64,000 nt of DNA. Origin: Thiobacillus denitrificans DSM 12475 (GTDB lineage: Bacteria; Pseudomonadota; Gammaproteobacteria; Burkholderiales; Thiobacillaceae). Under the pieces are notes generated by a model. The model was not told the DNA's origin, searched no databases, and saw only the letters and a list, made by a program, of their open reading frames with translations. Made by a program: the position numbers and the translations under genes. Shown here piece after piece: positions 1 through 64,000 of the stretch. Positions within the stretch are counted from its first letter, which is position 1, and each line of letters opens with the position of its first letter. The DNA is taken from NCBI RefSeq assembly GCF_000376425.1, contig NZ_AQWL01000010.1:1-64000 (forward strand), read 5' to 3'.

Positions 1-110
1 ATTGCGTCGCGCTCGGCACCATCGAAGGTGAAAAATGCCTTCATCTCGAAGTCGCTGATATCGCGGGGGAGCCCACGCATCCCCAAAAACGTTGTGTGCC
101 AACCCTGCAT
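1..110 (-). CDS. tnpA: Tn3-family transposase, N-terminal part only
   Basis: About 37 residues can be read from an ATG at 110 to the window edge. They contain a segment reading FLGMRGLPRDISDFEMKAFF, which I recognise as the start of the Tn3-family transposases that carry an N-terminal DUF4158-like DNA-binding region. The protein would cut and join transposon ends during replicative transposition. The catalytic DDE part lies beyond the edge. The family call rests on this short stretch plus the matching 38-bp inverted repeat 108 bp upstream. Whether the gene is intact cannot be judged. Confidence 0.65.
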   Translation of the reverse strand, partial: MQGWHTTFLGMRGLPRDISDFEMKAFFTFDGAERDA

Positions 111-217
111 CGTGAACCTCAAAAGTGGGAGGCCACCATACCCGTTTACAAAGCGAACAGGAAAGTCAATGAAATCAACGGTCTACCCAGACCACCCCCG
201 CGCCAGTGCTAGCTTTG

Positions 218-255
218 CGTACCGTCACTTATTGCACTGAAAACGAGGAGACCCC
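218..255. repeat. 38-bp Tn3-type terminal inverted repeat
   Basis: Read on the minus strand from 255, the repeat begins GGGGTCTCCTCGTTTTCAGT and ends GACGGTACG at 218. The GGGG outer end and the 38-bp length are typical of Tn3-family ends. The flanking base group 256-260 (TTGCC) would be one copy of the 5-bp target duplication; the other copy is outside the window. Confidence 0.7.
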
Positions 256-468
256 TTGCCAGGTCCGAACAGGCAAGCACCAAGGCATTACCGTGAACGC
301 CAGCTTTTTTCGCATCATCGCCGGCCTCCCCCGAGGATCGTCGCGGCCTGTTCCTGGCGACCGCCAACCCTGCTCGGCACGCCGATCCAGAATGTGGAGA
401 AGGATTTCTGGGTATCCGGGTTCAGCGTTCTATCGTCTGCCAGAGCCCAAAAGAATTGGCATGGCCAT
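256..468. other. Unassigned stretch between transposon end and integrase
   Basis: No reading frame here shows a recognisable product on either strand. It lies between the Tn3 end and the 3' end of the integrase, and is probably debris of the sequence into which the transposon inserted. Confidence 0.4.
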
Positions 469-2394
469 TCAGCTGACCCTGTTGCCCGGTTGTGTTTCTA
501 TTTTCAGGCTGTCATCCAGTAGCAGAAACAGCATCTCGTCGTCCGTCGACGTATATATGCTGGTGGTTGCCACGCTGGCGTGTCCGAGCAGGCGCTGGAT
601 CATGTTGACCGGCATCGTCTCTGCGGAATGCGCGCCGCGCGTGTGTCTCAGCCAGTGCGTCGAGGCTTTCGCCATCTTTTTGGCATCGTCATGATGCCCC
701 TGCGTGGCAAGCTCCGTAGCCGCTTCCCTGAAGAGCGTCTTCAAGGCCTTGTACAGCGTTGTGGGATCCATGGTGCCGGTATCCTGCCCAAGCCGCAGCC
801 GGGCAATCAGGGGAATATCTCCAGGGTTGTCCAGAGGATCGGCATTCAAGCCCCGCCAGGTCAGATAATCGCGTAATGCATCCATCACCATGCCGGGCAT
901 CGGGACTGCACGCCATTTGCCACCCTTGCCGAGCACTTTCAGCATCCAGCGGACCCCCAGGTCATGCTTGAACGGGACCGAATAGAGTCTTTCCAGGCGG
1001 GCATCCACCAGTTCAGCCAGGCGCAGTCCCGTGGCATAAGCGAAGGGGAACACGAAGCGCAAGCGCCGAATGGATTCTTCCAAAGGCTGTCGATGCAGGT
1101 ATTCCATGAGAAACGCCCACTGGCTGCGTGTGAAAGCGTGCGTCAGTTCCAAATCAGGCGCCGTGGCCACGCCCATCGTCCGCTGTGGTGGCGGCACGCC
1201 GTCCCAGGGATTGCTGTCGAGGTAACGCACTTTGGCAAGCCACTCGAACATGGACTTCAAAATGGTATGGGCCTGGACTTGGCTGCGCAGCGAGGCAGCC
1301 GCCTCGAAGGGCCGCCAGTTGGCCGACCAGCGCGGCGTGCCGCGTTTACCCATCCATTCCTGCTGGGGGACGCGCCATGGCCATGCCGCAGGCAATGTGC
1401 GGCCGAGCCCGCCCAGCCAATCCCGGTAAGCGATGGCATCCTCGATCGACAGCGACGACAGGGCGCGTCTGCGCTCCATCACTGACCAGATCAGGAGGCG
1501 CTCTGCCTCGCGGCGATAGGCGCGCTCGGTATTCGGATTCGACGCGCGCGCTTTCAGCCAGGCCTGGATCGCCTGATAGTCATTTTCAGCATTGATGCGG
1601 CTGCGGCCGAGGCCTCGGTTCTCGCCAAGCGAGCCGTCCAGCTCCGCCGGCGTCGAGAACGACTCCAGCGGCATGATGGCGGTGGCTGAGGGCCGGGTCA
1701 GTTCGATCGGCGACAGCGACCGCAGCGGGGCGAGCCCCTGTGGCGCCATGACACCCAGACTGCCTTCGTGGGTGGCAAGCCAGGTCACCAGCCGGCGCGC
1801 ACCTTTTTCGCCGAGGCGGGGGACGGACACCCACCAGCGGTAGCCCTGGGTGCGGACGCGCTGATGGAGTTCCTCGATGGTGTGAATGTCAGCGAGGATG
1901 AGTCTGGCGGCAAGTCGATCCTCGAACCAGGCTGCAACCGGGTCTTGCGGCTGCGGATCGGTGGCGAGCAGTTCCTCCACCCACACCAGCGCGGCCAGTT
2001 GGCGCTCGACCAGGCGGGCGTAGCGTCTCGCGCGGCGGTCGATGCTCTGCGGATAGGCCTCGACATACATCGCGGCCAGTTCCTTCTCCGAATAGAAGTG
2101 ATCGGGGTCGTTTTCTTCGCGGAAGGTTTCGAGCGAGGGGAGGGCGATCGTCGACCGGACTGCCTCGGGCAGGGTGCCGAGCGGCAGGCGCAGCAGCCGG
2201 GCCAGCGCATGTCGGCCATGCCGGCGGGCAGCCATCGTCAGCGTTTGCTGGACCCAGGCCAGCGTGGAGCGCGCGATGCGCTGATCGAGGCCGGATTCGA
2301 GGTAGCGGTCCGCTGCGACCTTGAGGTCGAGGCCCTGCAGCCAGCCGCGGTAGAAGGCGAGGTGGTGACGCCCGATTTTGCGAGTGGATTCCAT
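469..2394 (-). CDS. Tyrosine recombinase / phage-type integrase with N-terminal DUF3701-like region
   Basis: This 641-residue protein is a site-specific DNA recombinase. The first ~100 residues resemble the DUF3701 domain found on a subset of tyrosine recombinases, a SAM-like core-binding domain follows at about 270-390, and the catalytic domain fills the C-terminal third. The catalytic set is visible: the Arg of ATGLRLAEL, the HWLRHTRGAH box, and the LGHASVATTSIY box with the His and the nucleophilic Tyr. It is long for an integrase because of the N-terminal addition. It lies beside a transposon end and a toxin-antitoxin pair, so it probably mobilised an island. No attachment site was proved, although an inverted repeat lies at 2468-2495 just upstream of the gene. 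Confidence 0.88.
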   Translation of the reverse strand: MESTRKIGRHHLAFYRGWLQGLDLKVAADRYLESGLDQRIARSTLAWVQQTLTMAARRHGRHALARLLRLPLGTLPEAVRSTIALPSLETFREENDPDHFYSEKELAAMYVEAYPQSIDRRARRYARLVERQLAALVWVEELLATDPQPQDPVAAWFEDRLAARLILADIHTIEELHQRVRTQGYRWWVSVPRLGEKGARRLVTWLATHEGSLGVMAPQGLAPLRSLSPIELTRPSATAIMPLESFSTPAELDGSLGENRGLGRSRINAENDYQAIQAWLKARASNPNTERAYRREAERLLIWSVMERRRALSSLSIEDAIAYRDWLGGLGRTLPAAWPWRVPQQEWMGKRGTPRWSANWRPFEAAASLRSQVQAHTILKSMFEWLAKVRYLDSNPWDGVPPPQRTMGVATAPDLELTHAFTRSQWAFLMEYLHRQPLEESIRRLRFVFPFAYATGLRLAELVDARLERLYSVPFKHDLGVRWMLKVLGKGGKWRAVPMPGMVMDALRDYLTWRGLNADPLDNPGDIPLIARLRLGQDTGTMDPTTLYKALKTLFREAATELATQGHHDDAKKMAKASTHWLRHTRGAHSAETMPVNMIQRLLGHASVATTSIYTSTDDEMLFLLLDDSLKIETQPGNRVS

Positions 2395-2467
2395 GGCTAA
2401 CTGGCTGAAATCAAGAGGGAACCGGAAATATAAGCCATAAATCCTTGAGTTAAATCACAAAAACAGC

Positions 2468-2495
2468 ATTCTTGATAATTAACCTTATCATGAAT
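2468..2495. promoter_or_regulatory. Imperfect inverted repeat upstream of integrase and TA pair
   Basis: Arms ATTCTTGATAA (2468-2478) and TTATCATGAAT (2485-2495) pair at 10 of 11 positions across a 6-bp spacer. The site lies in an AT-rich gap between the divergent integrase and toxin-antitoxin genes and overlaps the ATG at 2490. It could be the antitoxin operator or an integrase-related site; the sequence does not decide between them. Confidence 0.4.
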
Positions 2496-2752
2496 TACAT
2501 ACGATCTTGGGGGTCGATCGCAGGCTGGCCGAAACGAGCTATCACTGTGTCCTTGGACAGGATTGGCGGGGCGACTGGGCGCTGACCTGGATGTGGGGTG
2601 GCGGCGACCTATCACGCTTCATTGAAGAAGCAGTACGGGCACACATCCTCGAACTGACGGCCGAGCAGGTCAAGACCACCAATGCCAATGTGAGCGAAGT
2701 AGATTTGACCTCCATGGTCGATGAGGCGCTCCAGTGGGCTCGTAAGAACTGA
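2490..2752 (+). pseudogene. Frame-damaged ribbon-helix-helix-type antitoxin
   Basis: From the ATG at 2490 one frame gives the beta-strand-like start RAITVSLDR typical of ribbon-helix-helix antitoxins, but it stops soon after. The usual continuation (GGGDLSRFIEEAVRAH, then an acidic helical tail ending in DEALQWARKN) is in another frame that stays open to 2752. A short middle piece reading RLGADLDVG is in the third frame. A normal antitoxin would have all three joined, so at least two small indels between about 2555 and 2600 have probably broken it. A TTG start at 2507 would give an 81-residue product without the DNA-binding strand. It lies directly before the PIN toxin and would have neutralised it. 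Confidence 0.5.
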
Positions 2753-3170
2753 TGCGCGGGTTGTTCTGGATAGCAACATTCTGTTCAGCGCTCTGATCTC
2801 TCCGCATGGGGTTCCCGATGCGATCTATCGTGCCTGGCGTGCTGCGCGCTTCGAGGTGGTGACATCACGAGCGCAGCTCGACAAAATTCGCCGAGCCAGT
2901 CGTTATCCCAAGCTCCAGGCTGTTTTACAGCCTGCCAAAGTAGGGGTCATGGTCAACAATTTGCAGCGTGCCGTGGTACTGGATCGCCTGACCATCGAGG
3001 TTGAAACCGATGATCCTGACGATGCATTTCTGCTAGCCATGGCTATGGACACGGCTAGCGATGCGGACTACCTGGTGACAGGTGATCGCCGTGCGGGCTT
3101 GCTGCAACGCGGGCATGTTGGGCGCACCCGGATTGTTACGCCCGCCGTTTTTTGCGCCGAGGTGTTGTAA
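2721..3170 (+). CDS. PIN-domain toxin of a type II toxin-antitoxin system
   Basis: The product resembles the PIN-family putative toxin component (TIGR00305-like): VVLDSNILFSALISPHG holds the first acidic residue, and the segment DDPDDAFLLAMAMDTASDADYL followed by TGDRR carries the others. PIN toxins are metal-dependent ribonucleases. The start is uncertain. The ATG used here (2721) overlaps the antitoxin frame by 32 bp, whereas an ATG at 2752 overlapping the antitoxin stop (TGATG) would be the normal coupled start but is out of frame with VVLDSN. Changing ATGCGCGGG to ATGCGGG would restore it, so a 2-bp insertion may have damaged the original start. Confidence 0.7.
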   Translation: MRRSSGLVRTDARVVLDSNILFSALISPHGVPDAIYRAWRAARFEVVTSRAQLDKIRRASRYPKLQAVLQPAKVGVMVNNLQRAVVLDRLTIEVETDDPDDAFLLAMAMDTASDADYLVTGDRRAGLLQRGHVGRTRIVTPAVFCAEVL

Positions 3171-3416
3171 GTGCTCTCCGCTGATGCCATCAAATCCACC
3201 GCATTAATACCGAGAGTTATGCGCTATGCATCAGGCCCGAGATGATACACATTCAATGAAACTGCACCGGGTAGCTGCCATTTAAGTCGGTGCGGGCTGT
3301 GCAGTTAGAACTGACCGAGCAGCCCCGAGATTCTCTCTCCACCTGGATCACCAAGGTACAACCCAGGCAGAATCATGCCCCACCTGGACCCAACGCATCA
3401 TCGAGCCCCGCCGGTG
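3171..3416. other. Intergenic stretch without a recognised gene
   Basis: I see no gene, hairpin or clear promoter here. It separates the PIN toxin from the transporter remnant transcribed towards it. Confidence 0.4.
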
Positions 3417-3805
3417 TTAGGTACGCGGCCTTGCCAGAAGGCCCACCAGCGCCGCCGTGGCAAGCGCGGCGCTCGCGTGGAAGGTCGCCGCCGGCCCGAA
3501 TACCGTCCAGAGCCATCCGGCGATGACGCTTGCGGCGAGCAAGGCTACTCCGGTGACGAGGATAAACACGCCGAAGGCCGTGCCGCGCAGATCGGCCGGC
3601 GCGGCATCGGCCACGAGTGCCGACAGCAGCCCTTGGGTCGCACCCATGTGCAGGCCCCACAGGGCCGCGCCGGCACCCACCAGCCAGACGTTGCCGGCCA
3701 GAGCCAGGATGAGGTCGGCGGCGATGATGCAGCCCACGCCCGCTGCCAGCAGGCTGCCACGGTGGCGCCTGAAGGCCACGCCGAACATCGTCGCGCCCGG
3801 CATTG
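3417..3805 (-). pseudogene. C-terminal remnant of an MFS transporter
   Basis: About 125 residues match the end of a major facilitator transporter and end at a normal stop. They align closely with the C-terminus of the complete MFS protein at 39449-40684 in this window: both contain ALWGLHM, TQGLLS.LVAD, LRGT.FG and GPAATF in the same order and spacing. The first nine or so membrane helices are missing and the upstream sequence is unrelated, so this is a truncated copy. It sits immediately downstream of the long minus-strand operon and may once have been its last gene. Confidence 0.65.
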
Positions 3806-3936
3806 GGCGGGGCCGAGCCCGGAACATCCCTTGCCTGCGGCGGAAAACGCACCAAACTCTGCATGCCATCAGTCTTTGGCGAACTCGAGAGTGTGATTCG
3901 CCGGTGCATCAGGAAACACTTCAAACCTGGCATATC

Positions 3937-4167
3937 TCAGTCTCTGGTTATCACATATATCGCTGCCGCCGCCACGACGATCGCAATCACCATCATGACT
4001 ATCTCGGAACCGAAGCCGAAGCCATATTCGGACAGGATCCCCCAGATGGTCGTCTGCACACTGTCGGGAGCTTGAATGGAGAACAAGGCAGGTCCAACAT
4101 CAAACCCCGGAAAAGTGAACCCGGATTCCTGTACGGGAACCGCGACAAGGCAAATATTGAGCATCAT
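3937..4167 (-). CDS. Small single-span membrane protein, unknown function
   Basis: This 76-residue frame starts at an ATG (4167) that overlaps the stop of the metallophosphoesterase (TGA inside ATGATG), so its translation is probably coupled to that gene. The C-terminal third holds one hydrophobic helix, IVMMVIAIVVAAAAIYVI; the N-terminal part, with GFTFPGFDVGPALFSIQ, is mildly hydrophobic. I do not recognise a family. Its position as the last frame of the operon and the coupled start are the main reasons to believe it is real. Confidence 0.45.
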   Translation of the reverse strand: MMLNICLVAVPVQESGFTFPGFDVGPALFSIQAPDSVQTTIWGILSEYGFGFGSEIVMMVIAIVVAAAAIYVITRD

Positions 4168-5360
4168 CCAGCCCCCACCAGCTCGATAAGCGTAAGTTCG
4201 GGCGGCGTACCGAGCCGCATGGGCGGCCCCCAAGTGCCGGTACCGCGGCTCACGTACAGGTGGCCGTGAGGGGTGAGCGACGTGAGGCCGTTGCGCGTCC
4301 GATAGGCTATGCGTACCAACAGGCCGAAGGGAAAGATCTGCCCGCCGTGGGTGTGGCCGGAAAGCTGCAGGTCGAAAAGCCCCAGGCTGTTGCGGTCCAC
4401 TACCGGCTGGTGTTTGAGCAGCAGGGTAAAGCGCTCGCGCGGTAATGCGGACAATAGTGCTTTCTCGTCGGTACGGACGGGCACACCCATCCATCTCCCG
4501 GCCGGATCGTCCACGCCGGCGATCGTGAGCACACCCGCGAGCGATGCGGCTTCGCCGCGCAGGACGGTGAAGCCGGCGCGCGCCGTGAAATCGAGCGCCC
4601 GGTCAGCCCCGACAAAGAACTCGTGGTTGCCGGTCACGGCAAACTTGCCGAAGCGCGGATGCAATTCCTGGAACAGCCGGGTCAGCCCGTCCAGATGATC
4701 GCCCTGACCATCGACCAGGTCGCCGGTCGAAACCAGCAGATCAGCATCAAGCGCTTGTATTTGCGCCACGATCCGGCGCAGTTGGCGCGCGCCGATCAGA
4801 TCGCCGAGGTGCACATCGGCGATCTGGACAATCTTCAATGGGCTCGATGGGCCAAAAGCAGCCGGCAGCTTCGTGGTGCGCAGGCGGATGCGCTCCACGC
4901 GGACCACACGCGCCTCGAAATAGCCGTACACGGTTGCGCCTAATGCCAGGGCCGTGGTGGCGTAAAAGAGGGATGAATCCGTGAATCGCAAGGCGCCGGG
5001 ATTCCAATGCAGCACAGTGCCGACATAGGCTGCCAACAGCCCGAGCACGTCGAATGCCAGCGCGATCCAGAAAAACAGGAATATGAAACCCATCCAGATA
5101 TAGCCGACCCACGCGCCGACCCAGACCAGCGCATGCCACTGGCGTTGCTCCAGCCACCAGACGATGAGCGGCAACAAGGTCATCAGCGCCATCCAGGCCG
5201 CAACGGCGAGACCGCCGACCGGTGCAAGGCCCAGAGCGGCCTCTAGCTTGGCGAAGACATACGCATGCATCCCGCCATAGAGCAGGAAAAAAATGGACAG
5301 CATGGCGACCATGGTGCTTGATGCGCCGGTGGCGCTGTTCGCATTGCGGTCTTGCGCCAT
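4164..5360 (-). CDS. Membrane-anchored metallophosphoesterase (YaeI-like)
   Basis: The protein has about four hydrophobic segments in its first ~160 residues and a calcineurin-type phosphoesterase domain after that. Metal-binding motifs are in the canonical order: IADVHLGD (D-x-H), STGDLVDGQ (GDxxD), TGNHEFF (GNHE), a later LLKHQP, and SGHTHGGQ (GHxH). Relatives hydrolyse phosphodiesters or lipid pyrophosphates such as UDP-diacylglucosamine at the membrane. The ATG at 5360 has a purine-rich AGAAAGG site upstream and leaves an 11-bp gap after the ABC permease. An ATG further upstream would overlap that gene. Its place in an efflux/lipid operon suggests a lipid-linked phosphate substrate (inference). 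Confidence 0.85.
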   Translation of the reverse strand: MAQDRNANSATGASSTMVAMLSIFFLLYGGMHAYVFAKLEAALGLAPVGGLAVAAWMALMTLLPLIVWWLEQRQWHALVWVGAWVGYIWMGFIFLFFWIALAFDVLGLLAAYVGTVLHWNPGALRFTDSSLFYATTALALGATVYGYFEARVVRVERIRLRTTKLPAAFGPSSPLKIVQIADVHLGDLIGARQLRRIVAQIQALDADLLVSTGDLVDGQGDHLDGLTRLFQELHPRFGKFAVTGNHEFFVGADRALDFTARAGFTVLRGEAASLAGVLTIAGVDDPAGRWMGVPVRTDEKALLSALPRERFTLLLKHQPVVDRNSLGLFDLQLSGHTHGGQIFPFGLLVRIAYRTRNGLTSLTPHGHLYVSRGTGTWGPPMRLGTPPELTLIELVGAG

Positions 5361-5371
5361 CGAAGCCTTTC

Positions 5372-6541
5372 TTATCCGAACTGCCGCTTGAAGCGCCAGA
5401 CGCCGAAGCCGAAGATCACCATCCCCAGCAGCGCCAAGCCCTGCAGCGAATCCCACAGCACGTCCAGCCCCGCGCCTTTCAACAGGATGCCGTAGCCCAT
5501 CTCGATGAAGTAGTAGAGCGGCGAGAGAAACATCGCTGTGCGCATCCCGGCGGGCATGGCTTCCGGCGGGGTCCAGGCGCCGGAGAGGAAGATCATCGGC
5601 ATCAGTACGAGAATCGCGAGCAGAGCCGCCTGGGCGAGGTTGCGGCTCAAAGTGGCGATGTAGAGGCCCAGGCCCGCCGTGGTGAAGGTGTAGAGCGTGG
5701 TTACGGCGAAGAAAAGCACGAGGCTGCCCTTCATCGGCACATCGAACATCCCGTACAGCACGAAGAACAGGCTTACCGCAGTGCCCAGCAAGATGACCAG
5801 GGTCATGGCGATGACCTTGGGCAGCAGGATCTGGATCGGCGTCAGGGGGGACACCAGCAACTGTTCGATGGTGCCGCGCTCTTTTTCGCGCACGGCAGCG
5901 GCGGCGGGCAGCATGATGGCCATGATGGTGATGACGGTGAGCAGTTCGGCTATGGGCATGAACCAGGCATCTCTCTGGTTCGGGTTGTACCAGACGCGGT
6001 GCTGGCTCTGGATCATGGGGACGTTCTGTATCGAACGCTCGGTGACGCCCAGGCGGGAGAGCGCCTGATCGAAACCATACTGGCCGATGATCTGCGCGCT
6101 GTAGCTGGCGGCAAGAAAGCCCAGCACGGTATTGCTGGCATCCACCTGCACCTGCACGTCAACCGGCTTCCCCTTCCTGATGTCATGCTCGAAATCGGGC
6201 GGGATGTCGAGCACCACCAAGGCTTGCCCCTGATCCAGCAGGCGCTGTCCTTCGCGGTTGTCCAGCACTTCGCCGCCCAGCTTGAAGTAGGGTGGGCGGA
6301 AGCGATAGACGAGCTCGCGCGAGGCAGCGCTGTGGTCGGCGTCATGCACCACCACCACGGCGTGATTCAGCTGCATGCTGACGCTGCCCGCCATATAGAT
6401 GTCGAAGATAAACAGATAGGCGATGGCGATCAGCAGCAGCGTATCGCGCCCGAACTGGATCAGTTCCTTCGCCGTCATCGCTGCGAGTCGCGACCACCAC
6501 AGGTAAAGCCGCGCGCGGCTTTCTGCCGGGTCGCCGTTCAT
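5372..6541 (-). CDS. ybhR: ABC-2 type exporter permease (YbhR-like)
   Basis: An inner-membrane permease of the ABC-2 family, about 389 residues. It has one N-terminal helix (LLLIAIAYLFIFDIYMAG), a large periplasmic domain of some 150 residues, then five C-terminal helices. REKERGTIEQLLVSPLTP is the hallmark cytoplasmic coupling segment before the membrane block. The ATG at 6541 overlaps the stop of the preceding permease as ATGA, which fixes the start over an in-frame upstream one. With the second permease, the double ATPase and the HlyD adaptor it forms a YbhGFSR-type exporter. In E. coli that system affects drug and cation tolerance; the substrate here is unknown. Confidence 0.88.
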   Translation of the reverse strand: MNGDPAESRARLYLWWSRLAAMTAKELIQFGRDTLLLIAIAYLFIFDIYMAGSVSMQLNHAVVVVHDADHSAASRELVYRFRPPYFKLGGEVLDNREGQRLLDQGQALVVLDIPPDFEHDIRKGKPVDVQVQVDASNTVLGFLAASYSAQIIGQYGFDQALSRLGVTERSIQNVPMIQSQHRVWYNPNQRDAWFMPIAELLTVITIMAIMLPAAAAVREKERGTIEQLLVSPLTPIQILLPKVIAMTLVILLGTAVSLFFVLYGMFDVPMKGSLVLFFAVTTLYTFTTAGLGLYIATLSRNLAQAALLAILVLMPMIFLSGAWTPPEAMPAGMRTAMFLSPLYYFIEMGYGILLKGAGLDVLWDSLQGLALLGMVIFGFGVWRFKRQFG

Positions 6542-7692
6542 GATTTCGGCCTCTTGTGAAACATGAGGAAGCTCGCCGTCCACAGCCCGACGGCGTAGAT
6601 CAGCAGCGCCAGCACCTTGCCCCACAACTGCTCCAGCCCGACGCCCTTGAGAAAACTGCCGAGCACGATGTCGGTGTAATACATGGCGGGGAACAGGTGG
6701 GCTTCGAACTGCCCGGCCGCATCCATCGAGGCAATCGGCACCAAAAGCCCCGAGTACAGCACCGACGGGACAATGGTGACGATGACGGTGAGCATCATCG
6801 CCGCCACCTGGGTGCGCACGAAGAGCGACACCAGCAGGCCGATGCCGGTGGTGCAGGTCACATAGATCACCGAGGCGAGCAAGAAGAACAGCGGATCGCC
6901 TTTGAAGGGCGCGCCAAAGAGTTGCGTGGCCATGAGCCAGAGAATCAGAAAATTGATCACCGAGATCGCCACGTAGGGTGCGAGCTTGCCGATCAGAAAC
7001 TCGCCGCGCGTCACCGTCGAGGCATAGATGTTGTAGATGGAGACATTCTCCTTTTCGCGCACCACGCCCAGCGCGGTCAGGAAAGGCGGGGTAATCATCA
7101 GCACGAACATCATCAGTACGGCCGCGATGGACCAGACGCTCTTCACCTCCTGGTTATAGAGGTAACGAAGCTGCACCCCGACTGGCTGCGCCATGGCTTT
7201 CGCAGTTTCCGCAGACACGCCGAGCCGGCGCGAAATGTAACTTCCCAGCAGTTCGCCGTTGAAAGCTGCGTTGATGGCGACCACGTAACCCTTGCTGCTG
7301 GACGTGCGGAACGGGAAGGTGCCGTCGATCAGGGTCTGTACCTCCACCGCCCGCCCGGACATCAGGTTTTCCTGGAAGCGCGGCGGGATAACGATGGCGA
7401 GCCGGATGCGGCTGTCGGCGAGCAAGGGTTCGATCTCGCGCTCGCTTGCCACGTCCCCTTTGTAGTCAAAGTAGCGCGAGTCGATGTAACGATGCAGATA
7501 ATCGCGGCTCATGGCGCTCTTGTCGTGATCGACCACCGCGAACGGGATGTGCTCCACATCGAGGGTGAGGCCGTAGCCGAATATCAGCATCAGGGACGCC
7601 GGCACCACGAAGGCCAGAGCAAAAAACAGCCGGTCACGCAGAATCTCGCGCCATTCCTTGTAGGCCAGCGCGACGATGCGACGGATCTTCAT
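6538..7692 (-). CDS. ybhS: ABC-2 type exporter permease (YbhS-like)
   Basis: The second permease of the exporter, 384 residues. It shares the layout of its neighbour: an N-terminal helix (FFALAFVVPASLMLIFGYGL), a long periplasmic region, and a C-terminal membrane block. VVREKENVSIYNIYASTVTR precedes the block in the place of the ABC-2 coupling segment. The ATG at 7692 overlaps the stop of the ATPase gene (ATGA) and its own stop overlaps the start of the next permease, so all three are translationally coupled. The two permeases are paralogues and probably form a heterodimer in the inner membrane. Confidence 0.88.
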   Translation of the reverse strand: MKIRRIVALAYKEWREILRDRLFFALAFVVPASLMLIFGYGLTLDVEHIPFAVVDHDKSAMSRDYLHRYIDSRYFDYKGDVASEREIEPLLADSRIRLAIVIPPRFQENLMSGRAVEVQTLIDGTFPFRTSSSKGYVVAINAAFNGELLGSYISRRLGVSAETAKAMAQPVGVQLRYLYNQEVKSVWSIAAVLMMFVLMITPPFLTALGVVREKENVSIYNIYASTVTRGEFLIGKLAPYVAISVINFLILWLMATQLFGAPFKGDPLFFLLASVIYVTCTTGIGLLVSLFVRTQVAAMMLTVIVTIVPSVLYSGLLVPIASMDAAGQFEAHLFPAMYYTDIVLGSFLKGVGLEQLWGKVLALLIYAVGLWTASFLMFHKRPKS

Positions 7693-9659
7693 GCGGATGC
7701 CTCCTGTTGTTCCTGTTGCAGGATGCGATGCACGAACACATCTTCCAGGGTCGGAGTGCGCGGGGCGATGTCACGCAACTGGATGCCCCGTTCGGCAAAC
7801 AGCGTGCGGATGCGCGCCTCGGCTGCTGTGATATCCCGTGCCAGCAGATGGATGCGTTCGCCGAACAGGGCCGCATCAGAAAATCCCGCCTGCTCCAACG
7901 CTTCCAGTGCCGGCAGCACCGGCTCAGCGCCGATGTCGAGCACCTGCCCGGCCTCCTGTTGCAGCGCGGCCTTGAGCGCGGCCGGGGTGTCGTCGGCGAT
8001 GATGCGGCCGGCGTGCATCAGCGCGAGATGGTCGCAATGTTCGGCCTCGCTCATGTAATGGGTGGTGATGAGAATGGCCACCTGCTCGATGCGCGCCAGA
8101 TGCACCAGGATCTCCCAGAAACGGCGCCGGCCGATGGGGTCCACGCCAGAGGTTGGCTCATCGAGGAACAAGACGCGCGGCCCGTGCACCAGGGCGCAGG
8201 CCAGCGCCAGACGCTGGCGGATGCCCATCGGCAACTTGCTGACAAGCTGGGCTGTGACCCCGGAGAGTCCCGCCAGCGCCACCACGCGGCCAATGCGCTC
8301 AGCCAGACGACTGCCCGGCACGCCGTAAATGCGCGCAAACAGACGCAGATTCTCCTGCACCGTCATGTCCTGATACAGGGAAAACGCTTGAGACACATAG
8401 CCGATACGCCCTTTGATGGCCAGGCCGGCCCGGCGCATGTCCGCGCCCGCCACCGTACCCGCGCCGCCCGTGGGGGGCAGGATGCCAGTGAGCATCTTGA
8501 TCGCCGTGGTCTTGCCGGCGCCGTTGGCGCCCAACAGGCCGAAAATCTCCCCTTGGCGTACCTCGAAACTGACCCGGTCGACGGCGCGAAAGTGGTCGAA
8601 ATCGCGGCTCAGTTCCCGCGCTGCGATGGCGATGCCGTCGCCCTTGGGCGGATCGCCATCCAGCCAGACCTGTGTCTGCCGGGCATCGTCCTGCCCGGCC
8701 GGTTGCCGCTGCTGCAACAGGGCGATGAAGGCGTCTTCCAGCTCGGGCGCCACGGCCTGCATCTCGCTCACCATCAGCCCCTCAAGCTGCGCTTCGACCT
8801 GCGCACGGGCAAGCTGCGGCGTCGCCCCCGGCACAAACACGCGTAACTTTGGTCCCACCGCTTCCGCCTGCGGGAAGCGCGTTTTTAACCGCAACAAAGC
8901 CTCGACCTGCGGCTCGGCCACCAGTTCGACCAGCGCGCCCGGCACCTCGCGCAGGATCGTGTCCGGCTCACCCTCGATCAGCACCCGCCCGTCGAACATC
9001 AGGGACAGGCGGTGAAAACGCGCCGCTTCGTCCATATAGGCGGTGGAGACCAGCGCCGTGACGCCGCGCTCGCGCAGCAATTGCGTGAGGATCATCCAGA
9101 AATCCCGCCGCGACACCGGATCCACGCCGGTGGTCGGCTCGTCCAGGATGATCAGCTCGGGCTCGTGGATCAGCGTGCAGACGAGGCCGAGCTTTTGCTT
9201 CATGCCGCCGGAGAGCTGCTTCATCGGCCGGTCGCGGAAATTGTCCAGGCGCGTCATGGCCAGCAGCTTGTGCTTGCGCTGGGCAAGTTCCGCGGGCGGC
9301 ACATCGCGCAGTTCGGCGAAGAAATCGATGTTCTCCTCCACCGAAAGTTCGGGGTAGAGATTGAGGCCCAGGCCCTGCGGCATGAAACCGAGCCGGCCCT
9401 TGACCCTTTCGGCAGCAGCTTCGGAGTCGATCTTTTCGCCGAAGATGTGAAGCGTGCCGCCATCGAAGGAGAGCACACCGGCGATCGCTTTCATCAGACT
9501 GCTTTTTCCTGCGCCGTCGGGGCCGATCAGACCATAGATTTCGCCGCGGTCAATGCTGAGGCTGGCGCCGTCGACCGCCATCTGTTTGCGATAGCGTTTG
9601 ACGAAATCCTGCACCCGCACGACGGGCGCGTCCTTACCTACCATCGCGGCCTGGCCCAT
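7689..9659 (-). CDS. ybhF: ABC exporter ATPase with two fused nucleotide-binding domains (YbhF-like)
   Basis: This 656-residue protein joins two complete ATPase domains. The first has Walker A GPDGAGKSS, signature LSGGMKQKL and Walker [14 protein letters not shown]; the second has GANGAGKTT, a degenerate signature LPMGIRQRL, and [14 protein letters not shown] linker of about 100 residues separates them. Such tandem ATPases drive heterodimeric ABC-2 permeases, here the two genes downstream. The ATG at 9659 has a GAGG site 8 bp upstream and overlaps the 3' end of the HlyD gene by 22 bp; a second ATG at 9644 is possible. The altered second signature may make the two ATP sites unequal. Confidence 0.9.
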   Translation of the reverse strand: MGQAAMVGKDAPVVRVQDFVKRYRKQMAVDGASLSIDRGEIYGLIGPDGAGKSSLMKAIAGVLSFDGGTLHIFGEKIDSEAAAERVKGRLGFMPQGLGLNLYPELSVEENIDFFAELRDVPPAELAQRKHKLLAMTRLDNFRDRPMKQLSGGMKQKLGLVCTLIHEPELIILDEPTTGVDPVSRRDFWMILTQLLRERGVTALVSTAYMDEAARFHRLSLMFDGRVLIEGEPDTILREVPGALVELVAEPQVEALLRLKTRFPQAEAVGPKLRVFVPGATPQLARAQVEAQLEGLMVSEMQAVAPELEDAFIALLQQRQPAGQDDARQTQVWLDGDPPKGDGIAIAARELSRDFDHFRAVDRVSFEVRQGEIFGLLGANGAGKTTAIKMLTGILPPTGGAGTVAGADMRRAGLAIKGRIGYVSQAFSLYQDMTVQENLRLFARIYGVPGSRLAERIGRVVALAGLSGVTAQLVSKLPMGIRQRLALACALVHGPRVLFLDEPTSGVDPIGRRRFWEILVHLARIEQVAILITTHYMSEAEHCDHLALMHAGRIIADDTPAALKAALQQEAGQVLDIGAEPVLPALEALEQAGFSDAALFGERIHLLARDITAAEARIRTLFAERGIQLRDIAPRTPTLEDVFVHRILQQEQQEASA

Positions 9660-10750
9660 GGCGCGTCCTCTTTCCAGCGGATCACGGCATCGGCCGGCAA
9701 GCCGGGCGTGGCGCGATGTTGCGTGTTGGCGTCCAGATAGAGCTTGACCGCGTACACCAGCTTGACGCGCTCATCCGGGGTTTGCACCTCCTTGGGGGTG
9801 AACTCGGCCCGGGCGGCGATGTAGCGCACCGTGGCGGACAGGGGCTCGTTCGGAAAGGCATCGGTGTAGATTCGCGCCGGCAAGCCCAGACGCACCTTGC
9901 CGATCTCGTTTTCCGGGACATACACCTTGAGATAGAGCCGGTCGAGATTGACGATGTCGAACAGCGGCGCGCCCGCCGCCGCCACCTCGCCCACGTCCAC
10001 CAGGCGCTGGGTGATGACGCCCGCTGCCGGGGCGCGAAGGGTGAGATCGTCCTGCACGCTTTGCGCCTCGGCCAATGCGGCTTGCCCCTGCTTCAACTGC
10101 GCCGCCACTGCCGCCACCTCATCCACTTTGGCTTGAATCCGCTCCCAACCCAGGCGAGCCTGAGCCAGTTGCTTCTCGCCGCGCTCGACCTCTTTTTGCG
10201 CGGAAATCATCTGGTTTCGCGCCACCTGCCAGGCCAGCTCCATCTGCTCGTAACGCCGCCTATCCACCGTGCCGGTCTCCACCAGCCTGCTGAAACGGCT
10301 GGCATCGCGCCCGGCCTGCTCCTCGCTGGCGCGCGCCGTGGCCAGTTGGGATCGGGCCAGAACCACAGTGGCTTCGGCAGTCTGTACGACCAGCGGCACT
10401 TCCTTTCTCGATACCGCCAGCGCGGTCTGGGCCGCCTTCAATTGCGCCTCCATGGCGGCGGCCGCCTGCCGAGCCTGATCGACCCGGGCGCGGGTCTGCG
10501 CATCGTCGAGCCTGAGCAGCACCTGCCCCTGGGTCACATTGTCGCCCTCGCGAGCCAGCAGTTCGGCGACTTTGCCCGGGATTTTGCCGGCCACCGCATA
10601 GTGGTCACCCTCGATGCGGCCGTTGGCCTGGATCAGGCCCTCCGGCAGGGGCGGCTGGCGCAGCCACAGCCACCCGGCGGCGAGGGCGACGACAGCGATC
10701 ACTGCCAGGGCTGCCAGGGCTGCCATCGGCAGTTTGGGCGATAGTTTCAT
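9638..10750 (-). CDS. HlyD-family membrane fusion protein (YbhG-like)
   Basis: Periplasmic adaptor of the ABC exporter, about 370 residues. It has one N-terminal membrane helix (alanine- and valine-rich, ending GWLWLRQ), then a lipoyl-type half-motif around GKVAELLAREGDNVTQGQVL, and a long alpha-helical hairpin rich in Ala, Gln and Arg (about 80-225). The second lipoyl half (LRAPAAGVITQRLVDVGEVA) and a beta-barrel domain follow. The ATG at 10750 is preferred because AAAAGGAAA lies 6-14 bp upstream; an in-frame GTG at 10768 is possible. It would bridge the ABC permeases to the TolC-like channel encoded just upstream. Confidence 0.88.
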   Translation of the reverse strand: MKLSPKLPMAALAALAVIAVVALAAGWLWLRQPPLPEGLIQANGRIEGDHYAVAGKIPGKVAELLAREGDNVTQGQVLLRLDDAQTRARVDQARQAAAAMEAQLKAAQTALAVSRKEVPLVVQTAEATVVLARSQLATARASEEQAGRDASRFSRLVETGTVDRRRYEQMELAWQVARNQMISAQKEVERGEKQLAQARLGWERIQAKVDEVAAVAAQLKQGQAALAEAQSVQDDLTLRAPAAGVITQRLVDVGEVAAAGAPLFDIVNLDRLYLKVYVPENEIGKVRLGLPARIYTDAFPNEPLSATVRYIAARAEFTPKEVQTPDERVKLVYAVKLYLDANTQHRATPGLPADAVIRWKEDAPWARPRW

Positions 10751-10772
10751 GGTCGGTTTCCTTTTCACATTC

Positions 10773-12077
10773 TCATATTTCGCCCGCCGCGCGTTTCAGC
10801 CGCAGTCCGGCCAGTACGGCGTCGTAGAGTGCATTGACGTGGTTGTTCTGGCTGACCAGGCGTAGCGTCTCCGCCGTGAGCACCTCGGTGTTGGTGGCGA
10901 GTCCGTTGGCATAACGATCCCGATTGACCCTGAGGTTTTCCTCCGCCTGCGCAATCGCGCTTTGGGTGACTTCGACACGCTTGCGGGTTTCCTGGATATC
11001 CAGCCAGGCCTGGCGCACCTGCAGCTCGATGACGGTAGCAAAATCGTCGCGCCGCTCCTGCAGCGCCGCCTCCTGGCGATTGACGGCATCCGCGCGGTGA
11101 TTCGCCATGCCGCCGTCGAACAGGTTCCAGCGCGCCCCCAGGGTGGCTGACCACTGCCCCGGATAAACCTGATAACGGTTCTCCTGATAACCATAACCGC
11201 CGCTCAGCGCGACCTGCGGCGCGGTTTCAGCGCGCACGGCGGTTGCCTGGTGGCGCAAGGCGCGGATTTGATCAGCCAATGCACCGAGTTCCGGCCGTTG
11301 CCTGAGCGCCCGTTCCGTCACGGCGGGCAGAGGATCATTCGCCGTTTGAGGGGCGATCTCGTCCAGCGTAACCCCTTGATCCAGCGGCCGCCCGAGCAGG
11401 CGGTTGTAAGCGGCGCGGGTAATATCCACGGCGTTCGCCGCCCGGATCGCCTGCTGTCGAGCGTCAGCCAGGGCGACCTGTGCGGCCAGCAGGTCGTTGC
11501 GGGCCACCACACCCTGCTCGAACAGGTTCTGCACATCGGTGGCGTGGGCCTGCAGGCTGGCGACATGGCTGTTGGCCACCGCCAGCCCCTGCGTGGTGCG
11601 CAGCACGGTGGTAAAGGCCTCGGCGACGCGCAGCTTGAGTTCCTGCATCTCGCCCGCCTCGCCGTAGCGGGCCGCATTCAGACTCGCCTTCGACGCCTCG
11701 ATACCGCTTGTAATACGGCCGCCGGTGTACAAAGGCAGCGTCGCCATGGCCCGGTAGGCGTAACTTTCCCGCTGCGCCACGGCAAACTGCTGGGAGGCGC
11801 CGCCCAGCTCGACGCGTGAGGTCGGCGCATTGTCGAGTGCGGTATATCCCGCCTCCAGCGACACGCCGGGAAGACGGGCGGCCTCGGCGGCCTGTACCAG
11901 GCTGGCAGCGGCGGCGGTGTTTTGCTGCGCCGCCCGCAGGCCGCGATCAGCCGTCAGAGCGGCCTCCCAGGCCTGTTGCAGCGTCTCGGCGCCGGCACTG
12001 CCGGAAAGCAGGCAGCCGACTAGAAGCGCATGCCGTAATTGCCCTAGGCGAATGGCTGCGGTTGTCGTTGACATCAT
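10773..12077 (-). CDS. TolC-family outer-membrane efflux channel
   Basis: Outer-membrane factor of about 434 residues with a cleavable signal peptide (HALLVGCLLSGSAGA, then ETLQQAW). The body is two repeats of long amphipathic helices broken by beta-strands, as in TolC, for example WNLFDGGMANHRADA in the second half. The start overlaps the stop of the RND gene (TGA within ATGATG at 12074-12077), and 22 bp separate the stop from the HlyD start. One channel may therefore serve both the RND pump upstream and the ABC exporter downstream. Confidence 0.88.
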   Translation of the reverse strand: MMSTTTAAIRLGQLRHALLVGCLLSGSAGAETLQQAWEAALTADRGLRAAQQNTAAAASLVQAAEAARLPGVSLEAGYTALDNAPTSRVELGGASQQFAVAQRESYAYRAMATLPLYTGGRITSGIEASKASLNAARYGEAGEMQELKLRVAEAFTTVLRTTQGLAVANSHVASLQAHATDVQNLFEQGVVARNDLLAAQVALADARQQAIRAANAVDITRAAYNRLLGRPLDQGVTLDEIAPQTANDPLPAVTERALRQRPELGALADQIRALRHQATAVRAETAPQVALSGGYGYQENRYQVYPGQWSATLGARWNLFDGGMANHRADAVNRQEAALQERRDDFATVIELQVRQAWLDIQETRKRVEVTQSAIAQAEENLRVNRDRYANGLATNTEVLTAETLRLVSQNNHVNALYDAVLAGLRLKRAAGEI

Positions 12078-15016
12078 GAATTTTCCTCTTTGAGTGTTTC
12101 TGCCGCATGGCCTCCGGGCGAGCGGCGTTCGAGCAGTAAATAGAACAGAATTGGTACCACGATCAGCGTCAACACCGTGGCGGCCAGGGTGCCGAAAATC
12201 AGCGAGATCGCCAGCCCGCCGAACACGGCGTCGCTGAGCATGACCATGCTGCCGAGGATGATGGCCAATGCGGTCAGGAGGATCGGCCGCAGACGCACCG
12301 CCCCTGCCTCCAGAATGGCTTCCCGCAAGTCCATGCCCTGGCGCCGATAATCCAGCACAAAATCGATAATGAGCAGGGAATTGCGCACCACCACACCGGC
12401 CAGCGCGATGACTCCGATCATGGAGGTGGCGGTGAAGGGTTGCCCCATCAGCCAGTGCCCCGGAAAAACACCCGCCAGCCCCAGGGGAATCGCGGCCATG
12501 GCGACCAGCGGAATGGCGAAGGACTGGTAGTAGGCCACCAGCACCAGATAAATGAAGGTAAGGGCGATCCCCAGCGCACCGAGCATGTCGCGGTAGGTGT
12601 CCAGCGTCATCCGTATCTCGCCATCCCACAGCAGACGGTAGCCGTCGATGGTGTCCGGTATCGCGGGATTGAGGCGCAGATTGGCGGTGCCGAGGCGCTC
12701 GCCGTTCGCCAGGGGCATCCCGTCCAGCCGCTGGTCCAGGTCGAGCACGGCGTATACCGGGGCGGTGTGGCCAAGCTCGCCGCCGATGAACACGACCCGC
12801 TCGCCGTCCTTGTGCTGGATGGGTCGGTCGGCCCAGGCCGATTCGATGCGGACCAGCCCGGATAACGGCACGCTTTTTCCCTCCCGGCTGGTCAGGTAGA
12901 CCCGCGACAGCAGCGCCGGGTCGATCTGGTGGCGGCGCGGGATTTGCAGGCGGATGGGGACAGCGTTCTTTTCCCCTGCAATATGTACGCGCCCGAGTTC
13001 CTCGCCGTCCAGCAGGCGGCGCAAGGCGATGGCCACCTCGCCCGTGGTCACGCCGGACAGGGCCGCCTTTTCCCGATCCACCACCAGCCGGTACTCCTGC
13101 ACGTCATCCGGTTCGGAATCGTTCACTTCGACCATGTCGTAGGTGTGCTTGAAAGCATCCTTGACCTGCTTGCCGATTGCCCTGAGTTGCCCCAGCTCCG
13201 GCCCGTAGATTTCGGCCATGACTGTGGCGCGTACCGGTGGTCCAGGGGAATCCTCGAGCAGCTGGATGACGCTGCCGGGATAACGCGACTGGATCGCCAT
13301 CAGGCGCTGGCGCAGTTCGCGCACCATCTCGATCGAAGTCTTGCTGCGCTGCGCCTTGTCGATCAGGTTGACCCGGATCTCCGCTACGTTTGGCCCCGCC
13401 TTGTTGCCGGCGCCGCGCAACAGCCCGTTGAAATCGATCACCCCGGCCTCGCCGATCCAGCTCTGGTAATTGAGGATCAGCGCGTTCTCCCGCAACACGG
13501 CGCCGATCTCGCGCAGCGCCCTGTCGGTGGTTTCCAACGGGGTGGACTCGGGCATGTCGAGAGTGATATTGAAGGTATTCTTGTTGTCCTTTGGCAGCAT
13601 GGCCATCTCGACGCCAAGCCAGGATTGCGCCCCGCTTATTCCACCGGGCCGCACGAACTGCCACGCGGGTTGCAGCAGGGAAAGAAGAATAACGGCGACC
13701 ACGCCCAGCAGGACGCCCCGGCGCAACCGGGGGCGATCGATCATGGGCGCCATCAAGGCATGGTAGAAACGGTGCAGCCGATCCTTGGGATTGTGGTCTT
13801 CAAGGTCATGCCCCTCGCCGGGTTTGAGCCAGCGGTTGGCCGCCCAGGGGGTGACGGTGTAGGCCACCAGCAGCGAGGCGAGCATGGCAATCGGCACGGT
13901 GAAGGCGACCGGGTAAAAATATTGCCCCGCCATGCCGGTCACCATCAGGAGCGAAACGAACACCAGCATCACGGCGATGGTTGCCAGATTGGTGGGGCTG
14001 CCGATTTCATTGGTGGCCTGCACCGTGACCGCGCGCTTGTCGCGCCGGCCCAGGCGGGCGTAATGGCGGTGGATGTTTTCGATGACCACGATGGCCGCAT
14101 CCACCAGCAGGCCGAGAGACAGGATCAGGGCGAACAGGGTCACGCGGTTGATGGTGGGGCCGAACAGGTAGTTCGCACCCAGGGTCAGCCCCAGGATCAG
14201 GGGCACGCTCAGGCCCACGATCAACGCCTCTTTCAGGCCGAGAAAGAAGACCATCACCAGGAACACCGAGAACACCGCGATGCCCAGATGCTCGATCAGC
14301 ACATTCACGGCGGCGTCGGCCTTTTGGCCGTCGTTGCGGGTGACGACGAGTTCCACCCCGGCGGGGATGAACTGCTGTTTCATCCGCTCAATGCGAGCGA
14401 GCACCTCGTCGGCGACAACAACCGCATTGGTGCCGGGTTTTTTGGCGACCGCTAGGGCGACCGCCGGAATTTCCGGATCCAGGCCCTTGCCGAAACGCGG
14501 ATCTGCGGGGCCGAAGGCAAAGCGCGACAGCCTGGTTCGCTCCTCGGGCGGGCCATCGATGATCGTCGCCACGTCACCGAGATAAATCGGGCGACCGGCG
14601 TGGCTGCCGACAATCACCCGTTTCAGGTCGTCCGCCGAGGTGAGAAACCCGTCCAGGAACACACTCCGGTTTTGCCCCTGTTGCACCACGCTGCCCAAAG
14701 GTGCCGAGACATTGGCGGCGGCGAGGACGCCGCGAATCTGATCGACCGTCACGGCGAACGCCTGCAAACTATCCGGCTCCAGTTCCACGCGCACTTCCCG
14801 GTCGCGCCCGCCTTTTACGTAGGAGGCAGAAACGGATTCCAGGCTGCGCAAGCCGTCAAGCAAGCGATCGGCCAGCCGCTTCAAGGCGTAATCGTCATAC
14901 GTCTGCGAGGCCAGGGTAACGGTCACGATTGGCACGTCGTCCACGTCCACGCTGACGATGAGCGGGGCACCGGCATCGGCGGGCAGGCGGTCGCGCTGAC
15001 CGAGGATCCGGTCGTA
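12074..15016 (-). pseudogene. RND efflux pump, 3' part, cut off by an IS5-family insertion
   Basis: About 980 residues of an RND inner-membrane transporter; its first 116 codons are at 15850-16197 on the far side of the insertion sequence. Removing the element and one TA copy restores the reading ...SLVKL-YDRILGQ... without a gap. The protein shows the RND pattern of two six-helix blocks with two large periplasmic loops. Helix 4 reads LGLLVDAAIVVIEN, with one Asp where AcrB has two, as in other members of this subgroup. Its partners are the adaptor upstream and the TolC-like channel downstream. The insertion separates this part from its start codon, so the pump should be inactive unless translation restarts inside. 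Confidence 0.9.
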
Positions 15017-15035
15017 GATACTGTCGTCACAAGAT
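15017..15035 (+). repeat. Left inverted repeat of the IS5-family element
   Basis: The repeat reads GATACTGTCGTCACAAGAT. It differs from the right repeat at three of 19 positions and directly follows a TA target copy. Confidence 0.85.
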
Positions 15036-15073
15036 GTGGTAAAATCGAGTTTTCGTAAAAAACCTGTAAACGA

Positions 15074-15837
15074 ATGCCGGAAACCATCCATCGACACGAC
15101 ATTACGGACAAACATTGGGCCTTGCTCGAACCGCATTTACCTGGACGGGCAGGTGTTTGGGGCGGAGTAGCACAAGATAACCGTCAATTTATCAATGCGG
15201 TGTTTTGGATTCTTCGCACGGGCGCGCCGTGGCGAGACCTACCTGCTTCATATGGGGGATGGAAAAACACCCATCGACGCTTTTGCCGTTGGCGTGATCA
15301 AGGCATTTGGGAGTCGCTGCTGGAAAAACTCATTGTCGATCCGGATTACGAATGGCTCATGATCGATGCCAGCCATTGCAAGGTTCACCCCCATGCCGCA
15401 GGCGCGCGCGGGGGCAATCAAGGCATGAGCCGTACAAAAGGGGGCTCAACACAAAGATACATCTGGCCGTGGATGCGCATGGTATGCCGATCAGAGCAGT
15501 TATTACAGAAGGTACCCGAGCAGATTGCGCTGAGGCTGACAAATTGATTGATGGCTTTCAAATGGCGCATCTTCTTGCCGACAAAGGCTACGACAGTGAT
15601 GCGATCGTGGTGAGAGTCGAGGCGCAAGGTGCAAAAGCGGTTATTCCGCCGCGCAAAAACCGTAAGCAACTCAGGGAGTACGACAAGCATCTCTACAAGC
15701 TCCGCCATTTGGTCGAGAACGCGTTCTTGCATCTCAAACGGTGGAGGGGGATCGCTACTCGCTATGCGAAGAATTTATCTTCCTTCGTTGCTGCCGTGCA
15801 AATTCGCTGCCTTACCCTTTGGTTAGCTATCTCGTGA
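15074..15837 (+). CDS. IS5-family DDE transposase, expressed by -1 frameshift
   Basis: The first frame runs from the ATG at 15074 to 15547 and the second is open from about 15307 to the stop at 15837. The joint lies at 15436-15444, where A AAA GGG GG offers a classical -1 slippery site. Slipping there turns SRTKGGS into SRTKGGLNTKIHLAVDAHG, the normal continuation of this family. DDE residues are visible as the Asp of LMIDASH, the Asp of LADKGYDSD and the Glu of HLVENAF. The stop codon falls within the right inverted repeat, as is common in compact IS elements. Confidence 0.88.
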
Positions 15838-15847
15838 CGACACCATC
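15829..15847 (-). repeat. Right inverted repeat of the IS5-family element
   Basis: Read on the minus strand it is GATGGTGTCGTCACGAGAT, pairing with 15017-15035. A TA target copy follows at 15848-15849. Confidence 0.85.
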
Positions 15848-15849
15848 TA

Positions 15850-16197
15850 GAGCTTGACCAGGGATTTTTCCTTGTCCTGCCCCACCTTGAACTGCACGGC
15901 GAGGATGCCGACAGAGTTCATCGCTGTGGCGAAGGTATGGTCGACACCGGGAATCTGCTTGACGATGCCCTCCAAAGGCCTGATCACCAACTGCTCCACC
16001 TCTGCGGCGGAAGCACCGGGAAGGAACACCCGCACCTGCGCGCCGGGGACGATGATTTGCGGGTTTTCCTCGCGCGGGGTGAGGGTGATGGCGAGCGCGC
16101 CCAGCAAGGTGCAGGCCAGCATGAACAGCACCGTCAGCCTGGAGGTGACGAAGGCTTCAGCCAAGCGCCCGGCACTGTTGAGTTTGAGTTTGCTCAT
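15850..16197 (-). pseudogene. RND efflux pump, 5' part before the IS insertion
   Basis: The first 116 codons of the pump whose remainder is at 12074-15016. They hold the N-terminal helix (LTVLFMLACTLLGALAITL), the PREENPQI element after it, and the first porter segment ending SLVKL. The frame then runs into the insertion sequence and meets a stop at once. The ATG at 16197 overlaps the stop of the adaptor gene (ATGA), showing that the pump was coupled to it. Confidence 0.88.
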
Positions 16198-17297
16198 GGA
16201 CGAACCTCTCCGGCGATGCGGTCGCCCTCGCGCAAGCCGGGATCGACTGCCGCCACGATGCGCTCGCCAGCCGCAAGGCCAGCCGTGACCTCGATGCGGT
16301 CAGGCCACTCGCGCCCCGTGCGCAACCAGCGGAAGCGCGCCAGGCCTGCTTCGTCCACCAGGAACACGCCGCGCAGCCCGCCCCGTTCCACCAGCGCCTG
16401 CGCCGGAACCAGCAGCGATGGGCTATCTCCGACGGCAAAGCTGGCGCGCCCGAACATGCCCGGCATCAGGCCCGCCGTTTCGGGCAGCGCGACCTTGACC
16501 AGATAGCTGCGGGTGACCGGATCGCCCGACGGCACGACACGGCTGACGGTGCCTTCGAAAACCTGGGTCAGGGCATCGATCTTGACGCGCGCCCGACTCC
16601 CCACGGCAATGGCGGCCACATGGGCTTCGCTGACGGAAGTTTCGAACAGCAACGCGCGCCCGACCTCCAGCGTGAGCATCGGTGCGCCCGGTGCAGCGAG
16701 ATCCCCGGCCTGCTTCAGGCGTGCCACCACGACACCATCGTCGGGGCTCCTGATGTCGACGTAGGCGCGCTGCGCATTCGCCGTGTCCTGCGCGGCTTGC
16801 GCCTGATTCAGCGACTCCCTGGCAGCGTCACGCTTGAGGCGGACTTTGCGCCACTCATTCTCGGAAACGCTGGCACGCTCATACAGGCGCTGGAAGCGCT
16901 CGAAATCGATCTGGGCATCGGCTAGCGCCGAACTTGCCGCACCGACGCCCGCCCGGCTCTGGCGGATCGAGCCTTCGACGTCGGCGCCGTCAAGCCTGGC
17001 GATAATCTGTCCGCGCCGCACCCGGTCGCCCTCGCGCACCAGCAACTCGTGGATGTAGCCACTCATCCTGGAAGTCACCTCGATGCGCTGGTCGGACACT
17101 ACGGAACCGACGGTCGTATAGTCGATCGGGAGTCCGGCCGTAGCCACTTTGACTACGGCGAGGTCCCAACTTTTTGGGGCGGGCTGGGGCTGTGCCTCCG
17201 GCGCTTTGCCGCAGGCGCTCAGGAGCGCGGACAATGCAAGTGGCGCTAGGAAGGTAAGTAGAAGTTTTCTATTTTTTTCCACGAGAGGGACTTTCAT
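16194..17297 (-). CDS. RND efflux membrane fusion protein (lipoprotein adaptor)
   Basis: Periplasmic adaptor of about 367 residues. The N-terminus has a lipoprotein signal (LAPLALSALLSACGKAPEA) whose Cys would be acylated. Paired lipoyl halves (SGYIHELLVREGDRVRRGQI and IRSPDDGVVVARLKQAGDLA) flank a short helical hairpin, followed by a barrel domain with PETAGLMPGMFGRASF. It is the natural partner of the RND pump immediately downstream. The ATG at 17297 overlaps the upstream stop (ATGA), so it is preferred over an in-frame ATG 33 bp earlier. Confidence 0.88.
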   Translation of the reverse strand: MKVPLVEKNRKLLLTFLAPLALSALLSACGKAPEAQPQPAPKSWDLAVVKVATAGLPIDYTTVGSVVSDQRIEVTSRMSGYIHELLVREGDRVRRGQIIARLDGADVEGSIRQSRAGVGAASSALADAQIDFERFQRLYERASVSENEWRKVRLKRDAARESLNQAQAAQDTANAQRAYVDIRSPDDGVVVARLKQAGDLAAPGAPMLTLEVGRALLFETSVSEAHVAAIAVGSRARVKIDALTQVFEGTVSRVVPSGDPVTRSYLVKVALPETAGLMPGMFGRASFAVGDSPSLLVPAQALVERGGLRGVFLVDEAGLARFRWLRTGREWPDRIEVTAGLAAGERIVAAVDPGLREGDRIAGEVRP

Positions 17298-18091
17298 GAT
17301 GATGTCGATGTACAGATTTTTGGATTGCATTTAGATGCCTTCGCGCCGATTCTTGCCGCGATCAGTTCAGCCAGTTCGAGCGGACGCCCGTTCCCCGTGG
17401 CCGTCATGATGGCCCACGCTTCCTCCGTCGCCAGGAGGCACAGATCGAGCGCGGCGCCATGGAGGGCCGTGCGCGCCTGGGAGGGTGCCATGTCATCGGC
17501 TTCTTGACGCAAAACGTAGCTTGAAACGAGATATTCGGCGTAACGCCGGGCCGTGCCGACAAGAAGCTCTGGATAGCCCGCGAGGGTGGCGCCCGTGGTG
17601 CCGGCCGCCTCACCTAGCGGCGCAGCCAGTAGCCTCAACCGCGACGGGTCGTATGGCGAACGTTGATCCAGTCCCAGACTGGCTGCCTCCAGCTCCGAAG
17701 CCCGGTTGACCGCATCGGAAACCAGGGCCAGAACTTGCCTGTCAGTGCAGCGGACCAGCAAGCGAAAGGCCCCGGTGGTCAAGTAGTCACCCGCCAAAAC
17801 GGTCGCGCCGGTACCGAGTAGCGCGGACGCGCCGGTTGTCGCGTCAACGCGTGAATGCAATTGCTGCAGGCCGATGTGGATGAGGTCCAAAGCCGTACCG
17901 GCGTCGATGCCCGACTGCTCTGGATAGAGGCTGCAGGTCACCAGCGCCCTGATCGGAATATTTTGGCCAGATAGCAACAGGAACAAGGCATTGCGAACCG
18001 GTAACGCCTCACAGGGCAAGGCACTCGCTACGGCGGTGTGGACGCCGGCGATCACGGTCTCGGGGAAGTTCATGGGATGGTCATCATTCAT
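17294..18091 (-). CDS. Polyprenyl-synthase-like protein lacking the aspartate-rich motif
   Basis: This 265-residue all-helical protein follows the isoprenyl diphosphate synthase pattern: an RNALFLLLSG segment in the place of the usual R-L/P-RPL helix, AGTALDLIHIGLQQLH in the place of the first Asp-rich helix, and TVLAGDYLTTGAFRLL, which matches the conserved AGDYL region well. The first DDxxD motif is absent (the site reads HSRVDATTG), and the second is reduced to QEADDMAPSQ. It may bind a prenyl lipid or act as a regulatory partner rather than a catalyst. Starting at 18091 it overlaps the patatin gene by ATGA, and it sits near a UbiB kinase, which fits a role in isoprenoid lipid handling (inference). 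Confidence 0.6.
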   Translation of the reverse strand: MNDDHPMNFPETVIAGVHTAVASALPCEALPVRNALFLLLSGQNIPIRALVTCSLYPEQSGIDAGTALDLIHIGLQQLHSRVDATTGASALLGTGATVLAGDYLTTGAFRLLVRCTDRQVLALVSDAVNRASELEAASLGLDQRSPYDPSRLRLLAAPLGEAAGTTGATLAGYPELLVGTARRYAEYLVSSYVLRQEADDMAPSQARTALHGAALDLCLLATEEAWAIMTATGNGRPLELAELIAARIGAKASKCNPKICTSTSS

Positions 18092-19080
18092 GGGCTTTTC
18101 GTTATTGGCCAATGGGCCAGTTGTTCGGCTGCGCTGCAGTAGCCGATTTCGATGATTTCTTCGGCGCGGTCGAATTCCAGGAAACGGATGTGCCCCAGCG
18201 GCGGCTGGATGATCACATCCGGCTGATCGAGACCCAGACGGGATTGGGTAATGCGGGTTTCCATGATGTTGATCGAGGCGAGCAGCACTTCGAAAATGCT
18301 GGGCAGCGGCTCTTCGGTCGAGGCCCAGCGCGAAAACTGCGCCGAGACCGGATTATTTCCGGCGAGCAGCTTCTGCTTGATGTCTTTCATCGACAGGCGA
18401 TAGTCGTCGACCCAGCGCGAGAACACACCCGCTGGATTGTCGCCTTCGCTGTTCGCTTTGCCTGTGTTCAGCAGCGGCTTCAGGTTCTTCCCGGCGACGA
18501 TCTGGTGGTTGAGATCGACCGCGATCACGAACTCGGCGCCCATGGCGCGTACGGCGCTCACCGGTACCGGGTTGGTGAGTCCGCCGTCCACCAGAATCCG
18601 TCCGTTGCTGCGCACCGGCGTAAAGATGCCGGGCACCGAGATGCTGGCGCGCACTGCTTCGATCACGTCGCCTGACCGGATGACGACCTCCTCGCCGCTG
18701 ACGATGTCGGTTGCCACGGTTGCAAAGGGCTTCGGTAGCGATTCGATAGCGTCGGCATGAACATGCGCACGCACCAGTTCGCTGACCCTGGCGCCGTCGA
18801 GCAAGCCGGACTTGGGCAGTACGACGTCGAAGAAAGAAAGCGTCTTTTTCCAATCGAACGCCTGAAACGTGGCTTCCAGTTCATTCAGCTTGCCGGCGGC
18901 ATGGATCGCCCCGATCAGCGCCCCCATGCTGGTGCCGGCGATGAAGTCCACCTCGATGCCGGCGTCCTCGATCGCCCGGATCACGCCCAGGTGCGCCAAG
19001 CCGCGCGCCGAGCCGCTGCCCAGCACCAGGCCGACTCTGGGACGGCGATCGGGGTTGCTGTCGATGTGCTTTCTCGTCAT
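18088..19080 (-). CDS. Patatin-like phospholipase (RssA type)
   Basis: About 330 residues with a complete patatin fold signature near the N-terminus: oxyanion-hole motif GSGSARG, nucleophile elbow GTSMG, and catalytic Asp in DGGLTNPVP. Relatives hydrolyse acyl groups from membrane lipids. No signal peptide is visible, so it probably acts in the cytoplasm or at the inner face of the membrane. The ATG at 19080 (MTRKHID) leaves a 5-bp gap after the UbiB gene; its stop overlaps the next start. The C-terminal ~100 residues are specific to this subfamily. Confidence 0.88.
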   Translation of the reverse strand: MTRKHIDSNPDRRPRVGLVLGSGSARGLAHLGVIRAIEDAGIEVDFIAGTSMGALIGAIHAAGKLNELEATFQAFDWKKTLSFFDVVLPKSGLLDGARVSELVRAHVHADAIESLPKPFATVATDIVSGEEVVIRSGDVIEAVRASISVPGIFTPVRSNGRILVDGGLTNPVPVSAVRAMGAEFVIAVDLNHQIVAGKNLKPLLNTGKANSEGDNPAGVFSRWVDDYRLSMKDIKQKLLAGNNPVSAQFSRWASTEEPLPSIFEVLLASINIMETRITQSRLGLDQPDVIIQPPLGHIRFLEFDRAEEIIEIGYCSAAEQLAHWPITKSP

Positions 19081-19085
19081 CGCGG

Positions 19086-20849
19086 TCACTCCCGGTCCGC
19101 TCTGCTGCTCTTCCAGATCGACAACAGCAGCCACATGCCGCCGGCCGCCGCGCTGAGGAAACCGAGCAGGCCGAAGAAGGGCAGCCCCAGCAGGCTGGGG
19201 CCGCCGGGGACGGTCATGACGATGGAGGATCCGATGATGAGGGCGGCGACGACGATGCCGACCACTAGCCGGTTGGCGGCGCTGTCGAGCTGATTGCCGA
19301 CGCGCTTCAAGTGCGTGACATCGATGCGGATTTCCAGCCGGCCGCGCCGGGCGGCACGCAGTAGCTGGGAGAGGTCGTGGGGCAAGTCGGCGATAAGCGC
19401 CAGCGCCTCACCGGCCGCCTGCCAGCCGCGTTTGATGAGTGCGGCTGGCGTATACCGTGCGCGCAGCGCCTGCTCCAGCAAAGGCATTGCATCGCCGGCC
19501 ATGTCGAAGTCGGGGTCGAGTTCGCGGCCCATACCTTCGAGCGAGATGAAAGCCTTGATCAGCAGCGACAGGTCGGCCGGAAGTGCCAACTGGTGTTGGC
19601 GCACGATCGCCATCAGGTCGGACAGCATTGCGCCGAGGCGCAGCTGCTTGAGCGCCACCCCGTGGTATTGATCGACGAAGGTCTGGATTTCCAGCATCAA
19701 GCCCGCCTCGTCCACCGCGCCGTCGCCCGTCCAATCGAGCATCACGTCGGCGACACGCTGTGGCTCGTGCTGCACCAGCCCCAACAGCAGACGGATCAAC
19801 TGGTCGCGGCGCTCTTCGGTGAGTCGCCCAATCATGCCGAAATCGATGAAGGCGATGCGGTTGCCAGGCAGATAGAACACGTTGCCGGGGTGCGGGTCGG
19901 CGTGGAAGAAGCCGTCCTCCACGATCATCTTCAACACCGCGTGAGCCCCGCGCCGGGCGAGGATCTTGCGGTCGAGGCCAGCCTGATCGACGGCCTTAAG
20001 CTTGCGTCCGGAAATGCCGTCGATGAATTCCTGCACGCACACCCGCTCGCCGGTCCAATGCCAGTGGACGCGGGGGATAAGGATGACCGGAAGCGCAGGT
20101 TGCGGTTCAGGCGCCGTTTCTGCCATTGCGGCCGAGGCTTCGGCGGAAGGTACATCCATGTCGGAATAGCCGGCGAAATTTTCCGCGATGCGCTCGGCAT
20201 TGCGACATTCGCCGGCAAAATCGAGTTCGCGCCGCAGCGACTGGGTAAACTGGCGCACCACTTCCTGCGGGTGGAAACTGCGCAGTTCCGGGCTTTCCGT
20301 CTCGGTAATCGCTGCCAGCCTCGAGAGCCAGCGCAGGTCGGCTTCGATGATCGGGCGGATGCCGGGACGGCGCACCTTGACCACCACCTCGCTGCCATCT
20401 TCGAGGCGGGCGCGGTACACCTGCGCGATGGAGGCAGCCGCCAGCGGCTCGGGGTCGAAGGTAGCGAATACCTCCTCGGGCGGCGCGCCCAGGTCTTCGG
20501 TGAGCTGCTGACGGATATCGGCCCAGGGCGCGGCGGGGGCGCTGTCCTGCAGCTTGCCGAATTCGGCGATCCATTCCGGGTCGAACAGGTCGACGCGGGT
20601 GGCGAGCACCTGACCGAGCTTGACGAAGGTCGGTCCCATCTCCTCCAGCGCCCGCCGCACCCGGGCGGGAGGTTCGAGGTGAGCCAGTTCCTCCGCTTCG
20701 TTCCAGTGCAATGCCCGTCCGGCCCGTTCCAGGGCATTCGCCAGCCCCATCCGGCGCACCATGTCGCCAAAGCCGTAGCGGATCAGGATCGAGGCGATGT
20801 CGTGCAGGCGGCCGATGTCGCGCACCGCCGTTAGTGCCTGCCACAGCAT
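19086..20849 (-). CDS. UbiB/ABC1 (AarF) family atypical kinase
   Basis: This 587-residue protein has the marks of the UbiB family: the KxGQ motif FVKLGQVLATR, the Ala-rich loop LAAASIAQVYRA in place of a glycine-rich loop, the catalytic Lys in VVVKVRRPG, then DPHPGN and DFGMIG. The C-terminus has two membrane helices around VVGIVVAALIIGSSIVM and LLGFLSAAAGGMWLLL. Members act as ATPases that support ubiquinone or other isoprenoid lipid metabolism. The start overlaps the preceding stop (TGATG). It stands among lipid and export genes rather than next to other ubi genes, so it may be a specialised paralogue instead of the housekeeping UbiB. Confidence 0.88.
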   Translation of the reverse strand: MLWQALTAVRDIGRLHDIASILIRYGFGDMVRRMGLANALERAGRALHWNEAEELAHLEPPARVRRALEEMGPTFVKLGQVLATRVDLFDPEWIAEFGKLQDSAPAAPWADIRQQLTEDLGAPPEEVFATFDPEPLAAASIAQVYRARLEDGSEVVVKVRRPGIRPIIEADLRWLSRLAAITETESPELRSFHPQEVVRQFTQSLRRELDFAGECRNAERIAENFAGYSDMDVPSAEASAAMAETAPEPQPALPVILIPRVHWHWTGERVCVQEFIDGISGRKLKAVDQAGLDRKILARRGAHAVLKMIVEDGFFHADPHPGNVFYLPGNRIAFIDFGMIGRLTEERRDQLIRLLLGLVQHEPQRVADVMLDWTGDGAVDEAGLMLEIQTFVDQYHGVALKQLRLGAMLSDLMAIVRQHQLALPADLSLLIKAFISLEGMGRELDPDFDMAGDAMPLLEQALRARYTPAALIKRGWQAAGEALALIADLPHDLSQLLRAARRGRLEIRIDVTHLKRVGNQLDSAANRLVVGIVVAALIIGSSIVMTVPGGPSLLGLPFFGLLGFLSAAAGGMWLLLSIWKSSRADRE

Positions 20850-21550
20850 CAGTCTTCCTTGCCTTGAGGATGGCCGGGTTTGACGTGATCGGCCAGGCCG
20901 GTGAGCATGCCGGCAGCAATTTGACGCAACAGGACAGAAGTGGCTTGTGCCAGATGCAGGCCGGCCCCAATCTGAGTGCGTCCCGTCGCGCCGAGCTGGT
21001 GCGTCATGACGACCAGGGTTTCCTTCAACTGCGCGCCGACGGCGGAACCATGGACGCGAGCGTGCGCAGCCAGGTCGTGGAGAATTTCTCCCGCTACGTC
21101 CTGGGTGGCAGAAGCCGCGCTTTGCAGGGTTTCCAGGAACATCGCCTCCAGGCTTTCCAGGTCGCTGCGCGCGCGGGCGAGGTCATCGCTGGAAAATGTC
21201 TGCGCCCGGCCCGCCGCTTCCTCCAGCGCCAGTTTAGAAGCTTCGGAAAACTGCGCCAGCGCCGTGTCCAGCCCCGCGACGGCCTGTTTGAGACGTTTCC
21301 GCGTGATGTCGGTTTGTGCCGCTGACTGCTGCAATTCCTTTTGCGCGCCTGCCCGCGCGCCGCTCAGCACGGCACGCGTGATCTGCCGCAGGGATTCGAT
21401 ATCGAGCGAGCGCGCGCTGATCCTGCGCAAGGTGAGCTGCCGCACCATTTCCTGCACATCGTGACCCTGCTCGACGGCGCTACGCACTTCAGCTTCGAGC
21501 GTGCCGGTATCGTCACTGCCGCCAATATTGTTGCCTGTTTCGTTTTGCAT
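20849..21550 (-). CDS. Unrecognised helical protein upstream of UbiB
   Basis: About 233 residues, predicted almost fully alpha-helical and rich in Ala, Gln and Glu, with no clear membrane helix. The central part (ALAQFSEASKLALEEAAGRA and SLEAMFLETLQSAASATQ) recalls phasins or apolipoprotein-like amphipathic helices. I do not recognise a family with certainty. A strong GGAGGATCACC site precedes the ATG at 21550, and its stop overlaps the UbiB start by one base, so it is likely the first gene of the coupled series. It may coat a lipid surface or help UbiB (inference). Confidence 0.65.
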   Translation of the reverse strand: MQNETGNNIGGSDDTGTLEAEVRSAVEQGHDVQEMVRQLTLRRISARSLDIESLRQITRAVLSGARAGAQKELQQSAAQTDITRKRLKQAVAGLDTALAQFSEASKLALEEAAGRAQTFSSDDLARARSDLESLEAMFLETLQSAASATQDVAGEILHDLAAHARVHGSAVGAQLKETLVVMTHQLGATGRTQIGAGLHLAQATSVLLRQIAAGMLTGLADHVKPGHPQGKED

Positions 21551-21760
21551 GATGGTGATCCTCCTGAAGTGATGACCTGAACAACCGGGTGTCATGGCGG
21601 TGCCGCGCATAAAAAATATCGGCAGCCCTGATGGCTGCGATAGTTGTTACCTCATCGTCGCCTAGCGCGGGCCTTCCACGACCCGTCCGCCGATGCGACC
21701 AGGTCGTGCGTGCCAAGAACTACTTGTTGATGGTGTCTTTGGTCTTCCGGGCCATTTCCG
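21551..21760. other. Gap holding the displaced end of the neighbouring gene
   Basis: The right part (21720-21760) still codes, in a shifted frame on the minus strand, for the ancestral C-terminus of the DUF883-like protein, ending at a TAG at 21720-21722. The remainder is the leader of the helical-protein gene. No hairpin terminator is obvious. Confidence 0.5.
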
Positions 21761-22207
21761 TCACCGCATCCAATCCTGCATCGCATCCAGTGCCTTGCTG
21801 GCGGCCTCCCTGGTGGCGGCAACTGCTTTCTGGGCTGCATCCCTGGCGGCTTCTGCGGCGTGCTGTGCCGCATCTTTACCGGACCCCGCCGCTTTTTTGG
21901 CCGCTTCCTCGGCCTTCTGCGCCGCTTCCATGGTGGCTACAGTCGCTTGATTGGCCGCTTCCGAGATTTTTTGCAGTGCCTCCCGGATGGCTTCCGTGGT
22001 TTTGTCGACGGCGGTGGCCTCGAACTCGGCAAGTCGGCCTTGGGCCGTCTTCAGGTTTTTCCGAAGGCCGATGCGCAAGCCCGCGACCTTCTCGCTGGCT
22101 TGATCGGTAGTAGCCTGCAAGAGCGCATCGGCATCGGCGACAATCTGCTTTATGTCGGCGATCAGTTTGTCTTTGGTCGTGGAACTGGGTGTGTTGGATT
22201 CAGACAT
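21761..22207 (-). CDS. DUF883/ElaB-like protein with Ala/Lys-rich tail; C-terminus frameshifted
   Basis: The first ~70 residues (KLIADIKQIVADADALLQAT, then GLRIGLRKNLKTAQ) match the ElaB/YqjD/DUF883 family of ribosome- or membrane-associated proteins. The usual C-terminal membrane helix is missing; instead there is a low-complexity amphipathic tail of repeated AAxKAxEAA units, phasin- or histone-H1-like. The frame ends ALDAMQDWMR, but this end is abnormal: GATGC is duplicated at 21778-21787 (plus-strand GCATC twice). Removing one copy gives ALDAGLDAVTEMARKTKDTI, then NK and a stop at 21720, matching the end of the neighbouring paralogue. The start at 22207 fits MSESNTP. Confidence 0.7.
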   Translation of the reverse strand: MSESNTPSSTTKDKLIADIKQIVADADALLQATTDQASEKVAGLRIGLRKNLKTAQGRLAEFEATAVDKTTEAIREALQKISEAANQATVATMEAAQKAEEAAKKAAGSGKDAAQHAAEAARDAAQKAVAATREAASKALDAMQDWMR

Positions 22208-22358
22208 GGCATACCTCTCGATCAGTGATAAAAATAAAAAATGAAAGCGCAATGCTGTGAAAATTTATCGGACTGGCAAAGACATGCAGCCACGGAGCCG
22301 GCCTATCGATCCCCTCTTTCCGACACCGCGTTGAAGCAGGCAGCCTGCCCACCAAGGA

Positions 22359-22594
22359 TTACTTCGTCACGGCATCTTTGACGTTCCGAGCCGTTTCCTT
22401 GGTTGCCTCAAGCGCCTTGTCGGCAGCCTCCCGGGTGGCTTCCATGGCTTTCTGTGCGGCGTCCCGCGTGGCTTCGGCCGCTTTCTGCGCAGCCTCCTTG
22501 CCAGATTTGGCCGTCTTTTTGGCGGCTTCCCCGGCTTTCTGTGCGGCTTCCCTGGTGGCTACGTCTGCGCCGCACGTTTGCCCTGGACAGGGTG
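22359..22594 (-). pseudogene. Truncated paralogue of the Ala/Lys-rich protein
   Basis: On the minus strand about 65 residues ending at a TAA (22359-22361) repeat the tail of the DUF883-like gene: ATREAAQKAGEAAKKTAKSG and onwards, ending ETARNVKDAVTK. The N-terminal DUF883 half is missing; the sequence instead runs straight into the 3' end of the TetR gene. It looks like the remains of a tandem duplication whose 5' half was replaced or deleted. An internal ATG could give a 28-residue peptide, but I do not expect a functional product. Confidence 0.6.
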
Positions 22595-23209
22595 TTATTG
22601 AGATTTTTCCTCGTTGCTTCCGCCAAGGCCGTTGCGTAGCAAGTCAATGACATGCCGCGCAATGACCTCGGGGTCTTCGTGCTGGCGCTGGTAGCCCGGC
22701 AGGAAACGTCGCACCGACTGGGTTTCAAAGGGATAGATCACCAGACCAATTATCGAAACGGCAAGCAGGTGGGCGTCATGGCTCGGGGCGAGTTCACCGG
22801 CAAGATTGCGCAGTGCGGTGAACAGGTCTCGAAAGACACAGTCCACCAGGCTTTGTAGCCGCCGCTCATCGCTGTCCAGCAGCACCCACTGCATCAGGCG
22901 TCTAAAGTCTTTCTCCTTGGAGAGCGTGCGCGTGAACATGACGACGAATGTTTCGAGCCGATCCCAGGGTTTTCCTCCGCCGTCGAGAAGGGACTTCAAA
23001 GGTCCCACTTTTTCTTCGAATGCATGTCCAACCGCATCCAGATAGAGCTGCTCCTTGTCTGAAAAGTGATGGTAGAGCGCGGCAGGCGTCACGCCCACGG
23101 CAGCCGCAATATCACGCATCGAAACCCCGTCAAATCCGGTCGTTGCGAAGAGCGGAACCGACAGCCCGAGTATCTCTTCACGCGTATTCTTGAAAGTTTG
23201 CTTCGCCAT
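22595..23209 (-). CDS. TetR/AcrR-family transcriptional regulator
   Basis: A 204-residue repressor. The N-terminal helix-turn-helix is typical (LFATTGFDGVSMRDIAAAVG followed by VTPAALYHHFSDKEQLYLDA). The C-terminal ligand-binding half is longer than the minimum and has a hydrophobic stretch (LLAVSIIGLVIYPF). The gene is divergent from the DUF2934 gene, and a perfect palindrome at 23241-23252 lies between them, so it probably controls both its own promoter and the neighbour. It also heads the minus-strand run that includes the UbiB and efflux genes, so it may be their regulator. Confidence 0.88.
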   Translation of the reverse strand: MAKQTFKNTREEILGLSVPLFATTGFDGVSMRDIAAAVGVTPAALYHHFSDKEQLYLDAVGHAFEEKVGPLKSLLDGGGKPWDRLETFVVMFTRTLSKEKDFRRLMQWVLLDSDERRLQSLVDCVFRDLFTALRNLAGELAPSHDAHLLAVSIIGLVIYPFETQSVRRFLPGYQRQHEDPEVIARHVIDLLRNGLGGSNEEKSQ

Positions 23210-23240
23210 TGAATATTGCCTATATTCTAAACGTTGATTA

Positions 23241-23252
23241 ATGAACGTTCAT
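23241..23252. promoter_or_regulatory. Perfect palindrome, probable TetR operator
   Basis: The 12-bp palindrome ATGAACGTTCAT lies in the AT-rich gap between the divergent TetR gene (start 23209) and the DUF2934 gene (start 23348). Similar GAACGTTC-centred sites are common TetR-family operators. Confidence 0.6.
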
Positions 23253-23347
23253 TTAATACAAATTCTCTTGATCCTGCAACTCGAATCGCCAACCAAAGAG
23301 CGGTTTACTGCGCCGCATTTTACGAATCACTAGATAGGAGATGCACC

Positions 23348-23854
23348 ATGAACGAGCAAGACAATAAGTCGGTTTCTGTTGACGAGACGCGCGTGGAGGG
23401 CAACCATGCACATGCCCCAGAACAACGCCATTGCATGATTGCAGAAGCCGCCTATTACCGTGCCGAGCGAAGAGGATTCGACGGCGGCGATCCGGTGGCA
23501 GACTGGCTGGACGCTGAAGCTGAAACCGAAGCTCTGTTGCGAAGCTCTGGCGAGCCTGATGAAAAAAAGACTGTGAAGGAAGCGTTCGAGGAAAAGCTCG
23601 AAATGCAGCTCGACGAGTGGGATAAAAAGCTCGACAGCCTGATGAAGGTGGCGAAGGAGGCAAAGGCCGATCTACGCCATGACATCGAGGCGCAGGTGGA
23701 AGCCCTTCGGGCGAAGCGTGCAGCGGCCCAGGACAAGCTGCATGAGTTACGCCAGCGCGGCGATAGCGCCTGGGAAGATATGAAGGAGGGCGCGGAAAAG
23801 ACCTGGGACGAAATGCGCAAGGCGATCGACAATATTCTGGCCCGCCTCAAATGA
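23348..23854 (+). CDS. DUF2934 and coiled-coil protein
   Basis: About 168 residues. An N-terminal DUF2934 motif (IAEAAYYRAERRGFDGGDP then ADWLDAEAE) is followed by a long charged coiled coil of roughly 100 residues rich in Glu, Lys and Asp. DUF2934 proteins are small stress-associated proteins of unknown role; the coiled-coil extension resembles cyanobacterial stress proteins. The ATG at 23348 is chosen because AGGAG lies 7 bp upstream and an upstream in-frame ATG would overlap the TetR operator. It is probably regulated by the divergent TetR. Confidence 0.75.
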   Translation: MNEQDNKSVSVDETRVEGNHAHAPEQRHCMIAEAAYYRAERRGFDGGDPVADWLDAEAETEALLRSSGEPDEKKTVKEAFEEKLEMQLDEWDKKLDSLMKVAKEAKADLRHDIEAQVEALRAKRAAAQDKLHELRQRGDSAWEDMKEGAEKTWDEMRKAIDNILARLK

Positions 23855-24016
23855 CAGGAGCTAGGTTGTCAGGCTACTCAGCTGTCTTGCGCCAGCGATC
23901 GATTCTTGGTAGGGTAGGCTGGCGCAAACCGGAACATTGTAACCGGAACGTTGTATTGCGCAAATCCCTCGCAGACCAGGTGTTGGGCGGTTATTCTGAT
24001 TATGAATGGAGCAGAA

Positions 24017-24751
24017 ATGCGTGCATGGTTGATGTCCCTCTTGCTGGTCGTATCGATTCCTGCATTTGCGGTTTCGGATTACGCGCGAGAAAAGAAATGG
24101 GCGGATGAAATCACCCCGGGCATCGTGGTCGGCGACCCGGTCTATCTGGAACAGGCGAACGGGCATAAATTTCTGGGTATCTATACTAAAATAGCAGGCG
24201 CCAAGACCGGCTTGATCGTGGTGCATGGCATCGGCGTCCATCCGGAATGGGGGATGATCAGCACCCTGCGCCAGCAATTGGCCGATCACGGCTACACGAC
24301 GCTCTCGATCCAGATGCCCATCCTCGCGGTGGATGCCCAGCCCGAAGCCTATCCGCCGACTTATCCGGAGGCGGTCGAACGCCTGCGAATCGCGACAAAC
24401 CATCTGAAGGGCAAGGGCTACCGCAATATCGCCATCGTCTCGCACAGCATGGGTTCGCGCATGAGCCATGCGTTCATGGCGCAGAACCCCGGCGATATCA
24501 AGGCGTGGGCCGCTCTGGGTTTGGGTGGGACGGAAACCTACGCCGGGATCAAGGCGCCGGTGCTCGACCTGTACGGCGCACATGACCTGCCGGTGGTGCT
24601 ATCCACCGCGAAGCAGCGGAGCGCCTCGCTCAAGGGTAATGTGAGCGGAAAGCAGGTGGTGGTGCCGGACACGGATCACTTCTTCGCCGGCAAGGAGGAC
24701 GCGATGGTGAAGGCGGTGACGGACTTTCTGGATGGGCTGGGTCTGAAGTAA
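24017..24751 (+). CDS. Exported alpha/beta hydrolase (DUF3530-like)
   Basis: About 244 residues with a signal peptide (RAWLMSLLLVVSIPAFA). The fold of an alpha/beta hydrolase is visible: IVVHGIGVHPEWG after the third strand, nucleophile elbow SHSMGS, then DLYGAHD carrying an acid and PDTDHFF with the likely catalytic His. Likely a periplasmic esterase or lipase-like enzyme of unknown substrate. The ATG at 24017 has GGAG about 9 bp upstream and starts the signal peptide cleanly; ATGs further upstream are less likely. Confidence 0.75.
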   Translation: MRAWLMSLLLVVSIPAFAVSDYAREKKWADEITPGIVVGDPVYLEQANGHKFLGIYTKIAGAKTGLIVVHGIGVHPEWGMISTLRQQLADHGYTTLSIQMPILAVDAQPEAYPPTYPEAVERLRIATNHLKGKGYRNIAIVSHSMGSRMSHAFMAQNPGDIKAWAALGLGGTETYAGIKAPVLDLYGAHDLPVVLSTAKQRSASLKGNVSGKQVVVPDTDHFFAGKEDAMVKAVTDFLDGLGLK

Positions 24752-24840
24752 ACCACGTTCGCGTTGACCTGCTCTTGTTTTTATCGGGCGCGTCCTGACG
24801 CGCGGCAAGCCGGACGCATCTCCGGCCAGGCTATCGCCGT

Positions 24841-25665
24841 CTAGGCAAAGCGGAAGGCCGAGACACGATTCCCCATCGGGCGATCCACTAGAACCTGTAC
24901 ACCGGCACTTGCTTCGCCCACCCCGGCCGCCACCATCAGCGGCAGGAGGTGCTCCTCGCGCGGATGAGCCAGACGCGCAGCAGGCGCTTGCCCCCAAGCC
25001 TTGAGCGCCTCGTGTCGGCGGTCGGCATCGGCCTGACCAAGCGCTTCCACGAGCCAGGCATCGAACGCGTCGGCGACGGGTGCGAAGCGCGGGTCGCCGA
25101 AGCCGCGCATGTTGTGAAAGCTCATGCCGCTGCCCACCACCAATACGCCCTCCTGCCGCAACCGGGCCAGTGCGCGACCCGCCTCGATATGCAGGGCCGG
25201 ATCCAGGCTTCGATGCAAGGACACCTGCACGATCGGCACATCGGCATCGGGAAAGATGAGCTTGAAGGGAACGAACACACCGTGATCGAAGCCGCGACGA
25301 TCGTCGGCGCGGGCAGGCAAACCGGCCTCGGTCAACAGCGCGATGATCCGGTCAGCCAAGGCTGGATCGCCGGGCGCCGGATAGGCGAGGCGATAGGTGT
25401 GTTGGGGAAATCCGGAATAGTCGTAGATCAGCGGCGGATGGGCGGCGCGCGTCACGGCGAAGGCGTCTTCTTCCCAATGGGCGGAGACCACCACCACGGC
25501 GGTGGGCCGGCTCGGCAGGGTGGCGGCGAGGCCGCGCAGCCAGGCCGCCATGCGATCCCAGGTATCCGGCGGCCCCAGGGTCCATTCCATGAAAAAACAG
25601 GGCCCGCCGCCGTGCGGAATGAACAGCACGGGCTGGCGCGCAGCCGCGATCATCTCCGAATTCAT
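24841..25665 (-). CDS. ygiD: Extradiol ring-cleavage dioxygenase-like protein (DODA/YgiD type)
   Basis: This 274-residue protein belongs to the LigB superfamily, 4,5-DOPA dioxygenase type. Metal ligands are visible as the His of FIPHGGGP, the SAHWE motif, GFDHGVF and the HPREEHLLP motif near the end. YgiD-like enzymes cleave catechols or act on related phenolics using a non-haem metal. The gene is followed (in plus-strand order) by a GST and an Old Yellow Enzyme on the same strand, suggesting a small set for detoxifying aromatic or electrophilic compounds. Confidence 0.88.
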   Translation of the reverse strand: MNSEMIAAARQPVLFIPHGGGPCFFMEWTLGPPDTWDRMAAWLRGLAATLPSRPTAVVVVSAHWEEDAFAVTRAAHPPLIYDYSGFPQHTYRLAYPAPGDPALADRIIALLTEAGLPARADDRRGFDHGVFVPFKLIFPDADVPIVQVSLHRSLDPALHIEAGRALARLRQEGVLVVGSGMSFHNMRGFGDPRFAPVADAFDAWLVEALGQADADRRHEALKAWGQAPAARLAHPREEHLLPLMVAAGVGEASAGVQVLVDRPMGNRVSAFRFA

Positions 25666-25678
25666 GCGGCCATCCGGT

Positions 25679-26287
25679 TTACTTGAGCAGCCCTTCCTCG
25701 GCCAGCGCCTGCTGCACCGCCGGTCGCGCTGCCACGCGGCCCTGATAGGCGGTCAGCGCGGGCCAGGGCGAGAGATCGAAGCCGACATAAGGGGCCCAGG
25801 AACTCACCGTGAAGAGGTAGGCGTCCGCCACGGTGAAGCGCTCGCCCATGAGGTAGGGCTGCGTCTCCAGCACCGCCGCGACGTGGGCGAAACGCTGAGT
25901 GAGTCGTTCCGTGAACAGGGCTTTGCAGTCAGGTTGGACGCGCGGATCGAACAGGGCTGCGTAGGTTTTATGCAACTCGGTAGAGATGAAGTTCAGCCAT
26001 TGCATGAGGTGGTAACGCTCCCGGCTGCCGGGCGGCGGCGCGAGCCCCTTTTCCGCAGCCTGATCCGCCAGATACTGCACGATGGCCGGACCTTCCGTGA
26101 GCACATCGCCGTCCGCCAGAACCAGGGCGGGCACATAGCCGTCCGGATTGATCTTGCGGTAGTCTTGGCCGCTTTCCGTTTGGCCGGTCCCGAGGTCGAC
26201 GCGCACCAGTTCCACGGGTGCGCCAGTCTCGATCGCCACGATGTGGGGGGAAAGGGAGCAGGCTCCCGGGCTGTAATAGAGTTTCAT
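25679..26287 (-). CDS. gstA: Glutathione S-transferase, beta class
   Basis: A 202-residue cytosolic GST. The N-terminal thioredoxin-like half begins MKLYYSPGACSLSPHI, with the Cys at position 10 used by beta-class enzymes, and includes the glutathione-binding LTEGPAIVQYLAD. The C-terminal helical half has the conserved N-capping segment FTVADAYLFTV. It conjugates glutathione to electrophiles. Thirteen bases separate it from the dioxygenase gene and twelve from the Old Yellow Enzyme gene, so the three are likely co-transcribed. Confidence 0.92.
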   Translation of the reverse strand: MKLYYSPGACSLSPHIVAIETGAPVELVRVDLGTGQTESGQDYRKINPDGYVPALVLADGDVLTEGPAIVQYLADQAAEKGLAPPPGSRERYHLMQWLNFISTELHKTYAALFDPRVQPDCKALFTERLTQRFAHVAAVLETQPYLMGERFTVADAYLFTVSSWAPYVGFDLSPWPALTAYQGRVAARPAVQQALAEEGLLK

Positions 26288-26299
26288 GGTATTGCCTCC

Positions 26300-27400
26300 T
26301 TAAGCTAAGAGAAACGGATAGTCGGTGTAGCCCTGCTCGGCGCCGCCGTAGAACGTCGCCGGGTCGGGTTCGTTGAGCGGCGCCGATTTGGCGTAGCGCG
26401 CTGGCAAATCCGGATTGGCCAGAAACGGCACGCCGAATGCGATCATGTCGGCGAAACCTAAAGCCAGCGCAGCATTGCCGCGCGCCAGGTCATAGCCGCC
26501 GTTGGTCATGTACACGCCTTGCCAGATTGTGCGCAGCTTCTGCAAATCAAACGCGGGGCCGGCGGCACCGGGCGACTCCTTGCCCATTTCGGTGACGTGC
26601 AGATAAGCCAGCCCAAAGCGGTTGAGCTGTTCGACAATGTAGGCGAACGTCGCTTCGGGATTGGAATCGCGCATGTCGTTGAACGGCTGCAACGGCGACA
26701 AGCGGATGCCGACACGATTCGCGCTCCACACGCCGCATACCGCATCGACCACTTCCAGCATCAAGCGCGCGCGGTTGGCAATCGAGCCGCCGTAGGCGTC
26801 GCTGCGCTGGTTGGAGCCGTCGCGCAAAAACTGGTCGGGCAAATAGCCGTTGGCGCCGTGGATTTCGACGCCGTCGAAACCGGCATCAAGCGCGTTCCTG
26901 GCGCCACTGCGAAATTGCTCGATGATGCCCGGAATTCCCGAGAGTGCCAGCGTATGCGGCGTTTCGAAGGGCTTCATCCCCTCAGGGGTGACCGCCTGGC
27001 CGGACGGCTTGATCGCCGAAGGCGCTACCGGCAGCATGCCGCCGGGCAGCAGCGATGGGTGTGAAATGCGTCCGCAATGCCACAACTGCAGGAAAATCCT
27101 GCCGCCCTGGGCATGTACCGCGTCGGTGATTTTCTTCCAGCCTGCCACTTGCTCGGCGCTGTGGATGCCCGGCGTCGCGGGATAACCCACCGCTTCCGCT
27201 GCGACCTGCGAACCTTCGGTGATGATCAATCCGGCACTGGCGCGCTGCACGTAGTATTCCACATTCAGCGGCTGCGGCGCGTTGCCTGCGCCGGCGCGGT
27301 TGCGCGTCATCGGCGCCATCACCATGCGGTTTTTCAGCGCGTAGGGGCCGAGCTGGATCGACGAGAAAAGCGTGATGTTCGAATCGGGTGTCTGGCTCAT
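26300..27400 (-). CDS. nemA: Old Yellow Enzyme family alkene reductase (NemA-like)
   Basis: A 366-residue FMN-dependent ene-reductase with the TIM-barrel motifs of the family: MVMAPMTRNRA after strand 1, the GRISHPSL segment, the substrate-site HGANGYLPDQFLRDG with Tyr, and GGSIANRARLMLEV. It reduces activated C=C bonds, maleimides or nitro esters with NAD(P)H. The ATG at 27400 has a strong GGAGGAAA site 5 bp upstream; longer versions would run into the MarR gene. It is probably controlled by the MarR protein encoded just upstream on the same strand, as nemA is by its own repressor in other bacteria. Confidence 0.9.
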   Translation of the reverse strand: MSQTPDSNITLFSSIQLGPYALKNRMVMAPMTRNRAGAGNAPQPLNVEYYVQRASAGLIITEGSQVAAEAVGYPATPGIHSAEQVAGWKKITDAVHAQGGRIFLQLWHCGRISHPSLLPGGMLPVAPSAIKPSGQAVTPEGMKPFETPHTLALSGIPGIIEQFRSGARNALDAGFDGVEIHGANGYLPDQFLRDGSNQRSDAYGGSIANRARLMLEVVDAVCGVWSANRVGIRLSPLQPFNDMRDSNPEATFAYIVEQLNRFGLAYLHVTEMGKESPGAAGPAFDLQKLRTIWQGVYMTNGGYDLARGNAALALGFADMIAFGVPFLANPDLPARYAKSAPLNEPDPATFYGGAEQGYTDYPFLLA

Positions 27401-27458
27401 ATTTTTCCTCCAATTGGACGGCAACAGGCGGTACGGGTGTACTGCCCGGCGGCGGGGT

Positions 27459-27902
27459 TTATTGCTTGATTCGACTTGACTCGAAAACGGCGCGCAAGTC
27501 ATGCAAGGCGGCTTCGATGCGGGCGTAGTCTTCCGCTTTCCAATCCGCGAAAGCGCGGCTGAAATACGCCACATGCGCCGGGAATACCTTGTCGAACAGG
27601 CGCTCGCCCTTTTTCGTCAACTGCACGATCTGGCTGCGGCCATCCAGCGCGCTGGGAATGCGCCTGATGAGCCCTTTCTCCTCCAGCCGGTCCACCACCC
27701 CGGTCAGCGTGCCCTTGGTGATCAGAGTTTTTTCGCCCAACTCTTTGGGCGTCATACCAGGCGTATTACCCAGGGTGGCGACGATGTCGAATTGGGGCGG
27801 CGTAAGGCCGAGGGTGCGCAGGTGCGCCGCCGAACGGGTGGAGAAGGCCTGGTAACAGCGTACCAGCGCACGCAGGCTCGGCAGAAACGGGGCTTCGACC
27901 AT
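27459..27902 (-). CDS. MarR-family transcriptional regulator
   Basis: A 147-residue winged-helix regulator: the recognition region TPKELGEKTLITKGTLTGVV and the wing LIRRIPSALDGRSQIVQLTKKG are typical. It sits 58 bp upstream of the ene-reductase/GST/dioxygenase set and on the same strand, so it likely represses that operon and itself and responds to electrophiles. A candidate operator lies upstream of its start at 27936-27957. Confidence 0.88.
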   Translation of the reverse strand: MVEAPFLPSLRALVRCYQAFSTRSAAHLRTLGLTPPQFDIVATLGNTPGMTPKELGEKTLITKGTLTGVVDRLEEKGLIRRIPSALDGRSQIVQLTKKGERLFDKVFPAHVAYFSRAFADWKAEDYARIEAALHDLRAVFESSRIKQ

Positions 27903-27935
27903 GGGATGCCTTCATGTAGTTCTAGTGCGAACCAA

Positions 27936-27957
27936 TATAGTTTGGGTTAGGACTATA
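27936..27957. promoter_or_regulatory. Inverted repeat, candidate MarR operator
   Basis: TATAGT (27936-27941) and ACTATA (27952-27957) form an inverted repeat with a 10-bp spacer; GACTATAGTC at 27951-27960 is itself a perfect 10-bp palindrome. The site is 34 bp upstream of the MarR start, in an AT-rich stretch. Confidence 0.5.
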
Positions 27958-28154
27958 GTCAATGGCCGTATGTTCACTTCCGATTCCGCATCTTCTTCAT
28001 CCGACCGGATCAATAGGCTCGTCACCCCCGAATTGCGAATCTTAGAAGCGCGCGATCAGATGTTGACAATAATCGCTGTCGATCTAGTTATGATCTGATC
28101 CAGCATGTCGGCGGCGTGTCTGATTCACGTCTTTTTTCAGAAGGAGTGTTCACC

Positions 28155-28637
28155 ATGAACGCGTTTCATCGTTTCTCAGCGAAGAGCCTGCAAGATGAGG
28201 AAATCCCTATGCAGCGCTACGCCGGGAAGGTGGTTCTGGTCGTCAATACCGCGAGCAAATGCGGCCTGACGCCGCAGTATGAAGGACTGCAGAAACTGCA
28301 CGAGAAGTATGCCGACAAGGGCCTGGTCGTGCTCGGCTTTCCCTGCAACCAGTTTGGCGCCCAGGAGCCGGGAAAGAAAGAAGAGATCGGCGCTTTCTGC
28401 GAGAAGAATTATGGCGTGACCTTCCCCGTGTTCGCGAAAGTGGATGTCAATGGCGCGGGCGCACACCCGATCTTCCGTTATCTTCTAGACCAACTGCCCG
28501 GCGTGCTCGGCAAGGCGGTTAAATGGAACTTCACAAAGTTTCTGATTGGCCGCGATGGCACACCACTCAAGCGCTTCGCGCCTGTAACGAAACCGGAAAA
28601 ACTGGAGCGTGCCATTTGTGAAGCCCTCGGAGAATGA
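28155..28637 (+). CDS. btuE: Glutathione peroxidase (BtuE-like)
   Basis: A 160-residue thiol peroxidase of the GPx family. Motifs in order: NTASKCGLTPQY with the peroxidatic Cys, LGFPCNQFGAQEP with the conserved Gln and a second Cys, and KWNFTKFLI with the Trp and Asn of the active site. It reduces hydrogen peroxide and organic peroxides with glutathione or thioredoxin. AAGGAG lies 9 bp before the ATG at 28155. The stop is one base from the start of the OhrR-like gene, so the two form an operon. Confidence 0.92.
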   Translation: MNAFHRFSAKSLQDEEIPMQRYAGKVVLVVNTASKCGLTPQYEGLQKLHEKYADKGLVVLGFPCNQFGAQEPGKKEEIGAFCEKNYGVTFPVFAKVDVNGAGAHPIFRYLLDQLPGVLGKAVKWNFTKFLIGRDGTPLKRFAPVTKPEKLERAICEALGE

Positions 28638-28638
28638 C

Positions 28639-29118
28639 ATGAAGGTAGCTCTCGCAACGCCCCCCGACACGGCTACGCTGCTGGATCTCGACAAGCAACT
28701 GTGTTTTCCACTGTATGCGGCCTCGCGACTGCTGACCCGCATTTATCAACCGTTGCTGGAACGGTACGGGTTGACTTATCCGCAGTACATCGTGCTAATG
28801 ATCCTGTGGGAAAAAACGCCGTGTTCGGTCACCGAAATCGGCGAGCGGGCATTGCTTAACTCGAACACGCTGACGCCGCTGCTCAAGCGCCTCGAACAGC
28901 AGGGTGTAATCACCCGCACACGCGATTCGGGCGATGAGCGTGTCGTGATGATCGCCTTGACCGAGCACGGCCGTGCGTTGAAATCGAAATGCGCCTGCAT
29001 ACCAACCGAGATGCAGAAAAGGCTGGGCTTTGATCCCGACAAGGCGATCGCACTAAAGCAGTTGCTGGACGAGTTCCTGAGGCATCTTCGGGCGCATGCT
29101 TCTGATCACCTTGCGTGA
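28639..29118 (+). CDS. ohrR: OhrR-like MarR-family peroxide sensor
   Basis: A 159-residue regulator with the OhrR pattern: the reactive N-terminal Cys in KQLCFPLYAASR, then LTYPQYIVLMILWE, and a winged helix (LLNSNTLTPLLKRLEQQGVI and RTRDSGDERVV). OhrR senses organic hydroperoxides by oxidation of that Cys. It usually regulates ohr; here it is in an operon with glutathione peroxidase, which it probably controls. A second Cys pair (KCACIP) lies near the C-terminus. Confidence 0.88.
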   Translation: MKVALATPPDTATLLDLDKQLCFPLYAASRLLTRIYQPLLERYGLTYPQYIVLMILWEKTPCSVTEIGERALLNSNTLTPLLKRLEQQGVITRTRDSGDERVVMIALTEHGRALKSKCACIPTEMQKRLGFDPDKAIALKQLLDEFLRHLRAHASDHLA

Positions 29119-29171
29119 TGACTGCAACGGAAAAGAACGTAGTGTACGCTGAGTTGGACGCCCTAGTATGC

Positions 29172-29192
29172 GATTACAGATTACAGATTACA
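29172..29192. repeat. Three tandem copies of GATTACA
   Basis: Three perfect head-to-tail 7-bp units lie in the 220-bp gap between the ohrR gene and the molybdenum hydroxylase operon. No promoter or terminator role is evident; the tract is probably prone to slippage. Confidence 0.7.
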
Positions 29193-29338
29193 GGGCCTCT
29201 TGGGCGATTCGCTGACAAATTATCTAGAATCTAACTTTGAACTCACTAATTTTGAACTCATGACGTAACGCGCTACCCGTCAGCCTCGCTATCCTCGATT
29301 TTCCATCTTCTATACAACCTGTAACGGAAGGAATACGC

Positions 29339-29797
29339 ATGATCCCTATTATCGTCAACGGCACGCCGCGCAGCGTCGATGCCACACCGGACACACCGCT
29401 GCTCTGGGTGCTGCGCGACAATCTGGGCCTGACCGGCACCAAATTCGGTTGCGGCATGGCCCAGTGCGGCGCCTGCACCGTGCATCTGAACGGGGCGCCG
29501 GTTCGCGCCTGCATGACGCCGGTTTCCGCTGCCGCCGGGCAGAAGATCACCACCATCGAAGGCGCCCAGGGCAAGGCCGTGAAAGCCCTGCAGGATGCCT
29601 GGGTCAAGCTCGACGTGCCGCAATGCGGCTATTGCCAGTCGGGGCAGATCATGTCGGCGGCGGCGCTGCTCGCGGGCAACCCCCAGCCGACGGATGCCGA
29701 CATCGACACGGCGCTGGACGGCAACCTGTGCCGCTGCGCCACCTATCAGCGCATACGCGCGGCGGTGCATCAAGCTGCCAGAACGATGAGGGGATGA
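29339..29797 (+). CDS. 2Fe-2S subunit of a molybdenum hydroxylase (IorA-like)
   Basis: A 152-residue electron-transfer subunit. The plant-type cluster is bound by [15 protein letters not shown] plus a later Cys, and the second cluster by CGYCQSGQ and NLCRCATY in the helical domain. It passes electrons from the molybdenum site of the large subunit encoded next. The pair resembles isoquinoline 1-oxidoreductase or aldehyde oxidoreductase of the xanthine oxidase family. A GGAAGGAATACGC site precedes the ATG. Confidence 0.92.
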
Positions 29798-29800
29798 GCC

Positions 29801-31996
29801 ATGGACAAAATCATTAACCCGAGCCGGCGCGCGTTCCTGAAAACCGGCACCACCTTGGGCGTCGGCCTCACCCTCGCGTTCTACCTGCCTGTCGGCGGCG
29901 CCGCCAGGATGAAGGCGGGCCAAGGCACAGACAAACCCTTTGCGCCCAATGCCTTTATCCGGATCGCGCCCGACGACACCGTGACGGTGATCGTCAAGCA
30001 TCTGGAAATGGGGCAAGGGGTCAATACCGGTCTGCCGACCCTGGTGGCCGAGGAACTGGACGTGCCCTGGGAAAAGATCAGGGTCGAAACAGCGCCGGCT
30101 GACGCCAAGCTGTATAACAACCTGCTCTGGGGGCCGATGCAGGGCACCGGCGGCAGTACCGCCATGGCCAATTCATTCGAGCAGTTGCGCCGGGCGGGCG
30201 CCACCGCGCGCGCCATGCTGATCGCGGCAGCGGCGGATAACTGGAAAGTGGATACCAACACCCTCGTCACCCTGGATGGCATGGTGCTGCACCGCCCCAG
30301 CGGCCGCAAAGCAAGCTACGGACAACTGGCGGAGAAGGCGGCAACGATGCCCCAGCCCGCCGAAGTAGCACTCAAATCACCCCAGGATTTCAAGTACATC
30401 GGCAAGCAGTTCAAGCGCACCGACTCGAAGGCAAAATCCAACGGCAGCGCCCAATTCGCCTCCGACGTGCGGCTTCCCGGCCAGCTCACCGCTTTGCTTG
30501 CGCGCCCGTCGGTCTTCGGCGCCAGGCTCAGGCGCGTCCAAACCGAGCGGGCGAAGGCGGTACCCGGTGTGCGTGCCGTAGTCGAAGTGCCGCAAGGCGT
30601 CGCGGTAATCGCGACGGACTTCTGGTCGGCCAAGAAAGGCCGCGACGCGCTGCAAATCGAGTGGGACGAATCGGGCGGCGCACGAGTTTCGACGACTGAA
30701 CAACGCGACCAGTACCTGGCGCTGCTGAATCAGCCCGGCAAGGTGGCACGCAGCGAAGGCGATGCGGCGCAGGCCCTCGCCCAGGCGGCAAAAAAACTGG
30801 AAGCGACATTCGAGTTCCCCTATCTCGCCCACGCACCGATGGAGCCGCTCAGTTGCGTCGTGCAATTGAAGGACAGCGGTTGCGAAATCTGGGCCGGCTC
30901 CCAGTCGCAGACCAGCGATCAGGCCACCGCTGCCCAAATTTTGGGGATCAAGCCGGAGCAGGTGAAAATCCATACCCTGCTGGCCGGCGGCAGCTTCGGC
31001 CGGCGCGCCAATCCCGCCTCCGACTACATCGCGGAAGCCGTCTCGGTGGCGAAGGCCACACGCGATCTCAGCGCGCCGATCCACCTCATGTGGACGCGCG
31101 AGGACGATATCCGTGGCGGCTATTACCGGCCTATGTTCGTCCACGCCATCAGCGCAGGGCTGGATGCCCAAGGCAACCCGGTAGCCTGGAACCAGCGACT
31201 GGTTGGCCAGTCGATTGCCGCCGGCACGGCGTTCGAAGGTGGGCTGGTCAAGGACGGCATCGACATGACGTCGGTCGAGGGCGCATCTAACCTCGCCTAC
31301 GCCATCCCCAATCTGCACGTTGAGCTGCATTCGCCCAAGCTGGGCGTGCCGGTGCTGTGGTGGCGCAGCGTCGGCCATACCCACACCGCTTTCTCGACCG
31401 AGATTTTCATCGACGAGCTGGCAGCGGCGGCAGGCAAGGATCCTTATGCGTTCCGCCGCACACTGATTCAACATCCGCGTCTCAATGGCGTGCTGGAACT
31501 GGCCGCGACCAAGGCCGGCTGGGGCACACCGCTGGCGCCGAAAAGCGGGGTGCGGCGCGGGCGCGGCATCGCGGTGCATGAATCGTTCAACTCCTTTGTC
31601 GCCGAGGTGGCGGAAGTCAGCGTCAAGCCGGATGGTTCGTTCAGCGTGGATCGTGTGATATGCGCCGTGGACTGCGGCATCGCGGTCAATCCGGACCAGG
31701 TCAGGGCACAGATGGAAGGCGGCATCGGCTTCGGGCTTTCCGCAGCCCTGCACAGCGCCATCACCCTCAAGGCGGGACGCGTCGAGCAATCCAACTTCCA
31801 TGATTATCCGCTGCTGCGCATCAGCGAAATGCCCCGGGTCGAGGTACACATCGTGCCGTCTCAAGCGGCGCCCACCGGCGTCGGCGAACCGGGCGTGCCG
31901 CCGCTTGCGCCGGCGGTCGCCAACGCGCTGTTCGCCGCGACCGGCAAGCGCCTGCGCAAGCTGCCGTTCGAAACCTCGGAACTACGGAGTGCATGA
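29801..31996 (+). CDS. Molybdopterin-binding large subunit of a molybdenum hydroxylase (IorB-like)
   Basis: A 731-residue catalytic subunit. The N-terminus has a twin-arginine signal ([20 protein letters not shown]), so the holoenzyme is exported folded, with the 2Fe-2S subunit probably carried along. Cofactor-binding segments are visible: [48 protein letters not shown], and the C-terminal [20 protein letters not shown] with the conserved Glu. It hydroxylates an aldehyde or N-heterocycle; the substrate cannot be read from the sequence. Three bases separate it from the small subunit and it overlaps xdhC by four. Confidence 0.92.
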
Positions 31997-33000
31997 TGGA
32001 AAGCTCGGACCTGGAAGTCCTGCGCACGTGCCTGCAATGGCAGCATGACGGCCATCGCGTGACGCTCGCCACCGTCACCCAAACCTGGGGGTCATCCCCG
32101 CGCCCGGTGGGCGCCATGCTCGCAGTGCGCGACGATGGACTGCTTGCCGGATCGGTTTCCGGCGGCTGCATCGAGGCCGATCTGATCGAGCGGGTGCGCG
32201 CCGCGCCGCCCATCCGGCCGGAAGTGCTCATTTACGGCGGCTCCGCCGAGGCATGCGAGCGTTTCCGCCTGCCCTGCGGCGGCGCGCTGCAACTGGTGCT
32301 GGAGCCGGCGCCTGGCAAGCCCCTGCTGCAAGCGATCCAGGACGACATCGCGCAGCACAGGCTGATCGGGCGGCGCCTCGATCTCGTCACCGGCGATATC
32401 CACCTTTACACCCCGCACATCGACGAAACCACGCAGTTCGACGGGCAGACGCTGATCGCCGTACATGGGCCGCGCTGGCGGCTGCTCGTGATCGGCGCCG
32501 GCCAGATATCCTGCCATCTGGCGCAGATCGCCCAAGCCCTGGATTATCAGGTGCTGGTGTGCGATCCCCGCGAGGAATACAGCGCAGCCTGGGATGTTGC
32601 GGGTGCCGAACTCGTTCCCGGCATGCCGGACGACGCGGTGAACGCCCTGATGCCCGATGCCCGCTGTGCAGTGGTGGCCTTGACCCATGATCCCAAGCTG
32701 GATGACATGGCTTTGCTGGAAGCGCTCAAATCGCCGGCATTCTATGTCGGCGCCGTCGGCTCGAACGCCAATAACCTGAGACGGCGCGAACGGTTGAGCC
32801 TGTTCGATCTTTCGAAAGCGGAAATTGACCGCCTGCATGGGCCGGTGGGTCTGCCTATCGGCAGCCGCACCCCGCCGGAAATCGCCATATCCATTCTGGC
32901 GGAATTGACCGCGGTGCGACACGGCATCCGGCTTGGCGTTCTGCCCGCCACAGCAAGCGGGAATCACACCTCGCGCCAGTCGATGGCCGCAGCCATATGA
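31993..33000 (+). CDS. xdhC: XdhC/CoxI-family molybdenum cofactor maturation protein
   Basis: A 335-residue chaperone that inserts sulfurated molybdenum cofactor into xanthine-oxidase-family enzymes. The N-terminal domain has [15 protein letters not shown] and the [12 protein letters not shown] loop with the conserved Cys; the C-terminal Rossmann-like half has [18 protein letters not shown] and [15 protein letters not shown] overlaps link it to the hydroxylase upstream and the MobA-like gene downstream, so it serves this operon's enzyme. Confidence 0.9.
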
Positions 33001-33617
33001 TCGTCGGCATTCTGCTGGCGGCGGGTACTGGAACGCGCTTTGGCGGCGACAAACTGTTGTTCCCCCTGGCCGACGGCACCCCGGTCGGCGTACAGGCGGC
33101 ACGCAACCTGCTAAGCGGCGTTGATCATGGCGTTGCGGTGCTGCGTCCGTCAGATCGGCAGCTTGCGCATCTACTGGAAGCGGAAGGGATGCAGGTGGCA
33201 TTCTGTCCCGGAGCAGAAACCGGCATGGGAACCAGCCTTGCTTTCGGCGTGACTGCCGCGCAGGACGAGGACGGATGGCTGATCGCCCTGGCCGACATGC
33301 CGTTCATCCAGCATGACACCATCCACGGCGTAGCCAGCCTGCTTCGAGCCGGCGCGCCGATCGCGGCACCCCGCTACCAGGGACGACGCGGCCACCCGGT
33401 CGGTTTTGCGCGAGCATTTTTCCACGACCTCGCCCAACTCAGCAGCGACCAGGGCGCGCATCCTTTGCTCGCCGCCCATGCCGGGCGGATTCAGATGCTT
33501 GAATGCGAGGATCCCGGCATTTTCGCCGACATCGACACCCCATCCGATCTCAGCGGCTTAGAAGACGCTTTCTCCATTCGCATCGATACTCCTGGCATGA
33601 AAACCGTGAAGCTATAG
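32997..33617 (+). CDS. mocA: MobA/MocA-like nucleotidyltransferase
   Basis: A 206-residue nucleotide transferase: the N-terminal signature ILLAAGTGTRFGGDKLL binds the nucleotide, with LADMPFIQHDTI holding the metal-binding Asp and GRRGHPVGF after it. Such proteins attach CMP or GMP to molybdopterin (MocA makes the cytosine dinucleotide form). It is the last gene of the molybdenum hydroxylase operon and is coupled to xdhC, so it probably makes the dinucleotide cofactor for that enzyme; IorAB-type enzymes use the cytosine form. Confidence 0.85.
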   Translation: MIVGILLAAGTGTRFGGDKLLFPLADGTPVGVQAARNLLSGVDHGVAVLRPSDRQLAHLLEAEGMQVAFCPGAETGMGTSLAFGVTAAQDEDGWLIALADMPFIQHDTIHGVASLLRAGAPIAAPRYQGRRGHPVGFARAFFHDLAQLSSDQGAHPLLAAHAGRIQMLECEDPGIFADIDTPSDLSGLEDAFSIRIDTPGMKTVKL

Positions 33618-33912
33618 TAGTTAGTTCGGTAGACTCTAATTCCAACCGCACCATTGTCTGGATTCGGGCGGACATGATGAGTGAATCGGGTAGCGTGAAA
33701 AGTGCGAGCCACTCACACACCAGGAGAAGCGGTTCCATTTGCTTGGCTGTGCCACTCGACGACAGGTGAGTGACGCCCGGAAGGACAGCCTCGCCAATCA
33801 ATTCATCGAGGCAAGTTCCCGACCATCCCGGGGAACTCACCAAGGCTTGGGTCCAGGCAATTTTCAGTTGATGCCCTGAATCCCCATGCGGTCGCGCCAG
33901 TCAGGCGGCGTG
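33618..33912. other. Convergent intergenic region
   Basis: It lies between the 3' ends of the MobA-like gene and the universal stress protein gene. No gene or strong terminator hairpin was recognised. Confidence 0.4.
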
Positions 33913-34380
33913 CTATATGCCTTTGGCGTCCGCCTTCATCACCATGCCACCCGGCATGGAAACAAGCAGACTGCATGGCAGATGATCCAGCAGAGAGTGG
34001 CCGACCGAGCCGCGCCACCAGCGGTCGAGGGCCGAGCGTTGGTGATGGCCGACGACGACGAGATCGGCACCGGTCTCATGGGCGACAGCTCCGATGGCTT
34101 CGACAGACGATTCGTCCGTCCTCAGGATGCCTGTCGCTTCCACCCCGGCCTGGCGCAGGCGCGCGAGCCCTGTCTCGAGAATGGCATTGACGCGAGCTTG
34201 CTGTTCCTCGATGTATTCGCCGGGCAGCGGACCGTTCGCCAAAGCCATGGCGGGCGGCGGCGGAATGACCGCCAGCAGATGACAGCGGGCGTTGAAGCGG
34301 CTTGCCAGGGCGATCCCTTCCTCGAGCGCGTCCTGGCACTCGGCGCTGCCGTCGTAGGCAAAAATAATGGTCTGGAACAT
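33913..34380 (-). CDS. Universal stress protein (UspA family)
   Basis: A 155-residue single-domain UspA protein. It starts MFQTIIFAYDGSAECQDAL, with the Asp that contacts the nucleotide, and ends with the ATP-binding-type loop VVVGHHQRSALDRWWRGSVG then HSLLDHLPCSLLVS. Likely a cytoplasmic ATP-binding stress protein. The ATG at 34380 has GGAGG 8 bp upstream and is preferred over an ATG six bases earlier that lies too close to that site. Confidence 0.9.
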   Translation of the reverse strand: MFQTIIFAYDGSAECQDALEEGIALASRFNARCHLLAVIPPPPAMALANGPLPGEYIEEQQARVNAILETGLARLRQAGVEATGILRTDESSVEAIGAVAHETGADLVVVGHHQRSALDRWWRGSVGHSLLDHLPCSLLVSMPGGMVMKADAKGI

Positions 34381-34461
34381 GTGCATCTTCCTCCGATAGC
34401 ATTGTAAGCGTTTGAGCAATCGGGCGGGCATAGCTGCTCATACTGCCCAACCGTGCTTCAG

Positions 34462-36009
34462 TCAGTCTATTGCCGCGTGCGCCCCGCTCGCGGCAGCCTG
34501 CTTGACCGGCGCCCGCAGTAGCACAACCAGCGGGATCGCGATCAGCGTGATCCACATCATCAGTCTGAAGTCTTGCAAATAGGCCAGCATGGCGGCTTGC
34601 CGCGTCACCTCGCCGTTGATTGCCGCAAGTCCCTGGGGTGTGGTCAGGTTGTAGGCATCTGCTTCGACCGCCTGCCTGAGCGCCAGATTGAACGGATTGA
34701 TGTAGTCGGCGAATGCGGCATGATTGGCTTGCGTGCGTTGCGCCAGATAAGTCATCACCACCGAGATGCCGATGCTGCTGCCGATGTTGCGCATCAGGCT
34801 GAACAGCGCCGTGCCCTCATTGCGGTAGCGCGCCGCCAGCGAAGCGAAGGTGATGGTGGACAGCGGCACGAAGATGAAGCCGAGGCCAAACCCCTGCGTG
34901 ACGCCGGTGCGCACGATGTCCCAACCATCAATGTTTGCATTGAATAGGGTCATTTCCCACAGCGACAGGCTGGTCAGGATGAGGCCGAAAAAAATCATGT
35001 AGCGCACATCCAGCCGCCCCGAGAGTTTGCCTACCATCATCATGGCGATCATGGTACCCACGCCGCGCGGAGCCAGCAGATAGCCGACATCGATCACAGG
35101 GAATCCCAACAGGCTTTGCATGAACGGCGGAAGCAAGGCCATGGTGGCGAGCAAAATGATGCCGACGATGAAGATAAGCACAAGGCCGACGCTGAAGTTG
35201 CGATCCTTGAACAGCCCCGGTTCGATGAATGGGTGGTCGTGAGTGAACATGTGGGCGACAAAGAGATACAGCGCCAGGCCCGCAAGCAGGGCCTCGACGA
35301 CGATTTCCGGGTTGGCGAACCAGTCCAGCGATTGCCCGCGGTCCAGCATCATTTGCATCGCGCCGATGCCCAGGCTCAGCAGTGCGAAGCCGAGCAGATC
35401 GAACCGCCGGGTGCGGTCGATGGGCGTTTCGCGCACGAAGGCCGCGAGCCCGAGCCAGGCCAGCACGCCAAACGGCAGATTGATGTAAAACACCCAGCGC
35501 CAGTTATAGTACTCGGTCAGCCAGCCTCCAAGCGTGGGCCCGAGAATCGGCCCCACCATCACGCCTACGCCCCACATCGCCATGGCTTTGCCGTGTTGTT
35601 CGGGCGGATAGGTATCGAGCAGCACGGCTTGCGACAACGGCACCAGACTCGCGCCAAAAATCCCCTGCAGCAGGCGGAACAACACGATCTCGGGCAGGGT
35701 TTGCGCCGCGCCGCACAGCATCGACGCCAGCGTGAAGCCGACTACCGACCACATGAAAACGCGCTTGCGCCCCCAGCGCGCGGTGATAAACCCGGTCAGC
35801 GGCATGAAGATGGCCGCCGCCACGATATAGGATGTGAGCACCCAGGAAATCTGATCCTGGGTCGCACCCATCGTCCCCTGCATATGCGGCAGCGCAACGT
35901 TGGCAATGGTGGTGTCCAGCGCCTGCATGATGGTCGCCAGCATCACCGACATGGCGACCCAGATGCGCTTGGCGCTTTCCGGTTGGACGGCTGCCGCAGG
36001 CGCGTTCAT
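34462..36009 (-). CDS. emrB: DHA2-family MFS drug exporter (EmrB-like)
   Basis: A 515-residue 14-helix proton-driven exporter. The DHA2 signatures are present: LDTTIANVALPHMQG in helix 1, GFITARWGRKRVF in loop 2-3, LFRLLQGIFGASLVPLSQAV in helix 4, and GPILGPTLGGWLTEYYNWRW in helix 5. Such pumps export hydrophobic drugs or uncouplers through an EmrA adaptor and TolC. Its gene follows the adaptor by ten bases in the usual MarR-emrA-emrB order. Confidence 0.92.
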   Translation of the reverse strand: MNAPAAAVQPESAKRIWVAMSVMLATIMQALDTTIANVALPHMQGTMGATQDQISWVLTSYIVAAAIFMPLTGFITARWGRKRVFMWSVVGFTLASMLCGAAQTLPEIVLFRLLQGIFGASLVPLSQAVLLDTYPPEQHGKAMAMWGVGVMVGPILGPTLGGWLTEYYNWRWVFYINLPFGVLAWLGLAAFVRETPIDRTRRFDLLGFALLSLGIGAMQMMLDRGQSLDWFANPEIVVEALLAGLALYLFVAHMFTHDHPFIEPGLFKDRNFSVGLVLIFIVGIILLATMALLPPFMQSLLGFPVIDVGYLLAPRGVGTMIAMMMVGKLSGRLDVRYMIFFGLILTSLSLWEMTLFNANIDGWDIVRTGVTQGFGLGFIFVPLSTITFASLAARYRNEGTALFSLMRNIGSSIGISVVMTYLAQRTQANHAAFADYINPFNLALRQAVEADAYNLTTPQGLAAINGEVTRQAAMLAYLQDFRLMMWITLIAIPLVVLLRAPVKQAAASGAHAAID

Positions 36010-36019
36010 GCGCGCGGCC

Positions 36020-37099
36020 TCAGAGCGTGTATCCGAACAGGCGACGGCGATGGCCGGTGTCGATCTCGACCACCGCGCTCAGGCCCGCGCGCAATTGCGG
36101 CAGATCCGGCGCGGCGTCGAGTCTGATCCGCACTGCCACCCGCTGGGCGATCTTGACCCAGTTTCCGGTGGCGTTCTGCGCGGGGATGACCGAGAACTCC
36201 GCACCGGTGGCCGGGCTCAGGCTGTCCACCGTGCCTGTCCATTCTGCGTCGGGGTAGGTGTCGATATGAATCGTGACCGGCTGCCCCGGATGAACGTAGG
36301 TGAGATCGGTCTCGGTGAAATTGGCCTCGATCCACGCATGGCCGCTGACCACCAGGGCCATCGCCGTCGCGCCCGCGGCGACGAACTGCCCGGGCTTGGG
36401 CGGTTTGCTCACGGTGCCGGGCAACGAGGCGCGTACTTCGACGCGCGCCAGATCGAGCTTCGCTTGATCGAGTTCGGCCAGCGCGGCGAGATACGCCGGA
36501 TGGCGCTCGACCGGCGCATCGACGCTGCCGCCCAGGGTTTCCGCGATGCGTTTCAGGTCCTGATTCAGCGCGCCGATTTGTTGCCCGGCGAGGTCGGTGG
36601 TTTGTTTCGCGTCGTCGAACCGGGAAGGCGAAATGAATTTGCGTGCTACCAGATCGGCCTGTCGTTGCTGGTCTTTTCGCGCAAAGGCGTAGCGGGTTTG
36701 CGCCAGGGCAATTTCGGCCTGCTTTTCGCGAAAGCCCGCCTTCGTTGCTGCAAGATCGACGCGCACCTGCGCCAGTTTGGCTTCGGCTTTGGCGACCGCC
36801 ACCTGAAACGGCGCCGGGTCGATCCGGAACAGCGGCTGACCCGCAGCGACAGACTGGTTTTCCCGGACCAGCACCTGCTTGATCGTTCCGGACACCTCGG
36901 CACTGACCGGCACCATGTCGGCCTTGACGTAGGCGTTGTCGGTATCGACGAAACGGCCGCTCCTGAGGTACACGACCCCGATGACGAGTGCGACGATCAG
37001 CGGCACCACGACAAGCAGGACCAGCCGTTTCAGGCGGCGTTTCGACGGACGTGCCACCTCGGTGCGAGATGATTCGTCACTGGTTGGGACATCTCTCAT
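36020..37099 (-). CDS. emrA: HlyD/EmrA-family membrane fusion protein
   Basis: A 359-residue adaptor with one N-terminal membrane helix (VLLVVVPLIVALVIGVVYLR). After it come RFVDTDNAYVKADMVPVSAE, which is diagnostic for EmrA-type proteins, the lipoyl half VSGTIKQVLVRENQSVAAGQ, a coiled hairpin, and the second half PGTVSKPPKPGQFVAAG. It links the EmrB-like exporter to an outer-membrane channel; no channel gene is adjacent, so a general TolC is probably used. Confidence 0.92.
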   Translation of the reverse strand: MRDVPTSDESSRTEVARPSKRRLKRLVLLVVVPLIVALVIGVVYLRSGRFVDTDNAYVKADMVPVSAEVSGTIKQVLVRENQSVAAGQPLFRIDPAPFQVAVAKAEAKLAQVRVDLAATKAGFREKQAEIALAQTRYAFARKDQQRQADLVARKFISPSRFDDAKQTTDLAGQQIGALNQDLKRIAETLGGSVDAPVERHPAYLAALAELDQAKLDLARVEVRASLPGTVSKPPKPGQFVAAGATAMALVVSGHAWIEANFTETDLTYVHPGQPVTIHIDTYPDAEWTGTVDSLSPATGAEFSVIPAQNATGNWVKIAQRVAVRIRLDAAPDLPQLRAGLSAVVEIDTGHRRRLFGYTL

Positions 37100-37138
37100 G
37101 AACTTAATACTCCGGGATAAATGTTCTGCTGAAGGGCG

Positions 37139-37567
37139 TTAGCGTGAGGCCAGGTTGTCGCGCATCTTGTTCAAGGCGAGGAGGAGCGTGGCGGCTTGCT
37201 GCTTGTCCAGATCGTGCAGAGCGACCGTCCGGATCACCGCTGCGACCTGCTCGATTGCGGCCAGATGGGGGGCGGCGGCAGGCGTCAGAAACACCCGATA
37301 TGCCCGCCGATCGTTGGGATCAGGGCGACGTTCGACTAAACCGGCATCCGTGAGCTGGTCAATCAAACGGGCGAGCGTGATGGGTTGGACTTCCAGCATT
37401 TCCGCCAAATCGACCTGGCGAACACCCTCATGGCGAGAGACGTAAACGAGTGCACGCGCCTGCGCCAGTGTGAGAGAGCTTCCTTCCAGGCGTTGCTGGA
37501 AGGCCCGACGCATCAGGCGGGAAACATCCGTCAGCAGAAAGCCGAGACTGTCTTGTCGCAATTCCAC
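37139..37567 (-). CDS. MarR-family regulator of the EmrAB-like pump
   Basis: A 142-residue winged-helix protein with recognition region VRQVDLAEMLEVQPITLARL and wing VERRPDPNDRRAYRVFLTP, where the DPNDRRA wing tip is classic MarR. It lies 39 bp upstream of the adaptor gene on the same strand, the usual position for a repressor of an emrAB operon. A 21-bp inverted repeat just upstream of its start is the likely operator. Confidence 0.9.
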   Translation of the reverse strand: MELRQDSLGFLLTDVSRLMRRAFQQRLEGSSLTLAQARALVYVSRHEGVRQVDLAEMLEVQPITLARLIDQLTDAGLVERRPDPNDRRAYRVFLTPAAAPHLAAIEQVAAVIRTVALHDLDKQQAATLLLALNKMRDNLASR

Positions 37568-37581
37568 GAGTCACCGCTCTT

Positions 37582-37602
37582 ATAGTAAGCAGTACTTATT
37601 AT
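37582..37602. promoter_or_regulatory. Inverted repeat upstream of marR-emrAB, candidate operator
   Basis: ATAGTAAG (37582-37589) and CTTATTAT (37595-37602) pair at 7 of 8 positions across a 5-bp spacer. The position, 15 bp before the MarR start and in an AT-rich stretch, fits autoregulation. Confidence 0.5.
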
Positions 37603-37642
37603 ATTGGTGGCTTGCTAGTGTGACAAGAGGCCAGCGTTTAGC

Positions 37643-37679
37643 CGGCATCCTCCTGCACGATTCGTTTAGGAGGATGCCG
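37643..37679. repeat. Perfect 12-bp inverted repeat with 13-nt loop
   Basis: CGGCATCCTCCT (37643-37654) and AGGAGGATGCCG (37668-37679) can form a strong hairpin. No T-run follows on either strand, so it is not a standard intrinsic terminator. The arms contain AGGAGG and its complement, so in RNA a strong ribosome-binding-like sequence would be sequestered. It may be the end of an old mobile element or an RNA structure. Confidence 0.6.
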
Positions 37680-37689
37680 TGTCGCAGTC

Positions 37690-38040
37690 ACAAATCAGAC
37701 GACTGAAGGCCTCTTCAGGGTCGGGAAGTACGTCTTTCCTGATAGCAGACGCAGGCGCGAATCGTAGTGGATGTCGGCCTTGAGCTTCTGCGTTCGGCCA
37801 GGAACGAACGACCCGGTAAATCTCGGAGAAGGTCTGATTGTCTGTCAAAAGCCGATCGTCAACGCCCAAGCTCAGGCTCCGGGGCCGTCGGCAAGGCCTC
37901 CCATTGCGGCTGGAAGCGGATTGGCACCCCCGGTCGGATATCCGCCGGGATAGTCGCGAGCTCACTCAGGACGTTCTTGATGTCCCGGTTTCCCTGACAA
38001 GCGCCGTCGGTGCTATTTTTTCTTTGTCACAAACAATCCC
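37690..38040 (-). other. Coding-like minus-strand debris, no family recognised
   Basis: Several short minus-strand frames look protein-like, for example one reading ELATIPADIRPGVPIRFQPQ up to a stop near 37850 and another reading RTQKLKADIHYDSRLRLLSG to a stop near 37700, but they are in different frames and none has a start. This looks like decayed genes downstream of the CDGSH pseudogene. Confidence 0.35.
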
Positions 38041-38049
38041 TTCCTGAAT

Positions 38050-38378
38050 CACCCCTGCTTTTCCGATAACTCCGAGCCGATTGAAGTGCGGTTTTTTTGG
38101 GGGCTCTCAGCCGAGAGCCATCTGCACAGCCATACCGTGGTTTTTTCTTCGATGACGATCGACATCGGCTCCATGTCGGTGCCTTCGTGCGAGCCGTCGC
38201 AGAACGGTTGCGTCATCGAGCGGCCGCACGAGCACCACCAGTATTCGCCGGGTTCGAGTTCGGCGAGATTGCGGTCGTATACAACGGTTCGGACATGGGG
38301 CTCCTGCGCAAAAAGGTCATTCTAGCCGCATCGGCCATCTGCAAGTCCGTATGGTTTGTGGGGCAATTTACGCTCCAT
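38050..38378 (-). pseudogene. CDGSH iron-sulfur protein, disrupted
   Basis: The minus strand encodes YWWCSCGRSMTQPFCDGSHE, an exact CDGSH 2Fe-2S motif (C-x-C, then CDGSH), preceded by VRTVVYDRNLAELEPGE and followed by MSIVIEEKTTVWLC. That second Cys should open another CDGSH motif, but the sequence then diverges into SAESP and an A/C-rich run. The natural start MERKLPHKPYG at 38378 is in frame but cut off by a TAG at codon 19 (38322-38324), and no other start codon lies between that stop and the motif. The gene is therefore probably dead. It lies just downstream of lpxR on the same strand. Confidence 0.6.
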
Positions 38379-38391
38379 GGTGCAGGATGGC

Positions 38392-39387
38392 TTAAAACTT
38401 TATCGATACGCTGAGCGCGCCAAAGCCGTCGAATTTCTCCTGGGTTCGGAACTCGCGCGTGCGCAGTATGTGGGTGTAACTGAAACGAATATCGGACCAG
38501 TCCAGTACCAGGCCGAACTGCAGGTCGCCGACCAGGGGTTTTTTGTCCACGCTGCGGCTGTCGCGGAAGGTGTTGCCGTCGAGAAAGATGTTGTGGGCAA
38601 TCGCGCGTCCTTCGACACCGGCAAACAGGTACCAGCCGAAATCGGACACCGGGGCGAAGGCTGCCGAGCCCGGCAAGCCGGGCTGGATGCGCGGCGGCCC
38701 GTAGTCGCTGGGCAGTCGTTTACCGTAACGCAGCGTGACGCCTGCATTGGCATAGGTGAACACGTTGCCGAGTGCGGCCCCTGCGTGGGGCGTGAAGTCC
38801 AACTGGTTCCCCAGGAAGGTCGTGGTCGCGAATTCCCGCCAGCTGCGCTGGTAGGTCAGGATGACACCCGGCTCATTGCGGAGCTGGGTGTCCCAGCCGC
38901 GTGGTTCATTAGACCCGACAACATTGTGGATGAATTTCTGGCTCTGCTCGGCCAGAGAGGCCGGGCCGACCACGCCGAGGGTGATGCCGAACTGGTCGAG
39001 CTGCTTGCCCGACTCCACGCCCAGGCCCACCGTCCCATACAGCCAGCCTGCATAGGGGCGTTCCCCCGGGGGCGGATCTGCGATGGTGATATCACTCGGC
39101 ACGAACATGCTTTGGCCGAAGGCATAGCCATGGCGAACCTCGCCTTGCTCGGGGAACCACGGCACGAGGCGGGCCAGTTTGATGGCCCATTCCTGTGTGG
39201 AGGCATCCGGTCCCGGTACCCAGACCACCCGCACGCCGTTCGTGTAGTGGCTGTCGCTCCCCTGGAACATGTCGTTTTCGAGTACGAAGCTCAGCGTCCC
39301 GGTCTTTTCCGGTTCCACCGACCAGGCCACAGCCGGGCTGGCGCCCTCGATAACAAGCCACGCTATGAGTCCGACTATTCTTTTCAT
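38392..39387 (-). CDS. lpxR: LpxR-family outer-membrane lipid A deacylase
   Basis: About 331 residues with a signal peptide (IVGLIAWLVIEGASPAVA) and a beta-barrel outer-membrane body. The family hallmark ENDMFQGSDSHYTNGVRVVW near the mature N-terminus carries the conserved Asn, Asp, Thr and Asn residues, and the chain ends in Phe as barrels do. LpxR removes the 3'-acyloxyacyl group of lipid A in a calcium-dependent way. The start at 39387 begins the signal peptide; the longer open frame upstream is antisense-like filler. It follows an MFS and an ABC exporter on the same strand. Confidence 0.85.
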   Translation of the reverse strand: MKRIVGLIAWLVIEGASPAVAWSVEPEKTGTLSFVLENDMFQGSDSHYTNGVRVVWVPGPDASTQEWAIKLARLVPWFPEQGEVRHGYAFGQSMFVPSDITIADPPPGERPYAGWLYGTVGLGVESGKQLDQFGITLGVVGPASLAEQSQKFIHNVVGSNEPRGWDTQLRNEPGVILTYQRSWREFATTTFLGNQLDFTPHAGAALGNVFTYANAGVTLRYGKRLPSDYGPPRIQPGLPGSAAFAPVSDFGWYLFAGVEGRAIAHNIFLDGNTFRDSRSVDKKPLVGDLQFGLVLDWSDIRFSYTHILRTREFRTQEKFDGFGALSVSIKF

Positions 39388-39401
39388 GCCATCGTTGCCA
39401 G
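39384..39401. repeat. 18-bp direct repeat before lpxR (copy 1)
   Basis: TCATGCCATCGTTGCCAG is identical to 40681-40698, which is the 3' end of the ABC permease plus the MFS start. Copy 1 ends in the lpxR start codon and looks like a relic of the permease end. Confidence 0.7.
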
Positions 39402-39448
39402 TGTTATGAGGGATCGCGCCGGGTGCAGGGGGAACAGGTCTGCCCATA

Positions 39449-40684
39449 TCATTCCTTGTCTCGATTGCGATGTCCAGCGTCCACAGCCAAGAGCCCGATT
39501 GCGGCGAGGGCAGCGAAACCGGCACCGGCCAGGAACGTCGCAGCAGGTCCGATGGCGCTCCACAGAACGCCAGCCAGTACGCTGGCAAGCAGTAACGCAC
39601 CGCCGCTGACGAGATTGAAGATGCCGAACCCGGTGCCGCGCAATTGCGCCGGAACCGTATCAGCGACGAGTTTCGACAACAGGCCCTGGGTAAAGGCCAT
39701 GTGCAGGCCCCACAGCGCGACACCGGCAAAGACGCCCAGTGCGCCTCGGGCTGCGGCCAGCACCATGTCCGCTGCGATGAGCAGCGCGAGTCCGATCAGC
39801 AACAAGGTGCGCGGGTGGAAGCGGTCAGCGGCGGCCCCGGCCGGATAGGCGGCGCCGGCATAGAAAACGTTCATCACGACCATGACCACCGGCACATAGC
39901 CGAGCGCGAGGCCAATGTCCTGTGCCCGCAGCACCAGAAAGGCGTCGCTGAAGCGGGCGAGCGTAAAGACCGCCCCCAACAGCACAACCAGCCAGTAGCG
40001 CAGCGGCAGGCGCTTGATGTTGGCCCGTGCGAGTGGGGATTTTACGTCGCCGGTTGCATGCGTGCGCTCAGGGTCGCGTACGTAAATCATGAGCAGTGCC
40101 ACCGCAATGAAGGCTGGCACCACGGCTATCCACATCACCGCACGGATGTCATCGGCAAGCCATATCATGAAGGCCACCGCCAGTAGCGGACCGAGCAGGG
40201 CGCCAGCCGAATCAAGCGCCTGCCGCAAACCATAGGCCGCGCCGCGCAATGGTGCTGGCGAAATGTCGGCAATCAGGGCGTCGCGCGGCGCCCCGCGAAT
40301 GCCTTTGCCGATGCGATCGACGAAACGCGCCGTGAACACCCAGCCGATCGACGAGGCCAGCGGAAAAATGGGCTTGGTGAATGCCGCGAGTCCGTAGCCA
40401 AGGATCATCAGGAATTTGCGCTTGCCAAGATAGTCGCTCAGCGCACCCGAGAACACTTTCAAGATGGCTGCCGTAGCCTCTGCAATCCCTTCGATAACGC
40501 CGACGGTCACCATGGAGGCGCCCAGTACGGTGACCATGAAGACCGGCAGGAGGCTATGGATCATCTCGGAGGATATGTCCATGAACAGTGAGCCGAATCC
40601 GAGTGCCCAGATGCCGGTCGGCAGTGCGCGCCATTTGCCCGGGACGCGCGAACGAGGCGAAGTTTGTTCGGTGCGCGAACTCAT
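39449..40684 (-). CDS. MFS transporter, 12 helices
   Basis: A 411-residue major facilitator protein. The N-terminal half has SLFMDISSEMIHSLLPVFMV and FSGALSDYLGKRKFLMILGY, the loop 2-3 signature, followed by RFVDRIGKGIRGAPRDALIA after helix 4. This subgroup is often annotated as a drug or sugar-phosphate-like transporter; the substrate is unknown. Its start overlaps the stop of the ABC permease (ATGA), so the two are coupled. A truncated paralogue of its C-terminus lies at 3417-3805. Confidence 0.88.
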   Translation of the reverse strand: MSSRTEQTSPRSRVPGKWRALPTGIWALGFGSLFMDISSEMIHSLLPVFMVTVLGASMVTVGVIEGIAEATAAILKVFSGALSDYLGKRKFLMILGYGLAAFTKPIFPLASSIGWVFTARFVDRIGKGIRGAPRDALIADISPAPLRGAAYGLRQALDSAGALLGPLLAVAFMIWLADDIRAVMWIAVVPAFIAVALLMIYVRDPERTHATGDVKSPLARANIKRLPLRYWLVVLLGAVFTLARFSDAFLVLRAQDIGLALGYVPVVMVVMNVFYAGAAYPAGAAADRFHPRTLLLIGLALLIAADMVLAAARGALGVFAGVALWGLHMAFTQGLLSKLVADTVPAQLRGTGFGIFNLVSGGALLLASVLAGVLWSAIGPAATFLAGAGFAALAAIGLLAVDAGHRNRDKE

Positions 40685-40698
40685 GCCATCGTTGCCAG
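40681..40698. repeat. 18-bp direct repeat (copy 2), at the permease/MFS junction
   Basis: The second copy of the repeat at 39384-39401. Here it encodes the last residues of the permease (LATMA) and overlaps the MFS start. Confidence 0.7.
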
Positions 40699-41805
40699 CG
40701 TTTTACGGAAGCGCGCCAGGGCCAGCGTGAACAGGACCGCACCGATTGCCGCCAGGCTGAGGAACTGCGGCCAGACCACATCGAGGCCGGCGCCACGATA
40801 GAGAATGGCCTGGGAGAGCATGACGAAGTGGGTGTTGGGCGCGGCCTGCATGATGAACTGGACGGCGTCAGGCATGCTTTCGCGCGGCGTCATGCCACCC
40901 GACAGGACCTGCAGCGGCAGCAGGAACATCAACAGCAGCAGCCCGAACTGCGGCATCGTGCGGGCGAGGGTGGCGAGGAAGATGCCCATGGACGTGGTCG
41001 CGAACAGGTGCAGGGTCGCACCCGCGAAAAACAGCGCGACTGAGCCTTCGATGGGGACTGCAAGCAGGCCGCGGACAATGAACGTCAACGAGAACCACGA
41101 GGCCGCGAGCACGACCAGGGCCATGGCCAATACCTTGCTGCTCATAATCTCGAAAGGCGTCACCGGCATTACCAGCAGGTGTTCCACCGTCCCGTGCTCG
41201 CGCTCACGGATGAGTGCGGCACCGGTGAGGACGATGGAAAGCATGGTGATGGCGCTGATGATCTCCATGATGCCGCCGAACCAGGACTTGTCCAGCTCGG
41301 GGTTGAAGCGTGCCCGTAAAACCAGATCGACCGCTGGAGCCGTTTCGGCACGATACCCCCGCATGAAATCATTCACCTCGCCCGAGACGATCGCCTGGAT
41401 ATAGCTGCTGCCGGTAAAGCCCTGGCTCATCCGGGTGGCATCGACATTAAGCTGCAGCACGGGACTATGCCCCGCGAGGAGATCGCGCTGGAAACCGGAC
41501 GGGATGTGCAGGGCGAAGGTGTCGAGTCCTGCATCCATCCGGGCGTCCATCTCGGCTGTCGTGATCAGGGCTGGCGGCAGGAAATAGGGCGGATAGAAGT
41601 CGTCGATGATACGGTTGGAAAGCGCAGAGCGGTCCTCGTCGACGATGGCGATAGGCGCCTTGTGCAGCGTTTCCGGCATTGCCGTGGCGGCGGTGTAGAT
41701 CGAAAACGTGAACGCGTAAACGATCAAAACAAGCATGATGGGGTCGCGCACGAGGCTGCGCAGTTCCTTGATGCCCAGGTGGAGGATGTTGTGTGCGGAT
41801 CGCAT
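40681..41805 (-). CDS. yhhJ: ABC-2 exporter permease (YhhJ-like)
   Basis: A 374-residue permease with one N-terminal helix (IMLVLIVYAFTFSIYTAATA), a periplasmic domain, the coupling segment IREREHGTVEHLLVMPVTPF, and five C-terminal helices. It follows the rbbA remnant by two bases, as yhhJ follows rbbA in E. coli. Because the ATPase gene upstream is broken by an inversion, this permease has probably lost both its cognate partner and its promoter. Confidence 0.88.
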   Translation of the reverse strand: MRSAHNILHLGIKELRSLVRDPIMLVLIVYAFTFSIYTAATAMPETLHKAPIAIVDEDRSALSNRIIDDFYPPYFLPPALITTAEMDARMDAGLDTFALHIPSGFQRDLLAGHSPVLQLNVDATRMSQGFTGSSYIQAIVSGEVNDFMRGYRAETAPAVDLVLRARFNPELDKSWFGGIMEIISAITMLSIVLTGAALIREREHGTVEHLLVMPVTPFEIMSSKVLAMALVVLAASWFSLTFIVRGLLAVPIEGSVALFFAGATLHLFATTSMGIFLATLARTMPQFGLLLLMFLLPLQVLSGGMTPRESMPDAVQFIMQAAPNTHFVMLSQAILYRGAGLDVVWPQFLSLAAIGAVLFTLALARFRKTLATMA

Positions 41806-41807
41806 GC

Positions 41808-43956
41808 CTATCGCTCCTGCTTCCTGAGCAGGGCTGCGCCGAGCCCGATGAGTACGGGCACGGCGATCAGCAGCGGGACAAAAGACGCCCGGAGATCCAT
41901 GAAACCGAGCCCTTTCGAGAACGTGCCGCGCGCAATCGTCACGAAGTGGGTGGTCGGATAGATCTGCCCGATCAAGGCGCCCACACCCTCCAGGGTGGAG
42001 ACGGGATCGATCAGCCCGGAGAACTGCACGGCCGGCAGAAGGGTCAGCAGAGCGGTGCCGAACAGGGCGGCGACCTGGCTGCGCACGAAGGCCGACATCA
42101 GCAGCCCGAAGGCGGTGGCTGCGATCACATAGAGCAATGCCGCGGCTGCCAGGGCGAGGAAGCTCCCCTTTAGCGGCACGCCGAACAGGGAGACGGCCAG
42201 CGCGGTGAGCAGCAGGAAATTGATCATGGCAAGCGCGATGTAGGGGATCTGCTTGCCGAGCAGAAACTCCAGCCGGGTGACCGGGGTGACGTAAAGATTG
42301 ACGATGGAGCCCAGCTCTTTCTCACGCACCACCGACAGCGCGCTCAGGATCGCCGGGATAAGCATCAGCAATAGCGGGATCACCGCCGGCACCATGGCCG
42401 GCAGGCTGGTCACCTCCGGGTTGTAGCGAAAGCGTGTTTCGATGCTGAACAGCCCGGCTGTCGCCTCTGAACCGTAAGCCTCGCGCGCCTTGGCGGTGAG
42501 CCAGTGCTGGTGCATGCCCTGGACATAGCCGCGCACCGTCTCGGCGCGCATCGGCATGGCGCCATCGATCCAGGCGCCGATCTGCACTGGCGTGCCGCGT
42601 GCGATGTCGCGTGCGAAGCCGGGCGGAATCTCGATGGACAGGCTGATCTCGCCGGCGCGCATGCGCTGGTCCAACTCGGCGTGGTTTCGGATTGGCGAAT
42701 GTTCGATGAAGTAGCGCGAGCCGGCGAGATTGAGGGCGTAGTCGCGGCTCAGAGTGGTCTGGTCCTGGTCGAGCACGGCAAAGGCGAGGTCTTCCACGTC
42801 CATGCTGATGCCGTAGCCCAGCACCAGCATGAGCATCACGCTGCCCAGTGAAGCCAGCGTGAGACGAATGGGGTCGCGGCGCAGTTCGAGCGATTCGCGC
42901 CGGGTGTAGCTGAACAAACGACGCCAACTAAAACCCTGGCGGCGTGGGGCCAGGTTTGCTGCCGCAGGAGCCGCCTGCTCCTGCGGTTGCCGGGGGGCTC
43001 CGGCAGCCGGAGGTGCCGGCGGGTTCTTCGCCACCGCTTCCTCGAGATGGCTGATAAACGCCTCTTCGAGGTTGCGCGCGCCGCGTTTCTCGATGATCGC
43101 TGCCGGCGTATCGCTCACCAGCACCTGGCCGGCGTGCATCAGCGAAATGCGGTCGCAGCGCTCGGCCTCGTTCATAAAATGGGTCGAGATGAAAATGGTG
43201 ACGTTGTCGCGGCGTGCCAGGTCGATCAGGATTCGCCAGAAAGCATCGCGCGCCACCGGGTCGACGCCGGAGGTCGGTTCGTCGAGGATCAGCATCTCCG
43301 GCCCGTGGATCATGGCGACCGCAAGCGACAGGCGCTGGCGCTCGCCCAGGGGTAGCGCGGCCGGCAAATCATCCATCATTTCGGCGAGCCCGAAGTGCTC
43401 GGCCATCTCCTGTACCCTTGGCCCGATGCGTGCCGACGGTATGCCGAACAGCCGCGCGTGCAGCACCAGGTTCTGACGCACGGTGAGTTCGCCATAGAGC
43501 GAGAAGGACTGGGTCATGTAGCCAACGCGGCGGCGCGTGTCGATGTCATGGGGATCCAGCGGGTGGCCGAACAGCCACGCCTGTCCTTCGCTCGCGGGCA
43601 GCAGCCCGGTGAGCATCTTCATGGTGGTGGTCTTGCCGCAGCCGTTGGAGCCGAGGAAGCCGAAGATTTCCCCCTTCCTGATCCGGAAGCTGACATGATC
43701 GACCGCCGTGAAGCTGCCGAAGCGCATGGTGAGATCGCGCGCCTCGATGGCTACCTCCGTTTCCTCACCTGCCTCCAGGGGGAGGATTGCCACGTGCTGG
43801 TAGCCTTCGCGCTGCACCTCCGGCAGCAGCGCGATGAAGGCCTCTTCGAGCGTACGGGTTTCGGTGCGCGCCAGCAGGTCCTGCGGCGTGCCGGTGGCGA
43901 GCACCCGCCCGTCGTTCATGGCGACCAGCCAGTCGAAGCGCGCGGCCTCTTCCTCG
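41808..43956 (-). pseudogene. rbbA: rbbA (ABC ATPase-permease fusion), C-terminal three-quarters
   Basis: About 715 residues remain of an RbbA-type protein: the tail of ATPase domain 1 (from [12 protein letters not shown]), a whole ATPase domain 2 ([35 protein letters not shown]), and a membrane part with [20 protein letters not shown]. The start of domain 1 is missing here and is found on the opposite strand at 44345-44987, ending ATAYME exactly where this part begins EEAAR. Together they would be about 929 residues, the usual RbbA size. Open sequence upstream of 43956 reads antisense through other genes and is not part of the protein. Confidence 0.85.
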
Positions 43957-44348
43957 TCGCCCGGCCGGGGGAAGTGGTCGGCGCCGGTGGACGCATCCTG
44001 AACCTGGTCGATCTCGCCGACGTCTACATGACCTTCTTCCTGCCGACCGCCGTGGCGGGGCGCGTGGCGCTCGGCACCGAGGTGCGCGTCGTGCTCGACG
44101 CCGCGCCCCAGTATGTGATTCCGGCGAGCGTGTCCTTCGTCGCCGACGTCGCGCAATTCACGCCGAAAACGGTGGAGACGGCAAGCGAGCGCGAAAAGCT
44201 GATGTTCCGCGTGCGCGCCCAGCTTCCGCCCGATCTGCTCAAGAAACATATTCTCCAGGTGAAAACGGGCCTGCCCGGCGTCGCCTACGTGCGGAGTGCC
44301 CCCGACGCCGACTGGCCCGAGCGGCTCCAGGTGAAGCTGCCGCAATGA
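43957..44348 (+). pseudogene. HlyD-family adaptor (YhiI-like), C-terminal fragment
   Basis: About 130 residues from [20 protein letters not shown] to a stop at 44346-44348. [10 protein letters not shown], the beta-barrel segment [20 protein letters not shown] and [11 protein letters not shown] are typical of the YhiI-type adaptor that pairs with RbbA. The first ~200 residues, with the membrane anchor and hairpin, are absent; to the left is antisense rbbA. Its stop overlaps the rbbA start (ATGA), as in the native hlyD-rbbA operon. Confidence 0.8.
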
Positions 44349-44987
44349 GCGAAACCGGCGACGTGATCGCATCGCCGGCCGCAGCACCTGTGGTCCGCCT
44401 GAGCGCGGTCGGCCTCGCCTACGGCAAGGTACGCGCGCTGGATTCGGTCACGCTCGAGGTGCCGGCCGGCTGCATGGTTGGCGTCATCGGACCGGATGGC
44501 GTCGGCAAATCGAGCCTTTTCTCGCTCATCACCGGCGCGCGGGCGATCCGGGACGGCCGGATCGAGGTGCTGGGCGGCGACATGTCAAATACACAGCACC
44601 GCAACGCAGTATGCCCGCGCATCGCCTACATGCCGCAGGGCCTTGGCAAGAATCTTTATCCGACGCTGTCGGTGTTCGAGAACGTCGACTTCTTCGGACG
44701 GCTTTTCGGCCACGCCCGCCATGAGCGCGAACGGCGCATCGCCGATCTGTTGCAGGCCACCGGATTGTCACCGTTCGCCGAGCGCCTCGCCGGCAAGCTG
44801 TCCGGCGGCATGAAGCAGAAGCTCGGCCTCTGTTGCGCGCTGATCCACGATCCCGACCTGCTGATCCTCGACGAGCCCACCACCGGCGTCGACCCGCTGT
44901 CGCGACGGCAGTTCTGGGAACTCGTCGAGCGCATCCGTGCCAACCGGCCCGGCATGAGTGTGCTGGTCGCCACCGCCTACATGGAAG
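44345..44987 (+). pseudogene. rbbA: rbbA, N-terminal fragment on the inverted segment
   Basis: About 214 residues holding most of ATPase domain 1: Walker [12 protein letters not shown], signature LSGGMKQKL, Walker [21 protein letters not shown], and the H-loop region [11 protein letters not shown]. After ATGGAA at 44981-44986 the sequence changes to the AcrA-like gene and the frame becomes nonsense, stopping at 45181. The continuation of this domain is on the minus strand, starting near 43956. Confidence 0.85.
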
Positions 44988-46037
44988 GTGCTGACGGTAC
45001 GGGCAGAATCCGTGCCGGTAACAGCCGAACTACCCGGGCGCACTTCGCCTTATCTGGTGGCCGAATTGCGGCCGCAGGTGGGCGGCATCGTCAAGCAGCG
45101 CCTGTTCAAGGAGGGCAGCGATGTCAAGGCAGGTCAGGTGCTGTATCGGATCGACCCGGCGACCTACCAGGCGGCCTATGACAGTGCACGCGCGAGTCTG
45201 ACACGGGCGGATGCCAACCTGGAAGTCGCGCGGCAGAAGGCTGTGCGTTACGCCGATCTGGTGAAAATCGAGGCGGTGAGCGCTCAGGCCAACGAAGAAG
45301 CACAGGCCGCACAGAAGCAGGCCCAGGCTGATGTCGGCACGGCGAAGGCGGCACTCGACAAGGCGCGCGTCGATCTCGACTTCACCCGTGTCACGTCGCC
45401 GATTGCCGGACGCATTGGCCGTTCGACTGTGACGGCGGGGGCACTGGTTACCGCGAACCAGCAAGCAGCGCTCGCCACGGTGCAGCAACTCGACCCGATC
45501 TATGTCGACGTGACGCAGTCCAGTGCCAAGCTGCTGGGCCTGAAACGCGATCTCGAATCCGGTAAGCTGCAGCGAGCGACGGGCAATACTGTACCGGTGC
45601 AACTGGTGCTGGAAGACGGTAGCGTCTACGGTGCCGAAGGCCGGCTGGCGTTCTCGGAAGTATCTGTCGACGAAGGCACCGGCAGCGTGACGCTGCGCGC
45701 GGTGTTTCCCAATCCGAAGGGTGATTTGTTGCCCGGCATGTATGTTCGCGCACGCCTGACGCAGGGCGTGAATCGCGCTGCCATGCTGGTGCCGCACGCG
45801 GCCGTCAGCCGCACGCCACGCGGCGAAGCGCAGGTGATGGTGGTGAACGCCGAGAACAAGGTCGAGCCGCGCGCCGTCAAGGCAGAGCAATCGATCGTCG
45901 ACAAATGGGTGGTGACCGAGGGCCTCGCCGCGGGTGACCGTGTCATCGTCGAAGGCCTGCAGAAGGTGAAACCGGGTGCGCCAGTGCAGGCGCAGGAGGC
46001 CGGTTCAGCGCCTGCCGCCGCGACCGTGGCAAAGTGA
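44988..46037 (+). pseudogene. AcrA-like RND adaptor without its signal peptide
   Basis: About 350 residues of an RND membrane fusion protein: [20 protein letters not shown], lipoyl half [20 protein letters not shown], hairpin, second half RVTSPIAGRIGRSTVTAGAL, and the barrel PKGDLLPGMYVRARL. The lipoprotein signal and the first residues are missing, because the frame joins rbbA sequence at about 44987. A GTG at 44958 inside rbbA could start translation, but the product would lack an export signal and should not reach the periplasm. It precedes an intact AcrB-like gene by 11 bp. Confidence 0.75.
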
Positions 46038-46048
46038 GGTAACGGACC

Positions 46049-49000
46049 ATGGCCAGCTTCTTCATCGACCGCCCCATCTTCGCGTGGGTCATCGCCATCG
46101 TCATCATGCTCGCGGGTGGATTGTCGATCCTGTCGCTGCCGGTGTCGCAGTATCCGGCCATCGCGCCACCCACCATCGCCATCAACGCCACCTATCCCGG
46201 CGCGTCGGCGAAGACGGTGGAAGACTCCGTCACCCAGATCATCGAGCAGAAGATGACCGGCCTCGACAATCTGCTCTACATGAGCTCGCAGTCCGATTCC
46301 TATGGCCGCGCCACGCTGAGTCTGACCTTCGACGCCGGCACCGACCCCGACATTGCCCAGGTGCAGGTGCAGAACAAGATGCAGACCGGTTTGCCGCTGC
46401 TGCCGCTGGCAGTGCAGCAGCAGGGGGTGCAGGTGGCGAAATCGGCGCGCAACTTCCTCATGGTGCTCGGCTTCGTTTCCAGGGACGGCAGCCATAGTCG
46501 GGAGGACCTCGCTGACTTCCTCAGCGCCACGGTGCAGGATCCGCTGTCGCGCGTCACCGGAGTCGGCGAGGTGCAGGTGTTCGGCGCGCCGTACGCCATG
46601 CGCGTGTGGCTTGATCCGGCCAGGCTGAACAGCCTCAGGCTCACGCCAGGTGACGTGCAGGCCGCGATCCGTGCGCAAAACGCCCAGGTCTCGGCCGGTC
46701 AGCTCGGTGGCACGCCGGCGGTCAAGGGCCAGGGCTTTACCGCATCGGTCACGGCACAGAGCCGGCTGCAGACCGTCGAGCAGTTCGAGCAGATCCTGCT
46801 GCGCAGTTCGGCACAGGGCGGCGAGGTGCGCCTGAAGGACGTCGCAAAAGTCGAGATCGGTTCCGAGAACTACGGTTTCCTCAGCCGCTACAACGGCCAA
46901 CCCGCAGCAGGTATCGGCATCAAGCTCGCCGCCGGCGCCAACGCGCTCGATACCGCGGATGCGGTGCGCGCCAAAATCGAGCAGATGAAGCCGTATTTCC
47001 CGGCGGGCATGGATGTGGTGGTGCCCTACGACACCACGCCTTTCGTCAAGATTTCCATCATGAACGTGGTGGAGACGCTGATCGAGGCGGTCATCCTGGT
47101 GTTCCTGGTGATGTATCTGTTCCTGCAGAATTTCCGCGCCACGATCATTCCGACCATCGCCGTGCCGGTGGTACTGCTTGGCACCTTCGGCGTGATGGCG
47201 GCGTTCGGCTTCTCGATCAACACGCTGACCATGTTCGGCCTGGTGCTGGCCATCGGCCTGCTGGTGGACGACGCCATCGTGGTGGTCGAAAACGTCGAGC
47301 GCATCATGAGCGAGGAAGGCCTGTCGCCGAAGGAGGCGACCAAGAAATCGATGCGCCAGATCACCGGCGCGCTGGTCGGCATCGGCCTGGTGCTGTCAGC
47401 GGTATTCGTGCCGATGGCCTTCTTCGGCGGTTCCACCGGCGTTATCTATCGCCAGTTCTCGATCACCATCGTCGCGGCGATGGCGCTGTCGGTACTGGTG
47501 GCGATCGTGTTCACGCCGGCGCTGTGCGCAACCATGCTGAAGCCGGTCGAAAAAGGTCACGAACACGGCGAGGGCGGGACCTTCGGGAAATTCTTCCACT
47601 GGTTCAACCGCATGTTCGCCCGCAATACCGAGCGCTACGAATCGGCGGTGGGCAAGATCCTCACGCGCAGCCTGCGCTTCCTGGCGATCTACGTCGCCAT
47701 CATCGGCGTGCTGGTGCTGCTGTTCTTCCGCCTGCAGACGTCCTTCCTGCCGGAGGAAGACCAAGGTCTGATGTTCACCCAGGTCATGCTGCCGGCCGGC
47801 GCGACCCAGGAGCGCACCGTCGAGGTGCTGAAGAAGGTCGAGCACCACTTCCTTGAGGGCGAGAAGGACAACGTGAACTCGATTTTCACCATAGCCGGCT
47901 TCAGCTTCGGGGGCACGGGCCAGAACATGGGCCTGGGCTTCGTCAGCATGAAGCACTGGGACGAACGCCCCGAGCCGGGGCAGGACGTGAAATCGGTCGC
48001 CGGCCGTGCGATGGCGGCGTTCTCGCAGATCCGCGAGGCGATGGTGTTCGCTTTCGTGCCGCCGGCGGTGCTTGAGCTCGGCACCGCCAGCGGTTTCAAC
48101 GTGCAGTTGCAGGACCGTGCTGGTCTCGGCCACGACGCGCTGATCGCGGCGCGCAACCAGTTCCTCGGCATGGCGTCGCAGGACAAGCGCCTGGTCGCGG
48201 TGCGCCCCAACGGCCAGGATGACGTCGCCGAGTACCAGCTCGACATCGACCATGCCAAGGCCGGCGCGCTCGGCGTCTCGGTGGCGGACATCAACGACAC
48301 CCTCGCCACCGCCTGGGGCGGCACCTATGTCAACGATTTCATCGATCGTGGCCGCATCAAGAAAGTGTATCTGCAGGCCGACGCCGATGCGCGCATGAAG
48401 CCCGAGGATCTGTCCAAGTGGTACCTGCGCAACAAGCAGGGCGAGATGGTGCCCTTGTCGGCATTCGCCACCGCGCACTGGGTCTATGGCTCGCCGCGGC
48501 TGGAGCGCTTCAACGGCCAGCCGTCGGTTGAGTTGCAAGGACAGGCCGCGCCCGGCCTGTCGTCGGGCGACGCGATGGCGGCGGTCGAGGAGATCATCGC
48601 CAAGCTGCCGCCCGGAATCGGTTACGAATGGAGCGGCACCTCCTACGAGGAACGCCGCAGCGGTTCGCAGGCGCCTGGGCTGTACGCGCTGTCGCTGCTG
48701 GTGGTGTTCCTCTGCCTGGCGGCGCTATATGAAAGCTGGTCGGTGCCGTTCGCGGTGATGCTGGTGGTGCCGCTCGGGGTGGTCGGCGCGCTGCTTGCCG
48801 CTTCCGGCCGCGGCCTGTCGAACGACGTCTATTTCCAGGTCGGCCTCCTGGCCACCATCGGCCTGTCGTCGAAGAACGCGATCCTGATCGTGGAATTCGC
48901 CAAGGCGCAGATGGAGAAGGAGGGCAAGGATCTGATCACGGCGACGCTCGAAGCGGTGCGCATGCGCTTGCGCCCGATCCTGATGACCTCGCTCGCCTTC

Positions 49001-49213
49001 GGTCTTGGCGTGCTGCCGCTGGCGATCGCCACCGGCGCCGGCTCGGGTAGCCAGAACGCGATCGGCACCGGTGTGCTCGGCGGCACTATCGCCGGCACCC
49101 TGCTCGGCCTCTTCTTCATCCCGCTGTTCTACGTGGTGATCATGCGCCTGTTCAAGAGCAAGCCACAGGCGGCTGACGCAGCCTCTTCAGCGACCCAACA
49201 GGAGGCCAAGTGA
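46049..49213 (+). CDS. acrB: RND multidrug efflux pump, AcrB/MexB-type (HAE-1)
   Basis: A full-length 1054-residue proton-driven pump. The N-terminus [19 protein letters not shown] and [14 protein letters not shown] are classic. Helix 4 has [18 protein letters not shown] with the Asp pair of the proton relay, and helix 10-11 contains [14 protein letters not shown] with the Lys. The [15 protein letters not shown] segment near the end is also conserved. It exports diverse lipophilic compounds with the adaptor before it and the channel after it. The stop overlaps the channel start (TGATG). The intact gene behind a damaged adaptor suggests recent damage. Confidence 0.93.
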
Positions 49214-50610
49214 TGAGCCCGTTACGCACCCTGACCGTCGCAATTGCCGCCAGCCTCGCGAGCGCATGCACGATGATCCCGGAATACCAGCGGCCCGTGG
49301 CGCCAGTACCGGCGAATTTTCCGAATGCGCCCCAGGCAGCTGAGGCAACGCCGGCCGACGCCATCGCCTGGCGTGATTACTTCGCCGATGCCCAGCTGCG
49401 CGACGTGATTGCGCTGGCGCTCGCCAACAACCGCGACCTGCGTGTAGCCGCACTCAACATCGAGCAGGCGCGCGCGCAGTACCGCATCCAGCGCGCCGAT
49501 CTGTTCCCCACGATCGGCGCCACCGGCGAGCAGACCGCGCAGCGCCTGCCGGGCGATCTCAGCGGCAGCGGCGACGCCGATGTATTCCGCCAGTACAGCG
49601 CCACCGTGGGCTTTTCTGCCTACGAACTGGATTTCTTCGGCCGCATCCGCAGCCTCAATGCGCAGGCGCTCGAACTCTACTTTGGCACCGAAGAAGCGCG
49701 CCGCAGCGCCCAGATCAGCCTGGTGGCCGAAGTCGCCAGCATCTGGATGACACTCGCGTACGACAGGGAACGCCTGGCGCTGGCGCGCAACACCTACGAA
49801 TCGCGGCTGAAGTCCCACGATCTGATCCGCCGCAGTTCCGAAGCCGGTGCGGTCTCGGCACTCGACGTGCACCAATCGCAGCAGCTGCTGCAAAGCGCGC
49901 GTGCCGACGTTGCGCGTTTCAGCAGCTTCGTCGCGCAGGACGAGAATGCGCTGGCGCTCGTCGTTGGCGCACCGGTGCCCGCCGACCTGCTGCCCGACAC
50001 GCTCACCGACACGGTCAGCGCAGTCGCCGAATTGCCTGCGGGCGTGCCTTCCGAGGTGCTCACCCGCCGCCCCGACGTCCTGCAGGCGGAGCGCAGCCTG
50101 CGCGCGGCCAATGCGAGCATCGGCGCCGCGCGCGCGGCCTTCTTTCCGAGCATCAGCCTGACCGCCGCCGCCGGCACTGCCAGCAGCACGCTGGACGGAC
50201 TTTTCGGAGGCGGCTCCGGCACCTGGAACTTCATTCCGCTGATCCGCATCCCGATCTTCGAGGCCGGCCGCCTGCAGGCGAGTCTCGATGTGGCAGAAGT
50301 GCAGCGCGACATCAACGTGGCCTTTTATGAGAAGACCATCCAGACCGCGTTCCGCGAGGTGGCCGACGCGCTCGCCGACCGCGCCACGCTCGCCGAGCGG
50401 CTCGACGCCCGGCGCCAGCAGGTCGAGGCCACGCAGGCAGCTTTCCGCCTCGCGGAAGCGCGCTACAAGGGCGGGGTGGACAGCTTCCTCGGCCTGCTCG
50501 ATGCCCAGCGTTCGCTCTACCTTGCCGAACAGGAGCTGATCTTCGTGCGGCTGGCCGACGCCACTAATCGGGTGGCGTTGTACAAGGTGCTCGGCGGTGG
50601 TTGGCAATGA
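49213..50610 (+). CDS. OprM/NodT-family outer-membrane efflux lipoprotein
   Basis: About 465 residues. A lipoprotein signal (TLTVAIAASLASAC) precedes mature Cys-Thr-Met-Ile-Pro, the standard start of OprM-type channels. The two repeats have the typical WRDYFADAQLRDVIALALAN, NNRDLRVAALNIEQARAQY and EVLTRRPDVLQAERSLRAAN elements. It is the outer-membrane part of the RND pump encoded before it. AGGAGG precedes the start by 8 bp; the in-frame GTG one codon earlier is less likely. Confidence 0.92.
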   Translation: MSPLRTLTVAIAASLASACTMIPEYQRPVAPVPANFPNAPQAAEATPADAIAWRDYFADAQLRDVIALALANNRDLRVAALNIEQARAQYRIQRADLFPTIGATGEQTAQRLPGDLSGSGDADVFRQYSATVGFSAYELDFFGRIRSLNAQALELYFGTEEARRSAQISLVAEVASIWMTLAYDRERLALARNTYESRLKSHDLIRRSSEAGAVSALDVHQSQQLLQSARADVARFSSFVAQDENALALVVGAPVPADLLPDTLTDTVSAVAELPAGVPSEVLTRRPDVLQAERSLRAANASIGAARAAFFPSISLTAAAGTASSTLDGLFGGGSGTWNFIPLIRIPIFEAGRLQASLDVAEVQRDINVAFYEKTIQTAFREVADALADRATLAERLDARRQQVEATQAAFRLAEARYKGGVDSFLGLLDAQRSLYLAEQELIFVRLADATNRVALYKVLGGGWQ

Positions 50611-50794
50611 TAAAGGCTGTGCCCAGATAACGACGCGCAGCCCTTCGATTTTGTGTGGGCACATGCGATGCTGCAATCGGTGATTGTCCGTTTAAGGCTG
50701 GCGTTCTCCATCAACCCGTCTGCAATGAGTCGAAAATGACGATTCGGCATCTTCAGAAGCAGATGTTCCTGAATGACCGGGTGTGGAAAGTGGG
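50611..50794. other. Short intergenic stretch
   Basis: It follows the efflux operon and leads into the repeat element. No gene was recognised. No clear terminator was seen. Confidence 0.4.
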
Positions 50795-51197
50795 GACCGG
50801 CTGCTTCGGCCGATTATGTAGACCATCTGATTATGTGGAGTTGCCACAGTGAATTATCTCGGGAGCCATGTACCGTGCGGCTTTTCCAAAGTAATTGGCT
50901 GTACGAAGTCATCATAATTTCTGAAGTTTGACGGCTACCGGAAGAGGCAAGATCGGTCGTTGGTATCCCGTGGGGCCGCACAAAGACTGGTAGTGCCACG
51001 ATGATTGGCCTCCGAATGTCACCTCGACTACATTTCCATATGCTTGGTGACTTGTGGATTATGTTGACCGTGGTCTTGTCGTCACCCGTGCCAGCTAAGG
51101 TCTCAGGGTAAGCGCAGGGCATCAAGTCCACATAATCGAGGTGTCTACATAATCGGCCTTATGTGGAGCTCCACATAAGGCCGATGACCAGCCGGTC
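50795..51197. mobile_element. MITE-like or recombinase-site element with 32-bp terminal inverted repeats
   Basis: Repeats at 50808-50839 and 51127-51158 are inverted copies identical except for a 5-base block in the middle. Each contains GATTATGT(A/G)GA twice as direct repeats. Outside them, GACCGGCTG (50795-50803) and CAGCCGGTC (51189-51197) also pair. The ~290 bp between the repeats encode nothing recognisable; a 105-residue minus-strand frame spanning 50814-51131 shows no family. The doubled arms and the inverted core (see the palindrome) look like binding sites for a tyrosine recombinase. It lies between the RND operon and the Wadjet operon. Confidence 0.6.
51152..51185. repeat. 34-bp perfect palindrome
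   Basis: The left half reads ATCGGCCTTATGTGGAG and the right half is its exact reverse complement, centred on GAGCTC at 51166-51171. It overlaps the right terminal repeat of the element. TTATGTGGAG also occurs in the left repeat (50831-50840), there followed by an imperfect inverted partner. Confidence 0.85.
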
Positions 51198-51259
51198 AGG
51201 GCTATCTGGTTTATTGTCTTTCGATAGCAAAGTTCAATTTGCACATGGTATTGCGATAC

Positions 51260-51826
51260 TCACAAGTCAAGTAGCATGGCTTCTTCGCTGGAAAGCCAGC
51301 GCTTACCAAAGCACTTCGGGAAGGTACTACAGCCCCAAAAGTAACCATGCTGGCTTTCCCGCAACACCATTTTGGCGCCGCACTTGCGACATTTCTTTCC
51401 GGAGTTCTCAAGGTGGGAAAGGCAATGGTGGAAATCAATCTCGCCTGCCCTGACGGCTGAAAAGGGAAGAGTCTTTGCCTTTGAAATGAGTTCGCGCATT
51501 TCCTTTTCTGCGCGTTTTGCTACGAGGTACGGAGCGAGCTGCTCTCCAAGCTCGCCAAATCTGCAGGCGAGTTCTTGGGCGTCATCATGGGTGTGAATCC
51601 AGTCTTTCTCATCAAGAGCCTCAATGAATTCGCGTAAAGCGCTTTCAACGACATTGAGCGATTTCAAGAATTGAATAGATTCATTCGTGAAATCTGACTT
51701 GGATTGCCTGTGACTGGATCGAAGCAGGGAAAGTTGCTCGCTGATCAACGCGAGGAGCTTGTGCTCATCTGTGCATGTACTTAATGCGACCCGGAGCGAT
51801 TCAATAGTTTCAGAAATCGACATCAT
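51260..51826 (-). CDS. Topoisomerase-type C4 zinc-finger protein coupled to jetD
   Basis: A 188-residue protein with a helical N-terminal ~130 residues (SIQFLKSLNVVESALREFIE and a run of charged helices) and a C-terminal zinc ribbon like those at the end of type IA topoisomerases: Cys146 and Cys149 in CRKCGAK, then Cys166 and Cys172 in GYFWGCSTFPKCFGKRW. Such ribbons bind single-stranded or distorted DNA. It starts within the jetD stop (ATGATG), so it is translated with the Wadjet genes. It is not part of the standard four-gene set I know, so it may be a DNA-sensing accessory. Confidence 0.75.
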   Translation of the reverse strand: MMSISETIESLRVALSTCTDEHKLLALISEQLSLLRSSHRQSKSDFTNESIQFLKSLNVVESALREFIEALDEKDWIHTHDDAQELACRFGELGEQLAPYLVAKRAEKEMRELISKAKTLPFSAVRAGEIDFHHCLSHLENSGKKCRKCGAKMVLRESQHGYFWGCSTFPKCFGKRWLSSEEAMLLDL

Positions 51827-52965
51827 CTGTTTAGGAAACCAGGAACTTTACTGTCTATCTCAAGTGCAAACGGCGCAAGTAACTCAATATCCAAGGGTGA
51901 TACCTGTTCCTGGTCGACGCCTCGTGATATGCAGATATTGAGAAGCCCAGTGGCCACAGGATCGTCTTTTAAAACGGATCTTGGCATAGTTGGCTGGCGT
52001 TCTTTACTCACGGCCTTAACGTATGGATGCGATTGTGGTGGATCCCCCACTGAGGCAGCCATTGGCTTGTAGAGTGCACTGAGTTGAAGGTTGGGGATGG
52101 CCTTCCTGAGCCTCATATATATTTCGATCCCCGCTATATCAAGATCACCCCAGAAGGTGATGCTGGGGTGTTTCAAAAGAGCTTTCGCGCTCGGACACGT
52201 CGATCCCTCACGTGTCAGGGTAATCGCACCAGAAAACCGCTCTTCAACCATATTCGCGAGCTGTTTGCCGTAGTCATCCTCGGCCGTGCTGAGCCCGAAT
52301 CCGAACGTAGCGATGAAGGCACATCGGTTCACTGCCTGCGTGGATATCGCCATTTCGAAGGCGGCGGGGTTTTCCACAAGAACAACCGTTTTGGGTGAGG
52401 CGCATCCAGCAACGACGACGTATAACGGGTGTGAAGGGAATTTCTGAGGATCAATACCGAAGATCTTGAGGTGGCGTTTGGGGAGGCTATTGAGCATCTT
52501 CGATGAGCCGAGCAAGTATCTGGCACTTACAAGATAAGCGGGTTGGCCGAGCAATTTGGCTTGGTCCTGGCGGAGCCTCACGAGACCGTCTAGCAGCAGC
52601 CCCATGTCGTCCCTCGAAAGGTCTTGAATGGTGTCTGCCATAGGCAATAGCGCATCGATATCTGCTTGGCTAATCCCGCCCTTATCCTCAAGGGCAAAAG
52701 ACCAGCGCAGGACATATTCCGGGACATCCTGAACCGGTTTCGTCACCGTGATATAGCTACTGACGGGCTCTCCCCGATCATCCGAGCTGAACTCCAGATG
52801 ACCATCCTCTCGCAGTAGCATGAGTGCTTTTCTAATGGCGACAGGGTCATTGATCACCTCGGCACGCAACTTGCCCATGACGCCCTTCGTAAGGACTTTG
52901 CCAGTGGAATTGCCCTTGGTTCGTTTAAAAAACCATTGCTGAATTCTTTCCTCGAATTCAGGCAT
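51823..52965 (-). CDS. jetD: JetD-type nuclease subunit of a Wadjet system (Toprim/DUF2220-like)
   Basis: A 380-residue protein with winged-helix-like N-terminal parts and a C-terminal Toprim-like domain. The acidic residues are visible: Glu198 in VVLVENPAAFE, and Asp274 and Asp276 in ITFWGDLDIAGIEIY. JetD resembles topoisomerase VI subunit A and cuts DNA after the SMC complex has extruded a small circular plasmid. It overlaps jetC by 8 bp and its stop overlaps the zinc-finger gene. The presence of JetD marks the complex as anti-plasmid defence rather than a housekeeping condensin. Confidence 0.85.
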   Translation of the reverse strand: MPEFEERIQQWFFKRTKGNSTGKVLTKGVMGKLRAEVINDPVAIRKALMLLREDGHLEFSSDDRGEPVSSYITVTKPVQDVPEYVLRWSFALEDKGGISQADIDALLPMADTIQDLSRDDMGLLLDGLVRLRQDQAKLLGQPAYLVSARYLLGSSKMLNSLPKRHLKIFGIDPQKFPSHPLYVVVAGCASPKTVVLVENPAAFEMAISTQAVNRCAFIATFGFGLSTAEDDYGKQLANMVEERFSGAITLTREGSTCPSAKALLKHPSITFWGDLDIAGIEIYMRLRKAIPNLQLSALYKPMAASVGDPPQSHPYVKAVSKERQPTMPRSVLKDDPVATGLLNICISRGVDQEQVSPLDIELLAPFALEIDSKVPGFLNR

Positions 52966-55900
52966 TCAAGGCCTCCTCGCTTGCCATTTTGGCTTTGTGC
53001 TTGTAGGCGCTGGTGTACAAGATCACCCCGTTGCTATCCTGCCATGGCTCGACAGAGACAAACACGCGCTCCCGCCCGGGGTCACCCTTGTTGGCGACTT
53101 TCTTTTTGCCGACCAGGTGCACAGGGAAAATGTCCTTGTTGTTCACGTAATAGGGGTTGTGGATCAAGCCGATCAGTTGGAAATTGTCACCGACGCCGCG
53201 CAAGCCCTGAAATGCGTCGTTGATGTAATCCTCGTTGGACAGGTTGGAGAACAGCCCATCGAAGAACATGATTCGCTGGGCCCCCTTCAAGGCTGCTTTC
53301 TGTTCTTTCCTGGTGCTATAGAAGGATGCTGCCCGAGCGATGGCGAATTCGGCCTGCTTGATCAGCCACATCATGGCCAACGCGGTTCGTTGTCCCGTGG
53401 AGAGTCCACGATCCGTGAAGGGCACTTTTTCCATGCCGCGGATCGAGGCATGAGTAAAATACACTTTGGGCTGGATTGGGTTGTTATTTTTGTCCCGCGC
53501 AGAGAAGATCCGCCTGTAGATCGTGTCATGGATCAACTGCTTGTAGTCGGCAGCCCTACGATCGATTTCATCGTTGAGCATAAAGGCCGACCGCTCTCGG
53601 AGCGCACGTTCCTTGTCCTCGATCTGCGCGAGCAACTCGCCGATAATCCGTTCAATCTCTTGCTCGTCCGCCACGGGTGTTTCAACATGGAAGCGGGCCT
53701 TCGGGTTCTGTTTCATGACGCGATCGAGAATGTCGAGGCTTAGTTTTGCCTGACGGGCAAAACTCGCCAAGCTGTTGATCGAGGCATGCTTGTTGGTTTC
53801 CATGGCCTCACGGATCTTGTCGAGGTTGGATTCAATCTCGCCGATCTGAACCTCGATTTTGTCCCGTGTTTTCTGGATAAGTTGAAGCTGCTCGATTGTC
53901 GTCGCTTCTGCGATGGTCGAGATCTCCAGCTGATTTAGCCCCTTGATTTCGCCTTTCCGGGCTCTGTCACAGAATCCATCACGGCGGTCGACGTAGTCAC
54001 GGAAAAGCCGCTTCCTGTTCTCGTCGATCTTTTGAAGATCGGCGGTATTGATATCGAGCTCCCTGACGCATTGCGCCAGGTTGATCATTGCGGAACGGAT
54101 TTCCGTATCGATGCCGGGTGTGTCCCCAAGACAGGCAATACGGATGGTTTCGGCGTAACCTAGTATCTCCGGGTCCGTAATAGACGACGACTGCATCAGG
54201 CGAAGTATGTCTTCGGAAAACACCGCAATCTTGGCATGCTGTTCACGGACGGCGATGACCATTTCATGCATGGCTTCCATGAATGGGGTTAAGGAGCCAA
54301 TCTTGCCTTCTATTTGGGTGATTTCTTTTCCGGCCTTCTCTTCGTCGAACTTGGCGTTATCCCGTTTTCCTTGTGCCTCTGCGATGCGTTCGGCAAGACT
54401 CCGCTCTTCTGCGCGAGTGGACTGGATGTAGCGATTGGCACGATCGAACTCGATTCCTTGCAGCCGCGCCTGTGCTGCCTTGACGGCGGCATCAAGCTCC
54501 TGCTCCCGAGCAGGTGATTGCTCCATGAACCTAACGTGACCATCCATCTCAAAACGGATGGCCGTTTCGAGGTCACGCTTATCCGTCTGAAATGTCTCGT
54601 TAAGTTGGTTCAATGCGTCGGTTGCATTGGTTGCGGCCTGATTGAGTTCCCCATCCACCTGGCTCTGTAGATTGTTCACGGCCGCCTTCAGTATCTCGAC
54701 GACATGCCTCAAGGCCTCGACATCGGCTTTGGCAGTGGCAAGCGCCGTTTCACCGCCTTCCAGTAGGTAATCCTTGGCGGCATGTAGCGCGCGTATAGCC
54801 GGTTCGGAAGTCTGGCGATTCAGTTTGTCGATCCTGCCCTGGATCTGGACTTTCTCACCTTCAAGTTCCGGGATGGTCTCCTCGGCCAACTTCCTCAACT
54901 CGTCGTTACCACCGGCCTTCAGGAAGCGCTTCATGTAGGAGATTGCCTCCAGTGCTTCAGTCGAGGCGCGGCGCACGAACTCAGCGGTTTTCTGCTGGAG
55001 GTCGTCACGTCTGTCCATGGCTTCGGCGTATTTGCGCTCAGAATCGCGGCGGGTCGCTTCCTTGGCGGTTACCGCCGTAGTTACGGCGGCACTTTCCTCG
55101 GAGATGTCAGCGAGCAGCTTCCCGATAGTCTCGTTGCGTTTGGAGAGGGTACCGATCTGAGTCTGTGTCCGACTTCTTTCCTCTTTGATAAGCGATGGAT
55201 TGAGCAGGATCGCAACCTGTTGGGTATGCCGGCCCACCAGAAGTGCGTGCGCAACCTCGCCAATCTGGTGGATCTCGTCTTCACGGAGGAGGTGTTCCAG
55301 TGCCGGCTTGAAAAAAATTGGTACCGTCAGCCTGGCCTCTTCGAGCAGGCGGGTTGCTTCCCCTGCTGCTTCAAGCGACGCGATCACGGGTGCGGACAAG
55401 GCGGCTGAGAACAGCGACAGGCACTGCTCAAGGCGGGGGCCTTTCACCGTCCTAGAAGCCAGGTCGTGCAGACGCTCAAACGCAATGCCGTTCCTGCCAA
55501 GCAGTTGCAGCGCCTTGGCGTAGACCCGGTCGTCGGCCGCACCAAAGGCCGCCAGGTCTTCCAACTCACCCTCAAGGTCTTTGATCGCCTTGTTCTTTTC
55601 GATGCGTTCTTCGTTCAGTAACTGGCGCTGACTGGCTGTCTCAGAGAGCCAGGCGTCCGGGGTCATGCCGGGGTGCTGTTCACGGAAATAGCTTAGTGCC
55701 TCGGTATACGGTAGGTGCTCGGCCACCGTGCCATCTTCGATAGCGAGCGCCTCTCTGTGATTCTGGAGGTCCTTGGTCGGGTCGAGCAGCACGGGATCCA
55801 CATCGCCAAAGATTTCAAGAAACAGGCGGGACTTCGAGCGCAGATCGGAGAGCTCCTGCTTCTTGGAAGATGCACTTTGCAGGAGGCTTTGGTTTTTGGA

Positions 55901-57961
55901 TCGTGCGTCCTGCTGAGACTGCATCTCGGCATTCGGATCCAGGCTTGCAGGGTCTGCGTCTCCAAAGAAGTCCCGGAAGGCGGGCAGGCTCGCTGCCAAT
56001 TCGTTCAGCCTGTTCAGGCGTTGCTCTGCGCCTTTGAACTTCTCTTCCTCGGTTTTCTGCTCCGTCTGTTTCTTACGAAGCTCTGCCTTGGCATTGCCGA
56101 GGGCAAGGCGGGCGCTTTGATCTGTATTCGTGGCGTCAGCATGTTGCCGAACCAGCGCATCATGCGCTTCCGTTAAAGGGGTCAAGCCATGCGCTGCGGT
56201 CAAGGCTTTCCATGCCGAATATCCGGCCTGACATTCGCCGCTGCGCTTGATGTGTTCTGTATGCTCATTCCCGGCCCTGGATGATTCATCTTTTGCCCAG
56301 CTCAACGCGGCGATGGGGGACCCCCAGAATTCTTCCGGGAACTCTCCTTTTCTTGAGGCGAATGTCTCGTAAGCGATCTGGTTTTCCTTGGTCTCGCGGT
56401 TTTCCGCGGTCAGGCGCTCATGCTCTTCCTGATAGTGCGTGTAATCAGATTTGGCCGTGGCCTGTCGTGTCTTCTGAACCTTCAATTCAGCAGCAAGCAC
56501 TCGCAGGCGGGCACGGTATGGATTGGTATCGATCTCACCTGTGGTTATGCCGAATGCGCGGCTCAAGACGTCAGCGAGGCCGTTTGTTTGGGCACCTGAG
56601 AGATTGGCTGATGCTGAGACGATCGATCGCGCCTGCTCCAAGTCATAGAACTTCGTTTCATAGCGCCTGCCGCCACGGCCACCTTTTTTGAGATGATCTT
56701 TGTTTTCAATGGCTTGCGATTCATCGGCAATGTCTGCCGACGATGAGGAAAAACCATTTGAGGTTTTGAGATGATCTTTAATATCAATGAGTTGTGAGCC
56801 TACGGCAATTCCAGCGCCGGCCGTTGCTCTTCTATTGATCTCGCCGGTCGGGATGCGCGTTAGGCAGGAAAGCCCCTCATCAGTAATCAATGCCCCATGT
56901 TTCTTGTCAATGACCATGTGGGCTAAGGCCTCCATGATGCGCTTATCGCTGGCCCACTGCGTTCCTGCCGGAACCACAGGCATGCCTGGTAGTGGGGCGG
57001 CCAAGGCCAGGGAATGCACGATCGCCGCGTTCCTTGCGAGATCATTCATTACCCTGTCGTATTCCGTATTCGCGCTTACGACTTCCCCGGCTTTCTGCAA
57101 GACCGGATCGAACTTCAGCAGCGCCTGTCGTGTGTCGTCGAGTTCATTTTGGCGGCGATTGATGTCCAGCAAGGCATCGGCGGCCGGCTTCAACGTTTTG
57201 AGGATCGTGTCTTCGAATCCCTGCTCGTCAGGATCCCCTTCGGCCCCCATAGCATGCTTGAGTAATTCGGGTGCGACGAACTGCCGGAAAAACGCAGCGT
57301 CATAAGTTTCGCCACCTTCCGGCTTCACCTTGGTAACCATGGCCGAGTAGTCGCCGGCGCCCTCCAGCTGGAACTCGACGTTTTGCTTGATGACATCGAC
57401 ATTGGTGAATTGCTTGATCTCGTCCAGCCATTCCGACTGGTTTCGCCAGCGATTCCATTTGGCGCCAGGCATCCGTTCAATGGATTTTCGGAAGTCGTCG
57501 TTGGCAATGAGGGTCAATCCTTTTGGATCCTGAGTAAAACAGGGCGCGTCGTCCAAAGACCCCTGGTAGGAATAGAAGAAAGGCTCCTTGGTGCGGCTCC
57601 AGCACATGCCCATGACGTAAGTGATGCCGGGGATATCCTCGGGATCCTGGGTGATCAAATTAACCTGAAGAACATCGTCGTCATGGGACTTTTCAATGAA
57701 CTCGATCCGTATGTGGGTCCAACCACGATCTATGGGTGCGATCCGGTCTTCGACCTTGGGCTTCAGCCGGCGATCCCGACTCAGCAGGTACAGACAGGCT
57801 TCGGTCAGACTGGTCTTGCCACCGCCGTTATCGATTTGCATAGCCGTGGGCTGACCAAATAGACGAAATGTTTCGCCCCGATAGAGCGGAGTCCATTCCT
57901 TCCCTGCCATGTAGCCATCGGTGAGGAAATTGGCGACTTGAATTCGTGATATCGAAGCCAT
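52958..57961 (-). CDS. jetC: JetC/MukB-like SMC ATPase of a Wadjet system
   Basis: A 1667-residue SMC-type protein: an N-terminal nucleotide-binding half, long coiled coils from about 450 to 1480 with a hinge region around 850-950, and a C-terminal half. Walker A reads MQIDNGGGKTSL (Lys49), without the usual first Gly. The ABC signature is PFTDRGLSTGQRTALAM. Walker B reads RIMFFDGLFSNLSNED: Asp1568 is followed by Gly1569 where canonical SMC proteins have the catalytic Glu. It is longer than MukB (about 1486). It would load on and extrude DNA with JetA and JetB. Starts and stops overlap both neighbours. Confidence 0.88.
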   Translation of the reverse strand: MASISRIQVANFLTDGYMAGKEWTPLYRGETFRLFGQPTAMQIDNGGGKTSLTEACLYLLSRDRRLKPKVEDRIAPIDRGWTHIRIEFIEKSHDDDVLQVNLITQDPEDIPGITYVMGMCWSRTKEPFFYSYQGSLDDAPCFTQDPKGLTLIANDDFRKSIERMPGAKWNRWRNQSEWLDEIKQFTNVDVIKQNVEFQLEGAGDYSAMVTKVKPEGGETYDAAFFRQFVAPELLKHAMGAEGDPDEQGFEDTILKTLKPAADALLDINRRQNELDDTRQALLKFDPVLQKAGEVVSANTEYDRVMNDLARNAAIVHSLALAAPLPGMPVVPAGTQWASDKRIMEALAHMVIDKKHGALITDEGLSCLTRIPTGEINRRATAGAGIAVGSQLIDIKDHLKTSNGFSSSSADIADESQAIENKDHLKKGGRGGRRYETKFYDLEQARSIVSASANLSGAQTNGLADVLSRAFGITTGEIDTNPYRARLRVLAAELKVQKTRQATAKSDYTHYQEEHERLTAENRETKENQIAYETFASRKGEFPEEFWGSPIAALSWAKDESSRAGNEHTEHIKRSGECQAGYSAWKALTAAHGLTPLTEAHDALVRQHADATNTDQSARLALGNAKAELRKKQTEQKTEEEKFKGAEQRLNRLNELAASLPAFRDFFGDADPASLDPNAEMQSQQDARSKNQSLLQSASSKKQELSDLRSKSRLFLEIFGDVDPVLLDPTKDLQNHREALAIEDGTVAEHLPYTEALSYFREQHPGMTPDAWLSETASQRQLLNEERIEKNKAIKDLEGELEDLAAFGAADDRVYAKALQLLGRNGIAFERLHDLASRTVKGPRLEQCLSLFSAALSAPVIASLEAAGEATRLLEEARLTVPIFFKPALEHLLREDEIHQIGEVAHALLVGRHTQQVAILLNPSLIKEERSRTQTQIGTLSKRNETIGKLLADISEESAAVTTAVTAKEATRRDSERKYAEAMDRRDDLQQKTAEFVRRASTEALEAISYMKRFLKAGGNDELRKLAEETIPELEGEKVQIQGRIDKLNRQTSEPAIRALHAAKDYLLEGGETALATAKADVEALRHVVEILKAAVNNLQSQVDGELNQAATNATDALNQLNETFQTDKRDLETAIRFEMDGHVRFMEQSPAREQELDAAVKAAQARLQGIEFDRANRYIQSTRAEERSLAERIAEAQGKRDNAKFDEEKAGKEITQIEGKIGSLTPFMEAMHEMVIAVREQHAKIAVFSEDILRLMQSSSITDPEILGYAETIRIACLGDTPGIDTEIRSAMINLAQCVRELDINTADLQKIDENRKRLFRDYVDRRDGFCDRARKGEIKGLNQLEISTIAEATTIEQLQLIQKTRDKIEVQIGEIESNLDKIREAMETNKHASINSLASFARQAKLSLDILDRVMKQNPKARFHVETPVADEQEIERIIGELLAQIEDKERALRERSAFMLNDEIDRRAADYKQLIHDTIYRRIFSARDKNNNPIQPKVYFTHASIRGMEKVPFTDRGLSTGQRTALAMMWLIKQAEFAIARAASFYSTRKEQKAALKGAQRIMFFDGLFSNLSNEDYINDAFQGLRGVGDNFQLIGLIHNPYYVNNKDIFPVHLVGKKKVANKGDPGRERVFVSVEPWQDSNGVILYTSAYKHKAKMASEEALNA

Positions 57962-58743
57962 TACTTGGCCTCCGTTTCTTCTTCTGTGCGTTCGACCAGA
58001 ATCTCGGTCGCGGCGGCAAGTTGGTCTAGTGACGGCAGGAGATGTGCGAGCTGCCGGTCAAAATTGGTCTTCATCTCATAGGCGAACAACAGACTCTGTC
58101 TGTAGGCGTCTTTGTTGACCTCTTCAATTAGGCCGGCATCAAGCATCAGCTCCAGAAACGCATTACAAACCTGGGCTTCCGCCCCAGTCTTGAGGCTGGT
58201 CAATGTCTTGTACACCTGATCAACCTCCAGGGTGCCAGGGTCGATCTTTCTGACCTGGTCATTCAGATAGTCTTTGACCGCATCGATGAAAACCTCTTTG
58301 GTGAAGGTCGTGTCCACCCAATCCTGCATAGCATTGGGGCTCCGGTTTTTGCGCGTGTAAAGCAGATCCAGCAGCACAAACCAGAGTTGGGTGAACCAGG
58401 TCTTTGCCTCCGCATCATTATTGATCCCGCGCACTTGCAGCATGCGGCTCACTAGCCGTTCTGTTCCCCAGAACGGCGGGGCTGAATCAGGCTTCCTGGC
58501 CAGCATGAACACCGTGGCGCCGGATGCGATACCTTTGACATCGAAGGACGTAAAAGCCACCAGTTGCAGGCCTTGGCCATCTAGGATCTCTTCAAATTGT
58601 CTGCGCATGGCGAAATCCGCGTCGCGCAGAAGGGTTGCTATCTCGCGCTCTTCCCTGCTGACATTGCGGCGGCCAGATTTGGTTTCGATGAAGCGATGGC
58701 GCAGCAAATAGGCATGGACGCGCCCCATATCCGAGTTATTCAT
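57961..58743 (-). CDS. jetB: JetB/MukE-like subunit of a Wadjet system
   Basis: A 260-residue protein of mixed helices and winged-helix character. HAYLLRHRFIETKSGRRNVS lies at the N-terminus and VYKTLTSLKTGAEAQVCNAF further on. It has no enzyme motif. By position between jetA and jetC, and by size, it is the MukE/kleisin-associated subunit that bridges the SMC heads. Its start overlaps the jetA stop (ATGA) and its stop overlaps the jetC start (TAATG), so synthesis is tightly coupled. The family (DUF4194- or DUF6063-like) cannot be fixed by eye. Confidence 0.75.
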   Translation of the reverse strand: MNNSDMGRVHAYLLRHRFIETKSGRRNVSREEREIATLLRDADFAMRRQFEEILDGQGLQLVAFTSFDVKGIASGATVFMLARKPDSAPPFWGTERLVSRMLQVRGINNDAEAKTWFTQLWFVLLDLLYTRKNRSPNAMQDWVDTTFTKEVFIDAVKDYLNDQVRKIDPGTLEVDQVYKTLTSLKTGAEAQVCNAFLELMLDAGLIEEVNKDAYRQSLLFAYEMKTNFDRQLAHLLPSLDQLAAATEILVERTEEETEAK

Positions 58744-60104
58744 GTTTTCTCCACTGCGGTTATTTCGATGTCCGTGAACAAGAGCTCACCGTCCCCAGCA
58801 GCTTTTGTGTCAAGGGTGGGGCTGACGCCGATCAAGATGCTGGACTCGATGGGGATGCTGCTTGGCGCCACGAAAATGCCAACCAGGTCACCCAGCATCA
58901 TCTCCTCGTCCACCATGAACCAGCCTCTTTCAATGGCTTCGGACAGGCGCAGCGGCCCGACCTTGAGTGCCGAAGCGATGTCGTGCCCGTGCTTTTCCAG
59001 AAACCTCGCTTTGCCGAGAACCGAGATTGGCTCCACCGTTTCATCCACGAAGGTCATGGCAGGAACCGACTCTGCCAACGTGCGCAGCTTCACCGCGCCC
59101 AGACCATCGAGCGACGAATGAAATGGCGTTTCCAAGCTGAGTGCTCCCCACTGTGCAAGCAGAAATCCCTCTTTACCAAGCTTGAGAGGTGACCTGACGA
59201 AATGTGCGGCGACATCAACAAATGAGGGCGGCGGCACGGCCGAACGGGCTCCTTGTAGAGCCAGGCTCACCAACTCGGATAGGAGCCGGTTGAAGATCAC
59301 CAGCACTTGCCGCACATGGTTGATCTGGTTGCGCAGGTGTTCGAAGGTGATATCCAAATCGGCCAATTCTTGCCAGCGTTCGAATGCTTCCAGAACTTCG
59401 CTTTTTTCCAGTTGTGCTTCCGCTTTCTGGGCTATGCCAATCGTCTCTTCAATGACCTGCTTGTATTGATCCAGGCGGTTTAGGTACTTATCAATGCTCT
59501 CCGTTCGGCCGACACGCTCCAGTGCCGACCGAACTTCAAGGATCTCGTTTCTAAGTTGGCTGATGATCCCGTCCGAAAAGGTGAGGATTTTCGGGAAATC
59601 GTAAAATTCGATAGCGTGCAGCAGGTTGTAAGCGTCTCCACGCAAATACGTGGCATCACGGGCCACGTTCGCGAGAGAAAGCAGCATCCGGCCAGATGCC
59701 GACAGCCTGTATTCGTCGGCATAGTCGGTCTTTTCGATCAGCGCAGTCTCGCGCTTCTCAGAATGGCAAACTTTGGCTTGATGGCCGGCAACGCTCGTGA
59801 GGTAAAAAAGCTCTGAAGGACGCCGCAAGACATTGAGGACATATTGCACATCCACCTCGGCCACATCTGGCCGGTCTTCGTGAATAGCGTTAAATATGAC
59901 TGTAAACGGCAAGTAGTCCTGGCTTGCACTTTGATCCAGTAACTTCAGGCGATGGACTATGTGCAGGGCAATGTCGAGATAAACACCGTCAGAGTTACCC
60001 GTTCTCGACTCGCGTGTGTAGTTGGGCGGATTACCATACGCACGATCGCTGTCGTGAAGATCGACCAGCCTCAGAGTAGAAGCAATTAGTGGGATCCACT
60101 CCAT
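58740..60104 (-). CDS. jetA: JetA/MukF-like kleisin subunit of a Wadjet system
   Basis: About 454 residues from the ATG at 60104. An N-terminal winged-helix-like part (VYLDIALHIVHRLKLLDQSA and PFTVIFNAIHEDRPDVAEVD) is followed by a helical bundle with long coiled stretches (EILEVRSALERVGRTESIDK) and a C-terminal beta-rich part. This layout fits a MukF-like kleisin that closes the SMC ring. The start is uncertain: the frame stays open to 60266, inside the regulator gene, a GTG is possible at 60113, and no ATG choice has a strong ribosome site. Family assignment rests mainly on position before jetB and jetC. Confidence 0.7.
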   Translation of the reverse strand: MEWIPLIASTLRLVDLHDSDRAYGNPPNYTRESRTGNSDGVYLDIALHIVHRLKLLDQSASQDYLPFTVIFNAIHEDRPDVAEVDVQYVLNVLRRPSELFYLTSVAGHQAKVCHSEKRETALIEKTDYADEYRLSASGRMLLSLANVARDATYLRGDAYNLLHAIEFYDFPKILTFSDGIISQLRNEILEVRSALERVGRTESIDKYLNRLDQYKQVIEETIGIAQKAEAQLEKSEVLEAFERWQELADLDITFEHLRNQINHVRQVLVIFNRLLSELVSLALQGARSAVPPPSFVDVAAHFVRSPLKLGKEGFLLAQWGALSLETPFHSSLDGLGAVKLRTLAESVPAMTFVDETVEPISVLGKARFLEKHGHDIASALKVGPLRLSEAIERGWFMVDEEMMLGDLVGIFVAPSSIPIESSILIGVSPTLDTKAAGDGELLFTDIEITAVEKT

Positions 60105-60222
60105 CAGGGACACGCTATTGCATTGGTTAATAAATCGCAGGATTTTCTTGGCACTTCCTGCATAAACTCTCTTGTTGAAGCCAGCTTTCTGAACAGAAGA
60201 GAGACGGCAGCGCCGCCGGTCC
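60105..60222. other. Leader between the WYL regulator and jetA
   Basis: In the jetA frame this stretch is open and reads SSVQKAGFNKRVYAGSAKKI and on, which looks protein-like. JetA may therefore start upstream of 60104 with a non-ATG codon. No separate gene is seen. Confidence 0.4.
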
Positions 60223-61101
60223 CTAGCGGTTGAACAGCCACTTGGACACCTCCCGTGCGTTCTCAACGGCGATCAGGTAATCGGGGGCATGCTGGGTTTG
60301 CGTGTCCATCGCCGCGCGGACGTCCTGGATGAAGTAGGGGACCAGCGCCGCCCGGCACGTTTCCACACGGCTCGCGGTCCCTCTGAAGTATTCGGCCTGA
60401 ATCACCCTCGCCTGTTCGGGCGACAACTCCGGGTGAGCGACCAGGCGTACTGTGACTTTGGTGTTCCAGGCAAGGTCGTCATAGCGGTTGCGATTGGAAA
60501 TCTGGGCCAGAGGTTTCACCTCGATGATTCGCCCCAGCGCGTAATCCCGGAATTCCTGATGGGGCTCGCTGTAGGCGCGCACATGCCAGCGACGGCCGGC
60601 GAGAACCAGGCTGTGCGGGTAAATCACGCGGCGATGTGGAGCGGGCTCGCTCAGGGACATGTACTCGATGTCGACGGCCTTGGACTGTCGGATCGCGGTC
60701 CCGAGACAGGAGAAAATCCTGGGCGACGGGGCAGTGATGCTCGGTACGGCGGACCACATCACTCCCTCACCTTCGTTCATGGCCGATGCATACGGAAGGC
60801 CGACCATGGACAGGTATTTTGAGAGCGATTCAGAAATTTCGGCCTGAGAAGCCTTGGATTTGGCGAACCGCTTGTAGCAATCAGCCGTTGCGTTATAGCT
60901 TCTGGATTTGCTGTCCCACTGCATCCAGGTGGGATTCAGATCGCGGATTTCCTTGATCCACTGGCTAGACCGGGGAAGACCGATGCCGAATAGTTCGCAT
61001 ACCCGCGAACGGTAGATGCGTCCTTCCCAAATCAAAAGCAGTTCAAGTAAAGAGAGGCGTTGCTGTGGGCTGTCGTTCCGCTGGTCCATGTGCTTGTCCA
61101 T
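60223..61101 (-). CDS. WYL-domain transcriptional regulator of the Wadjet operon
   Basis: A 292-residue regulator: N-terminal winged helix (LSLLELLLIWEGRIYRSRVC then LFGIGLPRSSQWIKEIRD), a middle WYL domain (VDIEYMSLSEPAPHRRVIYP and the strand RRWHVRAYSEPHQEFRDYAL), and a C-terminal WCX-like extension. Such BrxR/CapW-type proteins repress defence operons and release on a nucleic-acid or nucleotide signal. An inverted repeat with 9-bp arms overlaps its start codon, suggesting autorepression. It is the first gene of the operon on the minus strand. Confidence 0.88.
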   Translation of the reverse strand: MDKHMDQRNDSPQQRLSLLELLLIWEGRIYRSRVCELFGIGLPRSSQWIKEIRDLNPTWMQWDSKSRSYNATADCYKRFAKSKASQAEISESLSKYLSMVGLPYASAMNEGEGVMWSAVPSITAPSPRIFSCLGTAIRQSKAVDIEYMSLSEPAPHRRVIYPHSLVLAGRRWHVRAYSEPHQEFRDYALGRIIEVKPLAQISNRNRYDDLAWNTKVTVRLVAHPELSPEQARVIQAEYFRGTASRVETCRAALVPYFIQDVRAAMDTQTQHAPDYLIAVENAREVSKWLFNR

Positions 61102-61125
61102 ATGTTATGGAAAAATATAACATAT
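61100..61125. promoter_or_regulatory. Inverted repeat at the WYL start, probable operator
   Basis: ATATGTTAT (61100-61108) and ATAACATAT (61117-61125) are perfect 9-bp arms with an 8-bp spacer (GGAAAAAT), in the AT-rich region upstream of the WYL regulator. The first arm overlaps the start codon at 61101, so binding would block both transcription and its own translation start. Confidence 0.65.
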
Positions 61126-61399
61126 ATATTCTTATAACACTTATTTTGCGTGATGTCGTGAAGTGGTCTACACGTAGCCGGAACTGTGTGACGACAGGCT
61201 CTTCATCCGCCAAAGGAGTCTCTTGGCACGAAATCTTGGAAGACCCGGTTACGCAGCGCTTCATGAGGCGCGCTATGGGTGGTAGGTCAGGAATGTATCG
61301 ATTGCCCGAGCAGATAGAGCAGCTTGCAGCTCATGAACTGGTGTTGTGTGGATAGAATACTGGACGGGCAGATACGAGCCCCTCACTGAGGTTTATTGC
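61126..61399 (+). other. Region between WYL and SRAP genes with a doubtful small frame
   Basis: A plus-strand frame ending at 61355 reads VSWHEILEDPVTQRFMRRAM and then RSGMYRLPEQIEQLAAHELV, which looks protein-like. It has no good start or ribosome site and its upstream part overlaps the WYL operator. I do not recognise a family. It may be a remnant of a small gene. Confidence 0.3.
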
Positions 61400-62065
61400 A
61401 TGTGTGGACGTTATGCGCTCAAGACTCCCGCCAGCGAGCTGGTTGCTAGGTTCGGTCTTGACGAGTCCGAGGATTTCCCAGCTCGCTACAACATTTCGCC
61501 CGGCACGGACATCCCGGTTATACGCCAATCACCGGAAGGCAAGCGTGTGCTACACCTGCTGCGCTGGGGGTTAGTTCCACATTGGGCCAAGGATCCAGCC
61601 ATTGGCGCCCGCCTAAGCAACGCCAGAGGCGAAACTGTGGCCGACAAGCCCCTCCGTGACGCCTTCAAGCGCCGGCGCTGTCTCGTGCCCGCCGATGGCT
61701 TCTATGAATGGAAAACTGAAGGCCGCAGCAAACAGCCGTATTATTTCGGTATGCGCGCTGGCGAGGCCTTCGCGTTCGGTGCCATCTGGGAGTCATGGCG
61801 TGCGCCTGACGGCGACATTTTTCGGACGTGCTGCCTCATCACGACAGGGGCGAACGAAATCATGGTGCCAGTTCACGACCGGATGCCGGTGATCATTGCT
61901 CCCGTGCAGTACGAGGCTTGGTTGTCCGCTCCACCGGTGGATGCCTTCGCACTTGTAAAACCCTTCCGGGCTGAAGCGATGCAGGCTTGGCCAGTAAGCA
62001 AGCGTGTCAGCCGTTCGGCCGAGGAAGGCGCCGATTTGATCGAGCCCCTTGCGACGACCGAGTAG
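61400..62065 (+). CDS. yedK: SRAP/YedK-family abasic-site DNA-protein crosslink protein
   Basis: About 221 residues. The catalytic Cys2 follows the start Met directly (MCGRYALKT). The other active-site elements are ARYNISPGTDIPVIR with the Asn, PADGFYEWK with the Glu, and a later VHDRMPVII with the His. SRAP proteins (HMCES in humans) form a thiazolidine crosslink with abasic sites in single-stranded DNA and protect them. The ATG at 61400 is required because Cys2 must become the N-terminal residue. It is often associated with SOS genes; a umuC remnant faces its 3' end. Confidence 0.93.
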   Translation: MCGRYALKTPASELVARFGLDESEDFPARYNISPGTDIPVIRQSPEGKRVLHLLRWGLVPHWAKDPAIGARLSNARGETVADKPLRDAFKRRRCLVPADGFYEWKTEGRSKQPYYFGMRAGEAFAFGAIWESWRAPDGDIFRTCCLITTGANEIMVPVHDRMPVIIAPVQYEAWLSAPPVDAFALVKPFRAEAMQAWPVSKRVSRSAEEGADLIEPLATTE

Positions 62066-62068
62066 AGA

Positions 62069-62224
62069 TTACCGGACGATCGCCACCTGCTTCCATGAGC
62101 TGGTATACGCTGGCGAGACATTCCCTCGTTTCATTGCCCAAGGTCTGGATTGATTCGCTACCGCCAGGCGAACAGAATCACGCCCCATCCGGTCATTTAT
62201 GTCATCGAGCAGCCTTGGCAGCCC
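62069..62224 (-). pseudogene. umuC: umuC C-terminal remnant
   Basis: About 50 residues on the minus strand match the end of the DNA polymerase V subunit UmuC: LDDINDRMGRDSVRLAVANQ, then RPWAMKRGNVSPAYTSSW, ending before a TAA at 62069-62071. The polymerase body is missing. The fragment faces the SRAP gene tail to tail with three bases between stops, so the deletion that removed the rest lies to its right, before the RpoN-like gene. Confidence 0.7.
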
Positions 62225-62392
62225 CCGTTGAAAGACGGGGAACGGTCGACGCACCGGCTAAGCTCCCGCATTGAAAAGAATATTCTTGAATCCAGCTTTG
62301 CTGGGTCCCGGAACCCCCCGTAGACAAACACTCCCGAGTCATCGATCATCCCGTCTCTCCGCAGGCTTAGCAGAAGAAGAACCTCAAACATT
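62225..62392. other. Junction region upstream of the RpoN/GIY-YIG gene
   Basis: No gene was recognised. The frame of the downstream gene is open back to a TAG at 62321 and reads SIIPSLRRLSRRRTSNILSA just before the chosen start, so the protein may extend upstream with a non-ATG start or a frameshift near the C6 run at about 62314-62319. Confidence 0.4.
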
Positions 62393-63649
62393 TTGTCGGC
62401 GGGACAGCGCTTGCAGCACCACAATAACAATATCGACGCCGCACTGCTCGGCAAAATCATGCTCGCCCGTTTTCTGGAGTTGCCGCTGCGGGCTTTCGAC
62501 CGCCTCGTGACCCAGACGGAGTCATCCATCGGGTTTAACGCACTGCGCCCTTGGGTCACCGTCGGGCGACTGGAAGATGCACGGGTGGTGCATGATGCGG
62601 CCGGCATACCCCAAGCCAAAGCATCCCCGATCCTGGGAGAAATTCACGAGGCGGGCCAGAACCTGATGTTCCTTTACCATCGCAACAGTTATGCGCGTGA
62701 GTACCGGTTCGACGAAGAGGGGATGAACCGCCTGATGGCACGCGAGGAAACCCCCAGAGATTTCACAGGGACGTTACATAGGCTACGCCTCATCAATACC
62801 CGGAACCGGCTCACCCATGCACTGATACAGGCGGTGCTGGTATCACAAGCGGCGTATCTGCGCTCCGGGCAAGCCTTGTCGCTCATCGCCCTGACCCAGG
62901 CGGAGACTTCCAGCCGGCTGCGGTCGGAGTCGAATCTTTCCGTGGTGGCGGATCCTGGCCGGATCTCCCGGCTGGTGCGTGGATTGTCGATTGCGCTGGC
63001 AAACGGGAAAGCGGTGCCGTTAAGCACCCTGTTCCCGAAACCGCGGCAAGTTCATTGTCATTTCGTGGATCATCTGATAAAAACAGAAAAAACATTTGTA
63101 GAAGAAGGGTTAATTCGGGGGCCGCTGACAGACGAGGCTATCGCCGCTATCCTCAAGCGGGAACATGGCATCCGGTTGTCGCGTCGTACAGTGGCCAATA
63201 TTCGGCATGACTTGGCGATTCCCGATTACAAGCACCGCAGCCAGCGCACGGATTACCTGGCCGCGACCGAGGGGTTTTCCGCTCTGGTGCCGCTGACCGC
63301 TCAAGCACTGCGGACTGCGGTTCCGGCTCATTCCGGCGTGTATGAGATCAGGACGCTTTTCACTTTCCGCCTCAGTGGTGAAGAAAAGAACTGGCCGGGG
63401 AAAAGTGTGCCGGTCGTGCCGCATGGCGTGGTCTATATCGGATCGGCCGGTGATTTGCGCAAGCGCCTCGGCGACCACCTGCGAGGCAGCAGCGATAATG
63501 CGCTGCTGTATCGTCACGTGGCCGACGGCGCCGCGCGGGTGCGGTTTCGCCTGGTGAACGAAGGCTGGCGTTGGGTGGAGCGTGAGTTGTACCGGGTGTT
63601 TTGCGAGACGTTCGGCGAGCCGCCGCCATGTAACCGCATGAGTCCTTAA
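62393..63649 (+). CDS. Sigma-54 (RpoN)-like protein fused to a GIY-YIG nuclease domain
   Basis: A 418-residue fusion. Residues 15-55 (LLGKIMLARFLELPLRAFDR) recall an RpoN N-terminal helix, and 145-215 (QAAYLRSGQALSLIALTQAE then ISRLVRGLSIALANGKAVPL) recall the core/HTH region. Residues 245-282 hold LTDEAIAAILKREHGIRLSR then RTVANIRHDLAIP, matching the RpoN-box domain that reads the -24 element. From 314 comes a GIY-YIG domain: GVYEI, VVYIGSAGDLRKRLGDHL with the Arg, WRWVERELY with the Glu, and a final CNRM with the Asn. All the usual GIY-YIG residues are present. Sigma-54 does not normally carry a nuclease. The TTG start at 62393 is provisional. Confidence 0.75.
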   Translation: MSAGQRLQHHNNNIDAALLGKIMLARFLELPLRAFDRLVTQTESSIGFNALRPWVTVGRLEDARVVHDAAGIPQAKASPILGEIHEAGQNLMFLYHRNSYAREYRFDEEGMNRLMAREETPRDFTGTLHRLRLINTRNRLTHALIQAVLVSQAAYLRSGQALSLIALTQAETSSRLRSESNLSVVADPGRISRLVRGLSIALANGKAVPLSTLFPKPRQVHCHFVDHLIKTEKTFVEEGLIRGPLTDEAIAAILKREHGIRLSRRTVANIRHDLAIPDYKHRSQRTDYLAATEGFSALVPLTAQALRTAVPAHSGVYEIRTLFTFRLSGEEKNWPGKSVPVVPHGVVYIGSAGDLRKRLGDHLRGSSDNALLYRHVADGAARVRFRLVNEGWRWVERELYRVFCETFGEPPPCNRMSP

Positions 63650-64000
63650 AACGATATAAAGCAGTTAACCACGAGGTTCATGGGGGATGATCAAAGCCGT
63701 ACGTGTGAATACTTGCATCCGCGGTAAAGCGGTTTGTTCACGAAACATATTGATTGTTTTCTGTGCTCCCTGTGAACCTCGCGCAGCCACACGATAACCT
63801 TCCGCGCGCGGAGCACTCTGAAGGGCATAAAGGCCAGGGTGGGTACGGTCATGGCGAGAGCGATGATCACTATTCGGTACGGCGCTATCGCCATGGCCGT
63901 TATAAGGAAGCGCGCAGCCCGTCGATATATCGATATATCATGCATCCAAATCCAGCACTACCCGAACCGATTTCGGGCACTTAAGAAATGAACAAGAACA
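63650..64000. other. Terminal stretch without a recognised gene
   Basis: Short frames on both strands (for example a hydrophobic minus-strand one at 63691-63945) look like chance translations of intergenic sequence. The only clear structure is the 16-bp palindrome at 63924-63939. Confidence 0.4.
63924..63939. repeat. 16-bp perfect palindrome GATATATCGATATATC
   Basis: A perfect AT-rich palindrome made of two GATATATC units. It could be a protein-binding site, but no gene start is visible beside it in this window. Confidence 0.6.

Follow-up and report, generated by a model that had tools for sequence, protein, structure and literature searches.

A Wadjet-like SMC operon of Thiobacillus denitrificans encoding a JetC with glycine in place of the Walker B glutamate

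The window, a stretch of 64,000 nucleotides from Thiobacillus denitrificans DSM 12475 (contig NZ_AQWL01000010.1, positions 1 to 64,000), carries at 51260..61101 six minus-strand genes, which encode a WYL regulator, JetA-, JetB-, JetC- and JetD-like proteins and a Zn-ribbon protein (Table 1). The gene content and the single minus-strand unit described in the original prediction are confirmed, as is the statement that from jetA onward every start overlaps the preceding stop: by coordinates jetA and jetB share four bases, jetB and jetC one, jetC and jetD eight, and jetD and the Zn-ribbon gene four, while the gap of 118 bases between the WYL stop and the ATG of jetA fits the same wording. The length of JetA is counted from this conserved ATG, the longest reading frame having its TTG start codon at position 60266. 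All four close relatives examined repeat the one-base overlap of jetB with jetC (TAATG or TGATG), and the jetA-B-C-D order is kept in nine of ten related loci, the window counted, indicating that the coupling is not due to chance. The GC content of the operon (54.6%) is lower than that of the 10.6 kb at lower coordinates (65.0%), which suggests that the operon was acquired, probably horizontally. Rfam gave no match in 48000-64000, and no tRNA lies within the 64-kb window.

Table 1. Genes and JetC residues of the operon, with coordinates in the window.
Feature	Coordinates	Strand	Description
WYL-domain transcriptional regulator	60223..61101	-	292 aa; PF13280 E 2.4e-14; PADLOC WYL 9.8e-16; heads the unit
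JetA-like, presumed kleisin	58740..60104	-	454 aa; position, size, conservation in 10/10 clade loci
JetB-like, presumed KITE subunit	57961..58743	-	260 aa; position, size, conservation in 10/10 clade loci
JetC-like SMC ATPase	52958..57961	-	1667 aa; Walker A NGGGKT, signature LSTGQ, Walker B FFDG, switch-loop-like GLIHNP
JetC Walker A, residues 45-51 (NGGGKTS)	57809..57829	-	sequence
JetC Walker B D1568-G1569	53255..53260	-	Gly in place of the expected catalytic Glu
JetC H1601 in switch-loop-like segment GLIHNP	53159..53161	-	His in 11/11 clade sequences
JetD-like Toprim nuclease	51823..52965	-	380 aa; E198, D274, D276, E353
Fifth gene, Zn ribbon	51260..51826	-	188 aa; PF01396 E 1.3e-10, 41.3 bits (cut-off 32)

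PADLOC typing, which had been proposed as a check, recognised JetD alone among the Jet genes of the operon, and JetA, JetB and JetC matched no Jet model at E 1. This applies to the type I profiles (JetA1/JetB1/JetC1), controlled with JetA, JetB and JetC of L034 and L030, to the type II profiles (JetA2/JetB2/JetC2 or TIGR02680), with a positive control for JetC2 only (L068, E 0), and to the type III profiles (JetA3/JetB3/JetC3), run without a type III positive control, since type III loci sought for this purpose were found in none of 120 genomes and none of 14 control genomes. The positive controls of types I and II, L034 and L030 among them, all scored E 2.4e-77 or better (nine of nine proteins). 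DUF2397, the type II JetA, was found in none of 100 genomes of the order, and PADLOC gave no LmuB match for the window JetC at E 1 and no Lamassu match for the rest of the operon. Among the references used below, L030 and L031 are assigned to type I here because the PADLOC type I models score JetA, JetB and JetC of L030 and JetC of L031; L034 was run on PADLOC as well, and the assignment of L033, L035, L036 and L037 rests on a DUF3375 JetA.

JetABC of the window's kind are found in nine relatives, so that the clade comprises ten loci with the window. JetC identity to the window is 81% in L003, 70% in L002 and 62% in both L004 and L005. A WYL gene is present in four of the ten loci, on the same strand in the window and L003, and divergent in L009 and L080. 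L017 encodes A, B and C and has no JetD; its flanking genes resemble, by eye, those of L016, which has all four jet genes. The clade occurs in two of 299 other genomes of the order, two of 397 of the phylum (after one weak non-JetC match was set aside) and two of 368 of the class. The match set aside, in G389 (E 3.8e-4 over 100 residues, inside a 657-aa ORF), is not a JetC. When three clade JetCs were compared by tblastn with 72,556 plasmid records, only truncated pieces in two near-identical P. aeruginosa megaplasmid records were found, compared with 18 records, 12 of them with 80% coverage, for the type I yardstick; this near-absence from plasmids may be explicable by rarity alone. Neither the window JetB nor the L009 JetC matched phages, the clade JetC alignment had no match in viral contigs, and plasmid- or phage-resistance data for the clade were not found.

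JetD matches PADLOC JetD1 (E 1e-15) and Pfam PF09983 JetD_C (29.4 bits, cut-off 22), and has weak matches to the PADLOC JetD3 models. The motifs ENxxxF, WGDxD and DQE are kept in ten of ten JetD proteins. In hhalign the clade JetD profile, which consists of eight rows including one mis-framed row with 18 stops (L015), aligned with the JetDs of L034-L037, L030 and L031 at probabilities of 70%, 84% and 95%, respectively. The best PDB sequence matches of this profile, to MksG and JetD(E248A), cover the DxD segment and reach only E 0.06-0.07. In the JetD tree the ten clade rows lie on one side of a weakly supported branch (74/39) that carries a long-branch warning, and no conclusion was drawn from it.

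JetA is presumed to be the kleisin and JetB the KITE protein, as suggested by their position, size and conservation. At E 1 JetA has no family match in any of PADLOC, Pfam and NCBIfam; JetB has no match in PADLOC and only chance matches under the cut-off in Pfam and NCBIfam, and neither retrieved a Jet, Muk or kleisin chain from the PDB sequences up to E 10. In hhalign neither gave a signal against type I or MukF/MukE (one type I JetA row, from L036, has one stop, and one of the ten JetB rows in the MukE comparison, from L080, is mis-framed); this test is weak, since for JetA and JetB it detects no similarity even between the DUF3375 and DUF5716 branches of type I. An AF2 model built from five JetB sequences is of low confidence (mean pLDDT 49), has a winged-helix-like order of helices and strands in its N-terminal part and gave no Foldseek match at E 0.001 or better. 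Likeness to the Smc5/6-complex chain 8i13_F (rank 3, probability 0.38) and to MAGE-G1/NSE1 5hvq_C (rank 8, probability 0.47) was not counted as evidence. An IFDR motif is described for JetB (PMC10586767); it is absent from all ten clade rows (one mis-framed) and from all six references too, and therefore decides nothing.

JetC is a single open frame of 1520-1669 codons in all ten loci. Walker A residues N45, G46, G48, K49 and T50 are invariant in the eight aligned sequences, and of the features expected of a Wadjet SMC protein the Walker A, the signature and the Walker B aspartate are present, while the glutamate is replaced by glycine: Walker B reads D-G in 11 of 11 clade sequences and D-E in nine of nine references, a set that comprises type I, type II and MukB and contains no type III sequence. 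Hhalign places FFDGLF of the window on VIDEAF of type I, with a low overall probability (16%), and aligns residues 1396-1547 with type I JetC at E 2.4e-4 and a probability of 44%. Some 30 residues past Walker B all 11 clade JetCs carry an invariant histidine. None of the nine references has a histidine at the matching place, which was determined by eye alone because the MAFFT alignment of the JetC ends agrees at Walker B and is gapped beyond it; L033, L034 and L035 have one about six residues further on. The best reading of these residues is that ATP hydrolysis by JetC is altered or absent in the clade, with the balance tipping slightly towards hydrolysis that still occurs. The missing glutamate, which the original prediction did not mention, is a more telling difference than the fifth gene.

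The fifth protein consists of a helical N-terminal part and a C-terminal Zn ribbon of the topoisomerase I type (C146, C149, C166 and C172). Its AF2 model has a mean pLDDT of 62, and in Foldseek the ribbon retrieves TopoI chains of the PDB with probabilities of up to 1.00 but E 0.25, none at E 0.001 or better. The original prediction singled out this gene as an addition to the standard set and named its lack in close relatives as grounds for refutation. Indeed, L002 and L005 have no trace of it, L003 retains a 64-residue remnant and L004 an intact copy; a search of the five distant clade members recovered no copy, so that the proposed survey of its co-occurrence with this JetC clade yields two intact genes, one remnant and seven absences in ten loci. 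The gene is thus an occasional companion and no core part, and of the original prediction the Wadjet-like operon and its mismatch with the known types are borne out, while a defining role of the fifth gene in the variant is not. That it is independent cargo which landed beside jetD, neither subunit nor helper, is a real possibility, though on balance doubtful. Besides this patchy occurrence, cargo would account for the overlap with jetD in the window as opposed to a spacing of 20 bases in L003, the shortening in L003 and the transposase-like ORF (ISL3-type by eye) between jetD and the Zn-ribbon gene in L004. However, in all three loci that have the gene it follows jetD in the same orientation, in L004 past the transposase-like ORF, and comparison of the window gene with that of L004 (dN 0.20, dS 1.39) indicates purifying selection. 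Furthermore, outside residues 128-183 the protein finds only its own copy among the matches listed for 200 genomes of the order, and no match in plasmids or viral contigs. It seems marginally favoured that the protein acts with the Jet complex.

A Wadjet-like defence function of the operon is likely, and the fuller account, a chromosomal Wadjet-like restriction system in which JetD cuts under an altered JetC motor, is reasonably probable. The WYL regulator would control the operon, and a JetC dimer with the presumed kleisin JetA and the presumed KITE protein JetB would form a ring-shaped DNA sensor. Once this sensor recognises a small circular molecule, JetD, with its metal-binding residues intact, would cut the DNA. 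The ATP cycle of JetC would be unlike that of other Wadjets, the usual general base (the Walker B glutamate) being glycine, and ATP turnover, if any, might rely on the invariant histidine of the switch-loop-like segment or on another residue. The Zn-ribbon protein would be an optional accessory, probably DNA-binding, that tunes loading or target choice. What counts against this account is that loss of the catalytic glutamate is unexpected in a loop-extruding motor, that L017 lacks JetD and that JetA and JetB have no sequence match to kleisin or KITE proteins.

Following a logic closer to Lamassu than to a loop-extruding Wadjet, JetC could instead hydrolyse ATP barely or never and act as an ATP-bound clamp, which senses a DNA feature by binding and then releases JetD. 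The glycine in all 11 JetCs would suit such a clamp, and a precedent exists in LmuB, another SMC-like defence ATPase, in which the Walker B glutamate is generally described as replaced by glutamine and which may have low or no hydrolysis (PMC10586767). The JetC of L009 has weak LmuB matches (E 0.0025 and 0.03), but these are of little weight, since type I JetCs score better against LmuB (E 7.9e-11 to 1.7e-9). Such a clamp is nevertheless unlikely, because the effector, a Toprim JetD, and the gene order are Wadjet-like and not those of LmuA/LmuC, and an invariant histidine past Walker B has no obvious reason in a non-hydrolysing protein. It is improbable that the system has been repurposed or is decaying, with JetABC serving chromosome organisation like MksBEF and the nuclease being lost: L017, with neighbours like those of a four-gene locus, would fit, but JetD is present in nine of ten loci with its motifs intact in all nine, and the scattered occurrence of the clade and the low GC content of the operon in the window are better explained by an acquired defence module. 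Equally improbable is an ordinary type I, II or III member missed by the profiles through divergence alone, for although the best JetD score falls to JetD1, the JetC signal against type I in hhalign is not nil and type III is represented by PADLOC models only, one type I and one type II JetC cross-match each other's models (E 7.3e-7 and 4.5e-5) while the window JetC matches none, three of three further clade JetCs match no JetC model at E 0.1 in a library that includes JetC3, and D-G with the following histidine sets the clade apart from all nine references.

Under the preferred reading of a Wadjet-like restriction system, the clade is best regarded as separate from types I to III as PADLOC models them. 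That it constitutes a fourth Wadjet clade with an SMC motor devoid of the catalytic glutamate, in which either the switch-loop histidine drives hydrolysis or ATP binding suffices for the recognition of circular DNA, with no loop extrusion, is a tentative proposal, nearly balanced between acceptance and doubt. If true, the fourth clade would allow the need for extrusion in DNA shape sensing to be tested on a natural system. In the leading Wadjet model, total extrusion, an ATP-hydrolysing SMC motor draws in a small circle completely before JetD is triggered (PMC10586767); the clade JetCs, which lack the glutamate in every sequence read so far, offer a natural variant in which to ask whether hydrolysis and extrusion are required. 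Furthermore, profile libraries detect one of the four jet genes of the clade (in the window and in L081), so that plasmid-defence loci of this kind may escape them.

Compared with Wadjet type I (JetABCD/MksBEFG/EptABCD), the operon shares the four genes and their order, the JetD Toprim residues E, DxD and E, an SMC ATPase that carries the Walker A and signature motifs, and a WYL gene, which also adjoins two type I loci (L030 and L031). By contrast, JetA, JetB and JetC of the window match no type I model, the clade JetCs are longer (1520-1669 aa, compared with 1120-1234 aa in seven type I references), and they have D-G instead of D-E in Walker B and the histidine beyond it. The type II set consists of DUF2397, DUF2398, TIGR02680 and DUF2399; SMC plus Toprim logic and a long JetC are common to both, whereas the window JetC has no TIGR02680 or JetC2 match at E 1 and the single type II JetC read (L068) has LLLDEAF. 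Type III, compared by PADLOC models only, resembles the clade in the length class of JetC (model PDLC00589, 1486 positions) and in the weak JetD3 matches, and differs in that none of its models matches JetA, JetB or JetC of the window. Lamassu LmuB likewise has its catalytic Walker B glutamate replaced (PMC10586767), but by glutamine rather than glycine; its reported length (~650 aa, PMC10586767) is less than half that of JetC, and the effector here is the Toprim JetD. MukBEF differs in the Walker B of E. coli MukB (FLDEAA) and in the absence of profile matches between JetA and MukF or JetB and MukE (one of ten JetB rows mis-framed), while MukBEF and MksBEF share with the operon an SMC protein with two partner genes, and L017, with JetABC only, is MksBEF-like by content.

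The original prediction of a single minus-strand unit with a WYL regulator, four jet genes and a zinc-ribbon gene is borne out, since all six genes are present in this order, each with an ATG start and one stop. From jetA onward the coordinates give start/stop overlaps of 4, 1, 8 and 4 bases, as had also been proposed, and 118 bases lie between the stop of the upstream WYL gene and the jetA ATG. The GC content of the operon is 54.6%, compared with 65.0% on the lower-coordinate and 57.9% on the higher-coordinate side.

Coordinates of the operon genes, of neighboring features in the window and of two related loci
Feature	Record	Coordinates	Strand	Remark
WYL gene	window	60223-61101	minus	
jetA	window	58740-60104	minus	starts at the ATG (60104) conserved in the alignment
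jetB	window	57961-58743	minus	
jetC	window	52958-57961	minus	
jetD	window	51823-52965	minus	
Zn-ribbon gene	window	51260-51826	minus	
Repeat region	window	50808-51185		operon 3' edge, at the GC jump
SRAP (HMCES-like) gene	window	61346-62065		
418-aa ORF	window	62393-63649		PF04552 match
JetABC without JetD	L017 (G588)	4823-12111		
JetC pieces and JetD	L015 (plasmid pPUV-6)	13205-15972		

The suggestion of a variant subtype is supported by PADLOC typing, in which JetA, JetB and JetC match none of the type I, II or III profiles. The proteins that PADLOC recognizes are JetD, with JetD1 PDLC00527 as its best model (E 1e-15), and the WYL regulator, which matches two WYL models; at E 1 there is no match for JetA, JetB, JetC or the Zn protein. 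As positive controls, 9/9 proteins of three type I loci (L034, L030, L031) and one type II locus (L068) match their own models, the weakest best match being L030 JetB (E 2.4e-77). Among eight further proteins of the clade, the JetD of L081 matches JetD1 (E 8.4e-18), and the other seven (JetA, JetB and JetC of L081 and L016, and JetC of L009) match no Jet model at E 0.1. In Pfam, JetD_C in JetD (29.4 bits, cut-off 22), Zn_ribbon_Top1 in the Zn protein (41.3, cut-off 32) and WYL in the regulator (53.5, cut-off 21.8) score above cut-off, and JetA, JetB and JetC are without any such match; NCBIfam has none for any operon protein.

The clade is distinguished by the JetC motor. Walker B reads D-G-L-F-S in 11/11 clade JetCs (ten full-length and the plasmid remnant of L015) and D-E-A in 9/9 references, of which seven belong to type I and one to type II, the ninth being E. 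coli MukB (no type III among them). A MAFFT alignment of 18 JetC rows places the clade D-G on the reference D-E, and hhalign of the JetC C-terminal ends sets FFDGLFSNLSNE onto type I VIDEAFGRGSDE, at a low overall probability (16%, E 0.0016); against type II and against L030/L031 the probability is below 1%. The Walker A lysine and threonine are kept, and the signature motif is of the LSTGQ or MSEGQ kind. About 30 residues past Walker B, 11/11 clade JetCs carry a His (GLIHNP, GLIHNT, GFIHNP or GMIHHP), and the references, matched by eye at this site, read IVTP, VATP, IITP, MASP, VAMP, ITSE or IAAP. In ABC ATPases generally, the Walker B Asp is followed directly by the general base, and the gamma phosphate is contacted by the switch-loop His, the linchpin in an ABC-transporter model. 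A precedent in an SMC-like defense ATPase is Lamassu LmuB, where the Walker B Glu is replaced by Gln (PMC10586767). Residues ~325-490 of the window JetC, which separate the N-terminal head from the coiled coil, include a stretch that is variable in the clade; part of it resembles a helix-turn-helix by eye (ITDEGLSCLTRIPTGEINRRA), and no Pfam domain model scores above cut-off over it.

In JetD, the nuclease motifs ENxxxF (E198), WGDxD (D274, D276) and DQE (E353) are found in 10/10 rows (nine chromosomal and the plasmid L015). The best matches of the JetD profile among PDB sequences are MksG (8b7f, E 0.062) and JetD(E248A) (8q72, E 0.074), both located around the DxD segment.

Neighborhoods were read at ten loci (the window, L002, L003, L004, L005, L009, L016, L017, L080 and L081). 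JetA, JetB and JetC are encoded at all ten, JetD at nine (missing from L017) and a related WYL gene at four. Close relatives share 70% (L002), 81% (L003), 62% (L004) and 62% (L005) JetC identity with the window, and their records are named Proteobacteria, Hydrogenophilales, Thiobacillus denitrificans and Pseudomonadota. JetC searches gave matches in 3/300 genomes at the order level (protein search), 4/398 at the phylum level (profile search, one a weak non-JetC match) and 3/369 at the class level (8-row profile), in sets that may overlap and each count the own genome once; for comparison, DUF3375 (type I JetA) occurs in 8/60 order genomes. The JetC and JetD motifs are conserved across six family labels (f1, f5, f15, f60, f199, f260), which speaks against decay of the system; across these labels JetD is absent in one f60 genome only. 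The neighbors of L017 are like those of the four-gene locus L016, and its lack of JetD is possibly an MksBEF-like nuclease loss. The 490-kb conjugative plasmid pPUV-6 of P. aeruginosa carries an open JetD and truncated pieces of a JetC whose Walker B is D-G; mer genes and the gene of a Tn3-family transposase lie nearby.

The fifth gene, originally noted as coupled to the jet genes, does not appear to be a defining part of the variant: in the co-occurrence survey it was intact at 2/10 loci (the window and L004, 68% identity), a remnant at one and not found at seven. The remnant in L003 (64 residues, 75% identity) stops at the border with unrelated DNA, with an integrase-like ORF close by, and in L004 jetD and the fifth gene are separated by an ORF judged by eye to be a transposase of ISL3 type. 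Between the window and L004, dN is 0.20 and dS 1.39, with 43, 26 and 88 differences at codon positions 1, 2 and 3, so the protein is being maintained. The Zn protein has matches in 53 of 200 order genomes; among the matches listed, all but the own copy fall within its ribbon (residues 128-183), most of them in ORFs of >650 aa, topoisomerase-like in length. A helical part joined to a TopoI-type Zn ribbon suggests, as a guess, a DNA-binding helper. A Pfam match of the helical part to Med11 (28.3 bits, cut-off 26.9) was regarded as a helical coincidence.

The repeat region consists of a 36-nt inverted repeat (83% complementarity) enclosing 279 nt, together with a 34-nt perfect palindrome; when 2 mismatches are allowed, the own genome holds a single copy of the palindrome core. 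Similar sequence is present in 14 plasmid records, and three adjacent tyrosine recombinases lie beside it in 2/3 records inspected, so that the region looks like the end of a recombinase in trio (RIT) element; a 28-9 bp inverted repeat and a palindrome have been described as flanking RITs (PMC3414803). No recombinase ORF was noted beside the region in the window. Beyond the SRAP gene, the 418-aa ORF matches the sigma-54 DNA-binding domain (E 5.4e-9), and its C-terminal part is GIY-YIG nuclease-like by eye.

There are good odds that the operon works like Wadjet, as predicted from the genes at ten loci with the folds of JetA and JetB presumed. No fourth Wadjet type or Wadjet variant was found in searches of PMC articles, which cover few preprints and subscription journals; for type II, a structure from Neobacillus vireti is cited (in PMC12647877). 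By the profile tests, the operon is set apart from types I, II and III by its JetA, JetB and JetC. By analogy with Wadjet, for which a total-extrusion model has been described (PMC10586767), JetABC would sense a small circle, which JetD would then cut. The motor step in this clade would have to differ from Wadjet, such that either another residue, most simply H1601, may support ATP hydrolysis, or the complex may act through ATP binding.
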